A stretch of DNA of 41,537 nt. It comes from a virus. Numbering within the stretch: position 1 is the first letter of the stretch; every line of letters begins with the position of its first letter. The DNA lies in the IMG/VR virus record IMGVR_UViG_3300029319_000002, positions 154,512 to 196,048 of that record; one strand, written 5' to 3'. Shown here in pieces: positions 1 through 41,537 of this stretch. The notes under the pieces are model-generated. The model made no database searches, was not told the origin of the DNA, and saw only the letters and a list, made by a program, of their open reading frames with translations. The translations under genes and the position numbers were made by a program.

Positions 1-1598
1 CCCTCGATAGCATCTTTAGTTCTGATATGGCTATCGGCAGATATGTTGCACAAAGGGCGGGAATCGGTATCAACGCAGGCAGAATCCGTGGTATCAACAG
101 TAAAATCAGGGGTGGAGAAGTTCAACACACAGGCGTTGTACCTTTCCTTAAAAAGTTTGAATCAACTGTCAGGTGTTGTACACAAAATGGAATACGAGGT
201 GGCTCAGCGACTGTCCACTTCCCAATCTGGCACCAAGAGATAGAAGATATTATTGTTCTTAAAAACAACAAGGGAACCGAAGACAACAGGGTAAGGAAAC
301 TTGACTATTCTATTCAAATCTCAAAACTTTTCTACGAAAGATTCATCCAGGATGGAGAGATCTCCCTCTTCAGCCCTCACGATGTTCCAGGTTTGTATGA
401 TGCTTTTGGCACTGATGACTTTGATGATCTCTATACAAAGTATGAATCTAACGGAAAAATTCCAAGAAAGACTATCGGTGCTCAAGAACTTATTCTAGAT
501 CTTCTTAAAGAACGTGCAGAGACTGGTCGTATCTATCTAATGAACATTGATCATTGTAATACACACTCATCCTTTAAGGATAAGGTGAACATGAGTAACT
601 TATGTCAAGAAATTACACTTCCGACTGATCCTTTGCAACATATTGATGGTCAAGGTGAAATTGCTCTTTGTATTCTTTCAGCAATTAATGTAGGAAAAGT
701 TCGTTCTGATGATGAGTTAGAAAATTTATGTGACCTGTCTGTTCGTGGTCTAGAGGAACTTATCGATTATCAAGAATATCCTGTGAAGGCAGCAGAGATT
801 GCTACGAAGAATCGTCGATCATTGGGTGTTGGTTTCATTGGATTGGCACACTATCTTGCCAAGTTAGGTTATAATTATGACTCCCAAGAAGCCTGGGATG
901 CTGTTCATGGACTTGCCGAGTCCTTCCAATACTATCTACTCAAAGCATCCAATGAGATTGCAAAAGAGAAGGGAGCATGTGGATATTTTGACCGCACAAA
1001 GTATGCTGACGGTATTTTGCCCATTGATACATACAAAAAAGATGTAGATGAGATTTCATCTGGAGAATATCAGCATGATTGGGAAGATTTACGAGTATCA
1101 ATACAATCACACGGTTTACGACATAGCACTTTGTCGGCACAAATGCCATCAGAGAGCAGTTCCGTTGTGTCAAACGCAACAAATGGAATTGAACCACCTA
1201 GAGGATACTTGTCCATTAAGAAAAGCAAAAAGGGACCACTCAAACAGATTGTCCCTCAATATAATTCTCTTAAAAACAATTATACTCTTCTCTGGGATAT
1301 GCCTAATAACGATGGGTATATCAAGTGTATTGCAGTCATACAAAAGTTCTTCGATCAAGCAATCAGTGGAAACTGGAGTTACAACCCAGAAAACTATGAC
1401 AACAACGAAGTCCCAGTATCAGTGATGGCAAAAGACTTCCTAACCACTTATAAGTATGGTTGGAAGACATCTTATTATCAAAATACTTATGATATTAAGA
1501 CTGATGAATACCAAGAACCTACTTCTACTGAGCTTGATCAATTGATCAAACAATTGGAAGATGCTCAAGAAGAAGATTGTGAATCCTGTAAAATTTGA
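1..1598 (+). CDS. nrdA: Ribonucleoside-diphosphate reductase class Ia, large subunit (3' part; 5' end outside window)
   Basis: Reduces ribonucleotides to deoxyribonucleotides in the host cytoplasm, acting with NrdB just downstream. The reading frame is open from the first base (codons start at base 3), so only the C-terminal ~530 residues are present. Visible are the region around the first redox cysteine (RCCTQNGIRGGSATV), the thiyl-radical cysteine in SNLCQEI, the partner cysteine in ALCILSAINVG, and the phosphate-binding stretch SSVVSNATNGIEPPRG. The protein ends in DCESCKI, the shuttle cysteine pair that passes electrons from thioredoxin/glutaredoxin; the two Cys are two residues apart, against four in the E. 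coli enzyme. No transcription signal separates it from nrdB, so they are probably co-transcribed. Family assignment is very secure; T4-like cyanophages regularly carry this pair. Confidence 0.97.
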   Translation, partial: LDSIFSSDMAIGRYVAQRAGIGINAGRIRGINSKIRGGEVQHTGVVPFLKKFESTVRCCTQNGIRGGSATVHFPIWHQEIEDIIVLKNNKGTEDNRVRKLDYSIQISKLFYERFIQDGEISLFSPHDVPGLYDAFGTDDFDDLYTKYESNGKIPRKTIGAQELILDLLKERAETGRIYLMNIDHCNTHSSFKDKVNMSNLCQEITLPTDPLQHIDGQGEIALCILSAINVGKVRSDDELENLCDLSVRGLEELIDYQEYPVKAAEIATKNRRSLGVGFIGLAHYLAKLGYNYDSQEAWDAVHGLAESFQYYLLKASNEIAKEKGACGYFDRTKYADGILPIDTYKKDVDEISSGEYQHDWEDLRVSIQSHGLRHSTLSAQMPSESSSVVSNATNGIEPPRGYLSIKKSKKGPLKQIVPQYNSLKNNYTLLWDMPNNDGYIKCIAVIQKFFDQAISGNWSYNPENYDNNEVPVSVMAKDFLTTYKYGWKTSYYQNTYDIKTDEYQEPTSTELDQLIKQLEDAQEEDCESCKI

Positions 1599-1631
1599 TT
1601 TAGGTAAATACATATGAAGAATGGAGACGAT

Positions 1632-2816
1632 ATGCAATTCGATTTCAAAACAGGATCTGTAAAAAAGAATACTATTCCTAAAGGAATGACTGTTTTTAAC
1701 ACGAATGAACTCAATGTAAAGAAACAACCTATGTTCTTTGGTGCTCCTCTTGGAGTTCAAAGATATGACTCATACAAATATCCAGTATTTGATAAATTAA
1801 CAACTCAGCAAATGAGTTATTTCTGGAGACCTGAGGAGGTCTCCCTCCAAAAAGATCGTGCTGATTATCAAACATTACGTCCTGAACAAAAGCATATCTT
1901 TACTTCTAATCTAAAGTATCAGGTAATGCTTGATTCTGTACAAGGACGTGCCCCTGGCATGGCATTTATGCCCTATTGCTCATTGCCAGAACTTGAGTCT
2001 GCCATGATGGTGTGGCAGTTCATGGAAATGATTCATAGTCGTTCTTATACTTACATTATTAAGAATGTCTATGCAGATCCTAGTGATGTATTTGATACGA
2101 TGTTATCAGATCCAAAAATTTTAGACCGAGCAGCATCAGTTACTGAGTCTTACGATTCATTCATTAATGCCGCACAGACTTATGGATCTGGTAATAGATG
2201 GGAACAGGCACTTGAGGGTGTTGATGGTGCCATGTGGGATCTATATGAACTAAAACGATTACTCTACCGTGCTGTAGCCAATGTCAACATTCTTGAAGGA
2301 ATTAGGTTCTATGTCTCCTTTGCTTGCTCGTTTGCTTTTGGTGAACTCAAGCTTATGGAAGGATCCGCTAAAATTATCTCTCTCATCGCAAGAGACGAAA
2401 ATCAGCATCTTGTACTTACTCAAAACATATTGAATAAGTGGAAGCAAGGTGATGATCCTGATATGAAAAAAATTGCTGAGGAAGAGGAATCTAATGTTAT
2501 TGAAATGTTCAAAAGAACTGTTAATGAAGAAAAGGCATGGGCAAATCACTTATTTAAAGATGGAAGCATGATTGGTCTTAATGATAAGTTACTTCATCAA
2601 TATATTGAATGGATTGCTAATCGTCGTCTAAGGGCAATTGGTATCAAACCTCAATATGATATTGCAGCCAAGAACAATCCACTACCATGGACTGAGCACT
2701 GGATTTCCTCTAAGGGTCTCCAGGTTGCTCCTCAGGAAACCGAGGTAGAGTCCTACATGGTCGGTGGAATCAAGCAAGACGTGAAGAAGGATACCTTTGC
2801 TGGTTTCTCTCTTTGA
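1632..2816 (+). CDS. nrdB: Ribonucleoside-diphosphate reductase class Ia, small (radical) subunit
   Basis: Houses the di-iron site and stable tyrosyl radical that feeds the large subunit. Aligned by eye with E. coli NrdB, all metal ligands are present: Asp in MLDSVQGR, Glu and His in FMEMIHSRSY (with the radical Tyr last), Glu in NILEGIRFYV, and Glu/His in ARDENQHL. The C-terminal tail that docks on NrdA is intact (APQETEVESYMVGG to the final FSL). Start chosen at the ATG 5 nt after a GGAG (1623-1626); an in-frame ATG at 1614 would add six residues. The gene follows nrdA after about 33 nt and is closed by an intrinsic terminator. Length (394 aa) fits the family. Confidence 0.96.
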   Translation: MQFDFKTGSVKKNTIPKGMTVFNTNELNVKKQPMFFGAPLGVQRYDSYKYPVFDKLTTQQMSYFWRPEEVSLQKDRADYQTLRPEQKHIFTSNLKYQVMLDSVQGRAPGMAFMPYCSLPELESAMMVWQFMEMIHSRSYTYIIKNVYADPSDVFDTMLSDPKILDRAASVTESYDSFINAAQTYGSGNRWEQALEGVDGAMWDLYELKRLLYRAVANVNILEGIRFYVSFACSFAFGELKLMEGSAKIISLIARDENQHLVLTQNILNKWKQGDDPDMKKIAEEEESNVIEMFKRTVNEEKAWANHLFKDGSMIGLNDKLLHQYIEWIANRRLRAIGIKPQYDIAAKNNPLPWTEHWISSKGLQVAPQETEVESYMVGGIKQDVKKDTFAGFSL

Positions 2817-2837
2817 TCCCCATACAGACTCTTCTAG

Positions 2838-2861
2838 AGACCCCATAGGGGTCTTTTTTTT
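2838..2861 (+). terminator. Intrinsic terminator after nrdB
   Basis: A perfect 7-bp stem (AGACCCC / GGGGTCT) with loop ATA is followed by a run of T. It lies 22 nt after the nrdB stop and should end the nrdA-nrdB transcript. Confidence 0.9.
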
Positions 2862-2947
2862 GTGTCTTTATATTTACTTAGATTAACTCATGTAAAAAAC
2901 ACACAAATGTTAGTGAATTAACACAAAGTGTTATAGATAATACAGAA

Positions 2948-2976
2948 TTAGGATTAATACCATGATCTGATATTAT
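2948..2976 (+). promoter_or_regulatory. Possible extended -10 promoter
   Basis: TATTAT at 2971-2976 is preceded by TGA (extended -10 element). A weak -35 (TTAGGA, 2948-2953) sits 17 bp upstream. It would drive the small gene at 3030. The ~165 nt between the nrdB terminator and that gene otherwise show no clear ORF. Confidence 0.45.
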
Positions 2977-3029
2977 TTCTTCTCGTCATATTTGTCATGT
3001 ATTAGATGTATTGCTGGAGGAAATTTATT

Positions 3030-3203
3030 ATGAGAAATATACTGTCAAGATCCCAATTAGACGAATGGCGTCATTTTGAAGATACTATAGATCAACTGGA
3101 AGTTGAAAATCAAAAGTTGAATGACTACTATGAATGTCTGATTGAATGTGATTCATTAGGACAACATGAATGTAAAAAGATATGTAAGAGGATACTAATG
3201 TAA
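3030..3203 (+). CDS. Small hypothetical protein (57 aa), acidic/helical
   Basis: Unknown function. The product MRNILSRSQLDEWRHFEDTI... is mostly charged and predicted helical (a Glu/Asn/Leu-rich middle could be a short coiled coil), with three Cys near the C-terminus (ECDSLGQHECKKIC). The start is set by a strong GGAGG at 3016-3020, nine bases upstream; an upstream in-frame ATG at 3006 lacks such a site. It stands alone between a possible promoter and an intrinsic terminator, a monocistronic arrangement typical of small early phage genes. I recall similar short proteins in other cyanophages, but no function. Confidence 0.75.
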   Translation: MRNILSRSQLDEWRHFEDTIDQLEVENQKLNDYYECLIECDSLGQHECKKICKRILM

Positions 3204-3214
3204 AATTAACAAGG

Positions 3215-3238
3215 GGGGATTTAATTATCCCCTTTTTT
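3215..3238 (+). terminator. Intrinsic terminator
   Basis: GGGGAT / ATCCCC stem (6 bp, more G upstream) with loop TTAATT and then TTTTTT, starting 11 nt after the stop of the 57-aa gene. Confidence 0.85.
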
Positions 3239-3245
3239 AATGTTT

Positions 3246-3252
3246 CTAAATA
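3246..3252 (+). promoter_or_regulatory. Possible late-promoter variant CTAAATA
   Basis: CTAAATA differs at one base from the T4-type late core (T)ATAAATA. It lies just upstream of a sigma70-type promoter and 70 nt before the next ORF. The distance is longer than for the other candidates here, so it is weakly supported. Confidence 0.25.
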
Positions 3253-3255
3253 TTC

Positions 3256-3284
3256 TTGACAACCCATCAAAAGTCGAGTAGAAT
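3256..3284 (+). promoter_or_regulatory. Sigma70-type promoter TTGACA-N17-TAGAAT
   Basis: A perfect -35 hexamer (3256-3261) is followed by an optimal 17-bp spacer and TAGAAT (3279-3284). It should transcribe the three overlapping small genes that start at 3322. Confidence 0.85.
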
Positions 3285-3321
3285 AACTCTGCTAAGGTTG
3301 AAAAACATATATTAAGTAAAT

Positions 3322-3474
3322 ATGGATGATTGGAAAAGAAAATTACTGTCGTCTAATATTCAATTGACGAATAATCAAATTAATATTTTATTAAATGGTC
3401 CAAAAAGTTTAAGTGAGGCATGGATAATGCAAGCTTTAAGAATTAAATATGGTATTTTGCGAAAGATAGAATGA
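3322..3474 (+). CDS. Small hypothetical protein (50 aa)
   Basis: Product begins MDDWKRKLLSSNIQLTNNQ and is basic and probably helical; function unknown. Support comes from context: it starts ~38 nt after a strong promoter, and its stop overlaps the start of the nuclease-like gene by ATGA (3471-3474), the usual coupling in this genome. The repeated pattern of Leu/Ile and 'LSEAWIMQALRIKYGIL' looks like a small DNA-binding or helix-turn-helix-like fold, but that is a guess. Confidence 0.6.
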   Translation: MDDWKRKLLSSNIQLTNNQINILLNGPKSLSEAWIMQALRIKYGILRKIE

Positions 3475-3800
3475 AACCACAGAGTGCTAAAGCAAAGGGT
3501 AGAAACCTACAAAAATGGATGAGAGAACGTCTTATAGAAGCATTAGATATTCATCCAGAAGATATTGAATCTAGGTCTATGGGTGCTGGTGGGGAAGATC
3601 TTATAATGGCTAGAGCAGCAAGACAAAGGTTTCCTCATAGTATTGAGTGTAAAAATGTAGAAAAGTTAAATATTTGGGAAGCATACGAACAATCTAAGGC
3701 AAATTGTGGTGATTATGAACCAATAGTTGTTATTAAAAAGAATCATAAAAAACCTTTAGTTGTTGTAGATGCAGAGTATTTCATAGAACTTTTCAAATGA
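3471..3800 (+). CDS. Putative PD-(D/E)XK-type nuclease / Holliday-junction-resolvase-like protein
   Basis: A 109-aa protein with the hallmarks of a small PD-(D/E)XK nuclease: a basic N-terminal helix (KGRNLQKWMRERL, ~10-22), an acidic position in GAGGEDLIM (E42/D43), the E-x-K pair in SIECKN (E59, K61), and a following helix WEAYEQSKAN that resembles the Gln motif of resolvase-like members. It likely cleaves DNA, perhaps branched DNA, in the host cytoplasm during replication or recombination. Start and stop overlap both neighbours (ATGA), so the three genes form one unit from the promoter at 3256. The subfamily is uncertain; a VRR-Nuc or restriction-like nuclease is possible. Confidence 0.65.
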   Translation: MKPQSAKAKGRNLQKWMRERLIEALDIHPEDIESRSMGAGGEDLIMARAARQRFPHSIECKNVEKLNIWEAYEQSKANCGDYEPIVVIKKNHKKPLVVVDAEYFIELFK

Positions 3801-3985
3801 ATGAAATGAACGAAGATAATTACATGCTAGACCTCAGCATTGCTGACATATATCTTCTCTATACTTGTGTTTGTAAAAGAATTGAAACTTGGCCTGGTGG
3901 AAGTCCTGAAGAACAAGAACACTTGTATGCATTAAAGGATTGGTTGTATCGATGTGTTCTTGATTACAAGTTTCATGAGATGTGA
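3797..3985 (+). CDS. Small hypothetical protein (62 aa)
   Basis: Unrecognised. The acidic protein (MNEMNEDNYMLDLSIADIY...) is mainly helical, with three Cys and no signal peptide or membrane segment. It overlaps the nuclease-like gene by ATGA, so it is probably translated by coupling. An in-frame Met at residue 4 or 10 is an alternative start. Its stop codon lies in a 7-bp inverted repeat (3981-4004). Confidence 0.65.
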   Translation: MNEMNEDNYMLDLSIADIYLLYTCVCKRIETWPGGSPEEQEHLYALKDWLYRCVLDYKFHEM

Positions 3986-4004
3986 CACTCAAAATACTGT
4001 CACA
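3981..4004 (+). repeat. Inverted repeat TGTGACA...TGTCACA at a gene end
   Basis: A perfect 7-bp inverted repeat (3981-3987 and 3998-4004) with a 10-nt loop includes the stop codon of the preceding gene. It lacks a T run, so it is not a standard terminator. The same GTGACAC half-site forms another hairpin at 14642-14663, also at a gene end just before a promoter. Confidence 0.6.
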
Positions 4005-4013
4005 CTATCCTAC

Positions 4014-4021
4014 ACTAAATA
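4014..4021 (+). promoter_or_regulatory. Candidate late promoter ACTAAATA
   Basis: ACTAAATA lies 30 nt before the lysozyme-like gene, a gene class normally expressed late. It matches 6 of 8 bases of TATAAATA and shares the CTAAATA core with candidates before the HNH gene, the tail fibre and the minus-strand gene at 10467. Confidence 0.4.
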
Positions 4022-4030
4022 GTCCCATTC

Positions 4031-4039
4031 TGATATAAT
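4031..4039 (+). promoter_or_regulatory. Extended -10 promoter element TGATATAAT
   Basis: A perfect TATAAT (4034-4039) is preceded by TG at the extended -10 position. No good -35 is found at 17 bp (TACACT). The element lies 12 nt before the lysozyme-like ORF, so the leader would be very short. Confidence 0.5.
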
Positions 4040-4051
4040 AATAGTGTTGTT

Positions 4052-4645
4052 ATGAAAACTAAGAAAATGCTACTCCTATCAGTAATTGCAGCAGCTTCTA
4101 TAGTTCCAGTTCTTTTTACTCCTCCTCCCGTAGAAAATCCTCCTGAGGTAATTGAGATTAAAGTAAAAAAATCTAAACCACTATCTTGGAAATGTCCTGA
4201 TTGCACTCCTGAAGAACAATATGTCCTCACAGAACTCCAAGAACACACCCGCATTACAGATCGTAATGCTCTTGCAACGATCCTGGGTAACATTAAACAG
4301 GAGAGCAAGTTTATTTCCAACATATGCGAGGGAGGGGCTAGAGTTTCTTACAGGGATTGTCATCGCGGTGGGTATGGTATTGTTCAGTGGACCTCAGTAA
4401 ATCGTTATAATAATCTTGGTAAGTTCTGTGAGAAGTATAGTTGTGACCCTAGCAGTCTAGAGGGTCAAACTCGTTATATGATTAACGAAAATATTTTTCA
4501 AAAACAACTTCCCGAGTTTGAGGGAAGTGGTAAGACCATCTCTCAATATATGATTCCTGCCTACTATTGGTTGGGATGGGGAATCAAAGGTAAACGTGAG
4601 TTGTATGCATATGATTATGTGGATCAAATGGTTCTAGAGGCTTGA
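4052..4645 (+). CDS. Exported tail-lysozyme-domain protein (putative peptidoglycan hydrolase)
   Basis: 197 aa. The N-terminus (MKTKKMLLLSVIAAASIVPVL) is a basic n-region followed by a hydrophobic segment: a signal peptide or signal anchor, so the enzyme acts outside the cytoplasmic membrane. A proline-rich linker (24-45) leads to a domain matching the phage tail lysozyme family: RNALATILGNIKQESKF (probable catalytic Glu84), CEGG, then HRGGYGIVQWTSVNRYNNL. Several Cys (CPDC, C92, C103, C127, C135) could form disulphides in the periplasm. It likely cuts peptidoglycan during lysis or injection. Candidate late and extended -10 promoters lie just upstream, and its stop codon overlaps the -35 of the tRNA-cluster promoter. 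Confidence 0.8.
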   Translation: MKTKKMLLLSVIAAASIVPVLFTPPPVENPPEVIEIKVKKSKPLSWKCPDCTPEEQYVLTELQEHTRITDRNALATILGNIKQESKFISNICEGGARVSYRDCHRGGYGIVQWTSVNRYNNLGKFCEKYSCDPSSLEGQTRYMINENIFQKQLPEFEGSGKTISQYMIPAYYWLGWGIKGKRELYAYDYVDQMVLEA

Positions 4646-4677
4646 CCTAGATGACTCCCCTGGTTATAATACAGGGG
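4642..4677 (+). promoter_or_regulatory. Promoter TTGACC-N17-TATAAT with -10 in a hairpin loop
   Basis: TTGACC (4642-4647) overlaps the lysozyme stop codon, the spacer is 17 bp, and TATAAT is perfect (4665-4670). The -10 lies in the loop of a hairpin CCCCTG (4657-4662) / CAGGGG (4672-4677). It is expected to drive the tRNA cluster starting 17 nt downstream. The hairpin has no T run. Confidence 0.85.
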
Positions 4678-4686
4678 TCAGCACAA

Positions 4687-4758
4687 GGGACTATCGCATA
4701 TTGGTTAATGCCCTCTGCTTATAACGGAGTGAACCGAGTTCAATTCTCGGTAGTCCTA
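4687..4758 (+). tRNA. tRNA-Ile (anticodon TAT)
   Basis: Cloverleaf by eye: acceptor GGGACTA / TAGTCCT (first pair G-U), D stem GCAT / ATGC, anticodon stem CTCTG / CGGAG with loop CTTATAA, T arm CCGAG-TTCAATT-CTCGG, discriminator A. CCA is not encoded. The UAU anticodon reads AUA, a codon common in AT-rich phages. Bacteria usually read it with a lysidine-modified CAU tRNA, so a UAU isoacceptor is notable. Confidence 0.88.
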
Positions 4759-4760
4759 TT

Positions 4761-4833
4761 GCTCCCTTAGCAATCTGGTGAATGCACCGAACTCATAATT
4801 CGGCTGAGGTGAGTTCGATCCTCACAGGGAGCA
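4761..4833 (+). tRNA. tRNA with CAT anticodon (Met, or Ile2)
   Basis: Acceptor GCTCCCT / AGGGAGC (7 bp), anticodon stem CCGAA / TTCGG with loop CTCATAA, T arm GTGAG-TTCGATC-CTCAC, discriminator A. The anticodon alone cannot separate elongator Met from lysidine-modified Ile2. An Ile-UAU gene directly upstream makes Met slightly more likely. CCA is not encoded. Confidence 0.85.
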
Positions 4834-4853
4834 CCTATATAAAGAAAACTTTT

Positions 4854-5009
4854 ATGAGACCTGAAACCCGTCAATCAATGGAAATGCTGTTTAAAGCAAA
4901 ATGGAACTTGCCAAAAGCAGCAGAAAATGCTAATCTTACGAACAAGGAAATGAAAATCACCTTCAACGAATACTGTGCTTTTCATCCTCCTACTTGGGAA
5001 ACTAAGTAA
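4854..5009 (+). CDS. Small conserved-type hypothetical protein (51 aa) within tRNA cluster
   Basis: Unknown function. The product starts MRPETRQSMEMLFKAKW and contains a helix-rich pattern (NLPKAAENANLTNKEMK) that looks like a small helix-turn-helix: two short helices joined by a turn and 'LT..EMK' as a recognition helix. I infer possible nucleic-acid binding, with low confidence. It sits between the Met/Ile2 and Leu tRNA genes and ends 6 nt before the latter, so it shares their transcript. I recall similar proteins beside tRNA genes in other cyanophages. Confidence 0.7.
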   Translation: MRPETRQSMEMLFKAKWNLPKAAENANLTNKEMKITFNEYCAFHPPTWETK

Positions 5010-5015
5010 TTTTTT

Positions 5016-5100
5016 GCGAGTATGGCGGAATCGGTAGACGCACCAGACTTAAAATCTGTTGGGCATTATGCCCGTGGGAGTTCAAGTCTCCCTACTCGCA
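5016..5100 (+). tRNA. tRNA-Leu (anticodon TAA)
   Basis: 85 nt with the long variable arm of class II tRNAs (GGGCATTATGCCC hairpin). Acceptor GCGAGTA / TACTCGC, anticodon stem CAGA / TCTG with loop CTTAAAA, T arm GGGAG-TTCAAGT-CTCCC, discriminator A. Confidence 0.93.
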
Positions 5101-5104
5101 CCTT

Positions 5105-5178
5105 GGGCAAGTAGCTCAGATGGATAGAGCATCGCACTTCTAATGCGTTGGTCGGGGGTTCGAGTCCCTCCTTGCCTG
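5105..5178 (+). tRNA. tRNA-Arg (anticodon TCT)
   Basis: Acceptor GGGCAAG / CTTGCCT (first pair G-U), D stem GCTC / GAGC, anticodon stem CGCA / TGCG with loop CTTCTAA, T arm GGGGG-TTCGAGT-CCCTC (one G-U pair), discriminator G. Reads AGA/AGG, which are frequent in this phage. Confidence 0.92.
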
Positions 5179-5202
5179 TTGGATCTAACGATCCATTGTC
5201 CC

Positions 5203-5210
5203 TCTAAATA
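5203..5210 (+). promoter_or_regulatory. Candidate late promoter TCTAAATA
   Basis: TCTAAATA ends 19 nt before the HNH gene start. The identical octamer precedes the tail-fibre gene (31601-31608) and, on the minus strand, the gene starting at 10467. A short GGAT/ATCC hairpin lies just upstream (5181-5194). Confidence 0.45.
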
Positions 5211-5229
5211 AAATTGTGTATGTTCAGTT

Positions 5230-5700
5230 ATGGAAACTATCCAACCTAATTCTACTGTTTTAGTTTTAAATAGTTCATACGAACCTCTCAATTTTACATC
5301 ATGGAAACGTGCCATAATTCTTTTGTTTAAAGAAAAAGCACAGTTTGTATCAAAAAAAGTTATTCGTTTGGTTAACTTTGTTCGGATACCATTCCATACT
5401 CAGCAGTTGGTGCATCCCACAAAGTCAAATATTATCAAGAGAGATAATAATCAATGTCAATATTGTGGATCTAGAAGTAATTTAACTGTAGATCATATTA
5501 TTCCCAGATCAAAGGGTGGACAAAACACCTGGGAGAATATGGTTGCATGTTGTGAATCTTGTAATGCCAAAAAAGGAGATCAAGATCTCAATAAAATAGA
5601 TATGGAACTTAGGTCTATTCCTAGGAAACCGATGAATAAAGTGATGCTAATCTTGAATAATACAAGAGATGATGAGTGGCAACAATTCCTCTTTTGTTAA
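5230..5700 (+). CDS. HNH endonuclease
   Basis: 156 aa with a C-terminal HNH domain: zinc pair CQYC (C76, C79), the DH motif in LTVDHIIPRSKGG (H89), Asn in WENMV, and the second zinc pair in CCESCNAKKGD. The N-terminal ~65 residues (VLVLNSSYEPLNFTSWKRA) match a widespread cyanobacterial/phage HNH family rather than a classical intron-homing enzyme. It likely nicks or cuts DNA in the cytoplasm, perhaps in packaging, recombination or exclusion. It sits inside the tRNA cluster, one base from the Thr tRNA gene, recalling the homing endonuclease SegB in the T4 tRNA cluster. A late-type octamer lies upstream. Confidence 0.85.
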   Translation: METIQPNSTVLVLNSSYEPLNFTSWKRAIILLFKEKAQFVSKKVIRLVNFVRIPFHTQQLVHPTKSNIIKRDNNQCQYCGSRSNLTVDHIIPRSKGGQNTWENMVACCESCNAKKGDQDLNKIDMELRSIPRKPMNKVMLILNNTRDDEWQQFLFC

Positions 5701-5701
5701 T

Positions 5702-5774
5702 GCCTCCGTAGCTCAGCTGGTAGAGCAGGGCTTTTGTAAAGCTCAGGTCGCAGGTTCAAGTCCTGTCAGAGGCT
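5702..5774 (+). tRNA. tRNA-Thr (anticodon TGT)
   Basis: Acceptor GCCTCCG / CAGAGGC has one C-A mismatch at the sixth pair. D stem GCTC / GAGC, anticodon stem GGGCT / AGCTC (G-C pairs plus one G-U) with loop TTTGTAA, T arm GCAGG-TTCAAGT-CCTGT, discriminator T. The last base is also the first base of the next promoter's -35. Confidence 0.88.
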
Positions 5775-5802
5775 TGACTAGGTAACTGATTCAAGTTATA
5801 CT
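5774..5802 (+). promoter_or_regulatory. Sigma70-type promoter TTGACT-N17-TATACT
   Basis: TTGACT (5774-5779), a 17-bp spacer and TATACT (5797-5802), ending 8 nt before the Gly tRNA. It gives the Gly tRNA, the structured RNA and the Asn tRNA a promoter separate from the first half of the cluster. Confidence 0.8.
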
Positions 5803-5810
5803 AGTCATAT

Positions 5811-5882
5811 GCGGGATTAGTTCAGTGGTAGAACGTCAGCCTTCCAAGCTGAATGTCGTCGGTTCGAGTCCGATATCCCGCT
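5811..5882 (+). tRNA. tRNA-Gly (anticodon TCC)
   Basis: Acceptor GCGGGAT / ATCCCGC, D stem GTTC / GAAC, anticodon stem TCAGC / GCTGA with loop CTTCCAA, T arm TCGG-TTCGAGT-CCGA, discriminator T. CCA not encoded. Confidence 0.93.
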
Positions 5883-5885
5883 TAA

Positions 5886-6051
5886 CGGACTGGAATACAT
5901 CCGTGCTCACATCTCCGAGAGAAAAAAGAATCGGAACACCAACCCATGTGAGAGAGAGGTGGGACCCCTCTTGGTGCCCCCTCTGCTGACGAGCAGAGGG
6001 TATTACACAATACCAGGACTTTGGTCCGAATTGCAGGTTGGTTCACCTGCA
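5886..6051 (+). ncRNA. Candidate structured non-coding RNA in the tRNA cluster
   Basis: This ~170-nt stretch between the Gly and Asn tRNA genes has no ORF but is full of stems. They are CGGA/TCCG (5886-5903), CTCACAT/ATGTGAG (5906-5912 with 5946-5952) enclosing TCCGA/TCGGA (5914-5918 with 5931-5935), CACCAA/TTGGTG (5937-5942 with 5971-5976), a 9-bp CCCTCTGCT/AGCAGAGGG hairpin with GACG loop (5979-6000), GGTATT/AATACC (5999-6014), GGAC/GTCC (6016-6027) and TGCAGGT/ACCTGCA (6032-6051). The CACCAA/TTGGTG stem crosses the CTCACAT stem, making an H-type pseudoknot. It is expected to be transcribed from the promoter at 5774 with the tRNAs. T4 likewise carries two stable RNAs of unclear role (species C and D) in its tRNA cluster. 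Family unknown. Confidence 0.65.
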
Positions 6052-6056
6052 CCCAT

Positions 6057-6129
6057 TCCTCTATAGCTCAGTTGGTAGAGCAGGTGACTGTTAATCACCC
6101 TGTCCCTGGTTCGAGTCCAGGTGGAGGAG
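6057..6129 (+). tRNA. tRNA-Asn (anticodon GTT)
   Basis: Acceptor TCCTCTA / TGGAGGA (one U-G pair), D stem GCTC / GAGC, anticodon stem GGTGA / TCACC with loop CTGTTAA, T arm CCTGG-TTCGAGT-CCAGG, discriminator G. Last tRNA of the cluster. Confidence 0.93.
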
Positions 6130-6148
6130 TTGTCCATCTTTTTCTATC

Positions 6149-6571
6149 ATGGTCAGATTTCTACAAAAAATTCTAAATAAAGTTGTTCCCGAAAAAACTT
6201 TAGAGGATACTATTTTGGAATCAACTGGAACAAAATCCGAAAAAGTAGATGAAGGTATTGCTTTTAAACAGGATGCAATTAATTATTATACTGGAGTTCC
6301 GGCACCAGTATATTTAAAGGATGATGAGTGGTTTGGTCCTGCTCCAGAGTACACTGAGAAGCAAAAAGATTATATGAAAAAAGAAACCGAAATCAAACGT
6401 CAAGAGTTTGAGAAAAGTTTCTCTGTAGAATCTGAAGATATTCATCAAAGAATGTATGAGATTGCTACTAAATCTCAAAATTCAACTTTACATATTGACC
6501 CTCCCGGTGGATCTGAAAATTTTCATGAGACTGGTTGGCAGTCTGGAACTGGTTGGGGACAATATCAATGA
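6149..6571 (+). CDS. Hypothetical protein (140 aa), possibly virion-associated
   Basis: Not recognised by family. MVRFLQKILNKVVPEKTLED is a basic amphipathic N-terminus; the middle is charged (EKQKDYMKKETEIKRQEFEK) and likely a helix or coiled coil, and the C-terminus is Gly/Trp-rich (ETGWQSGTGWGQYQ). No signal peptide. It starts the co-oriented run 6149-8869 of overlapping genes, which includes membrane proteins and a proline-rich possible structural protein; a virion or host-takeover role is an inference from that setting only. It overlaps the next gene by ATGA. Confidence 0.75.
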   Translation: MVRFLQKILNKVVPEKTLEDTILESTGTKSEKVDEGIAFKQDAINYYTGVPAPVYLKDDEWFGPAPEYTEKQKDYMKKETEIKRQEFEKSFSVESEDIHQRMYEIATKSQNSTLHIDPPGGSENFHETGWQSGTGWGQYQ

Positions 6572-6801
6572 GTTTAGATGATTGGCGTTACAACGATCAA
6601 AAAATGAAAGTCCGTGAGCAAGCGTTAAAGATTCTTCTCACTAAGTTTGGTGGACAGATGGAAGGAGTAACTCCAAAGTATTCTAATCAATCAATGTATG
6701 AGTGTGCTCACGATTGGGTATCTCAAGGTAATCTTCACACTGCCGGAATTGTTAAATACTATATGGCATACTATGGAGATAATCATGCAAAAAGTAATTA
6801 A
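6568..6801 (+). CDS. Hypothetical protein (77 aa)
   Basis: The product starts MSLDDWRYNDQKMKVREQA and is helical and charged, with one likely hydrophobic helix (LHTAGIVKYYMAYYG) near the C-terminus that is too polar for a firm membrane call. The start at 6568 is set by the ATGA overlap with the upstream gene; the frame is open further 5' (to 6535) but those codons lie inside that gene. It overlaps the next gene by 17 nt. Function unknown. Confidence 0.75.
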   Translation: MSLDDWRYNDQKMKVREQALKILLTKFGGQMEGVTPKYSNQSMYECAHDWVSQGNLHTAGIVKYYMAYYGDNHAKSN

Positions 6802-7066
6802 TGTTTTAGCAGTTTTATCATTTTTAGGCACTGCAAGTATTGTGGGTGCTGGTGCATACGTTTATATCAATAAGGATTCTCTTATTGAACAAGCAAAAAA
6901 AGCAGCAACTAAGGCAGCAACAGAAGCAGTTGCGGGTGCTCTTCCTGGAATGTTAAATGGAATGATGCCCGAAATTCCTGAACTTCCTGGTGCAACTGGT
7001 GGTGTATTACCAACTCCCTCTTCATCTAATGGATCAGGTGGTGGATTAATGATACCCAAGTTCTAG
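6785..7066 (+). CDS. Small membrane protein (93 aa) with Ala-rich helix and Pro/Gly tail
   Basis: One clear membrane segment (VINVLAVLSFLGTASIVGAGAYVYI, ~4-28) opens the protein. It is followed by an Ala/Lys-rich amphipathic helix (IEQAKKAATKAATEAVAGALPG) and a Pro/Gly/Ser tail ending GGGLMIPKF. It may be a signal-anchored or tail-membrane-interacting protein; no enzymatic motif is visible. Start chosen at 6785, a 17-nt overlap with the upstream gene; the frame is open to 6698 but this would duplicate coding space. The stop is 2 nt before the next gene's start. Similar small membrane proteins occur in other cyanophages as far as I recall; no function is known to me. Confidence 0.75.
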   Translation: MQKVINVLAVLSFLGTASIVGAGAYVYINKDSLIEQAKKAATKAATEAVAGALPGMLNGMMPEIPELPGATGGVLPTPSSSNGSGGGLMIPKF

Positions 7067-7068
7067 TC

Positions 7069-7701
7069 ATGTTTAGTTCTAATAAACCAACAGAGGATGT
7101 GACTGAACAAGTCACCGAAAAAACATCTAGAAGGTCCCCTTTGAAAGCAATTGCTATTGTAGCAGGATCGGTGTTTGCCATAGCACATGTCGGATTATTA
7201 GGATATGTGCTGAAACCTAATTCAAGAATACAAGAACCTCCTGTAATTAATATTCCTAGAGGTGATTATTCATCCTATAAAATTAAAGCAAATAAGGATG
7301 GATATGAAATTGAGTATCGTGCCAATGACCCTAGAGTTATGGAGTCTAGTAAGTCTTTGACACTTGATAAGCAAAAGAAAGGATGGTTTGGTGGCACAGA
7401 TGAAAAGAGAACTGAGTTTCGTCGTGATCAATTTACCATGGACGGCACTCGCAATATTGGAGGTGAGCTTATGCAAGAGGGAAAGTTGAGTGCAAGAGAC
7501 GCAGAGTGTATCGTGGCGGACGCTGGAGCACGGTCTCAAGGTGCGATGGCAGGTAGTGCTCTTGCTACTGGTCTTGCTGCCCCTGCTGTATCTGCTGTCC
7601 CTTATGTTGGATGGTTAGTAGGTGGTTGGGCATTGCTCTTGGGTCAGAATATAGGTTCTGAAGTGGGATCTCAAGTCGGATCAGTATTTAATGATTGCTG
7701 A
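7069..7701 (+). CDS. Membrane protein (210 aa), function unknown
   Basis: The N-terminal cytoplasmic stretch (EDVTEQVTEKTSRRSP) precedes a transmembrane helix (AIAIVAGSVFAIAHVGLLGYVL, ~28-49). A polar domain follows (YSSYKIKANKDGYEIEYRANDPRV, then GWFGGTDEKRTEFRRDQF). The C-terminal ~60 residues are Gly/Ala-rich and hydrophobic (GAMAGSALATGLAAPAVSAV, then GWLVGGWALLLGQNIGSEVGS), resembling Gly-zipper membrane helices. The YEIEYRANDPR stretch is distinctive and I recall it from cyanophage genomes, but without a function. It could take part in membrane remodelling or superinfection control. Its stop overlaps the next start (TGATG). Confidence 0.78.
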   Translation: MFSSNKPTEDVTEQVTEKTSRRSPLKAIAIVAGSVFAIAHVGLLGYVLKPNSRIQEPPVINIPRGDYSSYKIKANKDGYEIEYRANDPRVMESSKSLTLDKQKKGWFGGTDEKRTEFRRDQFTMDGTRNIGGELMQEGKLSARDAECIVADAGARSQGAMAGSALATGLAAPAVSAVPYVGWLVGGWALLLGQNIGSEVGSQVGSVFNDC

Positions 7702-7922
7702 TGGAAAGAGATGCAATTAATTTAACATTTTCTCATCCATGGATGACTGTATCTGATGCAAAACTTCTCCTTGCACATGCATATAATAGATTTAAAAAGC
7801 ATGAGAAGTATGGTGGAGACATTGTAAATACTCTTATGAAAATAGAATATGGTATCTTTCAACGGTCCTCAGAGGAACATATGAGAGCAAGATTAGACTT
7901 AATTAAATCTCAATTAGTATGA
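7701..7922 (+). CDS. Hypothetical protein (73 aa)
   Basis: Small, basic and helical (DAKLLLAHAYNRFKKHEKYGG, later EEHMRARLDLIKSQ). The ATG at 7701 shares its A with the upstream TGA, so translation is probably coupled. An in-frame TTG six bases earlier is unlikely to be used. No recognised domain, signal peptide or membrane segment. Confidence 0.7.
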   Translation: MERDAINLTFSHPWMTVSDAKLLLAHAYNRFKKHEKYGGDIVNTLMKIEYGIFQRSSEEHMRARLDLIKSQLV

Positions 7923-7967
7923 AAATTCCGTGAAAGTTGTTAAATAGAGACAGAATTAATAATCATC

Positions 7968-8084
7968 ATGACTAGATCATACAGAACTATAAGAAAAGAA
8001 AGAACTGATGGAACTGATAAATTCTTTCTATATGTTGCATTTCACTCTGTTTGGACTGCAATAGCAGATTTATTTCGTGACTGA
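7968..8084 (+). CDS. Very small basic protein (38 aa)
   Basis: The product MTRSYRTIRKERTDGTDKFF... has a strongly basic first half and a short hydrophobic/aromatic second half (FFLYVAFHSVWTAIADLF) that could sit in a membrane. Support is contextual: it fills the gap between two genes, and its TGA overlaps the next ATG (TGATG at 8082-8086). An AAATA-containing sequence 21 nt upstream loosely resembles the late-promoter core. Too short for a family call. Confidence 0.5.
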   Translation: MTRSYRTIRKERTDGTDKFFLYVAFHSVWTAIADLFRD

Positions 8085-8869
8085 TGGGTATACCTAGAAT
8101 ATACATACAAAGAACTCCAATTGGAAGAATTGATGTTCCTGATGTAACCAATTGGCTAACAGCACCAATGCCATCATTCTTTAATAAATCTCCAGTTACC
8201 ACTCAAATAGGATTTCCAATTGTTGATATTCCTGGATGTGTGGAAACTAGAAATAATCAATCAAATAGGAGTCTTCCTGACGATGATCCAAAGGGGAATC
8301 TTGTTTTATGTGATGGTAATGTTCCGTCATATAATCCAATTAATTTTGAACCTGAACGGATTATTATTACGAAACCTGCTCCCGTTCCAAAAACAGAAAC
8401 ACCATCCTCAAAAACACCAGAAATAAAACCACCAAAGATTCCTAAAGATATTGTTCCTCCGACAAAGGTTGATTGTCCTAGTCCTAAACAACTTGCCGAA
8501 GAACCTGTTGGATTTATCTTTGATAGTGGAAGAAAAAAAATAACTGGTTACAGACTAGAGGGCAACCAGTGTATTCGTTTGGTAGAAGATGTTCCTATCC
8601 CAGAGCAAGTTATTAATGCTGTTCCTCCAATTGGAACTGTTATAACTACTGCTGGAATTGCTGCCGTTGCGACGACTTCTGCACTACTCGCAAAACCTTT
8701 TGCTGATCTTCTCTTGAGAGTAGTTAAACCCGTGACGAAGAAGATTATAAAGAAGATTGCTTCTATTCGGGGGAAAAAGGTAAAGGTCGAGTCTGTAGAG
8801 GAGCGCCGAGTTGCTCAACGTGACCGGAATCATGCAATTCTTGCTTTGAGACGGGCTTTGAGGAAGTAG
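8084..8869 (+). CDS. Proline-rich protein (261 aa), putative virion structural protein
   Basis: N-terminal ~75 residues (GIPRIYIQRTPIGRIDVPDV) look beta-rich. Residues ~85-130 are a Pro/Lys/Thr linker (KPAPVPKTETPSSKTPEIKP). A Cys-containing segment follows (VDCPSPKQLAEEP), then a hydrophobic helix (AGIAAVATTSALLAKPFADLLL, ~189-210) and a very basic C-terminal helix (KKIIKKIASIRGKKVKVESV to the end). I recall comparable proteins being assigned to virions of T4-like cyanophages, so a structural role is plausible but inferred. The final 107 bases overlap the 3' end of the convergent minus-strand gene. No terminator is visible between the two. Confidence 0.72.
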   Translation: MGIPRIYIQRTPIGRIDVPDVTNWLTAPMPSFFNKSPVTTQIGFPIVDIPGCVETRNNQSNRSLPDDDPKGNLVLCDGNVPSYNPINFEPERIIITKPAPVPKTETPSSKTPEIKPPKIPKDIVPPTKVDCPSPKQLAEEPVGFIFDSGRKKITGYRLEGNQCIRLVEDVPIPEQVINAVPPIGTVITTAGIAAVATTSALLAKPFADLLLRVVKPVTKKIIKKIASIRGKKVKVESVEERRVAQRDRNHAILALRRALRK

Positions 8870-9524
8870 GAATTGAATGTATGTGTGGTGCAATTTTGTC
8901 TTTGTTCATTACCACGACATCTGCACACACTTTATAATATGGGCTTTTGGGGTGAAAACTAATTCCATCCTTTTTTAATTGGCCACAATTTTTGAGTCTG
9001 GCTAGTTCAAAGTCTAATCTTTTATTGGCAGTTAGTTGCTGTTGTAATTTAATCTGTGTTACTGCTGCCTCTTTACACAAGTCTTGTAATTTTTTATCTC
9101 TTGGTTTAGACCAAGTAGCAGAGAATCCTATTGAAAGATTATAGTTATCTTTTTGTCCTGTTCTTATTGGACGATAGAATTGTACAGAACCAGGATTATC
9201 TAAAATACCATCTCCAATTGAATTACCTTCATCATCGAAAGCACCAAAATTATCACTCATATCGTAGACTGGATCATCATAATAATCTTCATATGGTTTT
9301 GTTGCTGCAACAGAACCAGTTATGTAAGGAGTAAAATTAACTGTTTCCCCCTGACACTGAATTCCTCCGCCATAAGTGTTAGTGATATATGGACCTTGTA
9401 AAACCTGAATTGCCTGGTTGGTCACTGAGCCTGAACTATTTGCCACTGGCGCTGCTGTTGCAGCAACTCCACCAACGGTTTCTGCATTTGCATATTGTGG
9501 TAGAAATAAACTAAAACCGATTAT
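8763..9524 (-). CDS. Exported protein with signal peptide (253 aa); apparent non-standard ATA start
   Basis: The mature protein begins after a signal peptide IIGFSLFLPQYANA|ETVGG. It is Gly/Asn/Tyr-rich (LQGPYITNTYGGGIQCQGET, later YEDYYDDPVYDMSDN) and has a helical Gln/Leu-rich C-terminal region plus Cys residues. Function unknown; surface or periplasmic location is inferred. No ATG, GTG, TTG or CTG is near the signal peptide. The nearest in-frame ATG (9686) would give a 307-aa form with a 54-residue extension wholly inside the upstream gene in another frame. At 9524-9521 the sequence CAATAATC would need one base (A to G) to be the usual ATGA stop/start overlap. I therefore place the start at the ATA. 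The C-terminus overlaps the convergent gene by 107 bp. Confidence 0.6.
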   Translation of the reverse strand: MIGFSLFLPQYANAETVGGVAATAAPVANSSGSVTNQAIQVLQGPYITNTYGGGIQCQGETVNFTPYITGSVAATKPYEDYYDDPVYDMSDNFGAFDDEGNSIGDGILDNPGSVQFYRPIRTGQKDNYNLSIGFSATWSKPRDKKLQDLCKEAAVTQIKLQQQLTANKRLDFELARLKNCGQLKKDGISFHPKSPYYKVCADVVVMNKDKIAPHIHSIPTSSKPVSKQELHDSGHVEQLGAPLQTRPLPFSPE

Positions 9525-9967
9525 TGCGTAAAGACACTTGTAGTATCGGTCACGCTTTCTACGGTTGTTTCTCTCTGAATAATTGTATGGTTTTGCAAAC
9601 CAGGACCAGAATAAGTTTCTGTGAACTGGAATGCTGCTCCTGGTGTTGTTTGTTTGTAACTTGGAATTTCTGATGCTCCCGTCCATGTCGAATTCACTCC
9701 ATTTATACTTACATTTGTAGAACTTCTTTGAGGACTTATAGATCCATTAATTGGTTCTACTCCGGTTCCTGTAGCCGTATACTGATAACCGGTGTTATAG
9801 TCCATTGAGTTAATAGTTTCTGTCACTTTGGTTGTTGTCTCTGTGTGGCTCGTCATTGAGCCCTGCTGAAAATTTGGAACTACGGGGACTGCTCCTACAG
9901 GTTGAAGAAGTCCATGAATAATACCGAGAAAGAAACCAAGACAGATGGATTCTTTTGATCTGTCCAT
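9521..9967 (-). CDS. Exported protein (148 aa), Thr/Ser-rich
   Basis: MDRSKESICLGFFLGIIHGLL followed by QPVGAVPVVP is a signal-peptide-like N-terminus. The mature part is rich in Thr/Ser/Gly with repeated beta-type stretches (SHTETTTKVTETINSM, TGVEPINGSISPQRSS, TIIQRETTVESVTDTT), suggesting an extracellular beta-structured or fibrous protein. Its start overlaps the stop of the gene upstream (TGATG at 9965-9969, read on the minus strand), and its TAA overlaps the inferred ATA start of the gene downstream. The three genes form one minus-strand operon for exported proteins. Unrecognised family. Confidence 0.72.
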   Translation of the reverse strand: MDRSKESICLGFFLGIIHGLLQPVGAVPVVPNFQQGSMTSHTETTTKVTETINSMDYNTGYQYTATGTGVEPINGSISPQRSSTNVSINGVNSTWTGASEIPSYKQTTPGAAFQFTETYSGPGLQNHTIIQRETTVESVTDTTSVFTQ

Positions 9968-10467
9968 CAGTCTAAGACAGTAATTTCACTTACGAATTGT
10001 CCGATTGCACTCGTTCCTGCACCGCCAGCAGTAATTTCAATTGCACCACTAGTTCCAATAGTACCTGCTAAATCTCCGGCAGATCCAGCTGCATATGATG
10101 TCACTGTTGAGTAATTAGGAACTTCCCCTACAGTTGGAGCACTAGTTTCAATTGCATCACCTTCAATAAATGAAGTACTGAATGAAAATGCATCTCCAGA
10201 AGTTGCACTTAACTGATTTGCTGTAATAGTACCAGGATCGTAAACTCCACTGGTGATTGATCCACCTGAGAGCATACCAGAAGTAGTTCCGTCAGACGTT
10301 CCAACATTTGATCCAGTAATTGAATAAGTATTTCCTATTCTTGTTGCAGTTGTTCTTGCTGCATCAACATTAAGTTGAACACTAGATGACATTGCACTGA
10401 CAAGTCCACCTGCTTGTGCAGCAGATGACATTAATAACATTCCGATTAGGGCTGTTAATTTTTTCAT
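9967..10467 (-). CDS. Exported protein (166 aa), Gly/Ser/Thr-rich
   Basis: Classical Sec signal peptide MKKLTALIGMLLMSSAAQA|GG. The mature domain is low in charge and rich in Gly/Ser/Thr/Ala (GTSDGTTSGMLSGGSITSG, TIGTSGAIEITAGGAGTSAI), like surface beta-structures or curli/adhesin-like proteins; no Cys. It is the first gene of a three-gene minus-strand operon of exported proteins. A TCTAAATA octamer lies 24 nt upstream on the same strand, a likely late promoter. The divergent + strand gene codes for an outer-membrane barrel, so this whole area seems devoted to the host envelope. Function unknown. Confidence 0.78.
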   Translation of the reverse strand: MKKLTALIGMLLMSSAAQAGGLVSAMSSSVQLNVDAARTTATRIGNTYSITGSNVGTSDGTTSGMLSGGSITSGVYDPGTITANQLSATSGDAFSFSTSFIEGDAIETSAPTVGEVPNYSTVTSYAAGSAGDLAGTIGTSGAIEITAGGAGTSAIGQFVSEITVLD

Positions 10468-10491
10468 TTTTCATGAAAGTGTATCTTTTTC

Positions 10492-10499
10492 TATTTAGA
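10492..10499 (-). promoter_or_regulatory. Candidate late promoter TCTAAATA (minus strand)
   Basis: Read on the minus strand the octamer is TCTAAATA, 24 nt before the start at 10467. Together with TATAAATA on the + strand at 10539 it gives this intergenic region two diverging late-type promoters. Confidence 0.45.
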
Positions 10500-10512
10500 T
10501 ATTTGAAGTTCC

Positions 10513-10541
10513 TTGACAGATATGATTGATTAGTGTATTAT
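10513..10541 (+). promoter_or_regulatory. Sigma70-type promoter TTGACA-N17-TATTAT
   Basis: Perfect -35 (10513-10518), 17-bp spacer, TATTAT (10536-10541). Its -10 overlaps a perfect T4-type late promoter, so the porin-like gene may be transcribed both early and late. Confidence 0.85.
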
Positions 10542-10546
10542 AAATA
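10539..10546 (+). promoter_or_regulatory. T4-type late promoter TATAAATA
   Basis: Exact match to the T4 late promoter octamer, sharing three bases with the -10 of the sigma70-type promoter. It precedes the first porin-like gene by about 100 nt. Confidence 0.7.
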
Positions 10547-10550
10547 CTGG

Positions 10551-10623
10551 ACCGAAGAAATTTATTTCGGTTTGTAACAGATCCATGTCGAGGATCTTTT
10601 CATCTGTGGGTATCCATTCCACA
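10551..10623 (+). promoter_or_regulatory. Structured 5' leader of the first porin-like gene
   Basis: Three successive hairpins lie between the promoters and the ribosome-binding site: ACCGAA/TTCGGT (10551-10556 with 10566-10571), AGATCC/GGATCT (10579-10584 with 10592-10597) and TGTGG/CCACA (10605-10609 with 10619-10623). A leader this structured may affect mRNA stability or translation. No known riboswitch class was recognised. Confidence 0.5.
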
Positions 10624-10645
10624 AGTAAAATTACGAGGTATAAAA

Positions 10646-11017
10646 ATGATTAAATCTGTATTCGCAGCAACTGCTGCTCTCTCCATGTCTGCTGGTGCTG
10701 CTTTTGCAGGCCCATATGTAAATGTAGAAGCAAATGCTGGTTGGACTGGAGCTGACTACTCTGGTGCTACCACCGACTTCCATGTAGGATACGAAGGTCC
10801 TATCGGAGAGGTTGGTTCTTACTATGTTCAAGCAGGTGGTTCATACGTTTCTCCTGACGGTGGAGACGCTGATGTCGTTCCTTCCGGTAAAGCAGGTCTT
10901 GGTTTCGCTATGACCGACTCCCTAGGTGCCTATGGTGAAGTCTCTTTCATCGGTTCTGGTGATAGTGACATCGACCGTGGATACGGAGCAAAACTAGGAG
11001 TCAAGTATTCTTTCTGA
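10646..11017 (+). CDS. Small outer-membrane beta-barrel (porin-like) protein (123 aa)
   Basis: Signal peptide MIKSVFAATAALSMSAGAAFA|GPYV, then alternating polar/hydrophobic strands (YYVQAGGSYVSPDGGDADV, LGAYGEVSFIGSG) ending GAKLGVKYSF. The C-terminal aromatic residue (Phe) is the usual outer-membrane-barrel insertion signal. At ~100 mature residues it would make at most about 8 short strands, similar to OmpX/opacity-type barrels. It likely inserts into the host outer membrane. GAGG sits 7 nt before the start. It shares the GPYV start and the VSPDGG/VATPDGG motif with the gene at 11220, so the two are paralogues. The pstS neighbour suggests a nutrient-uptake role. Base composition is GC-richer than most neighbours. 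Confidence 0.75.
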   Translation: MIKSVFAATAALSMSAGAAFAGPYVNVEANAGWTGADYSGATTDFHVGYEGPIGEVGSYYVQAGGSYVSPDGGDADVVPSGKAGLGFAMTDSLGAYGEVSFIGSGDSDIDRGYGAKLGVKYSF

Positions 11018-11039
11018 TTTCTAGTCAGTGATTCCTCAC

Positions 11040-11066
11040 ACCTCCTCTTTATGAGGAGGTTTTTTT
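11040..11066 (+). terminator. Intrinsic terminator
   Basis: ACCTCCTC / GAGGAGGT stem (8 bp), loop TTTAT, then T6, 22 nt after the first porin-like gene. Confidence 0.92.
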
Positions 11067-11070
11067 ATGT

Positions 11071-11141
11071 TTAAATTTAAATTAACCTTGATTAAATACT
11101 GAGGTTTGTCCAAAGTTAAATCAAGTTAACTTGATCTTAAC
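11071..11141 (+). promoter_or_regulatory. Possible Pho-box-like array and palindrome upstream of porin/pstS
   Basis: TTAA cores recur at 11071, 11077, 11082, 11092, 11116, 11126 and 11137; the spacings of ~10-11 bp for several keep them on one helix face. Some match the cyanobacterial PhoB-type half-site closely (ATTAACCT at 11081-11088, CTTAAC at 11136-11141). A perfect 16-bp palindrome, ATCAAGTTAACTTGAT, lies at 11120-11135 just above the -35. Phosphate-regulated binding of host PhoB before cyanophage pstS is known; that this array is such a site is my inference. Confidence 0.5.
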
Positions 11142-11168
11142 GACAAAATCTGAAGACACTGTTATAAT
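11140..11168 (+). promoter_or_regulatory. Promoter with weak -35 (ACGACA-N17-TATAAT)
   Basis: The -10 is perfect (11163-11168) and the spacer is 17 bp, but the -35 matches only GACA. A weak -35 next to activator-like repeats is the pattern expected of an activator-dependent promoter. Confidence 0.7.
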
Positions 11169-11219
11169 ATTCAGGTCTTCGACAGACAAACCCCGTAAAC
11201 ATTACTAAGGTATTCACAA

Positions 11220-11579
11220 ATGAAAGCAATCGCACTTGCCGCACTGGCAGCATCTGCACTGGCGACACCTGCCCTTGCCGGTCCCTATGTAGAATCTAAG
11301 CATGAGTTCAAAGGAACTGATGAAGATTTTTCTAAGCAAGTTCATCAAGGTCGTGTAGGATATGAATGGAAACTAGGTAAGGCAACTCCTTACGTTGAAG
11401 GTGGTTTTGGTGTAGCTACTCCTGATGGTGGAGAAAACGAAACCTTCACTGCTCTAGAGATTGGCAGTAAGTATAAGATCACTGACAGTTTCTCTGCTTA
11501 TGCAAAGTATGAAAATCTCTTCCAAGAAGATGATACCCGTGACTGGAAAGTCGAACTCGGCACCAAGTACAAGTTCTGA
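11220..11579 (+). CDS. Small outer-membrane beta-barrel (porin-like) protein (119 aa), linked to pstS
   Basis: Signal peptide MKAIALAALAASALATPALA|GPYVE, then barrel-type strands (QGRVGYEWKLGKATPYVEGG, FTALEIGSKYKI, FSAYAKYENLFQ) ending VELGTKYKF with a C-terminal Phe. It is a paralogue of the gene at 10646. The stop lies 10 nt before pstS, so both should share one mRNA from the promoter at 11140. A small gene of unknown function beside pstS is also phosphate-induced in other cyanophages as I recall; this may be its counterpart. I infer a phosphate-permeable pore in the host outer membrane feeding PstS; no channel data exist in the sequence. Confidence 0.72.
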   Translation: MKAIALAALAASALATPALAGPYVESKHEFKGTDEDFSKQVHQGRVGYEWKLGKATPYVEGGFGVATPDGGENETFTALEIGSKYKITDSFSAYAKYENLFQEDDTRDWKVELGTKYKF

Positions 11580-11589
11580 TAGGATATAA

Positions 11590-12558
11590 ATGAAACTCAA
11601 AGCACTCGCAGCAGTCGTTGCTGCTACTCCTCTAATGGTGGCGTGTGGTTCCACCGAGCAAGCAAAAGAACCATTTAAATTGAATGGTGCAGGTGCTACT
11701 TTTCCTGCTCCTCTTTACAACTCCTGGTTTGGATCTTTTGCTAAGGAAACTGGCAACCAAGTCAACTATCAAGCAGTTGGTAGTGGTGCTGGTGTCCGTC
11801 AATTTACTGCTCAGACTGTTGACTTTGGTGCCAGTGATGGTGCTGTAAGTGATAAGAAGCAGAAACTGCCCATGGTTCATGTTCCCATGACTGGTGGTGC
11901 TATTGTCCCTGCTTACAACTATCCTGGTTGTGATGCTAAGATGACCCAGACACAACTTGCTGATGTTTTCCTCGGCAAGATCACTAACTGGTCTGCTTTC
12001 GGTTGTGCCGATAAGAATATCACTGTTGTCCATCGTTCTGATGGTTCTGGTACTACCAAAGGTTTCACCAACTCTCTGTCTGCATTCTCTCCTGAGTGGA
12101 AGAAGAATGTAGGAACTGGTAAGGCAGTTAAGTGGCCAGTTGGTGTTGGTGGTAAAGGTAACTCTGGTGTTGCTGGAACTATTCAAAACCAACCTGGTTC
12201 TATCGGTTATCTAAATTATGGTTATGTGAATGGTGGAAAGTTCCAACAGGTTGCCCTTCAAAACAAAGCAGGAAACTTCGTCAAAGCAAATGCTGAGACC
12301 TCTGCTGCAGGACTTAGCAAAATTGTACTTGATGATCAGCTTCGTGGGGCTGACCCTAACCCTGCTGGTGATAATGCTTACCCGATTGTTTCATTGACTT
12401 GGATCCTTGCTTACCCAGAGTCTGCTCCTGGTGTCAAGGAAACTCTTCGTTATATGTTGAGTGAAGAGCAACAGGCAAAGTCTGATGCTTTGGGATATGT
12501 ACCTCTTCCAGAGGATCTCCGACAAAAGGCTCTTGCTGCTGTTGATAGTATCAACTGA
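11590..12558 (+). CDS. pstS: Phosphate ABC transporter periplasmic phosphate-binding protein
   Basis: 322 aa. The N-terminus MKLKALAAVVAATPLMVAC|GS looks like a lipoprotein signal with a slightly off-consensus lipobox (M at -3, C19). The PstS pattern is clear: LNGAGATFPAPLYNSW, QAVGSGAGVRQF, VDFGASDGA, HVPMTGGAIVPAYN, LGKITNW, and the phosphate-binding HRSDGSGTTKGF. It binds inorganic phosphate in the periplasm for the host PstCAB transporter and is a familiar auxiliary metabolic gene of cyanophages, induced when the host is phosphate-starved. It is the second gene after the porin-like protein, downstream of Pho-box-like repeats, and is closed by a strong terminator. Confidence 0.95.
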   Translation: MKLKALAAVVAATPLMVACGSTEQAKEPFKLNGAGATFPAPLYNSWFGSFAKETGNQVNYQAVGSGAGVRQFTAQTVDFGASDGAVSDKKQKLPMVHVPMTGGAIVPAYNYPGCDAKMTQTQLADVFLGKITNWSAFGCADKNITVVHRSDGSGTTKGFTNSLSAFSPEWKKNVGTGKAVKWPVGVGGKGNSGVAGTIQNQPGSIGYLNYGYVNGGKFQQVALQNKAGNFVKANAETSAAGLSKIVLDDQLRGADPNPAGDNAYPIVSLTWILAYPESAPGVKETLRYMLSEEQQAKSDALGYVPLPEDLRQKALAAVDSIN

Positions 12559-12584
12559 ATTTGATAAAATTAAATAATACATAT

Positions 12585-12613
12585 AAGGGGACTTGACAAA
12601 AGTCCCCTTTTTT
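12585..12613 (+). terminator. Intrinsic terminator after pstS, with embedded -35
   Basis: A perfect 10-bp stem AAGGGGACTT / AAGTCCCCTT, loop GACAA, then T6. The sequence TTGACA at the stem-loop junction is also the -35 of the next promoter. Confidence 0.92.
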
Positions 12614-12621
12614 AATAGGAT
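12593..12621 (+). promoter_or_regulatory. Promoter TTGACA-N17-TAGGAT inside/after the pstS terminator
   Basis: The -35 (12593-12598) sits in the terminator hairpin; 17 bp later TAGGAT (12616-12621) serves as -10. It is placed to transcribe the genes from 12642 onward with no intergenic space lost. Confidence 0.65.
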
Positions 12622-12641
12622 TAATTTAAATATGTTCCTTT

Positions 12642-12809
12642 ATGAATCCAACACCAGTAGAAATTCTTTTACTCATTAGTGAATTAGAAGGATGTTGTAC
12701 CTACACAAAGAAATATGGGTTTGAAGAAGATCACAAAACTCTTAAAGAGATGTGTGATAGGTATTACAAACTTTATTTCAAATTAAAAAAACAAACTGCA
12801 AAATCATGA
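12642..12809 (+). CDS. Small hypothetical protein (55 aa)
   Basis: The product MNPTPVEILLLISELEGCCT... is helical with a basic C-terminus (LYFKLKKQTAKS); no known domain. It starts about 20 nt after a promoter -10 and its TGA overlaps the metallopeptidase ATG (ATGA at 12806-12809), supporting a real coupled gene. Function unknown. Confidence 0.65.
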   Translation: MNPTPVEILLLISELEGCCTYTKKYGFEEDHKTLKEMCDRYYKLYFKLKKQTAKS

Positions 12810-13486
12810 AAAAACTTATTATGAGTATGCTGGCAGCAGCATCACTTTCCGTTCCTGCATTAGCAGATCCAATCACAGAAGATGACTTCTTCACTCCTCA
12901 TTCTCAGGGGTGTATGTTGCTTCAAGAATGCACCGATCATGTCCAAGAACTCAAAACAGTCTCCGACCTCAATAAACATGAGGAACTGGCTGATAGTGAT
13001 TACAGTGTTATTGCTGATGAGTTTGACTCTCTCATCCGATCACTTAATAAAGTCGGAGCTAAAGTTTTTCTAGGAGATATGCGATACTTCCCAATCGGAC
13101 ATCGTGGTGTCTACCATACTGTAAGCAATAATTTTTTCTTGAACGTTGCTCACATGCATCGTCCTGAGGTTGTTATGGCAGTGATGCGACATGAAGGATG
13201 GCACGCTGCTCAGGATTGTATGGCAGGAACAATTGATAATAGTTTCATTGCTATCATTCATGATCAAGAAGATGTTCCCAAGATGTATCAGGAAATCGTA
13301 AAGAGTGCTTACATGTTCCAACCAAAGGCAATCCCTTGGGAAAAGGAAGCATACTGGGCAGGTCATACTGAAGGCATGACTGCAGCAGCACTTGAGTCTT
13401 GTGCTGCAGGAACCATGTGGACTGATTATGAACCCACACCTATGACCCGTGAATGGTTAATTGAGAATGGATTTATTAAAGAGTGA
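12806..13486 (+). CDS. Exported HExxH zinc metallopeptidase-like protein
   Basis: 226 aa. Signal peptide MKKLIMSMLAAASLSVPALA|DP sends it to the periplasm. The zinc-binding HExxH is present as HEGWH (129-133) in VMAVMRHEGWHAAQDCM. A Glu-rich stretch ~50 residues on (PWEKEAYWAGHTEG) could provide the third ligand as in gluzincins. Cys residues (GCMLLQEC, DCM, SCAAG) could form disulphides. The natural substrate is unknown; envelope proteins or peptidoglycan-linked proteins are possible. It overlaps the genes on both sides (ATGA upstream, GTGA downstream) in the operon after pstS. Metal site and export are well supported; peptidase activity is inferred. Confidence 0.78.
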   Translation: MKKLIMSMLAAASLSVPALADPITEDDFFTPHSQGCMLLQECTDHVQELKTVSDLNKHEELADSDYSVIADEFDSLIRSLNKVGAKVFLGDMRYFPIGHRGVYHTVSNNFFLNVAHMHRPEVVMAVMRHEGWHAAQDCMAGTIDNSFIAIIHDQEDVPKMYQEIVKSAYMFQPKAIPWEKEAYWAGHTEGMTAAALESCAAGTMWTDYEPTPMTREWLIENGFIKE

Positions 13487-13710
13487 ATAGAATATGGAAT
13501 ATTTGGAAATATTCTCTAGGAAGTTTTAGTGACGACAAAACAGCTCCTTATGATAATTACGTTGCTGGCATACGCACCGTTATTTTTATTAGTTACATGG
13601 TCACTAACATTTTTATCGTATCTGGAGTCATACGACATTGGAATAATGTGAACACTAATCAAATAAAAAAATGCAACATTACTCAGAATATATTCCTGGA
13701 AAAACTGTAA
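13483..13710 (+). CDS. Small membrane protein (75 aa), GTG start
   Basis: Begins with GTG overlapping the upstream TGA. RIWNIWKYSLGSFSDDKTAPY is followed by one membrane segment (TVIFISYMVTNIFIVSGVI, ~33-51) and a short tail. The RIWN-x-W-x-YxLGSFSD pattern is one I recall from small proteins of cyanobacteria and cyanophages, without a known function. It overlaps the following gene by 40 nt. Confidence 0.72.
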   Translation: MNRIWNIWKYSLGSFSDDKTAPYDNYVAGIRTVIFISYMVTNIFIVSGVIRHWNNVNTNQIKKCNITQNIFLEKL

Positions 13711-13889
13711 CTTTTAAGGGATGGAAAATTGAAGAATCTAGATGGGGAAATTGTGACATTCCATATCATTTGATTCTTGGTAAGCAGTACACCATAGAAG
13801 ATGTTAAAGTTCATTCTCAACACACTAAAGTAAAAATAAAACATAAGACTGGTTGGTTTAATTCAGTTCATTTTGAAGTACTAAACTAA
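13671..13889 (+). CDS. Hypothetical protein (72 aa), SH3-like beta pattern
   Basis: Sequence MQHYSEYIPGKTVTFKGWKI... followed by LGKQYTIEDVKVHSQHTKVK and a final WFNSVHFEVLN. Alternating strands of an SH3-like mini-barrel ('G..Y.I..V......V.I......WF....FE') resemble small ribosome-binding-regulator-like domains widespread in phages, but the match is to a fold pattern only. No signal peptide. It overlaps the previous gene by 40 nt in another frame. Confidence 0.68.
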   Translation: MQHYSEYIPGKTVTFKGWKIEESRWGNCDIPYHLILGKQYTIEDVKVHSQHTKVKIKHKTGWFNSVHFEVLN

Positions 13890-13892
13890 ATA

Positions 13893-14093
13893 ATGAAAAG
13901 TAAAAAGTTTAAAAAACTTATTCAGAAACCTCTTAGGTTTCATCACCAAGACATCCATGATGAATTAGATGATATAAAGGAGACACTTAACGATGTTAAA
14001 AATTCGTTGCAAGAATTGCGGGAAGGAGTTGACCAGCTCGTCAAAATTACAGGTATGCGGTTGTCCCAATATGATGACTCTTATCGGAGATAA
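13893..14093 (+). CDS. Small coiled-coil protein (66 aa)
   Basis: A basic N-terminus (MKSKKFKKLIQKPLRF) is followed by a heptad-like helix (LDDIKETLNDVKNSLQELRE, continuing to LVKITGMRL), so it probably oligomerises. Starts 4 nt after the preceding stop. Its last 101 nt are shared, in a different frame, with the next gene. Both frames give sensible proteins, so I keep both. Function unknown. Confidence 0.6.
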   Translation: MKSKKFKKLIQKPLRFHHQDIHDELDDIKETLNDVKNSLQELREGVDQLVKITGMRLSQYDDSYRR

Positions 14094-14244
14094 GATCACT
14101 GCAAATGATTTAAGTTTAGTAGTGGAATTATCTTCTTCTAAATATTCTGGTAAAAAACAATCTGTTTTTTCTAAGAGTGAACTTGAGTTTCAAGAATCTA
14201 GGAAGAAACGTAAAATTAGAAAGTTAGATTTTGAGGTAAAATAA
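13993..14244 (+). CDS. Zinc-ribbon-like small protein (83 aa)
   Basis: N-terminal CKNCGKEL and CGCPNMM make a probable treble-clef/zinc-ribbon knuckle (Cys6, Cys9, Cys22, Cys24). Then comes GDKITANDLSLVVELSSSKY and a Ser/Lys/Arg-rich tail (SRKKRKIRKLDFEVK) suited to nucleic-acid binding. I recall this 'ANDLSLVV' protein from other cyanophages, where it has no named function. It overlaps the coiled-coil gene by 101 nt out of frame and is contiguous with the next gene. Confidence 0.75.
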   Translation: MLKIRCKNCGKELTSSSKLQVCGCPNMMTLIGDKITANDLSLVVELSSSKYSGKKQSVFSKSELEFQESRKKRKIRKLDFEVK

Positions 14245-14652
14245 ATGAGCATCGGGACTTTTACTCATACTTGGAAAGTTACTAAAATTCAAAAGTTTGG
14301 TTCTAAGACTATACCCAATAGTACTGACACTGGTTCTACTAGCTACACTGATTTAGTTTGTGGTGTTTGGGCAACTCTTAAAACCACTAATAATCATGAG
14401 GATCACACTGATCCTAGTCATCATATTCAGAGAAACTTCAATTGGCAGTGGAAAAACTCTCCCATAAAAAGTATGAATCCTGATGAATTTGTAACTTATG
14501 CAAATCTTACAGAATCTGATTATGTAAATATATTGAAGCACAATGGATGTGCTGGTGTTGAAGAAAAATTTGAACAAATTTTTAAGAGTGAATTTGTCAG
14601 TGAACCAATTGATATCATTGAGGATCCTTTTGGACATGCTAGTGACACTTGA
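14245..14652 (+). CDS. Hypothetical protein (135 aa)
   Basis: Begins MSIGTFTHTWKVTKIQKFGS directly after the preceding TAA. Beta-rich first half (GSTSYTDLVCGVWATLKTTN), His/Asp-rich middle (NNHEDHTDPSHHIQRNF) that might bind metal, and a helical acidic C-terminus. No signal peptide or recognised family. Its stop codon lies in the loop of a GTGACAC/GTGTCAC hairpin that precedes a strong promoter. Confidence 0.7.
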   Translation: MSIGTFTHTWKVTKIQKFGSKTIPNSTDTGSTSYTDLVCGVWATLKTTNNHEDHTDPSHHIQRNFNWQWKNSPIKSMNPDEFVTYANLTESDYVNILKHNGCAGVEEKFEQIFKSEFVSEPIDIIEDPFGHASDT

Positions 14653-14663
14653 TCAGGTGTCAC
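14642..14663 (+). repeat. Inverted repeat GTGACAC...GTGTCAC at a gene end
   Basis: Perfect 7-bp stem (14642-14648 with 14657-14663), loop TTGATCAG containing the stop codon, no T tract. It shares the half-site with the inverted repeat at 3981-4004, which also ends a gene and precedes a promoter. Confidence 0.65.
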
Positions 14664-14670
14664 ACACCTC

Positions 14671-14699
14671 TTGACAAATAATTAATTATCACTTATATT
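14671..14699 (+). promoter_or_regulatory. Sigma70-type promoter TTGACA-N17-TATATT
   Basis: Perfect -35 (14671-14676), 17-bp spacer and TATATT (14694-14699), 22 nt before the next start. Confidence 0.85.
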
Positions 14700-14721
14700 A
14701 CTAAGGTAGTCAAACAGAACA

Positions 14722-14949
14722 ATGTCTAACAAGCAATTCCTGAGTAAGTTCAAGTCTCATATCGGCAAATTGACTGGAGCACTTGATGGTAATGTTTCTC
14801 TGGATCAAGATTATCCTAAACTGTATCAAAAACTTATTCGTTATTATGAGGATCGAGGTATTCAATTCTATAATGATCCTGAAGATGATTACAATGTCAT
14901 CCTTGATCAAGTAGAATATGATCTCATCCAATCTGGCATCTACGAATGA
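14722..14949 (+). CDS. Small hypothetical protein (75 aa)
   Basis: The product MSNKQFLSKFKSHIGKLTGA... has a basic first third and a very acidic rest (YEDRGIQFYNDPEDDYNVIL), helical by pattern. I recall similar proteins in several cyanophages; the role is unknown. Transcribed from the promoter at 14671 and coupled to the next gene by ATGA. Confidence 0.75.
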   Translation: MSNKQFLSKFKSHIGKLTGALDGNVSLDQDYPKLYQKLIRYYEDRGIQFYNDPEDDYNVILDQVEYDLIQSGIYE

Positions 14950-15203
14950 AAGTTGTGAAAAAACCAACCGTTCTTCTTGAACGGTTTCCCTATCGTTATA
15001 TCCAAGTTGGCAAACTAGAAATCAATGGTCAACCCGACTGTCGTATTCAAAAAGTAGATTCATACACTGGTCGATATCGTGATATGTATCTTTGTGATAA
15101 TGAGATGCAACTACTAACTGCTATGGAAGATCATGATTATACTTGTTGGTTAGATCCTGATGGTGTTCCTGCTTATGTAAAAGATTGTGTGAGAGCACAA
15201 TGA
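14946..15203 (+). CDS. Small hypothetical protein (85 aa)
   Basis: Sequence MKVVKKPTVLLERFPYRYIQ... followed by INGQPDCRIQKVDSYTGRYR; mixed alpha/beta, three Cys, no export signal. It shares ATGA with the upstream gene and is the last gene before the terminator that opens the glycan operon. Function not recognised. Confidence 0.75.
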   Translation: MKVVKKPTVLLERFPYRYIQVGKLEINGQPDCRIQKVDSYTGRYRDMYLCDNEMQLLTAMEDHDYTCWLDPDGVPAYVKDCVRAQ

Positions 15204-15209
15204 TAAGTT

Positions 15210-15237
15210 GAGGGGTTGCAAAAACCCCTCTTTTTTT
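15210..15237 (+). terminator. Intrinsic terminator with embedded -35
   Basis: GAGGGGTT / AACCCCTC stem (8 bp), loop GCAAA, then T7. The junction TTGCAA is the -35 of the following promoter. Confidence 0.92.
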
Positions 15238-15244
15238 GTATAAT
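15216..15244 (+). promoter_or_regulatory. Promoter TTGCAA-N17-TATAAT at the head of the glycan operon
   Basis: TTGCAA (15216-15221) lies in the terminator hairpin; 17 bp later TATAAT (15239-15244) follows the T run. It ends 24 nt before the epimerase start and is the only promoter I see for the 14-kb gene cluster. Confidence 0.82.
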
Positions 15245-15268
15245 ACATATTAGGAGTTTCAATTTATT

Positions 15269-16333
15269 ATGTCTGAATATAAGAAGACAGCATTGGTTTT
15301 AGGTGCTGGTGGTTTCATTGGAAGTCACATGGTATCAAGACTGAGAGAAGAAGGATATTGGGTTCGTGGGGTAGATTTAAAGCACCCAGAATTCTGTGCT
15401 ACTGAAGCAAATGAATTTATTACTGGAGATCTTCGTGATGTAAATTTTGTTCGTCGGTGCATTAAATATGCTGGTGAGAATGGTAACTTTTATACACAAA
15501 TTGTAGATAAGTTTCTTGAACCCTTTGATGAAATTTATCAGTTTGCTGCTGATATGGGTGGTGCAGGTTTTGTTTTTACCGGAGAGAACGATGCAGACAT
15601 TATGCACAATTCTGTTTCCATTAATCTAAATGTCCTTGAAGAGCAACGTAAGTGGAATGAAATTACAGAACTGAACAAGACAAAGATCTTTTATTCTGGG
15701 TCTGCTTGCATGTATCCAGAACATAACCAACTTGATCCTGATAACCCCGACTGCCGTGAAGAATCCGCATATCCCGCAGATCCCGACTCCGAATATGGGT
15801 GGGAAAAACTATTCTCCGAGAGACTTTACCTTGCCTATAATCGTAACTATGGCATTCCTGTTCGGATTGCTAGGTATCACAATATTTTTGGACCAAAGGG
15901 AACTTATGAGGGTGGAAGAGAGAAAGCACCAGCTGCAATCTGCCGTAAAGTTGCTGAGCTCCCGGAGCAAGGTGGATCTATCGAGGTGTGGGGAGATGGC
16001 TTTCAAACTCGTTCCTTCTTGTTCATTGACGAATGCATTGAAGCAACTCGAAGACTGATGGACAGTGACTTCACGGGACCTGTAAATATTGGTTCTGAAG
16101 AAATGGTAACTATAAATCAACTTGTAGATATTGTTGCTAAAGTTTCTGGAAAGTCAGTAGAGAAAAATCACATCGATGGTCCTCTAGGTGTTCGTGGACG
16201 CAATTCAAATAATGATTTAGTTCGTGAAAAACTTAATTGGGATTATGTAATGTCTCTTGAGGAGGGTATTCTTAAAACTTACAAGTGGATTTGTTCTCAA
16301 GTCGTTTATGTTCCTTTTCATCATCCAGTTTGA
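15269..16333 (+). CDS. GDP-mannose 3',5'-epimerase-like NAD-dependent sugar epimerase
   Basis: 354-aa extended SDR enzyme that, by family, converts GDP-D-mannose to GDP-L-galactose (and GDP-L-gulose). NAD site GAGGFIGSH (12-20). Catalytic segment SACMYPE with the Cys (C147) typical of this epimerase, and YGWEK (Y176, K180). Further signatures shared with plant GME are AADMGG (94-99), FHNI-type RYHNIFGPKGTYEGGREKAP (K219), WGDGFQTRSF, INIGS-type PVNIGSEEMV and GVRGRNS. The match to plant GME runs the whole length, better than to GDP-fucose synthase (WcaG) or UDP-glucose epimerase. First gene of the operon, 3 nt before the GT11 gene, which could use its product. The last ~15 residues diverge. 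Confidence 0.85.
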   Translation: MSEYKKTALVLGAGGFIGSHMVSRLREEGYWVRGVDLKHPEFCATEANEFITGDLRDVNFVRRCIKYAGENGNFYTQIVDKFLEPFDEIYQFAADMGGAGFVFTGENDADIMHNSVSINLNVLEEQRKWNEITELNKTKIFYSGSACMYPEHNQLDPDNPDCREESAYPADPDSEYGWEKLFSERLYLAYNRNYGIPVRIARYHNIFGPKGTYEGGREKAPAAICRKVAELPEQGGSIEVWGDGFQTRSFLFIDECIEATRRLMDSDFTGPVNIGSEEMVTINQLVDIVAKVSGKSVEKNHIDGPLGVRGRNSNNDLVREKLNWDYVMSLEEGILKTYKWICSQVVYVPFHHPV

Positions 16334-16336
16334 ATT

Positions 16337-17146
16337 ATGATCGGTTTTAACCATTTAGGAAGAATGGGCAGACTTGGAAATCAAATGTTCCAATATGCTG
16401 CTCTGAGGGGAATTGCAAAGAATATGGGATATGATTTTTGTTTACCATTACATAAAGATGCTGTAAATGATGGTATTGGAAATATGCTCAAGACAGAACT
16501 GTTTGATTGTTTTGAGATGTCCAGTATTAATCCATTGAACATACAACTTATTGATCCAGATAGACCAACTTTACAGGAACAAAGATTTCATTTTAATCAA
16601 AACATTTTTAATGATTGTCCCGATTGGGTTAGTCTGCATGGATATTTTCAAACTGAAAAGTATTTCACTAATGTAGAGAAAATTATTCGTAAGGATTTTA
16701 AATTTAAGGAAGAGTATCGTATTCCTTGTGAAGAAATGATCGAAGGGGAAGATTATATTGCTCTTCATATTCGTAGAACTGACTATCTTCAAAATGCCGC
16801 AAATCATAATAATCTCTCTCTTGATTATTATGAACAAGCATTATCAAAGTTCTCTGAAGATAGTTCAGTAATTATCTTTTCTGACGACCCTGAGTGGTGT
16901 GGTGAGCAAGATATATTCTCTGATGATAGATTTTTAGTTTCTGAGAATACAAGTGGATATGTTGATCTATGTCTGATGAGTATGTGTAAACATTTCATTA
17001 TTGCTAACTCTACATTCTCTTGGTGGGGTGCCTGGTTGTCTAAGAATAAGGATAAGAGGGTGATTGCACCATCAGAGTGGTTTGGTCCAATGAATAATCA
17101 TCTAGATACTAAAGACATTTATTGTGATGGTTGGGAGATTATTTAA
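16337..17146 (+). CDS. Glycosyltransferase family 11 (alpha-1,2-fucosyltransferase-like)
   Basis: 269 aa with all GT11 landmarks: GRLGNQMFQYA (11-21), SLHGYFQTEKYF, the GDP-sugar-binding HxRRxD motif as HIRRTDY (144-150), IFSDDPEWC and the C-terminal NSTFSWWGAWL. GT11 enzymes transfer L-fucose from GDP-fucose to the 2-position of galactose, acting on the cytoplasmic side. No GDP-fucose synthase is in the window, but the adjacent epimerase should make GDP-L-galactose, which differs from GDP-L-fucose by one hydroxyl; use of that donor is my inference. TAATG overlap with the GT6 gene. Confidence 0.88.
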   Translation: MIGFNHLGRMGRLGNQMFQYAALRGIAKNMGYDFCLPLHKDAVNDGIGNMLKTELFDCFEMSSINPLNIQLIDPDRPTLQEQRFHFNQNIFNDCPDWVSLHGYFQTEKYFTNVEKIIRKDFKFKEEYRIPCEEMIEGEDYIALHIRRTDYLQNAANHNNLSLDYYEQALSKFSEDSSVIIFSDDPEWCGEQDIFSDDRFLVSENTSGYVDLCLMSMCKHFIIANSTFSWWGAWLSKNKDKRVIAPSEWFGPMNNHLDTKDIYCDGWEII

Positions 17147-17865
17147 TGAAGGTTGCAGTCATTTTTATTGGAACTGGCAAGTATCTTGATTTCTTACCAA
17201 AGTATTGGGAGAAAGTCGAATCCAATTTTCTCCCTGGTGTAAAGAAAACAATCTTTGCATTTACTGATGGTGAACTTTCGGATGCTCCCGATAATATTAG
17301 AGTGGTAAAGCAAGAACATCTTGAATGGCCATTTATTACACTGCTAAGATTTGGAATCATTAATAAGATGAAGGAAGAATTGATGGAGTATGACCAACTT
17401 GTATTCATGGATGCTGACACTGTGGTGTATAATACTGTCACTGTAGAAGAATTTTTTTCAGATAAACCATTCTTTGGGGTTCATCATCCTTGTCACTTCA
17501 TGGGTTTTCCTCCACACAATAAACTGCCTGGTGCATTTGAAACAGATGCAAGATCACAAGGATCTATCGATCTAGATCAATACTCCCCTAAAGTGTATTA
17601 TCAGGGATGTCTATGGGGTGGAAAGGTTCCTGAAGTATTTGAGTTGATTGATCTTATTGATGAAAGAACTCAAGTTGATGTTAAGAATAATACTATTCCT
17701 GTCTGGCATGATGAAAGTCACATCAACAGATTCTTTATTGAAAATGAAGATAGGGTGCATCTTCTAGGTCCAGAATATGCATATCCAGAAGTATTTGAAA
17801 GTCATTGCGACTTTGATCCAAAAATTGTACACTTGGCAAAAGATAACTCTAAGTATCAGATATGA
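17146..17865 (+). CDS. Glycosyltransferase family 6 (ABO blood-group / alpha-1,3-Gal(NAc) transferase family)
   Basis: 239 aa, resembling the catalytic domain of vertebrate GT6 enzymes without the membrane stem. Seen are KYWEKVESNFLPGVKKTIF, the metal-binding DxD as VFMDADTVV (D89, D91), YYQGCLWGGKVPEVFEL, and the acceptor/catalytic WHDESHINRFF (E190). Family members add Gal or GalNAc alpha-1,3 to galactose; the ABO transferases need a Fuc-alpha-1,2-Gal acceptor, which is the product of the GT11 encoded just upstream. Many bacterial GT6 proteins have NxN in place of DxD; this one keeps DxD. GT6 genes have been reported from a cyanophage before, as I recall. Start at 17146 by TAATG coupling; an earlier in-frame TTG is less likely. 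Confidence 0.85.
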   Translation: MKVAVIFIGTGKYLDFLPKYWEKVESNFLPGVKKTIFAFTDGELSDAPDNIRVVKQEHLEWPFITLLRFGIINKMKEELMEYDQLVFMDADTVVYNTVTVEEFFSDKPFFGVHHPCHFMGFPPHNKLPGAFETDARSQGSIDLDQYSPKVYYQGCLWGGKVPEVFELIDLIDERTQVDVKNNTIPVWHDESHINRFFIENEDRVHLLGPEYAYPEVFESHCDFDPKIVHLAKDNSKYQI

Positions 17866-18398
17866 TTAAACTCGTAATTTTAGATGTTGATGGTGTCATG
17901 ACTGATGGCACAAAACATTACAACAGATTTGGAAGAGTTATTGCAAAAACTTTTTGTGATAAAGATTGGACTGCCATTAAAAGGTTTCGTGCAATTGGTG
18001 TTCCTGTAGTTTTTCTAACTGGAGATTCATATAATGAAAAGATCTTGAAGAAAAGAAATCTTCCGGTAATTGTAAATCGTGGTAAAGATTTTCATAGGGA
18101 TAAGGCGGATTATCTTGATCAATTATTAGAAGAGTATGATTGTACTCCCGAAGATGTTGCATATCTTGGTGATGATCTATTTGATTATGGTATAATGAAT
18201 GAAGTTGGTCATCCATATTGCCCCTTTGATACACCAAGGATAGTGCATGATGTTGCTGCAGTTCTTCCATGTGCAGGTGGATCTAATGTAGTCATGGCTC
18301 TTTTTGATGAACTTGAAAGTGAGGGATTGATTCCTATAGTTCCTTATGATAAAGTAATGGAAAAAATTTATGAACTTGATTTAAAGGAGAAGTTTTGA
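17862..18398 (+). CDS. HAD-superfamily sugar-phosphate phosphatase, KdsC-like
   Basis: 178 aa, the size of capless KdsC-type (C0) phosphatases. Motif I is DVDGVMTDG (D8, D10), motif II Thr in VFLTGDS, motif III Lys in NRGKDF, and motif IV YLGDDLFD. It is followed by the KdsC-type HPYCPFDTPRIVHDVAAVLP and a Gly-rich C-terminal loop (CAGGSN). KdsC hydrolyses KDO-8-phosphate; relatives remove phosphate from nonulosonates or other sugar acids. Here it is followed by a sugar kinase and a nucleotidyltransferase-isomerase, so it could dephosphorylate an intermediate in an activated-sugar pathway. ATGA and TGATG overlaps tie it to both neighbours. The exact substrate is unknown. Confidence 0.82.
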   Translation: MIKLVILDVDGVMTDGTKHYNRFGRVIAKTFCDKDWTAIKRFRAIGVPVVFLTGDSYNEKILKKRNLPVIVNRGKDFHRDKADYLDQLLEEYDCTPEDVAYLGDDLFDYGIMNEVGHPYCPFDTPRIVHDVAAVLPCAGGSNVVMALFDELESEGLIPIVPYDKVMEKIYELDLKEKF

Positions 18399-19066
18399 TG
18401 AAAGATGTTTCGTTATATGGACACTTGACGATTGATACTATCATTGATGGTGTATCGGAAATTAAAACTTTAGGATCAATTGCTAATGTGTGGAAAGCAT
18501 TAGTTCATTTAGATTCATCTATAAAGTTGGGTCTATCTCCAATTGATATTGGTGAGGCATTAATTTATATCGATCATGATTCTTCTAGAAGATATTCAAA
18601 GGCAGCACTTAATCTAAAGAAGATCTCTCCTAGACTAGTTCCTTCTCATATTACACACTTGTGTTATCTCAATGAAATATCTGATACCACATTTATCTCC
18701 ACACTTTCCGGTATTGTTACTGCAGATGTTTGTCCAGGAAAATCTTTGGATAGAGATCTCCTACGATTTGTAGATTATCTTTTTATATCTGATGAAGACG
18801 TAGATGACTTTGATTCATTAGTTGATTCTACTAAAGGTTGGGTAATACTTCATAGTTCTTCTGGAAGTGTATTTTCTGATGGAATAGAAGAGTACACATA
18901 TGAACTTCCTAAAGACAAAATTTTATCCAATGTAAATGTACTTGGAGCAGGTGATATGTTTGCTGCTTGTTTCTTGTATAAATTATTACTGAATATAGGT
19001 ATAATCACTGATTGGGTTGAATATTCACACTTAAGAACCACTGAATTTATACAGAGTTACAAATGA
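18398..19066 (+). CDS. PfkB/ribokinase-family sugar kinase (short form)
   Basis: 222 aa, shorter than the usual ~300-aa PfkB kinases. The C-terminal signature with the catalytic base is intact: NVNVLGAGDMFAACFLYKLL (GAGD, D186). The N-terminal substrate loop is present in reduced form (LGSIANVWKAL in place of LGGxxxNxA). Expected to phosphorylate a sugar or sugar phosphate with ATP. It lies between an HAD phosphatase and a nucleotidyltransferase, the same catalytic set as in the heptose (GmhA-HldE-GmhB) pathway. The ATG at 18398 has a GGAGA site 9 nt upstream and overlaps TGA. The missing length probably falls in the lid and the central sheet, so weak or altered activity is possible. Confidence 0.75.
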   Translation: MKDVSLYGHLTIDTIIDGVSEIKTLGSIANVWKALVHLDSSIKLGLSPIDIGEALIYIDHDSSRRYSKAALNLKKISPRLVPSHITHLCYLNEISDTTFISTLSGIVTADVCPGKSLDRDLLRFVDYLFISDEDVDDFDSLVDSTKGWVILHSSSGSVFSDGIEEYTYELPKDKILSNVNVLGAGDMFAACFLYKLLLNIGIITDWVEYSHLRTTEFIQSYK

Positions 19067-20220
19067 AACCAAATATTCTTGTACCGATGGCTGGTTTGGG
19101 CAGTCGATTTATCAAAGAAGGATTTAAAGTTCCCAAACAATTAATCAATATTAAAGATAAACATTTGATTGATATCTCTCTAGATTGTTTAAATTATGAG
19201 GGATGCAATCTCATTTTCGTAGTTAGAGATGAAACTGTTTACAATTTTCACATGGATGAACTTCTTCGTAAGAAGTTTGGTGATGATATTAAAGTTGTAG
19301 TTCTAGATAAACTCACTGACGGATCCGTATGCAGTTGTTTATATGCTGAAGAGTATATTGATAATGATGCACCTTTAGTCATTCATACTTTGGACATTGA
19401 ATTCCGACCAGTATTTAATCCACATACAATGAATGATTTGAATGGTGATGGGTTGTTATTAACCTTTAAATCTAACTCATCAAACTACAGTTATGCAAAG
19501 GTCAATGAAGACGGATATGTAACTGAAACTGCTGAGAAGAAAGCAATTAGTAGTAATGCATGTGTAGGAATTTATGGATTCAAGAAAGGATCTGATTTCT
19601 GTAAGTATGCTAGAGAAATGATTGAACGTGACTTGAGAACTAAAAATGAGTTCTATATTTCACCTCTTTACAATCTTCTTATTGAGGATGGTAAGAAGAT
19701 TATGACTGAACCTGTGGATAAGATGCATGTCTTTGGAACACCTGATGAATTCCAGTTTTATAAGGATAACGTTACCCGTCGTATTGGTGATAAACCTATT
19801 GCCCTTTGTTCTGATCATTCTGGATTTGATGCGAAAGAAGAATTCAAAGGACTGCTAGAAAAGCACGGTTTGAGGTATATTGATTTTGGAACTATCCTGA
19901 ATAAAGATTGTGATTATCGAGATTACATTGCACAGGCAGTTAAATCTATTGGTGAAAGAGATTGCGACTATGCTTTTGGATTTTGTAGAACTGGTCAAGG
20001 TGTGAATATTTGTGCTAATAAGTATAAAGGTATTCGTTCTGCTCTGATTTATGATGAGTTTGCAATGGAAATGGCAATCAGACACAATTGTGCTAACTTT
20101 TTTGCTATTCCTGCTAAAGATGTGGATGAAATAATTCTTGAAAAGTATCTTGCAATAGCATCTCTTCATACATTTGATGGAGGTCGTCATCAAATTCGTA
20201 TTCAGGAGTTAGAAAAATGA
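19063..20220 (+). CDS. Bifunctional sugar nucleotidyltransferase / RpiB-type isomerase fusion
   Basis: 385 aa with two domains. Residues 1-~235 form an NTP-transferase: PMAGLGSRFIKEGFKVPKQ (the GxGxR...PK signature, 8-26), an acidic pair in HTLDIEF (metal-binding), and a C-terminal GTPDEF. Residues ~245-385 match ribose-5-phosphate isomerase B/LacA-LacB: ALCSDHSGFDAKEE, YIDFGT, DYRDYIAQAV, the active-site Cys loop FCRTGQGVNICANK (C308), GIRSALIYD, RHNCANF and FDGGRHQIR. The fusion would isomerise a sugar phosphate and activate a sugar-1-phosphate with a nucleotide. I do not know this architecture from characterised enzymes. Overlaps with both neighbours (ATGA). Confidence 0.85.
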   Translation: MKPNILVPMAGLGSRFIKEGFKVPKQLINIKDKHLIDISLDCLNYEGCNLIFVVRDETVYNFHMDELLRKKFGDDIKVVVLDKLTDGSVCSCLYAEEYIDNDAPLVIHTLDIEFRPVFNPHTMNDLNGDGLLLTFKSNSSNYSYAKVNEDGYVTETAEKKAISSNACVGIYGFKKGSDFCKYAREMIERDLRTKNEFYISPLYNLLIEDGKKIMTEPVDKMHVFGTPDEFQFYKDNVTRRIGDKPIALCSDHSGFDAKEEFKGLLEKHGLRYIDFGTILNKDCDYRDYIAQAVKSIGERDCDYAFGFCRTGQGVNICANKYKGIRSALIYDEFAMEMAIRHNCANFFAIPAKDVDEIILEKYLAIASLHTFDGGRHQIRIQELEK

Positions 20221-20537
20221 AGAAGGCATCTCTAAAAGACTTCAAAGCAGGATGGTTTGTGGGAGATTTTGAACCATCTATTTTTAAAAATCCTTTCTTT
20301 GAAGTTGCACATCATAGTCATACCAAAGGTCAGGAAACATTTCCACATTATCATGCAGTAACCACAGAATTAAACTATATTGTCAGTGGTGAACTTATTG
20401 CATCTGATCAATATCTCAAATCTGGTGATATGTGGATTTATGAATCTAACGAAGTTTCAAATGTTGAGTTTTTAACCGATGTTGAATTGATTGTTGTAAG
20501 ATGGCCATCTATTCCATCCGATAAGTATGAAGTATGA
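20217..20537 (+). CDS. Cupin-domain protein (106 aa)
   Basis: Single-domain cupin: motif 1 pattern in ETFPHYHAVTTELNYIVSGE (His-x-His and Glu ligands), motif 2 in KSGDMWIYESNEVSNVEF. Small cupins in sugar operons are often isomerases/epimerases or binding proteins (e.g. the RmlC-type and sugar 3,4-ketoisomerase families), but the sequence does not decide between these. ATGA overlaps on both sides place it in the nucleotide-sugar part of the operon, directly after the NTP-transferase/isomerase. Cytoplasmic. A regulatory or metal-dependent enzymatic role is equally possible. Confidence 0.75.
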   Translation: MKKASLKDFKAGWFVGDFEPSIFKNPFFEVAHHSHTKGQETFPHYHAVTTELNYIVSGELIASDQYLKSGDMWIYESNEVSNVEFLTDVELIVVRWPSIPSDKYEV

Positions 20538-20992
20538 AACTCATTGCACATAGGGGAAATACAAATGGACCCGATCCTAAAACAGAGAATCACCCAGATC
20601 AAATTATTAAGTGTATTGAAAATGGATATGATGTCGAAATAGATCTTAGATATGATACCAAAACTGATACTCTATGGTTGGGCCATGATGTTCCACAATA
20701 CATGGTTACTTGGTGGTGGTTAGCAGGAAAGGCAGAAAATCTTTGGATACATTGTAAGAATATTCAAACTTTGCATGAGTTTTCCACTAAGACTGCACAC
20801 TACAATTACTTCTGGCATCAGAACGATGACTATACTTTGACAAGTAAAAAACATATTTGGAGTTATCCCGGTAAGTCTTATACATCAAATACTGTTATTG
20901 TAATGCCTGAGACCACTGACCTTGACTTAAAGATGCTATTGGTATATAATTGTTATGGGATATGCACAGATTTTGTAGATAAGTTAGCATGA
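20534..20992 (+). CDS. Small GDPD/PLC-like phosphodiesterase-domain protein (152 aa)
   Basis: Begins MKLIAHRGNTNGPDPKTENH and continues NGYDVEIDLRYDTK and LWLGHD: the His-Arg, Glu-Asn, Glu-x-Asp and Gly-His-Asp elements of glycerophosphodiester phosphodiesterase TIM barrels. It is much shorter than full GDPDs (~240 aa), so the barrel is reduced or a compact variant. Such short proteins are common in bacterial and phage polysaccharide clusters; their substrate is not known to me. Coupled by ATGA to the cupin and the next gene. Confidence 0.72.
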   Translation: MKLIAHRGNTNGPDPKTENHPDQIIKCIENGYDVEIDLRYDTKTDTLWLGHDVPQYMVTWWWLAGKAENLWIHCKNIQTLHEFSTKTAHYNYFWHQNDDYTLTSKKHIWSYPGKSYTSNTVIVMPETTDLDLKMLLVYNCYGICTDFVDKLA

Positions 20993-21738
20993 AGTTAGCA
21001 TTATGTTTTTCTGGACAACCTAGATTTGTCCAGGAATGTTCTAAAGGTATTATTCAAAATGTAATACAAAATTATGATGTGGATGTTTTTGCTCATTTAT
21101 GGATGGATGAAGATCTTCAAAATAAACCTTACAAGTATGGTGGAAATGGTGATTGGAAAAACCAAAGAATTCAATCAAATGCAATAGATCAATTCAATAG
21201 TTTATATAATCCTGTTGATTGTTTAGTAGAACCAAGTAAGACATTTGGTGATACTGAACTCGATCAGGATTTTCATCTTTCACTAAAAAAATATTGGGAT
21301 GGTGGAGAGAAAGAACCTGATTATCAGAGGAGACAGATTAATAATAGTCTTTCATACTTTTATAGTCTGAGTGAAGTTAATCGTATTAGAAAACTATATG
21401 AATACAAGAATAAGATTAAGTATGATTATGTGATCAGATGTAGAACTGATAGTCAAATTCATAGTGCTATCAAATATGAAAACTATGAGCAGCAGGCAGT
21501 TCATTGCACTTCTACGATGCAACCCCCACCATTCATTAATGACTGGTTTAACTTTGGTGGATCTGAAGCAATGGAAGGATTTATGGGAGTTTTTCCTCTA
21601 TTGAGGTATCTCATGATGCAGACTAAATATCATCGTGAAGGAACTTGGTGCATTGAGCTTGTTCATATTGAGTTACTTAATACCCTTGGTATCCCAGTTG
21701 AACGGCATCCATTTTCTGTTACATTACCGAGGTTTTGA
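20989..21738 (+). CDS. Putative glycosyltransferase (249 aa), unassigned family
   Basis: The opening MKLALCFSGQPRFVQECSKG and DVFAHLWMDED, followed by YDYVIRCRTDSQIHS and INDWFNFGGSEAMEGF, match a family of poorly studied putative glycosyltransferases found in surface-polysaccharide clusters and phages. The RTD after a hydrophobic strand is in the place of a DxD-type metal motif. Cytoplasmic, no membrane segment. Assignment rests on pattern memory and operon context. ATGA/TGATG overlaps with the adjoining genes. Confidence 0.65.
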   Translation: MKLALCFSGQPRFVQECSKGIIQNVIQNYDVDVFAHLWMDEDLQNKPYKYGGNGDWKNQRIQSNAIDQFNSLYNPVDCLVEPSKTFGDTELDQDFHLSLKKYWDGGEKEPDYQRRQINNSLSYFYSLSEVNRIRKLYEYKNKIKYDYVIRCRTDSQIHSAIKYENYEQQAVHCTSTMQPPPFINDWFNFGGSEAMEGFMGVFPLLRYLMMQTKYHREGTWCIELVHIELLNTLGIPVERHPFSVTLPRF

Positions 21739-22700
21739 TGAAAGTTATAATTTGGGGATATCCCCTATATTCGCATACACATTCATACATTCATGCTGCT
21801 TTCTATAAAGCATTCAAGTATCTGGGGCATGATGTACACTGGTTTCATGATGATGAGTATCCAGAAGACTTTGATTGGAACGACTGTGTTTTTTGGACAG
21901 AAGGTTTTGCCGACAAAAAGATACCTCTAAACAAAACAAGCACTTACTTTGTTCATGTTTGTCCAGATCCTGCAAAGTATATTAATGCAGGTGTGAAGAA
22001 GTTTATTGATGTTAGACCAAATGGTATTTGGCAAAAAGATCATGTTTATGATTTCACTCTAGATAAATCAAAAACGCAGAAACTAGGTCCATGTGTATAT
22101 CTTGTTCCTAAGAAAAATCGTAGGGTTCAAGTTCTTAATGATCATCATTCATATTGGATTGAAGATTATGATAAGATGCATGTATCTTGGGCAACAAACT
22201 CTCTACCTGAAGAATTTGATCTAGAAGATATTCATCACCCTAGAGAGAATAAGATTTGGTTTAGTGGAAACCTTTCTCCTCATGGTGTATGTGAAAACTA
22301 TAGTGCTTTCCGACCATTTCTTGAGGAATGTAAGAATAATAATATTGAATTTATTGCAAATGATCCTTGGGCAAATCCTCTTAATGAGGAAGAAGTAAAA
22401 GAAAGAACTATGAGATCAATACTTGGTGTTGATATTCGTGGTCCAGAGCACTTGCGAAATGGATACATTCCGTGTAGAGTGTTTAAATCTATTAGTTGGG
22501 GACATTTAGGAACTACTAATTCAGAAGAAGTCAATAAAGAACTTGAAGGTCATGTTCTTTTCCAACCCGACACACGACAGTTATTCTATGATGCCATGGA
22601 TAGACGGACAGACTACAATTGGATTAAAGAATGTATGTTGTACGTCAAAGAAAACCACACCTATGTAAACCGTATTAATGCAATTTTGAGTATCCTATGA
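21738..22700 (+). CDS. Putative glycosyltransferase-like protein (320 aa)
   Basis: N-terminus MKVIIWGYPLYSHTHSYIHA with KYLGHDVHWFHDDE looks like the first Rossmann half of a GT-B glycosyltransferase. A second half seems present (NKIWFSGNLSPHGVCENYSA, then DIRGPEHLRNGYIPCRVFKS and HLGTTNSEEV), where GPEHLRNGYIP...KSI.WGH.GTTN is typical of nucleotide-sugar-binding C-domains in capsule enzymes. No close family recognised. Start at 21738 by TGATG overlap; ATGA overlap downstream. Confidence 0.6.
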   Translation: MKVIIWGYPLYSHTHSYIHAAFYKAFKYLGHDVHWFHDDEYPEDFDWNDCVFWTEGFADKKIPLNKTSTYFVHVCPDPAKYINAGVKKFIDVRPNGIWQKDHVYDFTLDKSKTQKLGPCVYLVPKKNRRVQVLNDHHSYWIEDYDKMHVSWATNSLPEEFDLEDIHHPRENKIWFSGNLSPHGVCENYSAFRPFLEECKNNNIEFIANDPWANPLNEEEVKERTMRSILGVDIRGPEHLRNGYIPCRVFKSISWGHLGTTNSEEVNKELEGHVLFQPDTRQLFYDAMDRRTDYNWIKECMLYVKENHTYVNRINAILSIL

Positions 22701-23500
22701 AAGACGTAACTATTGTATCTGCTCTCTTTAATATTGAAAGAGAGAACATGGATGGAAGAAAGTGGGATGAGTATTTGGAGTGGTTTGATATCACACTTAA
22801 ACTTCAGTGTCCCATGTATCTTTTTATCACTGAGGATGTTAGGGAGTTTGTAGAAGAACGTAGAACAACAATTCCTACGGAGATTATTGTTAAGACTGAA
22901 GATGATCTTCCCTACTATCATTTGAATGATGAGATTCAGGAGATTTTAGATAATCCTGATTATCGTAAAAAGATGTCTGATCCCAATCGCATTGAATGTA
23001 AGCATTCGATGTATTCTGTTATTCAATATTCTAAATTCCCTTGGTTAGTTGAAGCAGCAAAAGAAAATCCTTTTAACTCCAACTATTTCTTTTGGTTAGA
23101 TGCTGGAGGTTCTCGTTTCTTTGATGGATATGGACTTGATGGTCAATATCCTGGTAATAATGCTATGGAGTCTTTGAACTCCATGGGGGAATCTTTTCTT
23201 GTTCAGGAGAACTGTGATTACTATCCAGATCTTTTTGATGCAGATCAACTTCCCTCAAGTTATCTTTATGATAATAGATCTTTTGTCCTTGGATCTATGT
23301 TTGGTGGTCATAAGAACTCATTAGAAGAAACTGCTAAAATGGTAGATGATGTTCTTATGAATAAAATGATTGGAGAAAATAGTATTAATAATGAGCAGAT
23401 TGCTTTAGGATATCTTCTTAAGAATAATCCAGATCATTTTGCAGCATATCAAAGAACGAATGGTAAACATATGGATATTTTTAGGGAGTTAAGTCAATGA
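22697..23500 (+). CDS. HtrL/YibB-family protein (putative glycosyltransferase)
   Basis: 267 aa matching the HtrL/YibB pattern. It has IVSALFNIERENMDGRKWDE near the N-terminus, then YLEWFDITLKLQCPMYLFI, YYHLNDEIQEIL, and the central FFWLDAGGSRFF, where LDAG takes the place of a DxD-like metal site. The C-terminus has GSMFGGHKNSLEET and NNEQIALGYLL. HtrL proteins occur in LPS-core gene clusters and are thought to be glycosyltransferases, but no reaction is firmly known. Cytoplasmic. Overlaps with both neighbours (ATGA), inside the transferase block of the operon. Confidence 0.78.
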   Translation: MKDVTIVSALFNIERENMDGRKWDEYLEWFDITLKLQCPMYLFITEDVREFVEERRTTIPTEIIVKTEDDLPYYHLNDEIQEILDNPDYRKKMSDPNRIECKHSMYSVIQYSKFPWLVEAAKENPFNSNYFFWLDAGGSRFFDGYGLDGQYPGNNAMESLNSMGESFLVQENCDYYPDLFDADQLPSSYLYDNRSFVLGSMFGGHKNSLEETAKMVDDVLMNKMIGENSINNEQIALGYLLKNNPDHFAAYQRTNGKHMDIFRELSQ

Positions 23501-24450
23501 AAGTAGCAATAGTAGGTCCTGGTATTATGCCCATTCCACCAACTGGATGGGGTGCCGTTGAAATTTTAATTTGGGATCAGAAACTGGCACTTGAAAAACT
23601 TGGACATGAAGTATTAATTATCAATACACAGAGTCCTGTTGAGATTCTTCAACAGATCAATCAATTCAGACCAGACTTTGTACATGTTCAATATGATGAT
23701 TTCGTAGAGATTGTTCCATATATTCAATATCCATGTGCAATCACAAGTCATTTCGGATATTTGGAGCAGCCAAGTAAGTGGGACTACTATGGTCCTAGAG
23801 TGGCAAAGAAATTTGTGGAACTTAAACCAAACGTATTTTGTTTGTCTCAAGGGATCAAGGATACCTATCGAAGTATGATGGGATTCAAAGACGAAAATCT
23901 TTTCGTCACTCCCAACGGGGTAAATCTTGATTTGTTTAGAAAAACAGAGAAAGCAGAGTATCCACATAGATCAATCTATCTTGCTAAGATTGATTATCGC
24001 AAGAGACAATATCTGTTCCAAGGAATTGATAGTTTGTGGTTTGCTGGTAATAACTCTGATTCTAGATTTGATGTCAGTAAGAGATGGTTGCAAGAATGGT
24101 CTAAGGATAAACTCTACAATGAACTCACTGACTGGGGTAATCTAGTTCTTCTAAGTGATGGTGAGGCACACCCTCTAGTGTGTCTTGAAGCATTTGCTGC
24201 TGGTCTAGGTGTTGTTGTAAGTCAGTATGCTGCTGCCAATCTAGATACTAGTAAAGGTTTTATCACAGTCATTCCTGAAGATAAAATTACGGACATGGTG
24301 TTCTTAGAGTCTGAGATTATCAAGAACAGGAAATATTCTGTTGAACATAGAGAAGAAATTCTGGAGTATGCAGAAACATTTGAATGGTCAAATATAATTG
24401 CTAAACATTATGTGCCTGCTATGGAACAAATTATTGAGAGGTATCAATGA
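23497..24450 (+). CDS. Glycosyltransferase family 4 (GT-B fold)
   Basis: 317 aa. N-terminal Gly-rich loop VGPGIMPIPPTGWGAVE with GHEVLIIN, acceptor-side CLSQGIKDTYRSM and TPNGVNLDLF, then the donor-binding C-domain with the EX7E motif EAHPLVCLE (E223, E231) and AFAAGLGVVVS. It retains the retaining-GT4 signature but is slightly short, with the KPHK-type hinge reduced (IDYRKRQYLF). It would transfer a hexose or similar from a nucleotide sugar onto a growing glycan at the cytoplasmic face. ATGA overlaps connect it to the HtrL-like and carbamoyltransferase genes. Confidence 0.85.
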   Translation: MKVAIVGPGIMPIPPTGWGAVEILIWDQKLALEKLGHEVLIINTQSPVEILQQINQFRPDFVHVQYDDFVEIVPYIQYPCAITSHFGYLEQPSKWDYYGPRVAKKFVELKPNVFCLSQGIKDTYRSMMGFKDENLFVTPNGVNLDLFRKTEKAEYPHRSIYLAKIDYRKRQYLFQGIDSLWFAGNNSDSRFDVSKRWLQEWSKDKLYNELTDWGNLVLLSDGEAHPLVCLEAFAAGLGVVVSQYAAANLDTSKGFITVIPEDKITDMVFLESEIIKNRKYSVEHREEILEYAETFEWSNIIAKHYVPAMEQIIERYQ

Positions 24451-26018
24451 GCAACTTAGTTAGTATTTTTGCTGGTCATGATGCAAATATTTCTTTTTAT
24501 GACAGTAAAAATAACAAATACTATCTGATTGAAATTGAAAGATTAGTAAAACAAAGATACTTTCGTTTACATGTGGATAATGATACGGAGACTATTCGTG
24601 ATATCCTCTTTCAATGTAGAAATATTGCTGCAACTGAATGGGGAATTGATGGTTTTGACACATTATTAATTTCCTCTGATGGTTGGGTGAATCCACCGTC
24701 AATTCTTCGTGAGGTATTTCCAGGAGTAGATGTAAAAACTATTGCAAGGCATCATGTAACTCATGCTGCTTCTACTTTCTATCTGTCACCATTCAAAGAA
24801 GCACTGATTGTTTCCTTTGATGGTGGTGGTGACGATGGACACTTCAATGTTTACATTGGAAACCAAAATGGAATTACTCTCCTAGACCGTATTGAATCTG
24901 ATTTTGGTGGAGCATATCTTTTATGTGGTTCTTTGATTAGAGAAGTAGCAGAGAAGAGTCGTCATCAACTTGCACTATCAGGAAAATTGATGGGACTTTG
25001 TGCATATGGGTCCATTCGTGAAGATCTGGTTCCACACTTCCAGAAGTTTTTCTTTGATAGAGACTATAAGAAATTAGCAGAATCTACTGGACTTCCTCTT
25101 AAGAATCTTGATGACCCTTGGAAAAATCCTCTCAATAATTGGGTCTTTGAGGGTCAAGAGGCATATGATATTGCTGCAACCGCTCAGGAAGCATTTGAGA
25201 GAGCATTCTTTAGTGTTCTTGATAGATATGATCCTAGTGTTCCATTGTGCATGACAGGTGGTGCGTCATTGAATGTGCTGCTCAATGAAACAATCAAGAA
25301 TAAGTTTGATCGTCAGGTTTATGTTTCTCCTTGTCCTCATGATGGAGGATTGTCTTTGGGACATATGTTCTTACATCAACCACCCATGGAACAGGTAGAT
25401 GTAACTTATAATGGACTTCCTTTACTTGATAGATCTAAGTTAGATAGTTATATAAAAGATTACGATGCCAAGAAAGTAACTAAGGAAGACATTGCTAAAC
25501 TTATTAAGAATGGTAGTATCATTGGGATGGTATATGGAGATTCTGAGGTAGGACCAAGAGCACTAGGTAATCGTTCTATTGTTTGTGATCCCAACATCAG
25601 ACAGATGAAAGATATTCTGAATTCAAAAGTCAAGTTCAGAGAATGGTATCGTCCGTTTGCACCTTTCTGTAAAAAAGAAGATGCATCAAAATACTTTGAA
25701 TCTAAAAACTTTGAGAACTTGGAGTATATGAGTTATGCTCCTCCGGTCAAAAAAGAGTATCAAGAATCTCTTCCATCAATTACTCATGCTGATGGAACTG
25801 CAAGACTTCAAACAGTTACTGAAGAATCTCACTCACACTTCTATGAACTTCTCACAGAGTTTGGTAAGATCTCAGAAACGAATGTTTTATTAAATACTTC
25901 TTTTAATATTAGAGGTTTTCCAGTTCTATCAACAATTGAAGATGCACTCTATGTTCTAGAGAATACTGAGATGGATTATGTTGTAGTTGAAGATTATCTT
26001 TTTAAAGGAAAGTTATGA
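24447..26018 (+). CDS. Carbamoyltransferase, NodU/CmcH/TobZ family
   Basis: 523 aa with two expected domains. The N-terminal Kae1-like domain has GHDAN (10-14), the metal-binding HHVTHAAST (H102, H103, H106), VSFDGGGDDGHF and GGASLNVLLN. The C-terminal YrdC-like domain has IGMVYGDSEVGPRALGNRS, REWYRPFAPF and NVLLNTSFNIRGFPVL. Members make carbamoyl adenylate from carbamoyl phosphate and ATP and transfer the carbamoyl group to a sugar hydroxyl (nodulation factors, antibiotics, some LPS). It would thus decorate the phage-specified glycan. A related gene is familiar in T4-like cyanophages. All key histidines are present, so activity is likely. ATGA overlaps both sides. Confidence 0.93.
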   Translation: MSNLVSIFAGHDANISFYDSKNNKYYLIEIERLVKQRYFRLHVDNDTETIRDILFQCRNIAATEWGIDGFDTLLISSDGWVNPPSILREVFPGVDVKTIARHHVTHAASTFYLSPFKEALIVSFDGGGDDGHFNVYIGNQNGITLLDRIESDFGGAYLLCGSLIREVAEKSRHQLALSGKLMGLCAYGSIREDLVPHFQKFFFDRDYKKLAESTGLPLKNLDDPWKNPLNNWVFEGQEAYDIAATAQEAFERAFFSVLDRYDPSVPLCMTGGASLNVLLNETIKNKFDRQVYVSPCPHDGGLSLGHMFLHQPPMEQVDVTYNGLPLLDRSKLDSYIKDYDAKKVTKEDIAKLIKNGSIIGMVYGDSEVGPRALGNRSIVCDPNIRQMKDILNSKVKFREWYRPFAPFCKKEDASKYFESKNFENLEYMSYAPPVKKEYQESLPSITHADGTARLQTVTEESHSHFYELLTEFGKISETNVLLNTSFNIRGFPVLSTIEDALYVLENTEMDYVVVEDYLFKGKL

Positions 26019-26710
26019 CCGTACAGTTTGGTGTTTTTTATCAAGTTTATAATAATAAGAATGCTACTAGATTTGTACTAGAAAATTTTAGGAAGTATTT
26101 TCCCAACAATCCTGTAGTTCTTATTTCTGATGGTGGAGAAAACTTTTCAGATATTGCTTTAGAATACAGATGCTCATTTCATATGAGAGACAATATCTTT
26201 GGAAATAAAATTAATAACTATGATACTCATTGTTATGATTCTAAGAGAACTATAGAATGGTGGAAAAGACAGAAATTTGTTTCTGAAATTTGTCTTCAAG
26301 ATTATGTGATGATCGTGGAAGATGATGTTCTTTTCCAAGAACATTTTGACATTAACGCACCTTTTCAACTGAGAGGTGTGAGGAGATCTAATAAACTTAC
26401 TGATCCTATTCTCAGAGAGATTGCTAAGTGTGGCTACGAAGGTGATTCTTATGGTATGTGCGGTGGTTCAATGTATAATGCAAAAACATTACTCGACATT
26501 TATGATGATGTAATTGTTGATATTACTGAAAACCATGATAGACTGATATCTGAAGAATTGCACTTCAGACCACTAGGTGCGGTGGACTGTAATATCACAT
26601 ATCACTTCAATAAAAGGGGTCATAAATATGAAGCAGCACCATGGTTAGGACAAATTTCGGAGGGAAATACACACCTTCCTGTGGTTCATCAATGGAAGAA
26701 GCATTACTAA
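26015..26710 (+). CDS. Putative glycosyltransferase with EDD motif (231 aa)
   Basis: MTVQFGVFYQVYNNKNATRF is an N-terminal Rossmann-type strand. YFPNNPVVLISDGGENFSD and DYVMIVEDDVLFQEH follow, where the hydrophobic strand ending in E-D-D (102-104) is typical of GT-A metal-binding sites. The C-terminus has a His-rich end (GNTHLPVVHQWKKHY). Not assignable to a named GT family by eye. It overlaps the carbamoyltransferase by ATGA; the radical SAM gene follows after 12 nt. Confidence 0.65.
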   Translation: MTVQFGVFYQVYNNKNATRFVLENFRKYFPNNPVVLISDGGENFSDIALEYRCSFHMRDNIFGNKINNYDTHCYDSKRTIEWWKRQKFVSEICLQDYVMIVEDDVLFQEHFDINAPFQLRGVRRSNKLTDPILREIAKCGYEGDSYGMCGGSMYNAKTLLDIYDDVIVDITENHDRLISEELHFRPLGAVDCNITYHFNKRGHKYEAAPWLGQISEGNTHLPVVHQWKKHY

Positions 26711-26722
26711 TTGGAGTATAAA

Positions 26723-27856
26723 ATGAGCTTAGTACCATACAAAGGAGTTGAAATCTTTAATGAAGATGGAACTATTAAAAAGATACAGGAAGAAGAGGAT
26801 GGAAGAAGCTATAGTAGTAACCTTGCTAAACTCCTGAAGCAACTTCCAAAGTTGCAGAATCTCCAGGAAGGTAAACAACCATCACCAGTGATGGCACATA
26901 TTTCACTGACTAATGCCTGTAACCTAACTTGCTCTTTTTGCTGCTTTGCAAATAGGGACATCTCTGAGAAGATGCCAACAGAAAAAGTGTTCCAAGCACT
27001 TGAGAGTTTTAAGGCAATTGGTGTAACCGGTGTTGAGTTTACAGGTGGTGGAGAACCAAGCATTCACCCACACTTTAAAGAAATTGTTCAATATGCAAAA
27101 GATCTTGGATTCAGTTTAGGTATCTGTACAAATGGAGCAAGATTTGGTGTTGATCGTCCTATCAAGAAAGATATTGTAGAACTCTTTGATTGGGTTCGTC
27201 TTGGCATGTACGGTTTCTATGAGGGTTATGATTACGATTTAAGTGTATTTGAAGGAACTAACTGCAAACCATCTGCTGCTTATGTTTGGGATGAAAATTT
27301 GGAGACTTCTAAGAATCCTAATATCACTGGTGAATGGAGTGATGTGAAGAATAAAAGAGTTCTTTCTAAGAAGTTTCAAACCACTGAGAACTTTATCCGA
27401 ATGTTAGATTGGGTAGAGGAAAATAAAATCCCCTGTAGAATTGCTTTCAATGCAATTAAAGATGTAAAAGAAACTGAAAAAGATATTGAGACCATTCGTG
27501 GAATCATTGCGGAGTATGAAAAGGATCGTGGAAGAAAATTAAAGTCTGCATTCCTATCTGACTTTAATTTCAAAGGTGAACGTAGAAATGATCATTGCTA
27601 CATGCATATGGTAAAACCATTTCTATTCACTGATGGTTACATCTACGCATGTCCATCTGCAGAACTATCAATCGAGAACAACTACAACTATGTTCCTGAG
27701 TCTCAGTTTGCTGTCTGTGATATTGATGGTATTGAAGACTTTTATGCACAAGGTCCAACACGCAGGAATCATGCATGTCACTACTGTAAGTATGCTATGC
27801 AAAATGAGTTGATTGATGATATACTTACTGATACCATTCACAATGATTTTGCCTAA
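26723..27856 (+). CDS. Radical SAM enzyme with C-terminal Cys-rich (SPASM-like) segment
   Basis: 377 aa. The [4Fe-4S]/SAM motif CxxxCxxC is CNLTCSFC (66-73), followed by ETGGGEP-type GVEFTGGGEPSIHP (SAM amino-group binding) and LGICTNGA. The C-terminal part has further Cys in CYMHM, YACPSAE, AVCDIDG and CHYCKYAMQNELIDD, which suggests an auxiliary cluster (SPASM/twitch). The set is the pattern of enzymes modifying peptides or sugars through a radical; in surface-glycan operons such enzymes can act as epimerases, dehydratases or methyltransferases. Start at 26723, with GGAG 7 nt upstream; an in-frame TTG at 26711 is unlikely. Substrate unknown. Confidence 0.85.
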   Translation: MSLVPYKGVEIFNEDGTIKKIQEEEDGRSYSSNLAKLLKQLPKLQNLQEGKQPSPVMAHISLTNACNLTCSFCCFANRDISEKMPTEKVFQALESFKAIGVTGVEFTGGGEPSIHPHFKEIVQYAKDLGFSLGICTNGARFGVDRPIKKDIVELFDWVRLGMYGFYEGYDYDLSVFEGTNCKPSAAYVWDENLETSKNPNITGEWSDVKNKRVLSKKFQTTENFIRMLDWVEENKIPCRIAFNAIKDVKETEKDIETIRGIIAEYEKDRGRKLKSAFLSDFNFKGERRNDHCYMHMVKPFLFTDGYIYACPSAELSIENNYNYVPESQFAVCDIDGIEDFYAQGPTRRNHACHYCKYAMQNELIDDILTDTIHNDFA

Positions 27857-27858
27857 TT

Positions 27859-28455
27859 ATGTTTACAAAGGATTATTATGAAGATGGTATTCGGAAACAT
27901 ATTTCTGGATATGAGAATTATAGTTGGATGCCCACTAGATCTATCCCCGAAGCACTTGACATTAAAGAATACTTTAAGTTTGATACTTGTGTAGACTATG
28001 GATGTGCAAAGGGATTTTTAGTAAATGCCTTAAGGATTATTGGATGTGATGCATACGGTGAAGATATTAGTGAATACGCTGTAAAAAATTGTCATCCAAA
28101 TGTAAGAGATTATATTTCTCTTCCGAATGACAATGTTTACGATCTTCTTATTTGTAAAGATGTTCTAGAACACATTCCAGAAGAGAATATTCCTGATGTT
28201 CTACAACAATTCAAAAAGAAGTCCAGTCAGTTCTTTTTTGTTATTCCTCTTGGTGATAAGGATAGATTTAGAATTCGTGAATATGAAGTTGACATCACCC
28301 ATGTAACTAAAAAAGATGAAGAATGGTGGATTAATATGTTTGAATCTCAAGGTATGAAACTAGTAAAATTTTCATATTCCTTTGGTTCGATAAAAGAGAA
28401 ATGGGTTCATCCTCACCCACATGGAAATGGATTTTTTATACTGGAAACTGAATGA
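27859..28455 (+). CDS. SAM-dependent methyltransferase (class I)
   Basis: 198 aa with the Rossmann methyltransferase core: motif I VDYGCAKGFL (45-54), motif II acidic residue in YGEDISEYAV, and post-motif LICKDVLEHIPEENIP. The substrate-binding C-terminal region includes WWINMFESQGMKLV and FSYSFGSIKEKWVHPHPHGN. It resembles small sugar O-methyltransferase-type enzymes in glycan clusters; the acceptor is not predictable. It begins 2 nt after the radical SAM gene and overlaps the GT25 gene by ATGA, so decoration steps are grouped near the operon's end. Confidence 0.83.
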   Translation: MFTKDYYEDGIRKHISGYENYSWMPTRSIPEALDIKEYFKFDTCVDYGCAKGFLVNALRIIGCDAYGEDISEYAVKNCHPNVRDYISLPNDNVYDLLICKDVLEHIPEENIPDVLQQFKKKSSQFFFVIPLGDKDRFRIREYEVDITHVTKKDEEWWINMFESQGMKLVKFSYSFGSIKEKWVHPHPHGNGFFILETE

Positions 28456-29255
28456 TGGAAACTTTAGATAGAAACAAAGCAGCATATAAACTCAAAAATT
28501 TTGGTCCGATTTATTATCTCAATCTTGATGGACAACCTGAAAGACGTGAGTACATGGAGGATCAGTTTAAGTATTGGGAGATCGAAAACTATACCCGCAT
28601 CTCTGCTTATGATGGACGAGATGATGACCTTAGTGACATCCTCAAAGGAAAGTACCCTGACCAGATGACATCAGGTGAGATTGGTTGTACTACATCTCAC
28701 CTAAAAGCAATTAAACATTGGTTAGAGACCTCTGATAGTCCTTATGCAATCATGATGGAAGATGATTGTGATCTATCTGTTGCAAAGTATTGGGACTTTA
28801 CTTGGAGAGATTTTGTTTCACGGGCACCTTATGCATGGGATGTTCTTCAATTAGCAATTATCTCTACTGGAGATATTCATGTTCCCATTCATACTAGATT
28901 TGTAAATGATTTCTCAACGGCATGTTATGCGATAACAAGACATCATGCTGAGAAACTTGTTAAGTTACATGTTCGTGGTAATAAGTATAAACTTGACAAT
29001 GGTGTTCTTCCTAGACCTGTAGCTGATGATTTAATCTACAATTCTGGATGTACTTACGCAACACCAATTCTTCTGTATAAACTTAAGTTAGGTTCTTCGA
29101 TTCATCCTGATCACATTGATGCTTTTCACCGTAGAAGTCATGATGGCATTTTAAATTTCTGGAAGCAACAAGGTTTAGATTTTAAATTAGAAAATATTAC
29201 TAATTTTAATCCTTACTTGGGACGTGTCAGTGATCCATCACCACCTGCCTCTTGA
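28452..29255 (+). CDS. Glycosyltransferase family 25 (LPS-type)
   Basis: 267 aa with GT25 landmarks: IYYLNLDGQPERREYMEDQF, RISAYDGRD, SGEIGCTTSHLKAIKHWLE and the DxD-like MMEDDCDL (103-105), plus the FSTACYAITRHHAEKLV second half. Members add galactose or glucose to LPS/LOS cores. Last gene of the operon. Its final codons overlap the -35 of the hli promoter (its TGA lies within TTGACA). Two adjacent ATGs (28452 and 28455) could start it; the first overlaps the upstream TGA. Confidence 0.87.
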   Translation: MMETLDRNKAAYKLKNFGPIYYLNLDGQPERREYMEDQFKYWEIENYTRISAYDGRDDDLSDILKGKYPDQMTSGEIGCTTSHLKAIKHWLETSDSPYAIMMEDDCDLSVAKYWDFTWRDFVSRAPYAWDVLQLAIISTGDIHVPIHTRFVNDFSTACYAITRHHAEKLVKLHVRGNKYKLDNGVLPRPVADDLIYNSGCTYATPILLYKLKLGSSIHPDHIDAFHRRSHDGILNFWKQQGLDFKLENITNFNPYLGRVSDPSPPAS

Positions 29256-29280
29256 CAAAACTTTACATTACCTATATAAT
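29252..29280 (+). promoter_or_regulatory. Consensus sigma70 promoter TTGACA-N17-TATAAT
   Basis: Both hexamers are perfect (29252-29257 and 29275-29280), with 17 bp between. The -35 covers the GT25 stop codon. It drives the hli/small membrane gene cluster, and is the strongest promoter by consensus in the window. Confidence 0.93.
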
Positions 29281-29305
29281 TATGTTGTAAATCTTTACAA
29301 ATACC

Positions 29306-29524
29306 ATGACCGTCACAACTAATGAGCGCGGACAACAAAACATGTTCGCAAAGGAACCACGTATGTATGTCGATAAGACTGCAGCTGAACGTTATGGTTA
29401 CGAAACCTATGCAGAACGTGCGGAGAAACTAAATGGACGCACTGCTATGCTTGGATTTGTTGCTGCTCTTATCAGCTACGCTACTACTGGTAGTGTATTT
29501 TTCTTTGGAGTTCTCGGATTCTGA
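29306..29524 (+). CDS. hli: High-light-inducible protein (Hli)
   Basis: 72 aa. The C-terminal half is a single chlorophyll-binding helix of the Lhc/Hli type: YAERAEKLNGRTAMLGFVAA (ExxNGRxAMxGF), with Glu and Asn as chlorophyll ligands and Arg for the salt bridge, then LISYATTGSVFFFGVLGF. The N-terminal ~35 residues are polar. It sits in the host thylakoid membrane and protects photosystem II or carries pigments during infection. First gene after a consensus promoter, 26 nt from its -10; a small membrane protein follows by TGATG overlap. Confidence 0.95.
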   Translation: MTVTTNERGQQNMFAKEPRMYVDKTAAERYGYETYAERAEKLNGRTAMLGFVAALISYATTGSVFFFGVLGF

Positions 29525-29610
29525 TGACTGAAATTATTTTTACTCTAACGACAGTTTCTTTTTTCTGTCTTCTCGGTTATACTGTTGAACAACTTTCTGA
29601 AACTTACTGA
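29524..29610 (+). CDS. Single-helix membrane peptide (28 aa)
   Basis: The product MTEIIFTLTTVSFFCLLGYT... ends in VEQLSETY; it is one hydrophobic helix with short polar ends, the size of photosystem or cytochrome b6f accessory subunits. Its ATG shares bases with the Hli TGA and its TGA shares bases with the next ATG, so it sits exactly between two coupled genes. A photosystem-associated role is inferred from neighbours only. Confidence 0.6.
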   Translation: MTEIIFTLTTVSFFCLLGYTVEQLSETY

Positions 29611-29831
29611 TGGAAAACTCCCTTCTTGAAATTCTTACTTATTATGTTATTGGAGGAGCCTTGCTCATTGGTGCTCCTGGTATTTTCTTTTTAATTGTAT
29701 TCATGCCTGCCCTTCAAAATACAAAGGGTCGCATGGTTGGTTATAAAGATCATAAAGTATATGGAGATTCTTCCATCTATGAGAACACTCCAGGAGATCA
29801 AACTAAGTTTTATCTTGAACTTCAGGGGTAA
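29610..29831 (+). CDS. Small membrane protein (73 aa)
   Basis: MENSLLEILTYYVIGGALLI is the start of a membrane helix that continues to about residue 35 (GAPGIFFLIVFMPAL). A soluble tail follows (KGRMVGYKDHKVYGDSSIYE). The first half resembles small thylakoid subunits; the tail does not. Coupled by TGATG to the 28-aa peptide. I recall this gene next to hli in other cyanophages, without a known role. Confidence 0.72.
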   Translation: MENSLLEILTYYVIGGALLIGAPGIFFLIVFMPALQNTKGRMVGYKDHKVYGDSSIYENTPGDQTKFYLELQG

Positions 29832-29838
29832 TATATAC

Positions 29839-29854
29839 GTTAGATACCTCTAAC
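29839..29854 (+). repeat. Short hairpin before the 49-aa gene
   Basis: GTTAGA / TCTAAC (6 bp) with loop TACC ends 4 nt before the ATG at 29859. It occupies the ribosome-binding position, so it may limit translation. Confidence 0.4.
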
Positions 29855-29858
29855 TCAT

Positions 29859-30008
29859 ATGCCTAATCCAAATGCCCTTTATGAGGATATGCAGAAACTC
29901 GACGATATGTATGAAGAGCTACTGTGGCATCCTGACGATGAACTACAATTTACTCACGATGGTCATAAGATCATCATTACTAACAAAACTTTGGAGAACA
30001 AACAATGA
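29859..30008 (+). CDS. Small hypothetical protein (49 aa)
   Basis: The product MPNPNALYEDMQKLDDMYEE... is acidic and helical, then a short beta segment (LQFTHDGHKIIITNKTLE). The 'W.PDDEL.F.HDG..I.I.N' pattern is one I recall from small cyanophage proteins. Its TGA overlaps the ATG of the second hli gene. Function unknown. Confidence 0.68.
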   Translation: MPNPNALYEDMQKLDDMYEELLWHPDDELQFTHDGHKIIITNKTLENKQ

Positions 30009-30112
30009 ACGAAAAAGCAGAACGTATTAATGGACTTGCAGCAATGATCGGTGTCGTTGCCGCTATGGGTGCATATGCACTAACAGGACAAATCATTCCC
30101 GGAGTCTGGTGA
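30005..30112 (+). CDS. hli: Minimal high-light-inducible protein (35 aa)
   Basis: MNEKAERINGLAAMIGVVAA is a compact Hli helix: E6 and N9 are the chlorophyll ligands, and AMIG follows. The Arg of the usual NGR is replaced by Leu (NGL). The rest is MGAYALTGQIIPGVW. With 35 residues it is only the chlorophyll-binding helix plus short ends. Thylakoid membrane; protective role as for the first hli gene. ATGA coupling upstream and TGATG downstream. Confidence 0.92.
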   Translation: MNEKAERINGLAAMIGVVAAMGAYALTGQIIPGVW

Positions 30113-30240
30113 TGTTAATATTTGCAACTTGCCTAGTTGGTGCTTTTATTATTAAGTCATTACTAGATGATGCAGGTGCAGATGATGATGATGATATGGG
30201 TGGAGGTCTAATGACACCTGTGTTAGATTCAACAAATTAA
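30112..30240 (+). CDS. Small membrane protein with poly-Asp segment (42 aa)
   Basis: MLIFATCLVGAFIIKSLL is a membrane helix. DDAGADDDDDMGGGLMTPV follows, a strongly acidic tail. Coupled to the Hli start/stop (TGATG). I recall this small protein next to hli genes in other cyanophages; the acidic tail may bind cations or a basic partner. No named function. Confidence 0.7.
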   Translation: MLIFATCLVGAFIIKSLLDDAGADDDDDMGGGLMTPVLDSTN

Positions 30241-30272
30241 TACTTAAAAAAATATTAAGAATATTCAAAAGT

Positions 30273-30310
30273 CCTAACTAGCTACTAGACTAATCTTGTG
30301 GTTAGTTAGG
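30273..30310 (+). terminator. Possible terminator or hairpin
   Basis: CCTAACTA / TAGTTAGG (8 bp) with a 22-nt loop and a weak T stretch (TCTTT) after it, 32 nt after the last gene of the hli cluster. Long loop and poor T run make it only a possible terminator. Confidence 0.4.
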
Positions 30311-30326
30311 TCTTTCCGTATCTAAA

Positions 30327-30575
30327 ATGAGAGAAAATTCCGATTTAAGCCTAAATAGAAGTGAATGCCCTAAATGCGGTGCTGTCTGGTTGAATGACGA
30401 ACACTACTGGAGAACTGGTCAAAAGGGTAATGAAGAAACTTTAAACAATTTAGTTTGTGCCACATTAGGTAATCATCAGTGCATTAATCCCAAAAAACTT
30501 ATTGGGAAGCAATATGATTCCGCAGATAGTTGGGAGAAGAGATCTCAATTTATCAACAATTGGTCCCCAGAATAA
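30327..30575 (+). CDS. Small zinc-ribbon-like protein (82 aa)
   Basis: CPKCGAVWLNDEHYWRTGQK holds a CxxC knuckle (C15, C18). VCATLGNHQCINPKK supplies two more Cys (and His), so a zinc site is plausible. The rest is polar, with no export signal. No family recognised, though similar proteins occur in cyanophages as I recall. Starts 16 nt after the possible terminator hairpin. Confidence 0.72.
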   Translation: MRENSDLSLNRSECPKCGAVWLNDEHYWRTGQKGNEETLNNLVCATLGNHQCINPKKLIGKQYDSADSWEKRSQFINNWSPE

Positions 30576-30581
30576 ACTACT

Positions 30582-30746
30582 ATGCCAAGAGCAAATTTAA
30601 CCAAAGCAGACATGATGTCTAGAGTGCTTAAATTGAAGCATGAACTGTATAGTAATCAGTATAATTATTATTCAGAAGATCAAAAAGACTCAGCTCATGC
30701 GATGTTAAACATGATACTCGACATTGTTAATGAGTATAATTATTGA
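30582..30746 (+). CDS. Small helical protein (54 aa)
   Basis: The product MPRANLTKADMMSRVLKLKH... is entirely helical, with alternating charged and hydrophobic faces; its TGA overlaps the last 7 bases of the convergent minus-strand gene. I recall this short protein from other cyanophages; the 'TKADMM.RVLKLKHELY' start is distinctive. Function unknown. Confidence 0.7.
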   Translation: MPRANLTKADMMSRVLKLKHELYSNQYNYYSEDQKDSAHAMLNMILDIVNEYNY

Positions 30747-31210
30747 TCTTTGGGTTCAATAGCAGATTGTACGGGTGGTGAACTTGACGTAGATGTAAGA
30801 TGAACAGGTGCTTGTTCGATTCTGATGGTTTGAGTAGGAGCAGTTTGTGATGCCTTTTCAATCAATTCCTCCATCTGTGCTTTTGTAATTCCACCACCAT
30901 TTCCATTTTTTTCACCATTTTTCTTTGCCGTCTGGACCCCAAAAGTAGCTAAAACCCCAGTAAAGACACTGGCTATGAATGTCGGATCGAGCTTCTGTTC
31001 TGGAATACCTAGAGCAGGTGGTAACTTGATATATGCGAGAGTTAGAATACCACCTGACCATATTAAAATTCCTAAACGTACAAAAGTAGAAAGAATAGCA
31101 AGTTGCTCATCAGCATCATCAATTTTATCTTTGAGTTTATCAATCCTACCTTTCTTCTTAGGTTCTTCTGAATTTATCTTTTCGTCCTCTTTGGAGTTAT
31201 TACCTAACAT
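30740..31210 (-). CDS. Membrane protein with two helices (156 aa), possibly holin-like
   Basis: A charged N-terminus (~1-35, KKKGRIDKLKDKIDDADEQ) precedes two hydrophobic segments (LAILSTFVRLGILIWSGGIL, ~37-56, and TFIASVFTGVLATFGVQTAK, ~77-96). A Gly/Asn linker and a Thr/Ser/Pro tail follow. The topology, with both ends polar and two helices, fits a class II-like holin, but no family is recognised. It is the only minus-strand gene in this half of the window. Its promoter is part of a palindromic late promoter shared with the + strand gene at 31264, so it is expected to be expressed late, in keeping with a lysis role; this is an inference. Confidence 0.65.
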   Translation of the reverse strand: MLGNNSKEDEKINSEEPKKKGRIDKLKDKIDDADEQLAILSTFVRLGILIWSGGILTLAYIKLPPALGIPEQKLDPTFIASVFTGVLATFGVQTAKKNGEKNGNGGGITKAQMEELIEKASQTAPTQTIRIEQAPVHLTSTSSSPPVQSAIEPKDQ

Positions 31211-31231
31211 GAGCAGAAAGTAAGGTAATCT

Positions 31232-31247
31232 TATTTATTAATAAATA
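31232..31247. promoter_or_regulatory. Palindromic, bidirectional late promoter
   Basis: TATTTATTAATAAATA is a perfect 16-bp palindrome. Read on either strand it contains AATAAATA, a one-base variant of the T4 late octamer TATAAATA (AATAAATA at 31240-31247 on +, and 31239-31232 on -). Genes start 16 nt away on the + side (31264) and 21 nt away on the - side (31210). Confidence 0.65.
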
Positions 31248-31263
31248 TCTAAAAAAGCACAAA

Positions 31264-31593
31264 ATGGCTGTAGTTTCAAAGAATCTGAGAATTGATAGAG
31301 GAACTGATTTTAGTGCAGATCTAGTTGTGAAAACTTCAACGGGATCTACTAGAGATTTGTCTGGACATACTGCTGTAGCAAAACTTAGAAAGAGTCCAAA
31401 ATCATCCACAGCATATTCATTTACCACTTCCATAAGTGGTGGAACGATTACTTTAACCATGACGGATACGGTTACTTCTACTCTTCCATCAGGTATTAAT
31501 ACTTATGATGTTGTGATCACAAATACTTCAACAGAATTGAAAGAAAAAGTATATGAAGGAACTATAACTGTATATGACACAACCTCTGTTTGA
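31264..31593 (+). CDS. Putative tail/baseplate structural protein (109 aa)
   Basis: Beta-rich and Thr/Ser-rich: RGTDFSADLVVKTSTGSTRD, then LSGHTAVAKLRKSPKSSTAY, then TDTVTSTLPSGINTYDVVIT and KEKVYEGTITVYDT. The pattern (a first strand with a sugar/phosphate-like 'G.TFS..L..', then 'DLSGHTA.A.LRKS') is that of small N-terminal domains of phage baseplate/tail proteins, which often precede a fibre gene. Here it stands just before the giant tail fibre, 17 nt from the late promoter. Structural role inferred from context. Confidence 0.72.
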   Translation: MAVVSKNLRIDRGTDFSADLVVKTSTGSTRDLSGHTAVAKLRKSPKSSTAYSFTTSISGGTITLTMTDTVTSTLPSGINTYDVVITNTSTELKEKVYEGTITVYDTTSV

Positions 31594-31600
31594 TATCATT

Positions 31601-31608
31601 TCTAAATA
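31601..31608 (+). promoter_or_regulatory. Candidate late promoter TCTAAATA (tail fibre)
   Basis: The octamer ends 29 nt before the tail-fibre start. It is identical to those at 5203 and at 10492 (minus strand). Confidence 0.5.
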
Positions 31609-31637
31609 GTTAGACACTTTGATTTATAAAGGTAGAG

Positions 31638-34600
31638 ATGGATATTAACGATCCAAATATGATTGATGAAGAACTTCCTTCAGTGAAAAATTTTATGCAG
31701 AATGAATCTAATCTTCCTTCCATTAATGATTTTATTTCTACTAATGAGGATGAGGATCTATCTTCTTGTGATGAGTTTGTAGAAATAACTGAAAAGAAAG
31801 TAATTGAAGAAGATAGTCATCAACTAGTAGATTCCGAAGACAATTCTACTAAAATTATTATTAGTTTAATTGAATCGTTAAGAAATAGTATACCTGAAGT
31901 CAAATCATATGACGAAGATCTGTATGATTTGATGAATCGTATTGAAGAAGTAAGAAAAGATATTCCCGAAGTAAAGGATTATGATGAACAGATTTCTGAA
32001 TTACAGGAATCTATTCAGGAAGTAAAGAGTAAAAATTTTCCTGACTTCAGGTGGATTGCTAGTACCTTTACCACTATTGAAGAAGATTATGATAATCTTA
32101 ACTCTAATTACGATAAACTTAATTCATTATTAGCAAGATATAAAGGAAACTTTGATTTAGAAATTAGTAATATTGCTGAGTCAATAGATATTTCAAAATT
32201 TGAGAGTGATACAAATTTTAAAAAAGTTAATGAGGAATTCGTTACCAAAATAGATGAGACGAAAAAGATTATAGATGCTCGTCTAAAAGAAACATCTAAA
32301 AATATTACTTCTATAAAGAAGGAATATAAAAACAGTGATAAAGAAATAAGAGAAGAAATAAAAAAAGAATATCTTAGATTGAAGGAAGATGTTTCTAAGT
32401 CTCTAAAAAATTTAAAGCACTCTGATAGTAGTCTTAATGATAAAATCGATCAAGTAAATTCTTGTTTTGAAACACTTAAAAGTGAAATTGAAAATCTTCC
32501 TGAAGTAAAATGTTATGATGAGGAAATTAAAGATGTAAATGATTCTGTTAGCACTGTTAAAAATTTAGTTAAAATTCTTGAAAATAAACTAAACAAAAAA
32601 ACTTCTATTATTGATAAATTAAATGAAAAGATTTCTAGTATTGAAGAAAGTATCTTAGTTTCTAATGAGTCGGAAAAAATTCAAGAGGATCCTCTGACTC
32701 CATTAGATCAAAATTTTGCTACTTTAAGTGATCTTTCAAATCATTACAGATTATTCATTAATCGAATTCAACAGCAACTTACTTCACTTGGTGGTGGAGG
32801 TGAAACTCGTCTTGAGTTTTTGGATGACGTTGATAGAAACTCGGTTAAAGTTGATGGTAAGTATCTACAATATCAGGCATCAACTGGAAAGTTCATTGGT
32901 GCTGATGCTTCTGGTGGTGGTGGATCTATTGCAGGTATTAATACAACTGGAACTTCGATATTTAATAATTTAAATGTAACTGGTGTTTCTACAATTACAG
33001 GTAATACTTTTTTCCAATCTAATGTCCATCTTGGAGATAATGATCAACTTAGACTTGGAGACTCCAATGAATTTAAAGTAATTCATAGAGCTGCTGGTGA
33101 CTCAACTATTACCAGTAGTGGAGCTGTTTATGTTGGCAGTACTGCAAAAGTTAATATTGCCTCTGGATATAACACTAACTTCATGGCGAGATTCACACCT
33201 GCTGGATCTGCAGAACTTTATCATAATTACGTCAAAAAATTTGAAACCACTGCTTCTGGTATTAATGTCACAGGACATACTGAAACTGATACCTTAAGAG
33301 TTTCTGGTGTTTCTACATTCCAAAGTCATGTTCATCTTGGTGATGACGATGAATTAAGGATTGGTGATGGTAATGATTTAAAACTTTGGCATAACGGATC
33401 TAATAGTATTATTAATGATGAGGGAGTTGGTGACTTATACTTAGGTGGTAATTCTAGCGTTAATATTACTAATGCAGCACTTTCGGAATTTAAAGCAAAG
33501 TTTATTACAGATGGAGCAGTAGAACTTTATCATGATGCTTCTAAGAAATTTGAAACCACTGGTGCTGGTGTAACTGTTTTTGGAACTACTGAATCGCAAC
33601 AGTTAAATGTCTCTGGTATTTCTACATTCCAAGGTAATGTTCATCTTGGAGATAATGACAGATTAAGAATTGGTGATGGAAATGATTTAGAGTTGTATCA
33701 TGATGGAACTGATGACCTCATTCGCAGTTCTGGAACTACTCTTAAAATCACAGGAACTAGAGTTGTAGTAAACAATGCTGCCAATAATGCAAATCAGGCA
33801 GTATTTACTGCTGGTGGATCAGTAGCACTCTACCATAATGCATCCAAAAAATTTGAAACCACTGCTTCTGGTATTAATGTCACAGGACATACTGAAACTG
33901 ATACATTAAATGTTTCTGGTATTTCTACATTCCAAAATAACATAAAACTTACCACAGATAATAAAAGATTAATATTTGGTAATGGTGATGATTTAGAGAT
34001 TTTCCATAATGGATCTGACAACTATATTGTATCCAACACTGGATCCTTTAATATCAAATCTCCTGCTTTTAAATATTTAAATGCCTCAGATTCAACTGGT
34101 AGGGTAAAACTTTTTTATGGCAACTCTGCAAGGTTTGAAACCACCGGGATAGGTGTAACTATTATTAATGGAACATCAGATACTGCAACCATTACTGGTC
34201 CATCAAATCTAATCATTGACCCTGCAGTTGTAGGTGATAACACTGGTATTGTAAGAATCAAAGGTGATCTATTTGTAGATGGTACAACAACTCAGATTAA
34301 TTCTACAAGTTTAGAAATCGCAGATTTTGTAGTTGGCATTGCTTCTACTGCCACCACAGATTTATTGGCAGATGGTGCTGGTATTAAAATTGGTCCTAAT
34401 AATACTTTCTTATATGAACATAATGGTGGCACTAATCCATCATTGAAGTCAAGTGAAAATCTTAATGTTGCCTCTGGAAAAGTATATCAAATTGCAGAAA
34501 CCGAAAGATTATCTGCAGATACATTAAGCGTAGGAACTGGTGCCACAGTTCATTCTCCTGCCTCTAATACTTTAACCTTAGGTACTAATGGTACTGAAAG

Positions 34601-37600
34601 ACTTCGTATAACTTCTGCTGGTCTGGTCGGAATCGGAACTGATAATCCAGTAGAAATATTAGATGTACTAACACCTGCAGGTGGAAGAATACAGTTTGAT
34701 AAATCTGGAAGTATTGGAAGTCGTATCTTGTTTGCAAATGCAGATGGAACGGTAAGAGCAAAAATTAATAATTTTGGTGGATCTAACGAAACTTTACAAT
34801 TAGATGCTCCAAGTAAAATTGATCTTGCTATTAATGGAGCAGAAAAAGTTCGCTTAGATGCCAATGGTAGATTATTGGTAGGAACACTTTCAAGTTCTGG
34901 AGATCACATCTTAGAAGTTAATAGTGGCACTGATAATGAGGGCATAAAGGTTGTCAGCACTGATGCAGGTTCTTATATTCGTTTTGCTGATAATAGTACT
35001 ACGGCACAAATTCGTCTTGGAGCTGTTGGCAATGACTTCAAAATTGATGTAAATGCATCTGAAAGACTTCGTATAGATTCCAATGGAGATGTGGGTATCG
35101 GAATTGCTGATCCACAAGAAAGGTTACATGTGGCAAGAATTGTCATGATAACCGGCAATACGCCACAAATCAGACTAAATGCTAATGATTCTGATGCATC
35201 TGATGATGATAGAACGATGCTCGGGCAGGCAACGGGTAATGGTCATTTTGTAAACAGTGCTGTTGATAATGACACCATTCTTAGAGGAACTGCAACTGGT
35301 AATTTACTATTTGGTATTGGCACAGCAGAAAAATTCCGTATAACTTCTGCTGGTAATATTGGTATCGGGGAGAACAATCCCTCATCAATACTCCATGTTA
35401 AGAAAACTGGTGATCCAAATATAATTCAAGAAAACTCAGCTAATAATTCTTTAGATAGAAATAATACTTATTCTTTCCAGTATTCTGATGGTGAGGGAGC
35501 ATTTGTAAAAGCTACAAGACCAAGCAGTGGATCAAAAACTGATACATACCTCGCATTTGGATCTGGTGGTAGTACAGAAAGAGTTCGCATATCTTCAAGT
35601 GGAAATGTTGGTATTAATGAATCAAATCCTGCTTATACATTAGACCTTGGTGAATCAAACTCGACAATTCGTCTTGTAGCCGGACATAATGGAACAGCAC
35701 TTCGTGTTGGTGCTGGTGGTGGAGGCAATGATGTGACTCTTATTAGAGTTGATGGTTCATCAGAAAACGACGGCCATGATGGAGAGTCTGATAGTGCTAT
35801 GTATGGATTCTCTCTTAAGTATATGGGGTCTAGGAGCGGAAACTCTAATTCCCTTTCAGTATTCTCCGATAATCAACAAGCAACTCAAGTTGAAGCAGTT
35901 ACAGTCTTTCAAAATGGCACGATTGGTATTAATAAAACTTTTCCTTCAGAAAGACTTGATGTTGGTGGAACTACAAAAACTGAACAGTTAAATGTCACTG
36001 GTGTTTCTACATTTACTAGTGATGTATCATTTGGTTCTACCATAACATTTGGTGATAATGATCAAATTATTATGGGTGATGGACCTGATTTGAAACTTTA
36101 TCATGATGGTAGTAACAGTTATGTAGAAGATACTGGAACTGGTGCTCTCATCATGAAGGGAAGTACTGTTCGTTTTAGATCCACTACTAACGAGAATATG
36201 CTTAGTGCTTCTCAAAATGGAGCAATAAGTCTTTATCACGATAATAACGTAAAACTTGAAACCACTGCTTCTGGTATTGATGTAACTGGTCACACTGAAA
36301 CTGATACCTTAAGAGTTTCTGGTGTTTCTACCTTTACGGGAACAACCAATCATACATTTACAAACATAACAAGATCGTCTAATGGAGTAGTATTACAATT
36401 AAGAAACACCAGCACTGCTAATAATGCTCATGTGGATCAACGATTTGTCATTGATGGAAATTCTAGAGCTGGTTTTAGGGGGCAGATAAATGGAGCAAAT
36501 TTAGGTGGATTACTAAGATTTTATACTGCTGCTGATACACAAGTACTCACAGAAAGAGCAGTTATTGATCATCAGGGAAGATTTGGAATAAACGTCACTT
36601 CTCCAACAACGACTTTAGATGTTGGTGGAAATGCTAAAATTTCTGGTGATTTGGAAGTAACTGGTGATGTAAAACTTACCACAGATAATAAAAGATTAAT
36701 ATTTGGTGATACTGATGATTTAGAGATTTTCCATAATGGAGTTAGCAATTACATTGTATCCAACACTGGAACCTTTAATATCAAATCTCCCGCTTATAAT
36801 TATTTAAAAGCATTTAGTTCAAATGGTAGGGTGCAACTTTTTTATGGAAACTCTGCAAAGTTTGAAACCACTGGTTATGGTGTTACTGTCTTTGGAACCA
36901 CACAAACTCAACAATTGAATGTCTCTGGTATAACAACTCTCAATTCACTTCAAGTAGAAACTTTTTCCACATTTAATGGAAATACAAAACACTTTGATGG
37001 AAAGTACGCAAACTTTGGTAATAGCACTGACTTACAGATAGTTCATGATGGTGCTAATTCTGTTATTCAAAATGCAACTGGTCAATTCTTTATTGATAAT
37101 AATGCAAGTGGCGGTGATTTATTCTTAAGAGCTAATGATAATGTTGTTATCAGAATTGATGGTAATGATACTGTGCTTACTGCTCAAACTGGTGGTATTG
37201 ATGTAACAGGTCATACTGAGACTGATACCTTAAATGTTTCTGGTATTTCTACATTTGCTAATGCTATTTCTGTTGCTGAGACAATTCAACACACAGGAGA
37301 TACAAATACTTCTATCAGTTTCCCTTCTAATGATTACATTAGACTTACAACCAGTAATTCCTCTAGACTTAATGCTACTCCAAATGGTTACATTCTACTA
37401 GGAACAAATAGTGAACCTTCTGGTGGTGATGCTCATGCAAGAAATGCAAGATTAGTCATTGTTGGAAGAATTGGTAATGCTGCTGATAGTGGTCGTCTCA
37501 ATCTACAACGTGGATCAGCAGCATCTAATGGTTCTAGTATTGGAAGTATTAGTTTTACTGATAGTAGTAATAATGCCTATGCAAGGATTGAAACAATAGC

Positions 37601-38219
37601 CGATGCTGCGCCGGGAACTGATGATTTTCCAGGTGCTATTGTTTTTAGCACCACACCAGACGGATCTGCATCACCAACAGAAAGACTGCGAATCGAATCA
37701 AATGGCAGGGTATGCATAAACCGCACAACATCTCAAAGCGGTGGGCAGCTGTCTGTCGATTACACCAACGGAGTCACTGCAGGTCTTGCGGTCAAAGATA
37801 CACAGACAACCGGCACTGGCATCGTCCTGCACGTTGTAAATGGATCGGGATCAATTATTGGCGGAATCTCACAGAACCAGTCATCCACTTCTTTCAACAC
37901 TTCTTCTGACCATCGATTAAAAGAAAATGTTGTTAATCTTGATGGTGCTATTGATCGAGTTAAGCAACTTGCTCCAAAGAGATTTAACTTTATTGCTGAT
38001 GCTGATACAACAGTCGATGGATTCCTTGCCCATGAAGCGCAAGTTGTTGTCCCAGAAGCTGTTACTGGAACGCACAACGAAGTTGATGATGATGGCAATG
38101 CTGTTATGCAAGGCATTGACCAATCCAAATTAGTACCATTGCTTACTGCTGCACTTCAAGAAGCTATCTCCAAGATTGAAACACTTGAAACTAAAGTTGC
38201 GGCACTTGAAGGTAATTGA
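31638..38219 (+). CDS. Giant tail fibre protein with intramolecular chaperone (Peptidase S74) domain
   Basis: 2193 aa. Residues 1-~365 are a long trimerising coiled coil with an acidic start (SVKNFMQNESNLPSINDFIS) and PEVKxYDE segments (IPEVKSYDEDLYDL, IPEVKDYDEQISEL, LPEVKCYDEEIKDV). From ~390 the shaft consists of repeated beta-strand units. One type is VSGVSTF...LGDxDxLRIGDGNDLxLYHDG...KFETTASG. A second, with seven copies, is RLRI-S-G-VGIG-xNP (GTERLRITSAGLVGIGTDNP). The C-terminal ~104 residues form the S74 chaperone (SDHRLKENVVNLDGAIDRVK to the end), with the self-cleavage Ser (S2090) before D-H-R-L-K. It would fold the trimer, then cleave off. The fibre probably binds the host receptor. 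Two pairs of near-identical DNA segments suggest internal duplication. Confidence 0.88.
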   Translation: MDINDPNMIDEELPSVKNFMQNESNLPSINDFISTNEDEDLSSCDEFVEITEKKVIEEDSHQLVDSEDNSTKIIISLIESLRNSIPEVKSYDEDLYDLMNRIEEVRKDIPEVKDYDEQISELQESIQEVKSKNFPDFRWIASTFTTIEEDYDNLNSNYDKLNSLLARYKGNFDLEISNIAESIDISKFESDTNFKKVNEEFVTKIDETKKIIDARLKETSKNITSIKKEYKNSDKEIREEIKKEYLRLKEDVSKSLKNLKHSDSSLNDKIDQVNSCFETLKSEIENLPEVKCYDEEIKDVNDSVSTVKNLVKILENKLNKKTSIIDKLNEKISSIEESILVSNESEKIQEDPLTPLDQNFATLSDLSNHYRLFINRIQQQLTSLGGGGETRLEFLDDVDRNSVKVDGKYLQYQASTGKFIGADASGGGGSIAGINTTGTSIFNNLNVTGVSTITGNTFFQSNVHLGDNDQLRLGDSNEFKVIHRAAGDSTITSSGAVYVGSTAKVNIASGYNTNFMARFTPAGSAELYHNYVKKFETTASGINVTGHTETDTLRVSGVSTFQSHVHLGDDDELRIGDGNDLKLWHNGSNSIINDEGVGDLYLGGNSSVNITNAALSEFKAKFITDGAVELYHDASKKFETTGAGVTVFGTTESQQLNVSGISTFQGNVHLGDNDRLRIGDGNDLELYHDGTDDLIRSSGTTLKITGTRVVVNNAANNANQAVFTAGGSVALYHNASKKFETTASGINVTGHTETDTLNVSGISTFQNNIKLTTDNKRLIFGNGDDLEIFHNGSDNYIVSNTGSFNIKSPAFKYLNASDSTGRVKLFYGNSARFETTGIGVTIINGTSDTATITGPSNLIIDPAVVGDNTGIVRIKGDLFVDGTTTQINSTSLEIADFVVGIASTATTDLLADGAGIKIGPNNTFLYEHNGGTNPSLKSSENLNVASGKVYQIAETERLSADTLSVGTGATVHSPASNTLTLGTNGTERLRITSAGLVGIGTDNPVEILDVLTPAGGRIQFDKSGSIGSRILFANADGTVRAKINNFGGSNETLQLDAPSKIDLAINGAEKVRLDANGRLLVGTLSSSGDHILEVNSGTDNEGIKVVSTDAGSYIRFADNSTTAQIRLGAVGNDFKIDVNASERLRIDSNGDVGIGIADPQERLHVARIVMITGNTPQIRLNANDSDASDDDRTMLGQATGNGHFVNSAVDNDTILRGTATGNLLFGIGTAEKFRITSAGNIGIGENNPSSILHVKKTGDPNIIQENSANNSLDRNNTYSFQYSDGEGAFVKATRPSSGSKTDTYLAFGSGGSTERVRISSSGNVGINESNPAYTLDLGESNSTIRLVAGHNGTALRVGAGGGGNDVTLIRVDGSSENDGHDGESDSAMYGFSLKYMGSRSGNSNSLSVFSDNQQATQVEAVTVFQNGTIGINKTFPSERLDVGGTTKTEQLNVTGVSTFTSDVSFGSTITFGDNDQIIMGDGPDLKLYHDGSNSYVEDTGTGALIMKGSTVRFRSTTNENMLSASQNGAISLYHDNNVKLETTASGIDVTGHTETDTLRVSGVSTFTGTTNHTFTNITRSSNGVVLQLRNTSTANNAHVDQRFVIDGNSRAGFRGQINGANLGGLLRFYTAADTQVLTERAVIDHQGRFGINVTSPTTTLDVGGNAKISGDLEVTGDVKLTTDNKRLIFGDTDDLEIFHNGVSNYIVSNTGTFNIKSPAYNYLKAFSSNGRVQLFYGNSAKFETTGYGVTVFGTTQTQQLNVSGITTLNSLQVETFSTFNGNTKHFDGKYANFGNSTDLQIVHDGANSVIQNATGQFFIDNNASGGDLFLRANDNVVIRIDGNDTVLTAQTGGIDVTGHTETDTLNVSGISTFANAISVAETIQHTGDTNTSISFPSNDYIRLTTSNSSRLNATPNGYILLGTNSEPSGGDAHARNARLVIVGRIGNAADSGRLNLQRGSAASNGSSIGSISFTDSSNNAYARIETIADAAPGTDDFPGAIVFSTTPDGSASPTERLRIESNGRVCINRTTSQSGGQLSVDYTNGVTAGLAVKDTQTTGTGIVLHVVNGSGSIIGGISQNQSSTSFNTSSDHRLKENVVNLDGAIDRVKQLAPKRFNFIADADTTVDGFLAHEAQVVVPEAVTGTHNEVDDDGNAVMQGIDQSKLVPLLTAALQEAISKIETLETKVAALEGN
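33233..33292 (+). repeat. 60-bp exact direct repeat in tail-fibre gene, copy 1
   Basis: A 60-nt stretch encoding KKFETTASGINVTGHTETDT is identical to 33845-33904, 612 bp (204 codons) away and in frame. Exact identity at the DNA level, not just the protein level, points to recent copying or gene conversion. Confidence 0.85.
33845..33904 (+). repeat. 60-bp exact direct repeat in tail-fibre gene, copy 2
   Basis: Identical to 33233-33292. Recombination between the two copies would remove or add exactly 204 codons and keep the frame. Confidence 0.85.
33943..34070 (+). repeat. Second direct repeat in tail-fibre gene, copy 1 (38-bp exact core)
   Basis: The first 38 bases (33943-33980) are identical to 36670-36707, 2727 bp (909 codons) away and in frame. 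Similarity continues for about 100 further bases. Confidence 0.75.
36670..36800 (+). repeat. Second direct repeat in tail-fibre gene, copy 2
   Basis: Counterpart of 33943-34070, encoding KLTTDNKRLIFG and the following strand ('DDLEIFHNG'). The distance keeps the reading frame. Confidence 0.75.
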
Positions 38220-38254
38220 TAATTATCAAAACCACTTAAACCAGTAGAGGGGGC

Positions 38255-38283
38255 TTGACAGAGACGGGAAACCGTAGTATTAT
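38255..38283 (+). promoter_or_regulatory. Sigma70-type promoter TTGACA-N17-TATTAT of psbA
   Basis: Perfect -35 (38255-38260), 17-bp spacer, TATTAT (38278-38283). It lies 36 nt after the tail-fibre stop and starts a leader of about 150 nt. Confidence 0.88.
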
Positions 38284-38297
38284 ACATAATGTAGAAC

Positions 38298-38415
38298 GTT
38301 ACGAAACGTAACACTCAACTCCCCGTAAACCAAGACCTATAGGGAGTCTAAACACGTCTTTCATACCTCTGTTAAGGGTGCAGAGGAATAGTAACTCCAC
38401 CATTTCCCTGATGGT
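38298..38415 (+). promoter_or_regulatory. Structured psbA leader RNA
   Basis: The leader holds GTTACG-AAA-CGTAAC (38298-38312), a longer-range ACTCCC/GGGAGT pairing (38318-38323 with 38342-38347) competing with AGAC/GTCT (38333-38349), CCTCTG/CAGAGG (38366-38371 with 38381-38386), and ACCAT/ATGGT (38399-38415). No Shine-Dalgarno precedes the start. Conserved RNA motifs before psbA (PhotoRC types) are known in marine cyanophages; whether this is one needs a covariance-model search. Confidence 0.6.
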
Positions 38416-38436
38416 CTTACTTTTCTGTTAATTAAA

Positions 38437-39519
38437 ATGGCTCAATCTATTCTTTCGGGACAACGGTCCCAGTCCACTTGGGATAATTTCTGCGAGTGGG
38501 TAACTTCTACCAATAACCGCCTCTATGTCGGTTGGTTCGGTGTGTTGATGATCCCAACTCTGTTGGCAGCAACAATCTGCTTCATCACCGCCTTCGTCGC
38601 TGCTCCTCCTGTGGACATCGACGGCATCCGTGAACCCGTCGCTGGTTCACTCATGTACGGAAACAACATCATCTCTGGTGCAGTTGTTCCCTCTTCCAAC
38701 GCAATTGGTCTTCACTTCTATCCCATCTGGGAAGCCGCCTCTCTCGATGAGTGGCTGTATAACGGTGGTCCTTACCAACTTGTAGTTTTCCACTTCCTCA
38801 TTGGAGTCTTTGCCTACATGGGTCGTGAGTGGGAACTGTCTTACCGTCTAGGTATGCGTCCTTGGATCTGTGTTGCATACTCTGCACCTGTTGCAGCAGC
38901 ATCTGCAGTATTCCTAGTCTATCCTTTCGGTCAAGGTTCTTTTTCTGATGGTATGCCCCTAGGCATCTCTGGTACTTTCAACTACATGCTTGTCTTCCAG
39001 GCAGAGCACAACATCCTAATGCACCCCTTCCACATGCTTGGAGTTGCTGGTGTCTTCGGTGGTTCACTCTTTTCTGCAATGCATGGTTCACTAGTTACCT
39101 CTTCACTGGTTCGTGAGACCACTGAAACTGAGTCCCAGAACTATGGTTATAAGTTTGGTCAAGAAGAAGAGACTTACAACATTGTTGCTGCACACGGATA
39201 CTTTGGTCGTCTAATCTTCCAATATGCATCGTTCAACAACTCTCGTTCACTTCACTTCTTCCTCGCAGCATGGCCTGTGGTTGGTATCTGGTTTACCGCT
39301 CTTGGTGTTAGCACCATGGCATTCAACCTTAACGGTTTCAACTTCAACCAGTCTATCCAAGACAACCAAGGACATGTCCTTAACACTTGGGCAGACGTAC
39401 TCAACCGTGCTGGTCTAGGTATGGAAGTAATGCATGAGCGCAATGCTCACAACTTCCCCCTCGACCTTGCTGCTGCTGAGTCAACTCCTGTTGCTCTAAC
39501 TGCACCTGCTATCGGTTGA
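38437..39519 (+). CDS. psbA: Photosystem II D1 protein
   Basis: 360 aa, complete, no intron. D1 forms the reaction centre with D2 in the host thylakoid membrane; phage copies keep electron transport going as host D1 turns over. Landmarks (this protein's numbering, one above the standard): Glu131 in [12 protein letters not shown] (standard position 130), Tyr162 (redox Tyr Z), Asp171 (Mn cluster), His191 and His199 ([14 protein letters not shown]), and the C-terminal [20 protein letters not shown], processed after the Ala of DLA. Glu at standard position 130 is the high-light (D1:2) type. The gene is GC-richer than its surroundings, as is common for host-derived psbA. Own promoter, structured leader and terminator. 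Confidence 0.98.
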
Positions 39520-39540
39520 TATGACTGATGGCAGTCCCAT

Positions 39541-39573
39541 CCCCGTCAGAGAATATCTGACGGGGTTTTTTTT
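39541..39573 (+). terminator. Intrinsic terminator after psbA
   Basis: A perfect 10-bp stem CCCCGTCAGA / TCTGACGGGG with loop GAATA, then T8, 21 nt after the psbA stop. Confidence 0.95.
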
Positions 39574-39587
39574 AAGCATATTTACTG

Positions 39588-39617
39588 TTGCTATTCCTTT
39601 ATTTTGTGTGATACTAT
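39588..39617 (+). promoter_or_regulatory. Possible promoter before the gene at 39619
   Basis: TTGCTA (39588-39593) and GATACT (39610-39615, spacing 16) or TACTAT (spacing 18), with TGTG before the -10. It ends next to the ATG at 39619; if used, translation would be leaderless or start at the in-frame ATG 39652. Confidence 0.4.
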
Positions 39618-39618
39618 T

Positions 39619-39942
39619 ATGATTGGTAAACTTGATCCCGAAGAAAATGTTATGAATGAGAGTTTGTACTGGGAACATGGAGGACTCATGGATACTATTC
39701 AAGAAACAATTGAAGTTCTTGGATGGGATTCTTCAGACGACATTGCAGTTGAAATCGGTGGCACATCAATTTATGAAATCGATGGTGCTGGCACTAAGTG
39801 GGCACCTGTGAAAAGCACTCGAAAGTATAACAAAGACGCATTTATTGTCATCAAAAACAAAAGTCGTAATCCTACAATTTCTTCTCAACCAAATCCAGAT
39901 TTAAAACAACAACATGAATATGAAACTAATTCCTCCAAGTGA
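39619..39942 (+). CDS. Hypothetical protein (107 aa) between psbA and psbD
   Basis: Sequence MIGKLDPEENVMNESLYWEH followed by GLMDTIQETIEVLGWDSSDD, acidic helices, then a beta hairpin (AVEIGGTSIYEIDGAG) and a basic, polar tail. Not recognised. The ATG at 39652 (MNESLYWEHGG) is an alternative start that better fits the promoter. A TTG codon 15 bases upstream of 39619 is unlikely. It overlaps the next gene by 29 nt. Confidence 0.68.
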   Translation: MIGKLDPEENVMNESLYWEHGGLMDTIQETIEVLGWDSSDDIAVEIGGTSIYEIDGAGTKWAPVKSTRKYNKDAFIVIKNKSRNPTISSQPNPDLKQQHEYETNSSK

Positions 39943-40147
39943 TTCACGGTATTTTACTGACACTTCGGATTCTTCGTATGATCGACATCAGTACGAATTT
40001 GTGTATTCAAATGGTCAGTTAAAAGTATTTGATTCATGGGAGGAAACTAGAAATGAGTGGTTTAGAAATCCACCACAATTCAAGTCTCACATAAATGTTT
40101 TGGATAGAAAACAAAACAAGAAAAAATCTAATGGAGGTTTTAAATAA
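39914..40147 (+). CDS. Conserved-type hypothetical protein (77 aa) upstream of psbD
   Basis: [20 protein letters not shown] then [20 protein letters not shown] and a basic C-terminus ([17 protein letters not shown]). The second Met (39920) may be the true start; both lie inside the upstream gene. I recall the 'IPPSD.R...[18 protein letters not shown]' pattern before psbD in other cyanophages. Function unknown. Stop is 2 nt before psbD, so they are co-transcribed; no separate psbD promoter is seen. Confidence 0.75.
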
Positions 40148-40149
40148 CT

Positions 40150-41205
40150 ATGGTAGCTTCAACTTTACAACAACAGCAGAGGGGTTGGTTCGATGTCCTT
40201 GATGACTGGATTAAACGGGATCGTTTTGTCTTTGTGGGTTGGTCTGGACTACTTCTTTTTCCCACTGCTTATCTTGCAATTGGGGGCTGGCTCACTGGTA
40301 CTACTTTTGTTACGTCGTGGTACACCCACGGATTGGCGTCTTCCTACCTTGAGGGTGCTAATTTTCTTACAGCGGCTGTGTCAACGCCTGCTGATGCTAT
40401 GGGTCATTCTCTTCTTCTACTTTGGGGTCCTGAGGCTCAGGGAGATTTCGTCCGTTGGTGCCAACTTGGGGGACTCTGGAATTTTGTGGCACTCCACGGG
40501 GCCTTTGCCCTTATTGGGTTCATGCTTAGACAGTTTGAACTTGCTCGTTTAATCGGTATCCGTCCGTACAATGCGATTGCTTTTTCAGGTCCTATTGCCG
40601 TATTTGTTAGTGTATTTCTCATCTACCCTCTCGGACAGTCGAGTTGGTTCTTTGCGCCGTCCTTTGGCGTGTCGGCAATCTTCAGATTCCTACTTTTTCT
40701 ACAAGGATTTCATAACTGGACGCTCAACCCCTTTCACATGATGGGAGTTGCAGGTATTCTTGGAGGAGCCTTGCTCTCTGCCATTCATGGTGTTACAGTA
40801 GAAAATACTCTGTATGAAGATGGTGAACAAGCAAACACTTTCAAAGCATTTGACTCTACTCAAGAGGAAGAAACCTACTCAATGGTTACTGCAAACCGTT
40901 TCTGGTCTCAGATCTTCGGTATTGCGTTTAGTAATAAGAGGTGGTTGCATTTCTTTATGCTCTTTGTTCCTGTTATGGGTCTTTGGACAAGTTCCATCGG
41001 TATTATTGGTCTTGCTCTCAACCTTCGTGCTTATGACTTTGTTTCCCAGGAAATCAGAGCATCAGAAGACCCAGAGTTTGAAACCTTCTACACAAAGAAC
41101 ATTCTCTTGAATGAAGGTCTTCGTGCATGGTTAGCACCAGTTGATCAACCACACGAACAGTTTGTATTCCCTGAAGAAGTTCTTCCTCGTGGTAATGCAC
41201 TGTGA
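40150..41205 (+). CDS. psbD: Photosystem II D2 protein
   Basis: 351 aa, complete. D2 pairs with D1 and carries the plastoquinone QA site. Landmarks: [55 protein letters not shown] (with redox Tyr D in the LIYPLGQ stretch), [15 protein letters not shown] (chlorophyll His), [20 protein letters not shown] (iron His), and the C-terminal [12 protein letters not shown]. Translation is helped by GGAGG 12 nt upstream, in the end of the preceding gene. No promoter of its own is visible. Its stop overlaps a GTG-started small membrane protein gene (GTGA). Like psbA it is GC-richer than nearby genes. Typical cyanophage auxiliary gene. Confidence 0.98.
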
Positions 41206-41411
41206 ACCACTATCTTGTTTTTGTTTACGGTGTATGTTTTTCTCTCATTGCAGGAGGTGCCTTTGCTTTGATGTGGTCTAACATTCGTGACATCAATAGA
41301 GTCATGGATCAACCAAAACCACGTCACCCAGAAGCACCTGCTCCCGGTGATGAAGTAATGTATGTTGATCTCTCTAGGGATAAACTAGAAGATCTTTACA
41401 AGAATAACTAA
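41202..41411 (+). CDS. Small membrane protein coupled to psbD (69 aa), GTG start
   Basis: The GTG overlaps the psbD stop (GTGA). [20 protein letters not shown] begins a membrane helix, and [20 protein letters not shown] leads to a polar tail with [20 protein letters not shown] recall such a protein after psbD in other cyanophages; it may associate with photosystem II or the thylakoid membrane. Followed by a promoter overlapping its end and a terminator. Confidence 0.75.
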
Positions 41412-41423
41412 AGATGATATACT
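41395..41423 (+). promoter_or_regulatory. Promoter TTTACA-N17-TATACT (extended -10) overlapping a gene end
   Basis: TTTACA (41395-41400) lies in the last codons of the psbD-coupled gene. The spacer is 17 bp; TATACT (41418-41423) is preceded by TG (extended -10). The psbD terminator hairpin begins one base after the -10. It would serve the gene starting at 41450. Confidence 0.7.
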
Positions 41424-41449
41424 AGGGGGTCTACGGATCCTCTTTTTTT
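41424..41449 (+). terminator. Intrinsic terminator after psbD operon
   Basis: AGGGGGT / ATCCTCT (7 pairs, two G-U) with loop CTACGG and a T run up to the next ATG. It overlaps the expected start of transcription of the promoter at 41395. Confidence 0.65.
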
Positions 41450-41537
41450 ATGGAAGTTAATAAGCAGTATTATAAGTATTGGAAAGACCTGTGGAGTATG
41501 CAAACTGAAGAGGTGCTTGATGCAACTGCTCTTGTTC
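41450..41537 (+). CDS. Start of a further gene (partial, 3' end outside window)
   Basis: Begins at the end of the terminator T run: MEVNKQYYKYWKDLWSMQTE and a few more residues to the window edge. Helical, charged, unrecognised from this length. Transcription would come from the promoter at 41395. Confidence 0.55.
   Translation, partial: MEVNKQYYKYWKDLWSMQTEEVLDATALV

Follow-up and report, generated by a model that had tools for sequence, protein, structure and literature searches.

A conserved, apparently undescribed structured RNA gene in the tRNA arrays of cyanomyoviruses

The tRNA cluster of bacteriophage T4 contains two stable RNAs, rnaC and rnaD, whose function is still unknown (PMC9697503), and the 173 bases that separate tRNA-Gly from tRNA-Asn in a cyanomyovirus tRNA array raise the question of whether they too encode an RNA gene and, if so, of what kind. 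The DNA analysed here (the window, 41,537 nucleotides) is a portion of a 196-kb IMG/VR virus record. Besides seven tRNA genes spanning 4687-6130 (ARAGORN), it carries cyanomyovirus genes, among them those for ribonucleotide reductase and for two photosynthetic reaction-centre proteins. An HNH endonuclease gene (5230-5700) is inserted between tRNA-Arg and tRNA-Thr of this array; elsewhere, a PhotoRC-II RNA (38309-38399, Rfam) lies directly 5' of one photosynthetic reaction-centre gene (38437-39519), the second being located at 40150-41205. A sequence-only reading had described the roughly 170 non-coding bases between the two tRNAs, an estimate that agrees with the interval's length, as a structured region and possibly a new phage ncRNA.

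Extent and fold of the RNA gene

The inter-tRNA sequence folds better than its dinucleotide shuffles (z = -3.3), and contains an RNA gene of about 120 nt overall (5883-6004, about 122 nt) with a conserved core of about 90-92 nt (5883-5972), the covariance model R1 scoring 110.9 bits at 5883-5973 of the window. The features of the locus are as follows.

5774..5802, plus strand: sigma-70 type promoter (TTGACT-17 nt-TATACT), the nearest promoter to the RNA gene in the window
5811..5882, plus strand: tRNA-Gly (TCC), first gene of the transcript (ARAGORN, Rfam)
5883..6004, plus strand: ncRNA gene, made up of core P1-P4, 3' hairpin P5 and UAUU linker (BLASTN, alignment, covariance model R1)
5885..5904, plus strand: P1 hairpin, 5 bp (5885-5889/5900-5904), four of five pairs changed on both sides
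5906..5952, plus strand: P2, 7 bp (5906-5912/5946-5952), closing P3 and J3/2, 99.7% of cells paired
5914..5935, plus strand: P3 hairpin, 5 bp (5914-5918/5931-5935), CCGA/UCGG versus CCAG/CUGG
5919-5930, plus strand: near-invariant purine loop of P3, GAGAAAAAAGAA, conserved also in a loop-unconstrained scan
5936..5945, plus strand: J3/2, its 3' end a near-invariant CCC (5943-5945) that may pair with GGG of L4
5954..5972, plus strand: P4 hairpin, 6 bp (5954-5959/5967-5972), three pairs changed on both sides
5960-5966, plus strand: P4 loop (L4), UGGGANC, with GGG at 5961-5963
5979..6000, plus strand: P5 hairpin, 9 bp, GACG loop (5979-5987/5992-6000), an exchangeable 3' part with compensatory changes
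6001..6055, plus strand: accessory module between P5 and tRNA-Asn, hairpins GGAC/GUCC (GGAC-UUYG-GUCC) and TGCAGGT/ACCTGCA
6056..6130, plus strand: tRNA-Asn (GTT), next gene of the transcript (ARAGORN)
6119..6145, plus strand: possible intrinsic terminator 3' of tRNA-Asn (sequence match)

The predicted start from the promoter at 5774-5802 falls at about 5810, the first base of tRNA-Gly, and since this promoter directly precedes that tRNA, the earlier proposal that the ncRNA is co-transcribed with the Gly and Asn tRNAs is well founded. The predicted transcript would run from tRNA-Gly through the ncRNA to tRNA-Asn and end perhaps at 6119-6145, terminator-type matches 3' of tRNA-Asn occurring at a frequency near chance level.

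An alignment of 47 diverse copies (A2) supports P1, P2, P3 and P4. Across these helices 97.2% of cells are paired, a figure that drops to 28-52% when the 3' strands are slid, and double-sided changes affect 11 pairs and 83 cells, as against 20 cells in shuffles; RNAalifold recovers P2, P3 and P4 unaided. The tree-aware null for single pairs is conservative, with only pair 76-86 of its alignment standing out by itself, and we therefore rely on helix-level counts. The strands of P2 vary between CTCACAT/ATGTGAG, CTCACGT/GCGTGGG and CTCGCGT/ACGCGAG, and its wobble pairs number 70 U-G/G-U with zero A-C, which fixes the plus strand as that of the RNA. The best covarying pair of the whole RNA (GC/AU/UA) sits in P4. 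A scan in which the P3 loop was left free returned a nearly identical loop throughout, so that conservation of this loop does not stem from the search pattern. The minimum-energy fold of the window's 122-nt form alone has stems partly unlike those of the comparative fold; the latter is preferred.

The stems CTCACAT/ATGTGAG and TGCAGGT/ACCTGCA (6032-6051) and the 9-bp GACG-loop hairpin named in the sequence-only reading are all present, the first as P2 and the last as P5, both with compensatory changes behind them; those changes extend to five helices, P1-P4 and P5. P5 occurs as 25 distinct stems of one loop class, every one of them paired and one position varying CG/GC/UA; it is elsewhere swapped for other hairpins, and is absent in S-H34 (L010) and L294, which makes it an accessory part. 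The structured region delimited previously (5886-6051) survives as an RNA gene with altered boundaries, 5883-6004, its last ~50 bases (6001-6055) being only accessory: this module recurs in only 10 other loci, 3' of the ncRNA wherever checkable, and among phage records only in S-CREM2. In two loci (L049, L111) the copy is decayed, with the P4 3' strand and P5 gone and the loop GGG changed to GGA.

The H-type pseudoknot originally proposed, in which CACCAA (5937-5942)/TTGGTG (5971-5976) would cross P2, has to be abandoned. All six of its pairs occur in just 7 of 155 copies, total pairing equals that of randomly re-paired strands (612 observed, 613 shuffled), and the TTGGTG strand starts inside P4, to which, as a covariation-supported helix, 5971-5972 belong. 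The better candidate is a contact of J3/2 with the P4 loop. CCC (5943-5945) and GGG (5961-5963) are both kept in 127 of 129 distinct cores; because both strands are invariant, this is no proof of their pairing. In three loci A60 has become G and U79 has become C (A2 columns), neither change being found singly, and this one probable compensated change, from A60-U79 to G60-C79, favours a J3/2-L4 contact, though in a register incompatible with simultaneous CCC/GGG pairing. In the ZTP (pfl) riboswitch a stem-loop domain likewise has a junction that base-pairs with a hairpin loop further 3'; the likeness is one of topology only, the ncRNA having neither an Rfam match nor an expression platform and its pairing being a candidate.

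Distribution and relation to known RNAs

The ncRNA is present in at least 188 related viral loci, in the same kind of place and with 129 distinct cores, these loci being Kyanoviridae isolates of Synechococcus (several genera) and IMG/VR contigs, the count having been brought to this level by pattern scans of IMG/VR. Loci L188-L251, drawn in by one viral scan, are unrelated and were excluded. By BLASTN, the first ~120 bases match 17 phage GenBank records. All 17 are from Synechococcus phages, of several genera, and not one annotates the stretch; named carriers are S-CREM2, S-8S53, Sf-CH1a/1b/11, Sf-FR1, S-SCSM1, S-SCSM2R, S-CAM3, Bellamy and S-H34. Measured against the ~407 cyanomyovirus records that match a marker protein of the window, this amounts to about 4% (17/~407), and the ncRNA is thus not essential. 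Each of the 13 positive-control genomes gives a single strong match to R1, and there is no copy in S-PM2, S-CRM01, S-RSM4, P-SSM2, S-SSM7 or T4. A host origin was rejected: across 386 cyanobacterial genomes R1 gives no full match, its only hit being partial and weak (E = 0.099). Among 84,980 species scanned by pattern there was one real match, L172 (NZAX01000079.1), labelled as a Flavobacteriaceae MAG, which is probably a misbinned cyanophage contig, since its upstream flank is identical to viral contigs L127 and L164. Within what was searched, the ncRNA therefore appears restricted to cyanomyoviruses.

Rfam 15 has no family match on the 173 bases even at E<=10, and at the gathering score only the two tRNAs pass, the best other hits lying far below gathering with E>=1. 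The S-CREM2 and S-SCSM1 papers, on two phages that carry the ncRNA, report only Rfam-detectable RNAs, an annotation route that missed it; the open-access papers searched hold no earlier description, most subscription journals and preprints lying outside that search. The suggestion of a new phage ncRNA is strongly supported by the lack of an Rfam match, the compensatory changes, the possession of its own promoter when first in the operon and the homologues in many cyanophages, and the RNA gene family is real, conserved and apparently undescribed, its structure and genomic logic being strongly supported.

In genomic setting and in size the ncRNA resembles the stable RNAs of T4: rnaC (139 nt) and rnaD (119 nt), species 1 and 2, are small RNAs likewise spaced like tRNA genes. 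No homology emerged when T4 was scanned with R1, the one direction of comparison made. T4 rnaC carries a T-arm-like GGTTCGAATCC, whereas the ncRNA has none. Close to the 3' end of T4 rnaC (L252:1109-1247) lies GGTTCGAATCCCGG, which resembles a T arm and gives rnaC the look of a tRNA derivative. The ncRNA is recognised as a tRNA by neither ARAGORN nor Rfam. GOLLD and ROOL are large, structured phage RNAs of unknown function that form nanocages and are often found near tRNA islands (PMC12286853), a setting like that of the ncRNA, but they are far larger than its approximately 122 nt and no homology was detected by Rfam covariance models. PhotoRC-II, wcaG, manA and glnA are, like the ncRNA, structured RNAs of T4-like cyanophages; unlike it, they occupy the positions of regulatory elements for protein genes, whereas the ncRNA lies among tRNAs.

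Promoters, neighbours and alternative explanations

Upstream sequence sufficient for testing was available for 151 copies. In 128 of these a tRNA lies upstream at a gap of 0-5 nt, and TATAAT is found there in none; for three of the 128, ARAGORN did not call the tRNA end, which was identified by eye from its GGTTCGAGTC arm, so that for ARAGORN-called tRNAs the count is 0/125. Every copy without an upstream tRNA has TATAAT (23/23), and in 21 of these TTGAC is also present at the correct spacing; since the -10 box ends 7-9 nt 5' of the ncRNA, the predicted transcription start falls on the first bases of the ncRNA. Within 700 nt upstream, 115 of 134 relatives have a sigma-70 type promoter (17/134 on the reverse strand), neighbouring tRNAs are co-directional with the ncRNA in 256 of 256 cases, and their pairings are many and varied, which argues against a fixed cis target. 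tRNA-Asn adjoins the ncRNA in 86 of 97 loci, compared with 47 expected for random slots, an excess that shared ancestry can explain. The same arrays contain other inserts: a second small motif, GGGGGAGUACAAAAGAUCUG...CAGYGCCCCC, with compensatory-looking stem changes (L005:2726-2790, also L068, L072, L081, L086 and L100) and without an Rfam hit in L005 and L072, the two copies scanned; GGTGGCAGACAGTAAGAGGGAGCGACAAACTGCTCCCCGCCACC, with a nested hairpin, 3' of the ncRNA in L127, L164, L172, L026 and L117; and, between tRNA genes near the ncRNA, a Phd-like antitoxin ORF annotated in Bellamy, with a similar-looking ORF seen by eye in L032 (L032:9676-9846, L007:4145-4336).

The main rival to a trans-acting RNA is a cis-acting element of the tRNA operon, serving the folding, processing, anti-termination or end-protection of neighbouring tRNAs in the manner of the HK022 put RNA. 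The ncRNA always lies in tRNA operons, 111 of 134 copies sit 0-2 tRNAs behind a sigma-70 type promoter, and NusG-like genes are nearby in S-CREM2 and S-H34. This role is weakened, however, by the lack of any fixed position or downstream gene (the ncRNA can be first, middle or last in the operon, and another RNA gene does not follow directly in 11 of 112 copies) and by the similar promoter proximity of tRNA genes, on account of which operon position does not discriminate and was discarded as a clue to leader function. Most tRNA operons of these phages, moreover, function without the ncRNA, and its near-invariant loops exceed the needs of a spacer; on balance we regard a cis role as unlikely, if worth keeping in view. 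Less probable again is an RNA that, as a decoy or in the manner of an antitoxin, would block a nuclease or toxin of host defence, similar to type III toxin-antitoxin RNAs or to phage-carried RNA anti-defence. The compact fold with an A-rich loop, the patchy distribution and the host-type promoter would suit such an agent, and an abiF RNA has been reported in another cyanophage, S-CREM1 (PMC9964418); against it, the 386 cyanobacterial genomes hold no counterpart RNA, and the ncRNA, a single copy flanked by tRNAs, forms no tandem repeat and has no Rfam toxin-antitoxin or abiF match.

Two further explanations have little to recommend them. The T-box bulge consensus UGGNACC pairs with NCCA, and the resemblance of L4 (UGGGANC) to this bulge, in an RNA sitting among tRNAs, could suggest a function limited to binding tRNA 3' ends, by which the ncRNA would sense or hold tRNAs. 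We consider this very improbable: the Rfam T-box model gives no match at E<=10, there is no specifier stem, terminator or regulated gene, and the same L4 bases have an internal partner in the J3/2 CCC. It is scarcely credible that the locus is a DNA element (a homing or recombination site, or a small mobile repeat) which merely looks structured, even though HNH/Seg endonuclease genes occur in the same arrays and the ncRNA occupies many different slots, given its strand-specific G-U pairs, compensatory changes in five helices, constant co-direction with tRNAs, single copy per genome and a promoter positioned on its first bases.

A probable trans-acting RNA carried like a tRNA

The explanation that we favour, and think probable, is that of a free-standing structured phage RNA gene which is carried, transcribed and freed as a tRNA would be, and whose product is stable and acts in trans. 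Its footing in the sequences consists of the fold, the strand, the promoter logic, the tRNA-like spacing, the single copy and the restriction to cyanomyoviruses in the data searched; from these we infer that a mature RNA exists and is stable. A host-type sigma-70 promoter would start a short transcript of tRNAs and ncRNA. Cleavage of the adjacent tRNAs, of RNase Z/RNase P type, or else initiation at +1, would set the ends of the ncRNA, and the freed ncRNA would persist during infection and act in trans. The near-invariant P3 purine loop, J3/2 AACCC and P4 loop UGGGANC, probably brought together by the J3/2-L4 contact, form a putative surface at which a single conserved partner, protein or RNA, from the translation or RNA machinery of host or phage would bind. 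More tentatively, and with considerable doubt, the ncRNA could be the first representative to be recognised of trans-acting phage RNAs delivered as 'honorary tRNAs', a class that would use this surface to commandeer an RNA or a translation component of the host, e.g. through capture of tRNA ends, of a ribosomal site or of an RNase.

The rule that either a promoter or a tRNA precedes the ncRNA 5' end shows that tRNA arrays also carry other RNA genes. The family occurs in abundant marine viruses, its predicted ends are sharp, it has a promoter of its own, and phage-host pairs are in culture (S-CAM3, Bellamy, S-SCSM1, S-H34), so that the old question of the non-tRNA RNAs in the tRNA clusters of T4-like phages becomes testable outside T4.

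Follow-up and report, generated by a model that had tools for sequence, protein, structure and literature searches.

The window, by which we mean the whole stretch of 41,537 nucleotides analysed here, is the terminal part of a 196-kb marine cyanophage genome. It contains, as the initial annotation had described, three successive open reading frames (ORFs) for a KdsC-like HAD phosphatase, a PfkB-like kinase and a nucleotidyltransferase (NTase) fused to an RpiB-type isomerase, which overlap by 1–4 bases and retain intact motifs (Table 1). The fusion ORF (19063–20220) encodes 385 residues; that of the kinase could start at a TTG codon at 18395 (223 aa), but initiation at the ATG at 18398 is more natural. 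The extent originally assigned to this module, 17862–20220, proved too short, because two more conserved genes follow, encoding a cupin-like and a miniature GDPD-fold protein. The five conserved cassette proteins have so far been annotated mostly as hypothetical or simply as “phosphatase.” The phage also carries homologues of zwf, gnd, and talC (74–77% identity), adjacent to one another.

Table 1 The cassette and its upstream neighbour in the window
Feature	Positions	Strand	Size and basis
GDP-mannose 3,5-epimerase (GME) homologue, 5′ of the cassette	15269..16333	+	plant GME structures
KdsC-like (HAD-IIIA, C0 type) sugar-phosphate phosphatase	17862..18398	+	178 aa; NCBIfam and PDB matches, KdsC/YrbI family
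Short PfkB/ribokinase-fold kinase	18398..19066	+	222 aa from ATG 18398; Pfam (below cut-off), AlphaFold2, Foldseek
NTase domain, residues 1–243 of the fusion	19063..19791	+	NTP_transferase Pfam; 4evw
RpiB/LacAB-type sugar-phosphate isomerase domain, residues 244–385 of the fusion	19792..20220	+	LacAB_rpiB
Cupin-like protein	20217..20537	+	106 aa; conserved cassette member
Miniature GDPD-fold (glycerophosphodiester phosphodiesterase-like) protein	20534..20992	+	152 aa; conserved member

The best NCBIfam families for the HAD protein are KDN-9-P phosphatase (1.9e-21) and KdsC (4.6e-20), all matches being under the curated cut-offs: 68.5 bits with the KdsC equivalog NF007019 (cut-off 208) and 76.9 bits with the related NF058599 (cut-off 180). 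Its PDB matches belong to the KdsC/YrbI family, and motif residues D8, D10, K81, D104, D105, and D108 are invariant in 83 sequences, with T or S at position 53. The kinase is about 80 residues shorter than usual for PfkB proteins and falls below the Pfam cut-off (19.5 bits, 6.9e-4; cut-off 25.8). However, its AlphaFold2 model (pLDDT 94) matches ribokinase-family structures in Foldseek (5e-12, TMq 0.74–0.78), and D14, G27, N31, and the GAGD loop (G184, G186, D187) are conserved in 86–87 of 87 sequences. The model and the Foldseek matches confirm the PfkB/ribokinase-family fold, and the substrate-binding Asp, the Gly...Asn pair, and the GAGD catalytic loop of the family are present.

Residues 1–240 of the fusion protein form an NTP_transferase-like (RmlA/GlmU-like) region with 4evw as the closest solved structure (1e-25), in which G11, R15, K25, D111, K159, and E196 are conserved in 100–101 of 101 sequences. 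Residues 246–383 match LacAB_rpiB (4.8e-30). This domain matches LacA (1e-15) and LacB (6.5e-12) in NCBIfam and exceeds the cut-off of subfamily TIGR00689 (93.6 versus 88.3 bits) but not that of the ribose-5-phosphate isomerase B equivalog TIGR01120 (92.2 versus 138.65 bits). Its catalytic residues (D8, H9, Y42, C65, H98, R132, and R136 in domain numbering) are invariant in 63 sequences. So are the clade-specific R66, Q69, and N72 of the active-site loop, which reads CRTGQGVN here as opposed to the canonical CGTGxGxS of aligned relatives, and their invariance may reflect an isomerase substrate other than ribose-5-phosphate. In the cupin, H44, H46, E51, and G58 of the motif G-x5-H-x-H-x4-E-x6-G are invariant in 72 sequences. 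The GDPD-fold protein (AlphaFold2 pLDDT 94.8) has no Pfam match, and its top PDB matches are mostly GDPDs, with E of only about 1e-3; H6, E35, D37, H51, and H73 are invariant in 85 sequences and K75 is present in 84. GDPDs are TIM barrels with a catalytic HRG, E-x-D, and His; where they carry E-x-K, this clade has H73-x-K75.

The cassette was found in dozens of viral contigs, and Synechococcus WH8109 phage Bellamy also carries it. As a check set beforehand, co-occurrence was assessed in 77 loci, defined as distinct viral PfkB genes with enough flanking sequence, and in all 77 the HAD gene lies directly upstream and the NTase gene directly downstream of the kinase, mostly with overlaps of 1–4 bases at the junctions, while the flanks of this core shuffle. 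The cupin gene follows PfkB at a distance of no more than 3 kb in 65 of 69 loci, and the GDPD-fold gene is near it in 51 of 54. Catalytic residues, whose loss in homologues would have spoken against the proposed module, are essentially invariant (alignments of 63–101 sequences, by domain). Every part tested is under purifying selection, with dN/dS of at most 0.26 in all pairs compared and, between the window and locus L002, values of 0.05 for HAD, 0.13 for PfkB, 0.05 for NTase, and 0.015 for RpiB. Given a gene order repeated in 77 of 77 loci under such selection, the set is not a chance arrangement. The GME homologue (best structure, plant GME 2c59, E = 2e-83) is a frequent neighbour outside the invariant core: of the 40 viral loci inspected first, many have a copy with 66–97% identity, but many others have no epimerase nearby.

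The isomerase is an add-on, and the four-step unit initially envisaged is not invariant: RpiB is missing from 15 of the 77 loci, and the cupin and GDPD-fold proteins are nearly always present. The fusion occurs in 62 loci, a split transketolase in 5, neither in 10, and both in none; where present, the transketolase sits just upstream of the cassette in place of RpiB. Both are pentose-phosphate enzymes. In cyanophage S-SKS1, the fusion partner of a related NTase is DHBP synthase, an enzyme with ribulose-5-phosphate as its substrate. On the NTase tree, the loci with RpiB or transketolase fall into clusters, and because only three changes are seen in all, the swap of supply enzymes is suggestive rather than strong evidence.

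Searches of cellular genomes returned a single candidate for the short PfkB. At E ≤ 1e-12 the kinase was not found, with one exception, in 247 Pelagibacterales, 399 Pseudomonadota, and 396 Bacteroidota genomes. The sole match in these ~1,040 sampled bacterial genomes corresponds to locus L048 (93% identity) and lies on a contig of 15,998 bp, exactly the length of viral contig IMGVR_UViG_2825980227_000005; it is thus almost surely misbinned phage, and we reject it as a cellular copy. The NTase-RpiB fusion was not found in 300 Bacillota and 200 Campylobacterota genomes. The profile phrog_3980 matched in all control genomes, presumably since its domains are generic, and was uninformative.

A related cluster of the form GDPD/beta-phosphoglucomutase-like HAD/NTase/cupin/NTase is present in Lachnospiraceae, Campylobacter, Pelagibacter, and Poseidoniales. 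It shares with the phage cassette a homologous NTase (mostly 36–46% identity) and the cupin (33–42%), which in Lachnospiraceae and Campylobacter lies between the two NTases; the Pelagibacter and Poseidoniales clusters also share the GDPD-like protein (43–47%). PfkB, the KdsC-like HAD, and RpiB are missing, with the beta-phosphoglucomutase-like HAD in their place. In PfkB-less relatives, a HAD is fused to the NTase or encoded beside it. This HAD matches the beta-phosphoglucomutase family best among the NCBIfam models (8.5e-31 and 1.1e-34); that family also includes phosphatases, and the scores stay below the curated cut-off (at best 120 of 153 bits). Replacement of HAD plus PfkB by a mutase-like HAD is expected if the kinase and phosphatase together yield a sugar-1-phosphate.

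The reaction types are, as first proposed, those of the ADP-heptose pathway (GmhA, HldE, GmhB), which starts from sedoheptulose-7-phosphate (S7P), a pentose-phosphate-pathway intermediate (PMC10948575). It likewise combines an isomerase, a PfkB-type kinase, a HAD phosphatase, and an NTase. The phage cassette differs in its fusion, which joins the NTase with the isomerase and not with the kinase, in lacking HldD, in the added cupin and GDPD proteins, and in the non-universal isomerase. GmhA is of the SIS type, the HldE kinase is a PfkB-type enzyme acting at C1, and GmhB is a HAD. By contrast, the phage isomerase is of the RpiB/LacAB type, with no SIS Pfam match in the cassette; the NTase is GT-A-like, unlike the cytidylyltransferase-like C-terminal domain of HldE; and the KdsC-like phosphatase scores 13.5 bits with the GmhB model (cut-off 178), against 72–77 bits with KdsC/KDN phosphatase models. 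On these features, true membership of the heptose pathway is rejected. Nevertheless, the initial annotation overstated the case in assigning every enzyme to a different subfamily: the isomerase and NTase folds are truly unrelated, but the kinase belongs to the PfkB superfamily, as does HldE, and both phosphatases are HADs. The GDP-heptose pathway (GmhA, HddA, GmhB, HddC) shares with the cassette a GT-A-like NTase and the chemical logic; however, HddA is a GHMP kinase, the isomerase is different, and the window NTase has no HddC match in NCBIfam. Ribofuranose incorporation based on PRPP or undecaprenyl-P-ribose is another possible route from the pentose-phosphate pool to surface glycans, but one without an NTP-sugar nucleotidyltransferase (PMC11127046).

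On balance, the cassette probably makes an NDP-sugar by a “bisphosphate route” like that of heptose activation, for which we infer the following order. An optional supply enzyme, the fused RpiB or, in other phages, the split transketolase, would tap the pentose-phosphate pool, most simply for ribose-5-phosphate; PfkB would phosphorylate the anomeric carbon; from the resulting 1,5- (or 1,n-) bisphosphate, the terminal phosphate would be taken off by the KdsC-like HAD; and the NTase would convert the remaining sugar-1-phosphate into an NDP-sugar. Before glycosyltransferases encoded in this glycan island use the product, it may be epimerised, isomerised, or otherwise finished by the cupin and GDPD-like proteins, and zwf, gnd, and talC could boost the supply. 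This reading is supported by the universal linkage, the catalytic residues, selection, the kinase fold, the mutual exclusivity of RpiB and transketolase, the S-SKS1 fusion, the presence of zwf, gnd, and talC, and the mutase-like HAD of the relatives; against it stand the loci without RpiB, the few supply swaps, the sub-threshold score of the mutase-like HAD in a family that includes phosphatases, the invariant R66, Q69, and N72 of the isomerase loop, and the unexplained need for a GDPD-fold protein. The initially suggested route, in which a pentose or hexose phosphate would end up as an NDP-sugar, is the best that we can infer. More tentatively, the product might be an NDP-pentose made by an undescribed pathway from pentose phosphates boosted by zwf, gnd, and talC, with RpiB or the split transketolase as supply enzyme, PfkB acting as a pentose-5-phosphate 1-kinase, the HAD as a 5-phosphatase, and the NTase on pentose-1-phosphate, so as to provide activated pentose for glycans apart from the PRPP-based route.

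A heptose or hexose phosphate is an unlikely substrate. RpiB might then act on S7P, fructose-6-phosphate, or allulose-6-phosphate, leading to an analogue of ADP/GDP-heptose or GDP-mannose that perhaps feeds the neighbouring GME. Members of the RpiB family (LacAB) also use hexose phosphates, transketolase can make S7P, from which heptose derives (PMC10948575), the GME homologue often adjoins the cassette, and the relative SynMITS9220M01 was reported to carry heptose genes (PMC7378029). However, related phages have a separate heptose-like kinase and NTase beside the cassette, which would make it redundant, many loci have no epimerase nearby, and at transketolase loci the cassette lacks an aldose-ketose isomerase. 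Rather improbably, the NTase would activate a non-anomeric phosphate, as in CDP-6-fructose, CDP-ribitol, or CDP-glycerol, for a later phosphodiester link, with the HAD, kinase, and GDPD proteins tuning or trimming phosphates. Such enzymes exist in capsule loci, where HS5.18, of the IspD family (PF01128), makes CDP-6-fructose (PMC10918830), and both the conserved GDPD-fold member, from a phosphodiester-cleaving family, and the ketose phosphates made or used by RpiB, transketolase, and DHBP synthase would fit. Yet the phage NTase matches IspD weakly (0.012) and is hence not the same as the CDP-6-fructose/glucitol enzymes (PMC10918830), the cassette has no reductase, and the invariance of both kinase and phosphatase would be left unexplained. 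That unrelated auxiliary genes were stacked in a hypervariable glycan island, as the shuffling flanks might suggest, is very improbable, being largely refuted by the linkage of overlapping genes in every locus despite that shuffling and by the domain fusion. Least probable of all is a Kdo-like (ulosonic acid) pathway, possibly with arabinose-5-phosphate as the isomerase product, which we reject even though the HAD is nearest to KDN-9-P and Kdo-8-P phosphatases, because neither the glycan island nor the set of conserved cassette genes shows a recognisable PEP-condensing synthase, the NTase is no CMP-Kdo synthetase, and PfkB would have no place in it.

We found no description of the cassette in the literature searched. 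The five conserved proteins are now named, and their joint reaction is testable in one pot. Once solved, it would give functions to many phage genes that are now unannotated, and it would bear on the related gut and Campylobacter cluster. If the bisphosphate route is correct, pentose-phosphate remodelling by cyanophages would feed not only nucleotides but also surface or virion glycans.

Three overlapping genes encoding a KdsC-like HAD phosphatase, a PfkB-like protein and a nucleotidyltransferase (NTase) fused to an RpiB-type isomerase, described in the initial annotation as a four-step activated-sugar module, are all present, and their linkage is more than chance. Among distinct viral PfkB genes whose flanks are long enough to judge, 77/77 have HAD as the immediate upstream and NTase as the immediate downstream neighbor, although these are not 77 independent events, because many of the loci, found by PfkB or NTase search, are related. 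In most of the loci the HAD and PfkB reading frames share 1 or 4 bases, whereas the flanking genes, which were not selected for, vary between contigs. Retention of catalytic residues had been set beforehand as a second test besides such co-occurrence, and these residues are essentially invariant in HAD (83 sequences), RpiB (63) and NTase (101). For the window and its nearest relative, dN/dS was 0.015-0.13 in every part tested, and it was ≤0.26 in six further pairs.

Cassette genes and a nearby epimerase homologue (window coordinates)
Feature	Position	Remark
GDP-mannose 3,5-epimerase homologue	15269-16333	2e-83 versus plant enzyme structure
KdsC-like HAD	17862-18398	
Short PfkB-like protein	18398-19066	
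NTase fused to RpiB-type isomerase	19063-20220	
Predicted GDPD-fold family protein, ~150 residues (152 here)	20534-20992	AlphaFold2 model, no Pfam match

The PfkB-like protein is trimmed (about 222 versus about 300 residues) and a weak sequence match (Pfam, 19.5 bits against a cut-off of 25.8); its AlphaFold2 model is confident (pLDDT 94) and matches ribokinase-family structures, and in 86-87 of 87 relatives the GAGD loop for catalysis is conserved, as are the substrate-binding Asp and the paired Gly...Asn. Searches at E≤1e-12 of 247 Pelagibacterales, 399 Pseudomonadota and 396 Bacteroidota genomes yielded no short PfkB, except on one phage contig that had been assigned to a Crocinitomicaceae bin. 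The cyanophage-like contig L048 (PACT01000001.1), binned with a Crocinitomicaceae MAG, is 15,998 bp long, as is the viral IMGVR_UViG_2825980227_000005. Scans of 300 Bacillota and of 200 Campylobacterota genomes gave no NTase-RpiB fusion.

The unit as first described was too small. A 106-residue cupin-like protein follows NTase in 65/69 testable loci. It has the textbook spacing of a cupin metal site, G-x5-H-x-H-x4-E-x6-G, in which 72 sequences show no variation at the two His, the Glu and the final Gly. Close by in 51/54 loci is the 152-residue protein, modeled as a miniature barrel (pLDDT 94.8) resembling glycerophosphodiester phosphodiesterases (GDPD), which are most of its best PDB matches, at only E about 1e-3. 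H6, E35, D37, H51 and H73 are invariant and K75 nearly so, H73-x-K75 occupying the place of the classical GDPD E-x-K. This family is linked to cassette-type NTases in phages, bacteria and archaea.

The isomerase, in turn, is an add-on and not a fixed step: RpiB is fused to NTase in 62 of the 77 loci, five carry a split transketolase, ten neither and none both. The short transketolase (L041:3881-5001; also loci L130, L131, L132 and L139) lies directly upstream, in place of RpiB; its parts, about 213 + 160 residues, comprise only the TPP-binding and pyrimidine domains, without the C-terminal domain. This distribution needs only 3 changes in all on the NTase tree, and the swap thus happened few times. 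In Synechococcus phage S-SKS1 (L047:4998-6425), a related NTase is fused to a 3,4-dihydroxy-2-butanone 4-phosphate (DHBP) synthase domain (Pfam, 5e-65). The substrates of RpiB, of transketolase and of DHBP synthase all belong to the pentose-phosphate pool, and ribose-5-phosphate would be the most economical intermediate common to RpiB, transketolase and host supply. However, in place of the canonical CGTGxGxS loop this RpiB domain has CRTGQGVN, whose R, Q and N are the same in 63/63 sequences, so the domain's substrate may differ from plain ribose-5-phosphate.

NTase homologues lacking PfkB, KdsC-like HAD and RpiB occur in Lachnospiraceae, Campylobacter bilis, Pelagibacter, Poseidoniales and other phages, usually accompanied by cupin, GDPD-like protein or both. 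Another HAD adjoins or is fused to these NTases, its best NCBIfam match being the beta-phosphoglucomutase (beta-PGM) family, below the curated cut-off. The C. bilis cluster (L076:1551-6048: GDPD-like, beta-PGM-like HAD, NTase, cupin, NTase-methyltransferase fusion) resembles those of Lachnospiraceae. If a mutase (sugar-n-P to sugar-1-P), this HAD would accomplish in one step what PfkB and the KdsC-like HAD do in two; it is chiefly on this ground that sugar-1-phosphate is proposed as the joint product of the phage kinase and phosphatase. Most likely, a supply enzyme (RpiB or transketolase) would deliver a sugar phosphate to PfkB as anomeric kinase, followed by HAD as terminal phosphatase and NTase as nucleotidyltransferase. 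The logic is that of ADP-heptose synthesis (PMC10948575), built from other enzyme families. Less probable alternatives are a heptose or hexose substrate in place of pentose and, as with CDP-6-fructose (PMC10918830), nucleotide transfer to a phosphate that is not anomeric.

The window makes up the final 41.5 kb of the virus record, which is 196 kb long and has a 2193-aa ORF (31638-38219) close to its end; at the cassette locus, the named phages closest to it are SynMITS9220M01 and Bellamy, both Synechococcus phages of the Kyanoviridae. Homologues of gnd, zwf and talC are adjacent in the phage genome (74-77% identity to cyanophage genes), and ribonucleotide reductase genes are present in the window. 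The epimerase homologue, outside the invariant core, adjoins GT11 and GT6 glycosyltransferases and suggests use of GDP-L-galactose or L-gulose by the surrounding glycan island, which also encodes a NodU-like carbamoyltransferase, a 231-aa protein and a radical SAM protein (24447-27856).

Heptose, GDP-mannose and fucose genes of cyanophages are mentioned in general terms (PMC7378029; PMC9602691); no description of the cassette was found in the literature searched. Collectively, the initial interpretation is supported in part, as regards gene linkage and catalytic residues, though with a larger unit and an optional isomerase, and there is a realistic chance that the cassette is a new NDP-sugar pathway. 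Since known ribofuranose incorporation proceeds via PRPP, not an NDP-sugar (PMC11127046), an NDP-pentose, if made by the cassette, would represent a new route.

Follow-up and report, generated by a model that had tools for sequence, protein, structure and literature searches.

A viral fusion of a sugar nucleotidyltransferase with an RpiB/LacAB-family isomerase domain, predicted to act within a four-gene sugar-activation cassette

The window, by which we mean the whole 41,537-nucleotide stretch analysed, lies at the end of a virus record of 196 kb that carries psbA/psbD-type genes. Together with the pstS-like and ribonucleotide reductase genes read from the sequence of this record, these genes point to a cyanomyovirus. 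The fusion gene described here lies within a glycan gene island, alongside genes for an NAD-dependent epimerase, GT11 and GT6 glycosyltransferases, and a carbamoyltransferase (Table 1). It is the third of four genes: those for a KdsC-like HAD phosphatase and a PfkB-like protein come before it and that for a cupin-like protein comes after it. Neighboring genes of the four overlap by about 4 bases. In phage islands of this kind unassigned sugar genes abound, and the activities of this cassette can be read and tested step by step. Two further observations concern the window. Glycosyltransferase genes of GT11 and of GT6, the ABO-type family, adjoin in a cyanophage here (16337-17865). In addition, a protein of 2193 aa rich in repeated segments (31638-38219) may be a tail or fibre protein ending in a chaperone-like part.

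Table 1. The fusion gene, its parts and its neighbors, with positions in the window
Feature	Position	Strand	Basis or remark
Cassette gene 1, KdsC-like HAD phosphatase, 178 aa	17862..18398	+	Nearest PDB chains mostly KdsC/YrbI phosphatases
Cassette gene 2, small PfkB-like sugar kinase, 223 aa (TTG 18395 or ATG 18398)	18395..19066	+	PfkB weak match
Nucleotidyltransferase-RpiB fusion gene	19063-20220	+	One ATG-to-stop frame, 385 aa
N-terminal sugar-1-phosphate-type nucleotidyltransferase domain, aa 1-235	19063..19767	+	PF00483, PDB 4evw, motif conservation in 78 fusions
Motifs of the nucleotidyltransferase domain			GxGxR loop, P24-K25, D111, E158-K159
Linker, 8 residues, aa 236-243, NVTRRIGD	19768..19791	+	Alignment, per-region dN/dS
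C-terminal RpiB/LacAB-family sugar-phosphate isomerase domain, aa 244-385	19792..20217	+	PF02502, TIGR00689
Predicted catalytic residues of the isomerase domain			D251, H252, C308, T310, H341, N342, R375, H376, R379
Active-site loop C308-R309-T310-G311-Q312-G313	19984..20001	+	R309 in place of the usual Gly after the catalytic Cys
Cassette gene 4, cupin-like protein, 106 aa	20217..20537	+	phrog_24762; cupin matches weak, best E 0.05
Glycerophosphodiesterase-like small protein, 152 aa	20534..20992	+	Frequent neighbor, outside the strict core

The earlier note had described one 385-residue frame joining a nucleotidyltransferase (NTase) to a full RpiB/LacAB domain, a description borne out by the open frame and by Pfam matches at residues 10-176 and 246-383. 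The latter match, to LacAB_rpiB (PF02502), covered the whole model with an E-value of 4.8e-30 (104.8 bits; cut-off 24.7). The former, to NTP_transferase (PF00483), reached 21.8 bits, marginally above its cut-off of 21.2; among related fusions, L226 scored 35.6 bits with this model and L200 gave no match. The first half of the window protein alone matched PDB 4evw, an NDP-sugar pyrophosphorylase, at 4e-19. Both features that the note had pointed out, the loop FCRTGQG and the end FDGGRH, were confirmed, and they align with the E. coli RpiB active site.

The fusion was also found as one continuous frame in three phage records. The copies of the Synechococcus phages SynMITS9220M01 (SynMITS9220M01_192, L039:8001-9158) and Bellamy (gp206, L040:8001-9158) are 91% and 87.5% identical to the window protein, respectively. 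A first IMG/VR scan recovered at least 37 full-length contigs with the fusion frame, and at least 87 distinct fused viral sequences were obtained after duplicate removal; both counts are lower bounds, as the scans relied on short conserved peptides and gave at most 80 loci. We aligned 78 of the fused proteins, the lowest identity to the window protein being 41%. Where dN/dS could be computed (the window protein against ten others), it was about 0.03-0.13 in both domains, both of which are under purifying selection, and the linker was more variable than either. An artefact of frameshift or assembly, raised as an alternative in the earlier note, was ruled out by the identical frame in at least 87 distinct sequences and by the low dN/dS. 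An AlphaFold2 model of the fusion was poor (mean pLDDT 54.9), and no conclusion was built on it.

The impression that this domain pair is without a characterised example also held. Pfam and NCBIfam contain no fused model, our literature searches for the NTase and RpiB domain pair found nothing, and the PHROG family that matches the protein almost end to end (phrog_3980; residues 1-381, 9.2e-118) is listed with function unknown. In GenBank, both Bellamy gp206 and SynMITS9220M01_192 are labeled “phosphatase”, a label backed by neither domain.

The motif residues of the NTase domain are strongly conserved: G11, P24, K25, D111, E158 and K159 occur in all 78 aligned fusions, R15 in 77 and G13 in 71. 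The E-K motif is typical of sugar-1-phosphate nucleotidyltransferases, and it is these enzymes that the profile of the NTase family matched among solved structures. The domain could instead activate a terminal phosphate, in the manner of CTP:fructose-6-phosphate or ribitol-5-phosphate cytidylyltransferases. In that case the isomerase would provide the required aldo or keto form, and the kinase and phosphatase would belong to another branch. There is a model for this in C. jejuni HS5.18, which converts fructose 6-phosphate to CDP-6-D-fructose (PMC10918830), and such enzymes occur in similar capsule clusters. We nevertheless consider it improbable: HS5.18 belongs to PF01128 (IspD) (PMC10918830), whereas the window protein had no PF01128 match at 0.01 in Pfam and scored only 18.8 bits with TIGR00453 (cut-off 181.3). 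The profile matches to sugar-1-phosphate enzymes also argue against it, and it would leave the strict linkage to the KdsC-like and PfkB-like genes without explanation.

The isomerase domain passed the model of the RpiB/LacA/LacB subfamily (TIGR00689; 93.6 bits, cut-off 88.3) and failed the RpiB equivalog model (TIGR01120; 92.2 bits, cut-off 138.65), so that its substrate need not be ribose 5-phosphate. Among NCBIfam models compared on the window domain, those of RpiB scored above those of LacA, LacB and erythrulose isomerases. In characterised RpiB enzymes, a Cys acts as the base, a Thr as proton relay, a His in ring opening and Arg in phosphate binding (PMC4783025, PMC3755991). Across the 78 aligned fusions, D251, H252, C308, H341, N342, R375 and R379 are invariant, and position 310 is Thr or Ser. 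The catalytic Cys is followed by Arg in all 78 fused domains, whereas the 13 stand-alone RpiB proteins that we read all have Gly there. Two further positions depart from the usual pattern. At the Pro47 position (Leishmania numbering), 55 of the 78 fusions have Arg or Lys. The position equivalent to Arg113, a phosphate-binding residue of M. tuberculosis RpiB, holds Lys in the window protein and a non-basic residue in two second-clade members, as judged from an alignment to E. coli RpiB.

The invariant Arg309, together with the change at the Pro47 position, suggests that the substrate has changed. In LacB, a hexose phosphate is bound by a relocated Arg (PMC3755991), and a similarly relocated phosphate-binding residue in the fused domain is our guess by analogy. 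Because of the Cys-Arg site, the Pro47 and Arg113 positions and the failed equivalog cut-off, we label the domain an RpiB/LacAB-family isomerase, which is as far as its sequence takes the assignment, a specific RpiB identity not being demonstrable. The name ribose-5-phosphate isomerase B, given to it previously, was thus right as to the family (PF02502, TIGR00689) and went too far as to the enzyme, given the TIGR01120 result and the unusual Cys-Arg site. The Cys-Arg signature provides a simple annotation marker for proteins now labeled “phosphatase” or unknown.

The gene order around the fusion is well conserved, and the genes flanking the cassette vary between fused loci. Among the matches listed, the KdsC-like gene lies upstream in 77 of 79 testable fused loci and a PfkB-like gene adjoins the fusion in the same number; in 77 of 85 loci the cupin gene directly follows the fusion. 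The cupin gene is absent from its place in a divergent group (L196, L200, L201, L203, L212, L215, L217 and L218). A homologue of the glycerophosphodiesterase-like gene lies at some point within the fetched stretch in 75 of 87 fused loci, again among the matches listed. In L226, what reads from the sequence as a glycerophosphodiesterase-like domain is fused to the KdsC-like phosphatase (L226:1164-2150), linking this frequent neighbor to the cassette. Both upstream proteins of the window score below their model cut-offs: the KdsC-like protein reaches 72.1 bits with TIGR01670 (cut-off 106.95) and the PfkB-like protein 19.5 bits (Pfam cut-off 25.8), the latter keeping a GAGD motif. At the divergent locus L200, the kinase position is occupied by a full-length PfkB protein (2e-15) with PDB matches to sugar kinases, and in L226 the automated count missed a 245-aa frame with the GAGD motif at that place.

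A tree of NTase domains unites the fused proteins in one clade (support 0.87), and a single fusion event is therefore the simplest reading. The sister of this clade consists of unfused NTases with KdsC-like and PfkB-like neighbors (L197-L199, L202 and L209; joint support 0.98), cassettes thus without an isomerase; no RpiB gene was found elsewhere in these five fragments. Since the unfused sisters have the same KdsC-PfkB neighbors, the cassette probably came first, with the isomerase added once; alternatively, the unfused sister group may have lost the isomerase. The NTase family has also joined other partners in phages. In S-SKS1 it is fused to a DHBP synthase (RibB) with a near full-length Pfam match (L042:5998-7425), in S-SM2 to a second NTase (two NTase matches), and in S-8S55 and B23 to a HAD_2 domain (L041:5344-6729, L043:5344-6717), a combination shared by 35 non-redundant IMG/VR proteins. 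One non-redundant set comprised 80 NTase-RpiB, 35 HAD-NTase, 12 NTase and 3 NTase-NTase proteins.

The fusion is carried by cyanobacterial viruses and some other aquatic viruses. Restriction to cyanophages with photosynthesis genes is not supported: of ten other records that carry divergent fusion members and were tested, several of them 150-260 kb long, none showed a psbA/psbD-type gene. Two queries against 72,556 plasmids yielded no bacterial fusion; the few long matches, so far as they were opened or spanned most of the query, proved to be NTase-only proteins or tandem NTases. Among 296 genomes from the phylum of G001, the only carrier was a phage contig, and a strict-peptide scan of a species-level genome collection returned that same contig alone. 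An apparent bacterial fusion in a Crocinitomicaceae MAG (L051, PACT01000001.1) was rejected as phage sequence binned into the MAG, because its contig of 15,998 bases matches the IMG/VR contig of L008 in both length and gene content. As the bacterial search was systematic for the phylum of G001, restriction of the fusion to viruses is a provisional conclusion. RpiB hits in three fecal “phage” scaffolds (L046, L049 and L050) and in a 634-kb phage (L047) were set aside as well, the frames read in L046, L047 and L049 being stand-alone RpiB. The RpiB family was found in seven of 14 control genomes; Synechococcus elongatus, one of the 14, is not among the seven.

On balance, we favor a reading in which the fusion acts as a bifunctional enzyme and the four genes of the phage cassette together lead to a nucleotide-activated aldose, with a pentose phosphate as the most likely substrate. 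The RpiB/LacAB domain would convert a ketose phosphate to an aldose phosphate (step 1), the PfkB-like protein would phosphorylate C1 (step 2), the KdsC-like HAD phosphatase would take off the terminal phosphate (step 3) and the N-terminal NTase domain would join the sugar 1-phosphate to an NTP (step 4). In its pentose version, the route would run from ribulose 5-phosphate through ribose 5-phosphate to NDP-ribose or a derivative. The product would probably be used by the phage’s own glycosyltransferases, decorating the surface of the cell or the virus. The first and last steps would thus sit on one polypeptide. The architecture, the conserved catalytic residues, the cassette and the phylogeny are what the analysis shows directly; every reaction and the sequence of steps are inferred, as are sugar, nucleotide and acceptor.

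Neighboring and partner genes bear on the choice of sugar. A split transketolase pair (about 210 and 160 aa) lies directly upstream of the cassette in the unfused L202 (676-1784) and L209 (663-1770), and the fused L200 has such a pair downstream (4154-5267). Transketolase is another route to ribose 5-phosphate, and its products include sedoheptulose 7-phosphate and erythrose 4-phosphate; DHBP synthase, the NTase partner in S-SKS1, uses ribulose 5-phosphate. We favor a pentose because the RpiB models outscore the others, because transketolase is a source of ribose 5-phosphate and because the S-SKS1 partner uses ribulose 5-phosphate. Against the pentose and cassette reading, the PfkB-like protein of the window is short and below cut-off, the RpiB equivalog model failed, and ribose 5-phosphate may be the wrong substrate. 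The other products of transketolase and the cassettes without any isomerase (L197-L199, L202 and L209) also count against it.

The same four steps could act on a heptulose, hexulose or tetrulose phosphate and lead to a rare NDP-heptose, NDP-hexose or NDP-tetrose, which we place on the unlikely side but regard as the main rival. Such a substrate would fit the passing of the broad subfamily model only, the invariant Arg309, the basic residues at the Pro47 position and the sedoheptulose 7-phosphate that transketolase neighbors could yield. It has a precedent in LacB, where a relocated Arg holds a hexose phosphate (PMC3755991), and heptose genes have already been annotated in cyanophages (PMC7378029). 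It sits less well with the stronger matches to the RpiB models than to those of LacA, LacB and erythrulose isomerases. In addition, no match to the SIS_2 isomerase (PF13580) was found in the genome of the window, in Bellamy or in the record of L078, a result that bears only on the usual heptose route. A KDO or nonulosonate pathway was rejected separately, as no match to the synthase (PF00793) or cytidylyltransferase (PF02348) models, and hence no KdsA/KdsB-type gene, was found in three records that may be incomplete.

The fusion might also serve co-expression or stability only, the RpiB domain acting apart from the NTase in general pentose metabolism during infection, with ribose 5-phosphate going to nucleotides. 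Cyanophages redirect host carbon flow (talC, zwf, gnd), and a supply of ribose 5-phosphate would be a plausible aim. We judge it very improbable, given that viral copies of this RpiB type are fused and sit inside a glycan cassette, and that Arg309 and the failed equivalog test point to a specialised isomerase.

We entertain, tentatively and as the less probable case, the broader idea that enzyme and cassette are a viral invention, forming a route to an activated sugar (perhaps NDP-ribose) undescribed in cells and including a Cys-Arg isomerase of new specificity. On this idea, the fused steps 1 and 4 would divert an intermediate of the pentose-phosphate pathway or the Calvin cycle directly into surface glycan. 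The cassette could reveal which activated sugar is made, and whether it is drawn from the pentose-phosphate pool that cyanophages redirect.

Several known systems resemble parts of the fusion. The 4evw-like NDP-sugar pyrophosphorylases and the plasmid NTases of P. aeruginosa PA83, Scandinavium and Roseinatronobacter belong to the same NTase family, at about 35% identity. The plasmid genes adjoin or lie near the same cupin as the phage cassette, often with a HAD gene too, yet they are not fused to RpiB, and the KdsC-PfkB pair was not seen in the stretches read. Most members of the phage clade have PKQ, whereas the bacterial NTases have PKP. The cyanophage HAD-NTase fusions (S-8S55, B23 and others) share the NTase family and the setting in phage glycan islands; unlike the window fusion, they have an N-terminal HAD_2 partner, lack RpiB and form a separate clade. 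RpiB/LacA/LacB isomerases (PF02502, TIGR00689) resemble the fusion over the whole isomerase domain, including the Cys base and the other catalytic residues, and differ in having no NTase partner and Cys-Gly rather than Cys-Arg at the base; the fusion, in addition, fails the RpiB equivalog model.

The closest functional parallel is the NDP-heptose pathway (GmhA, HldE, GmhB), which comprises the same four activities, namely isomerase, C1 kinase, phosphatase and nucleotidyltransferase (PMC10948575, PMC11573728). HldE unites steps 2 and 4 of that route (PMC10948575, PMC11573728), and tridomain synthetases, with viral examples too, combine isomerase, kinase and nucleotidyltransferase (PMC11573728). 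These enzymes provide a functional precedent, by unrelated domains, for joining steps 1 and 4. The suggestion made beforehand that the fusion ties the first and last reactions of one pathway therefore gains from the KdsC-like and PfkB-like genes immediately upstream, which would fill the middle steps, and loses its novelty in that non-consecutive steps have been joined before. The phage system differs in its RpiB/LacAB isomerase in place of the SIS-type GmhA, its NTase of PF00483 type, its KdsC-like phosphatase and, compared with HldE and the tridomain synthetases, its kinase, which is a separate small protein. As an independent counterpart of HldE and the tridomain synthetases, the fusion offers a test of whether the joining of distant steps in sugar activation recurs.
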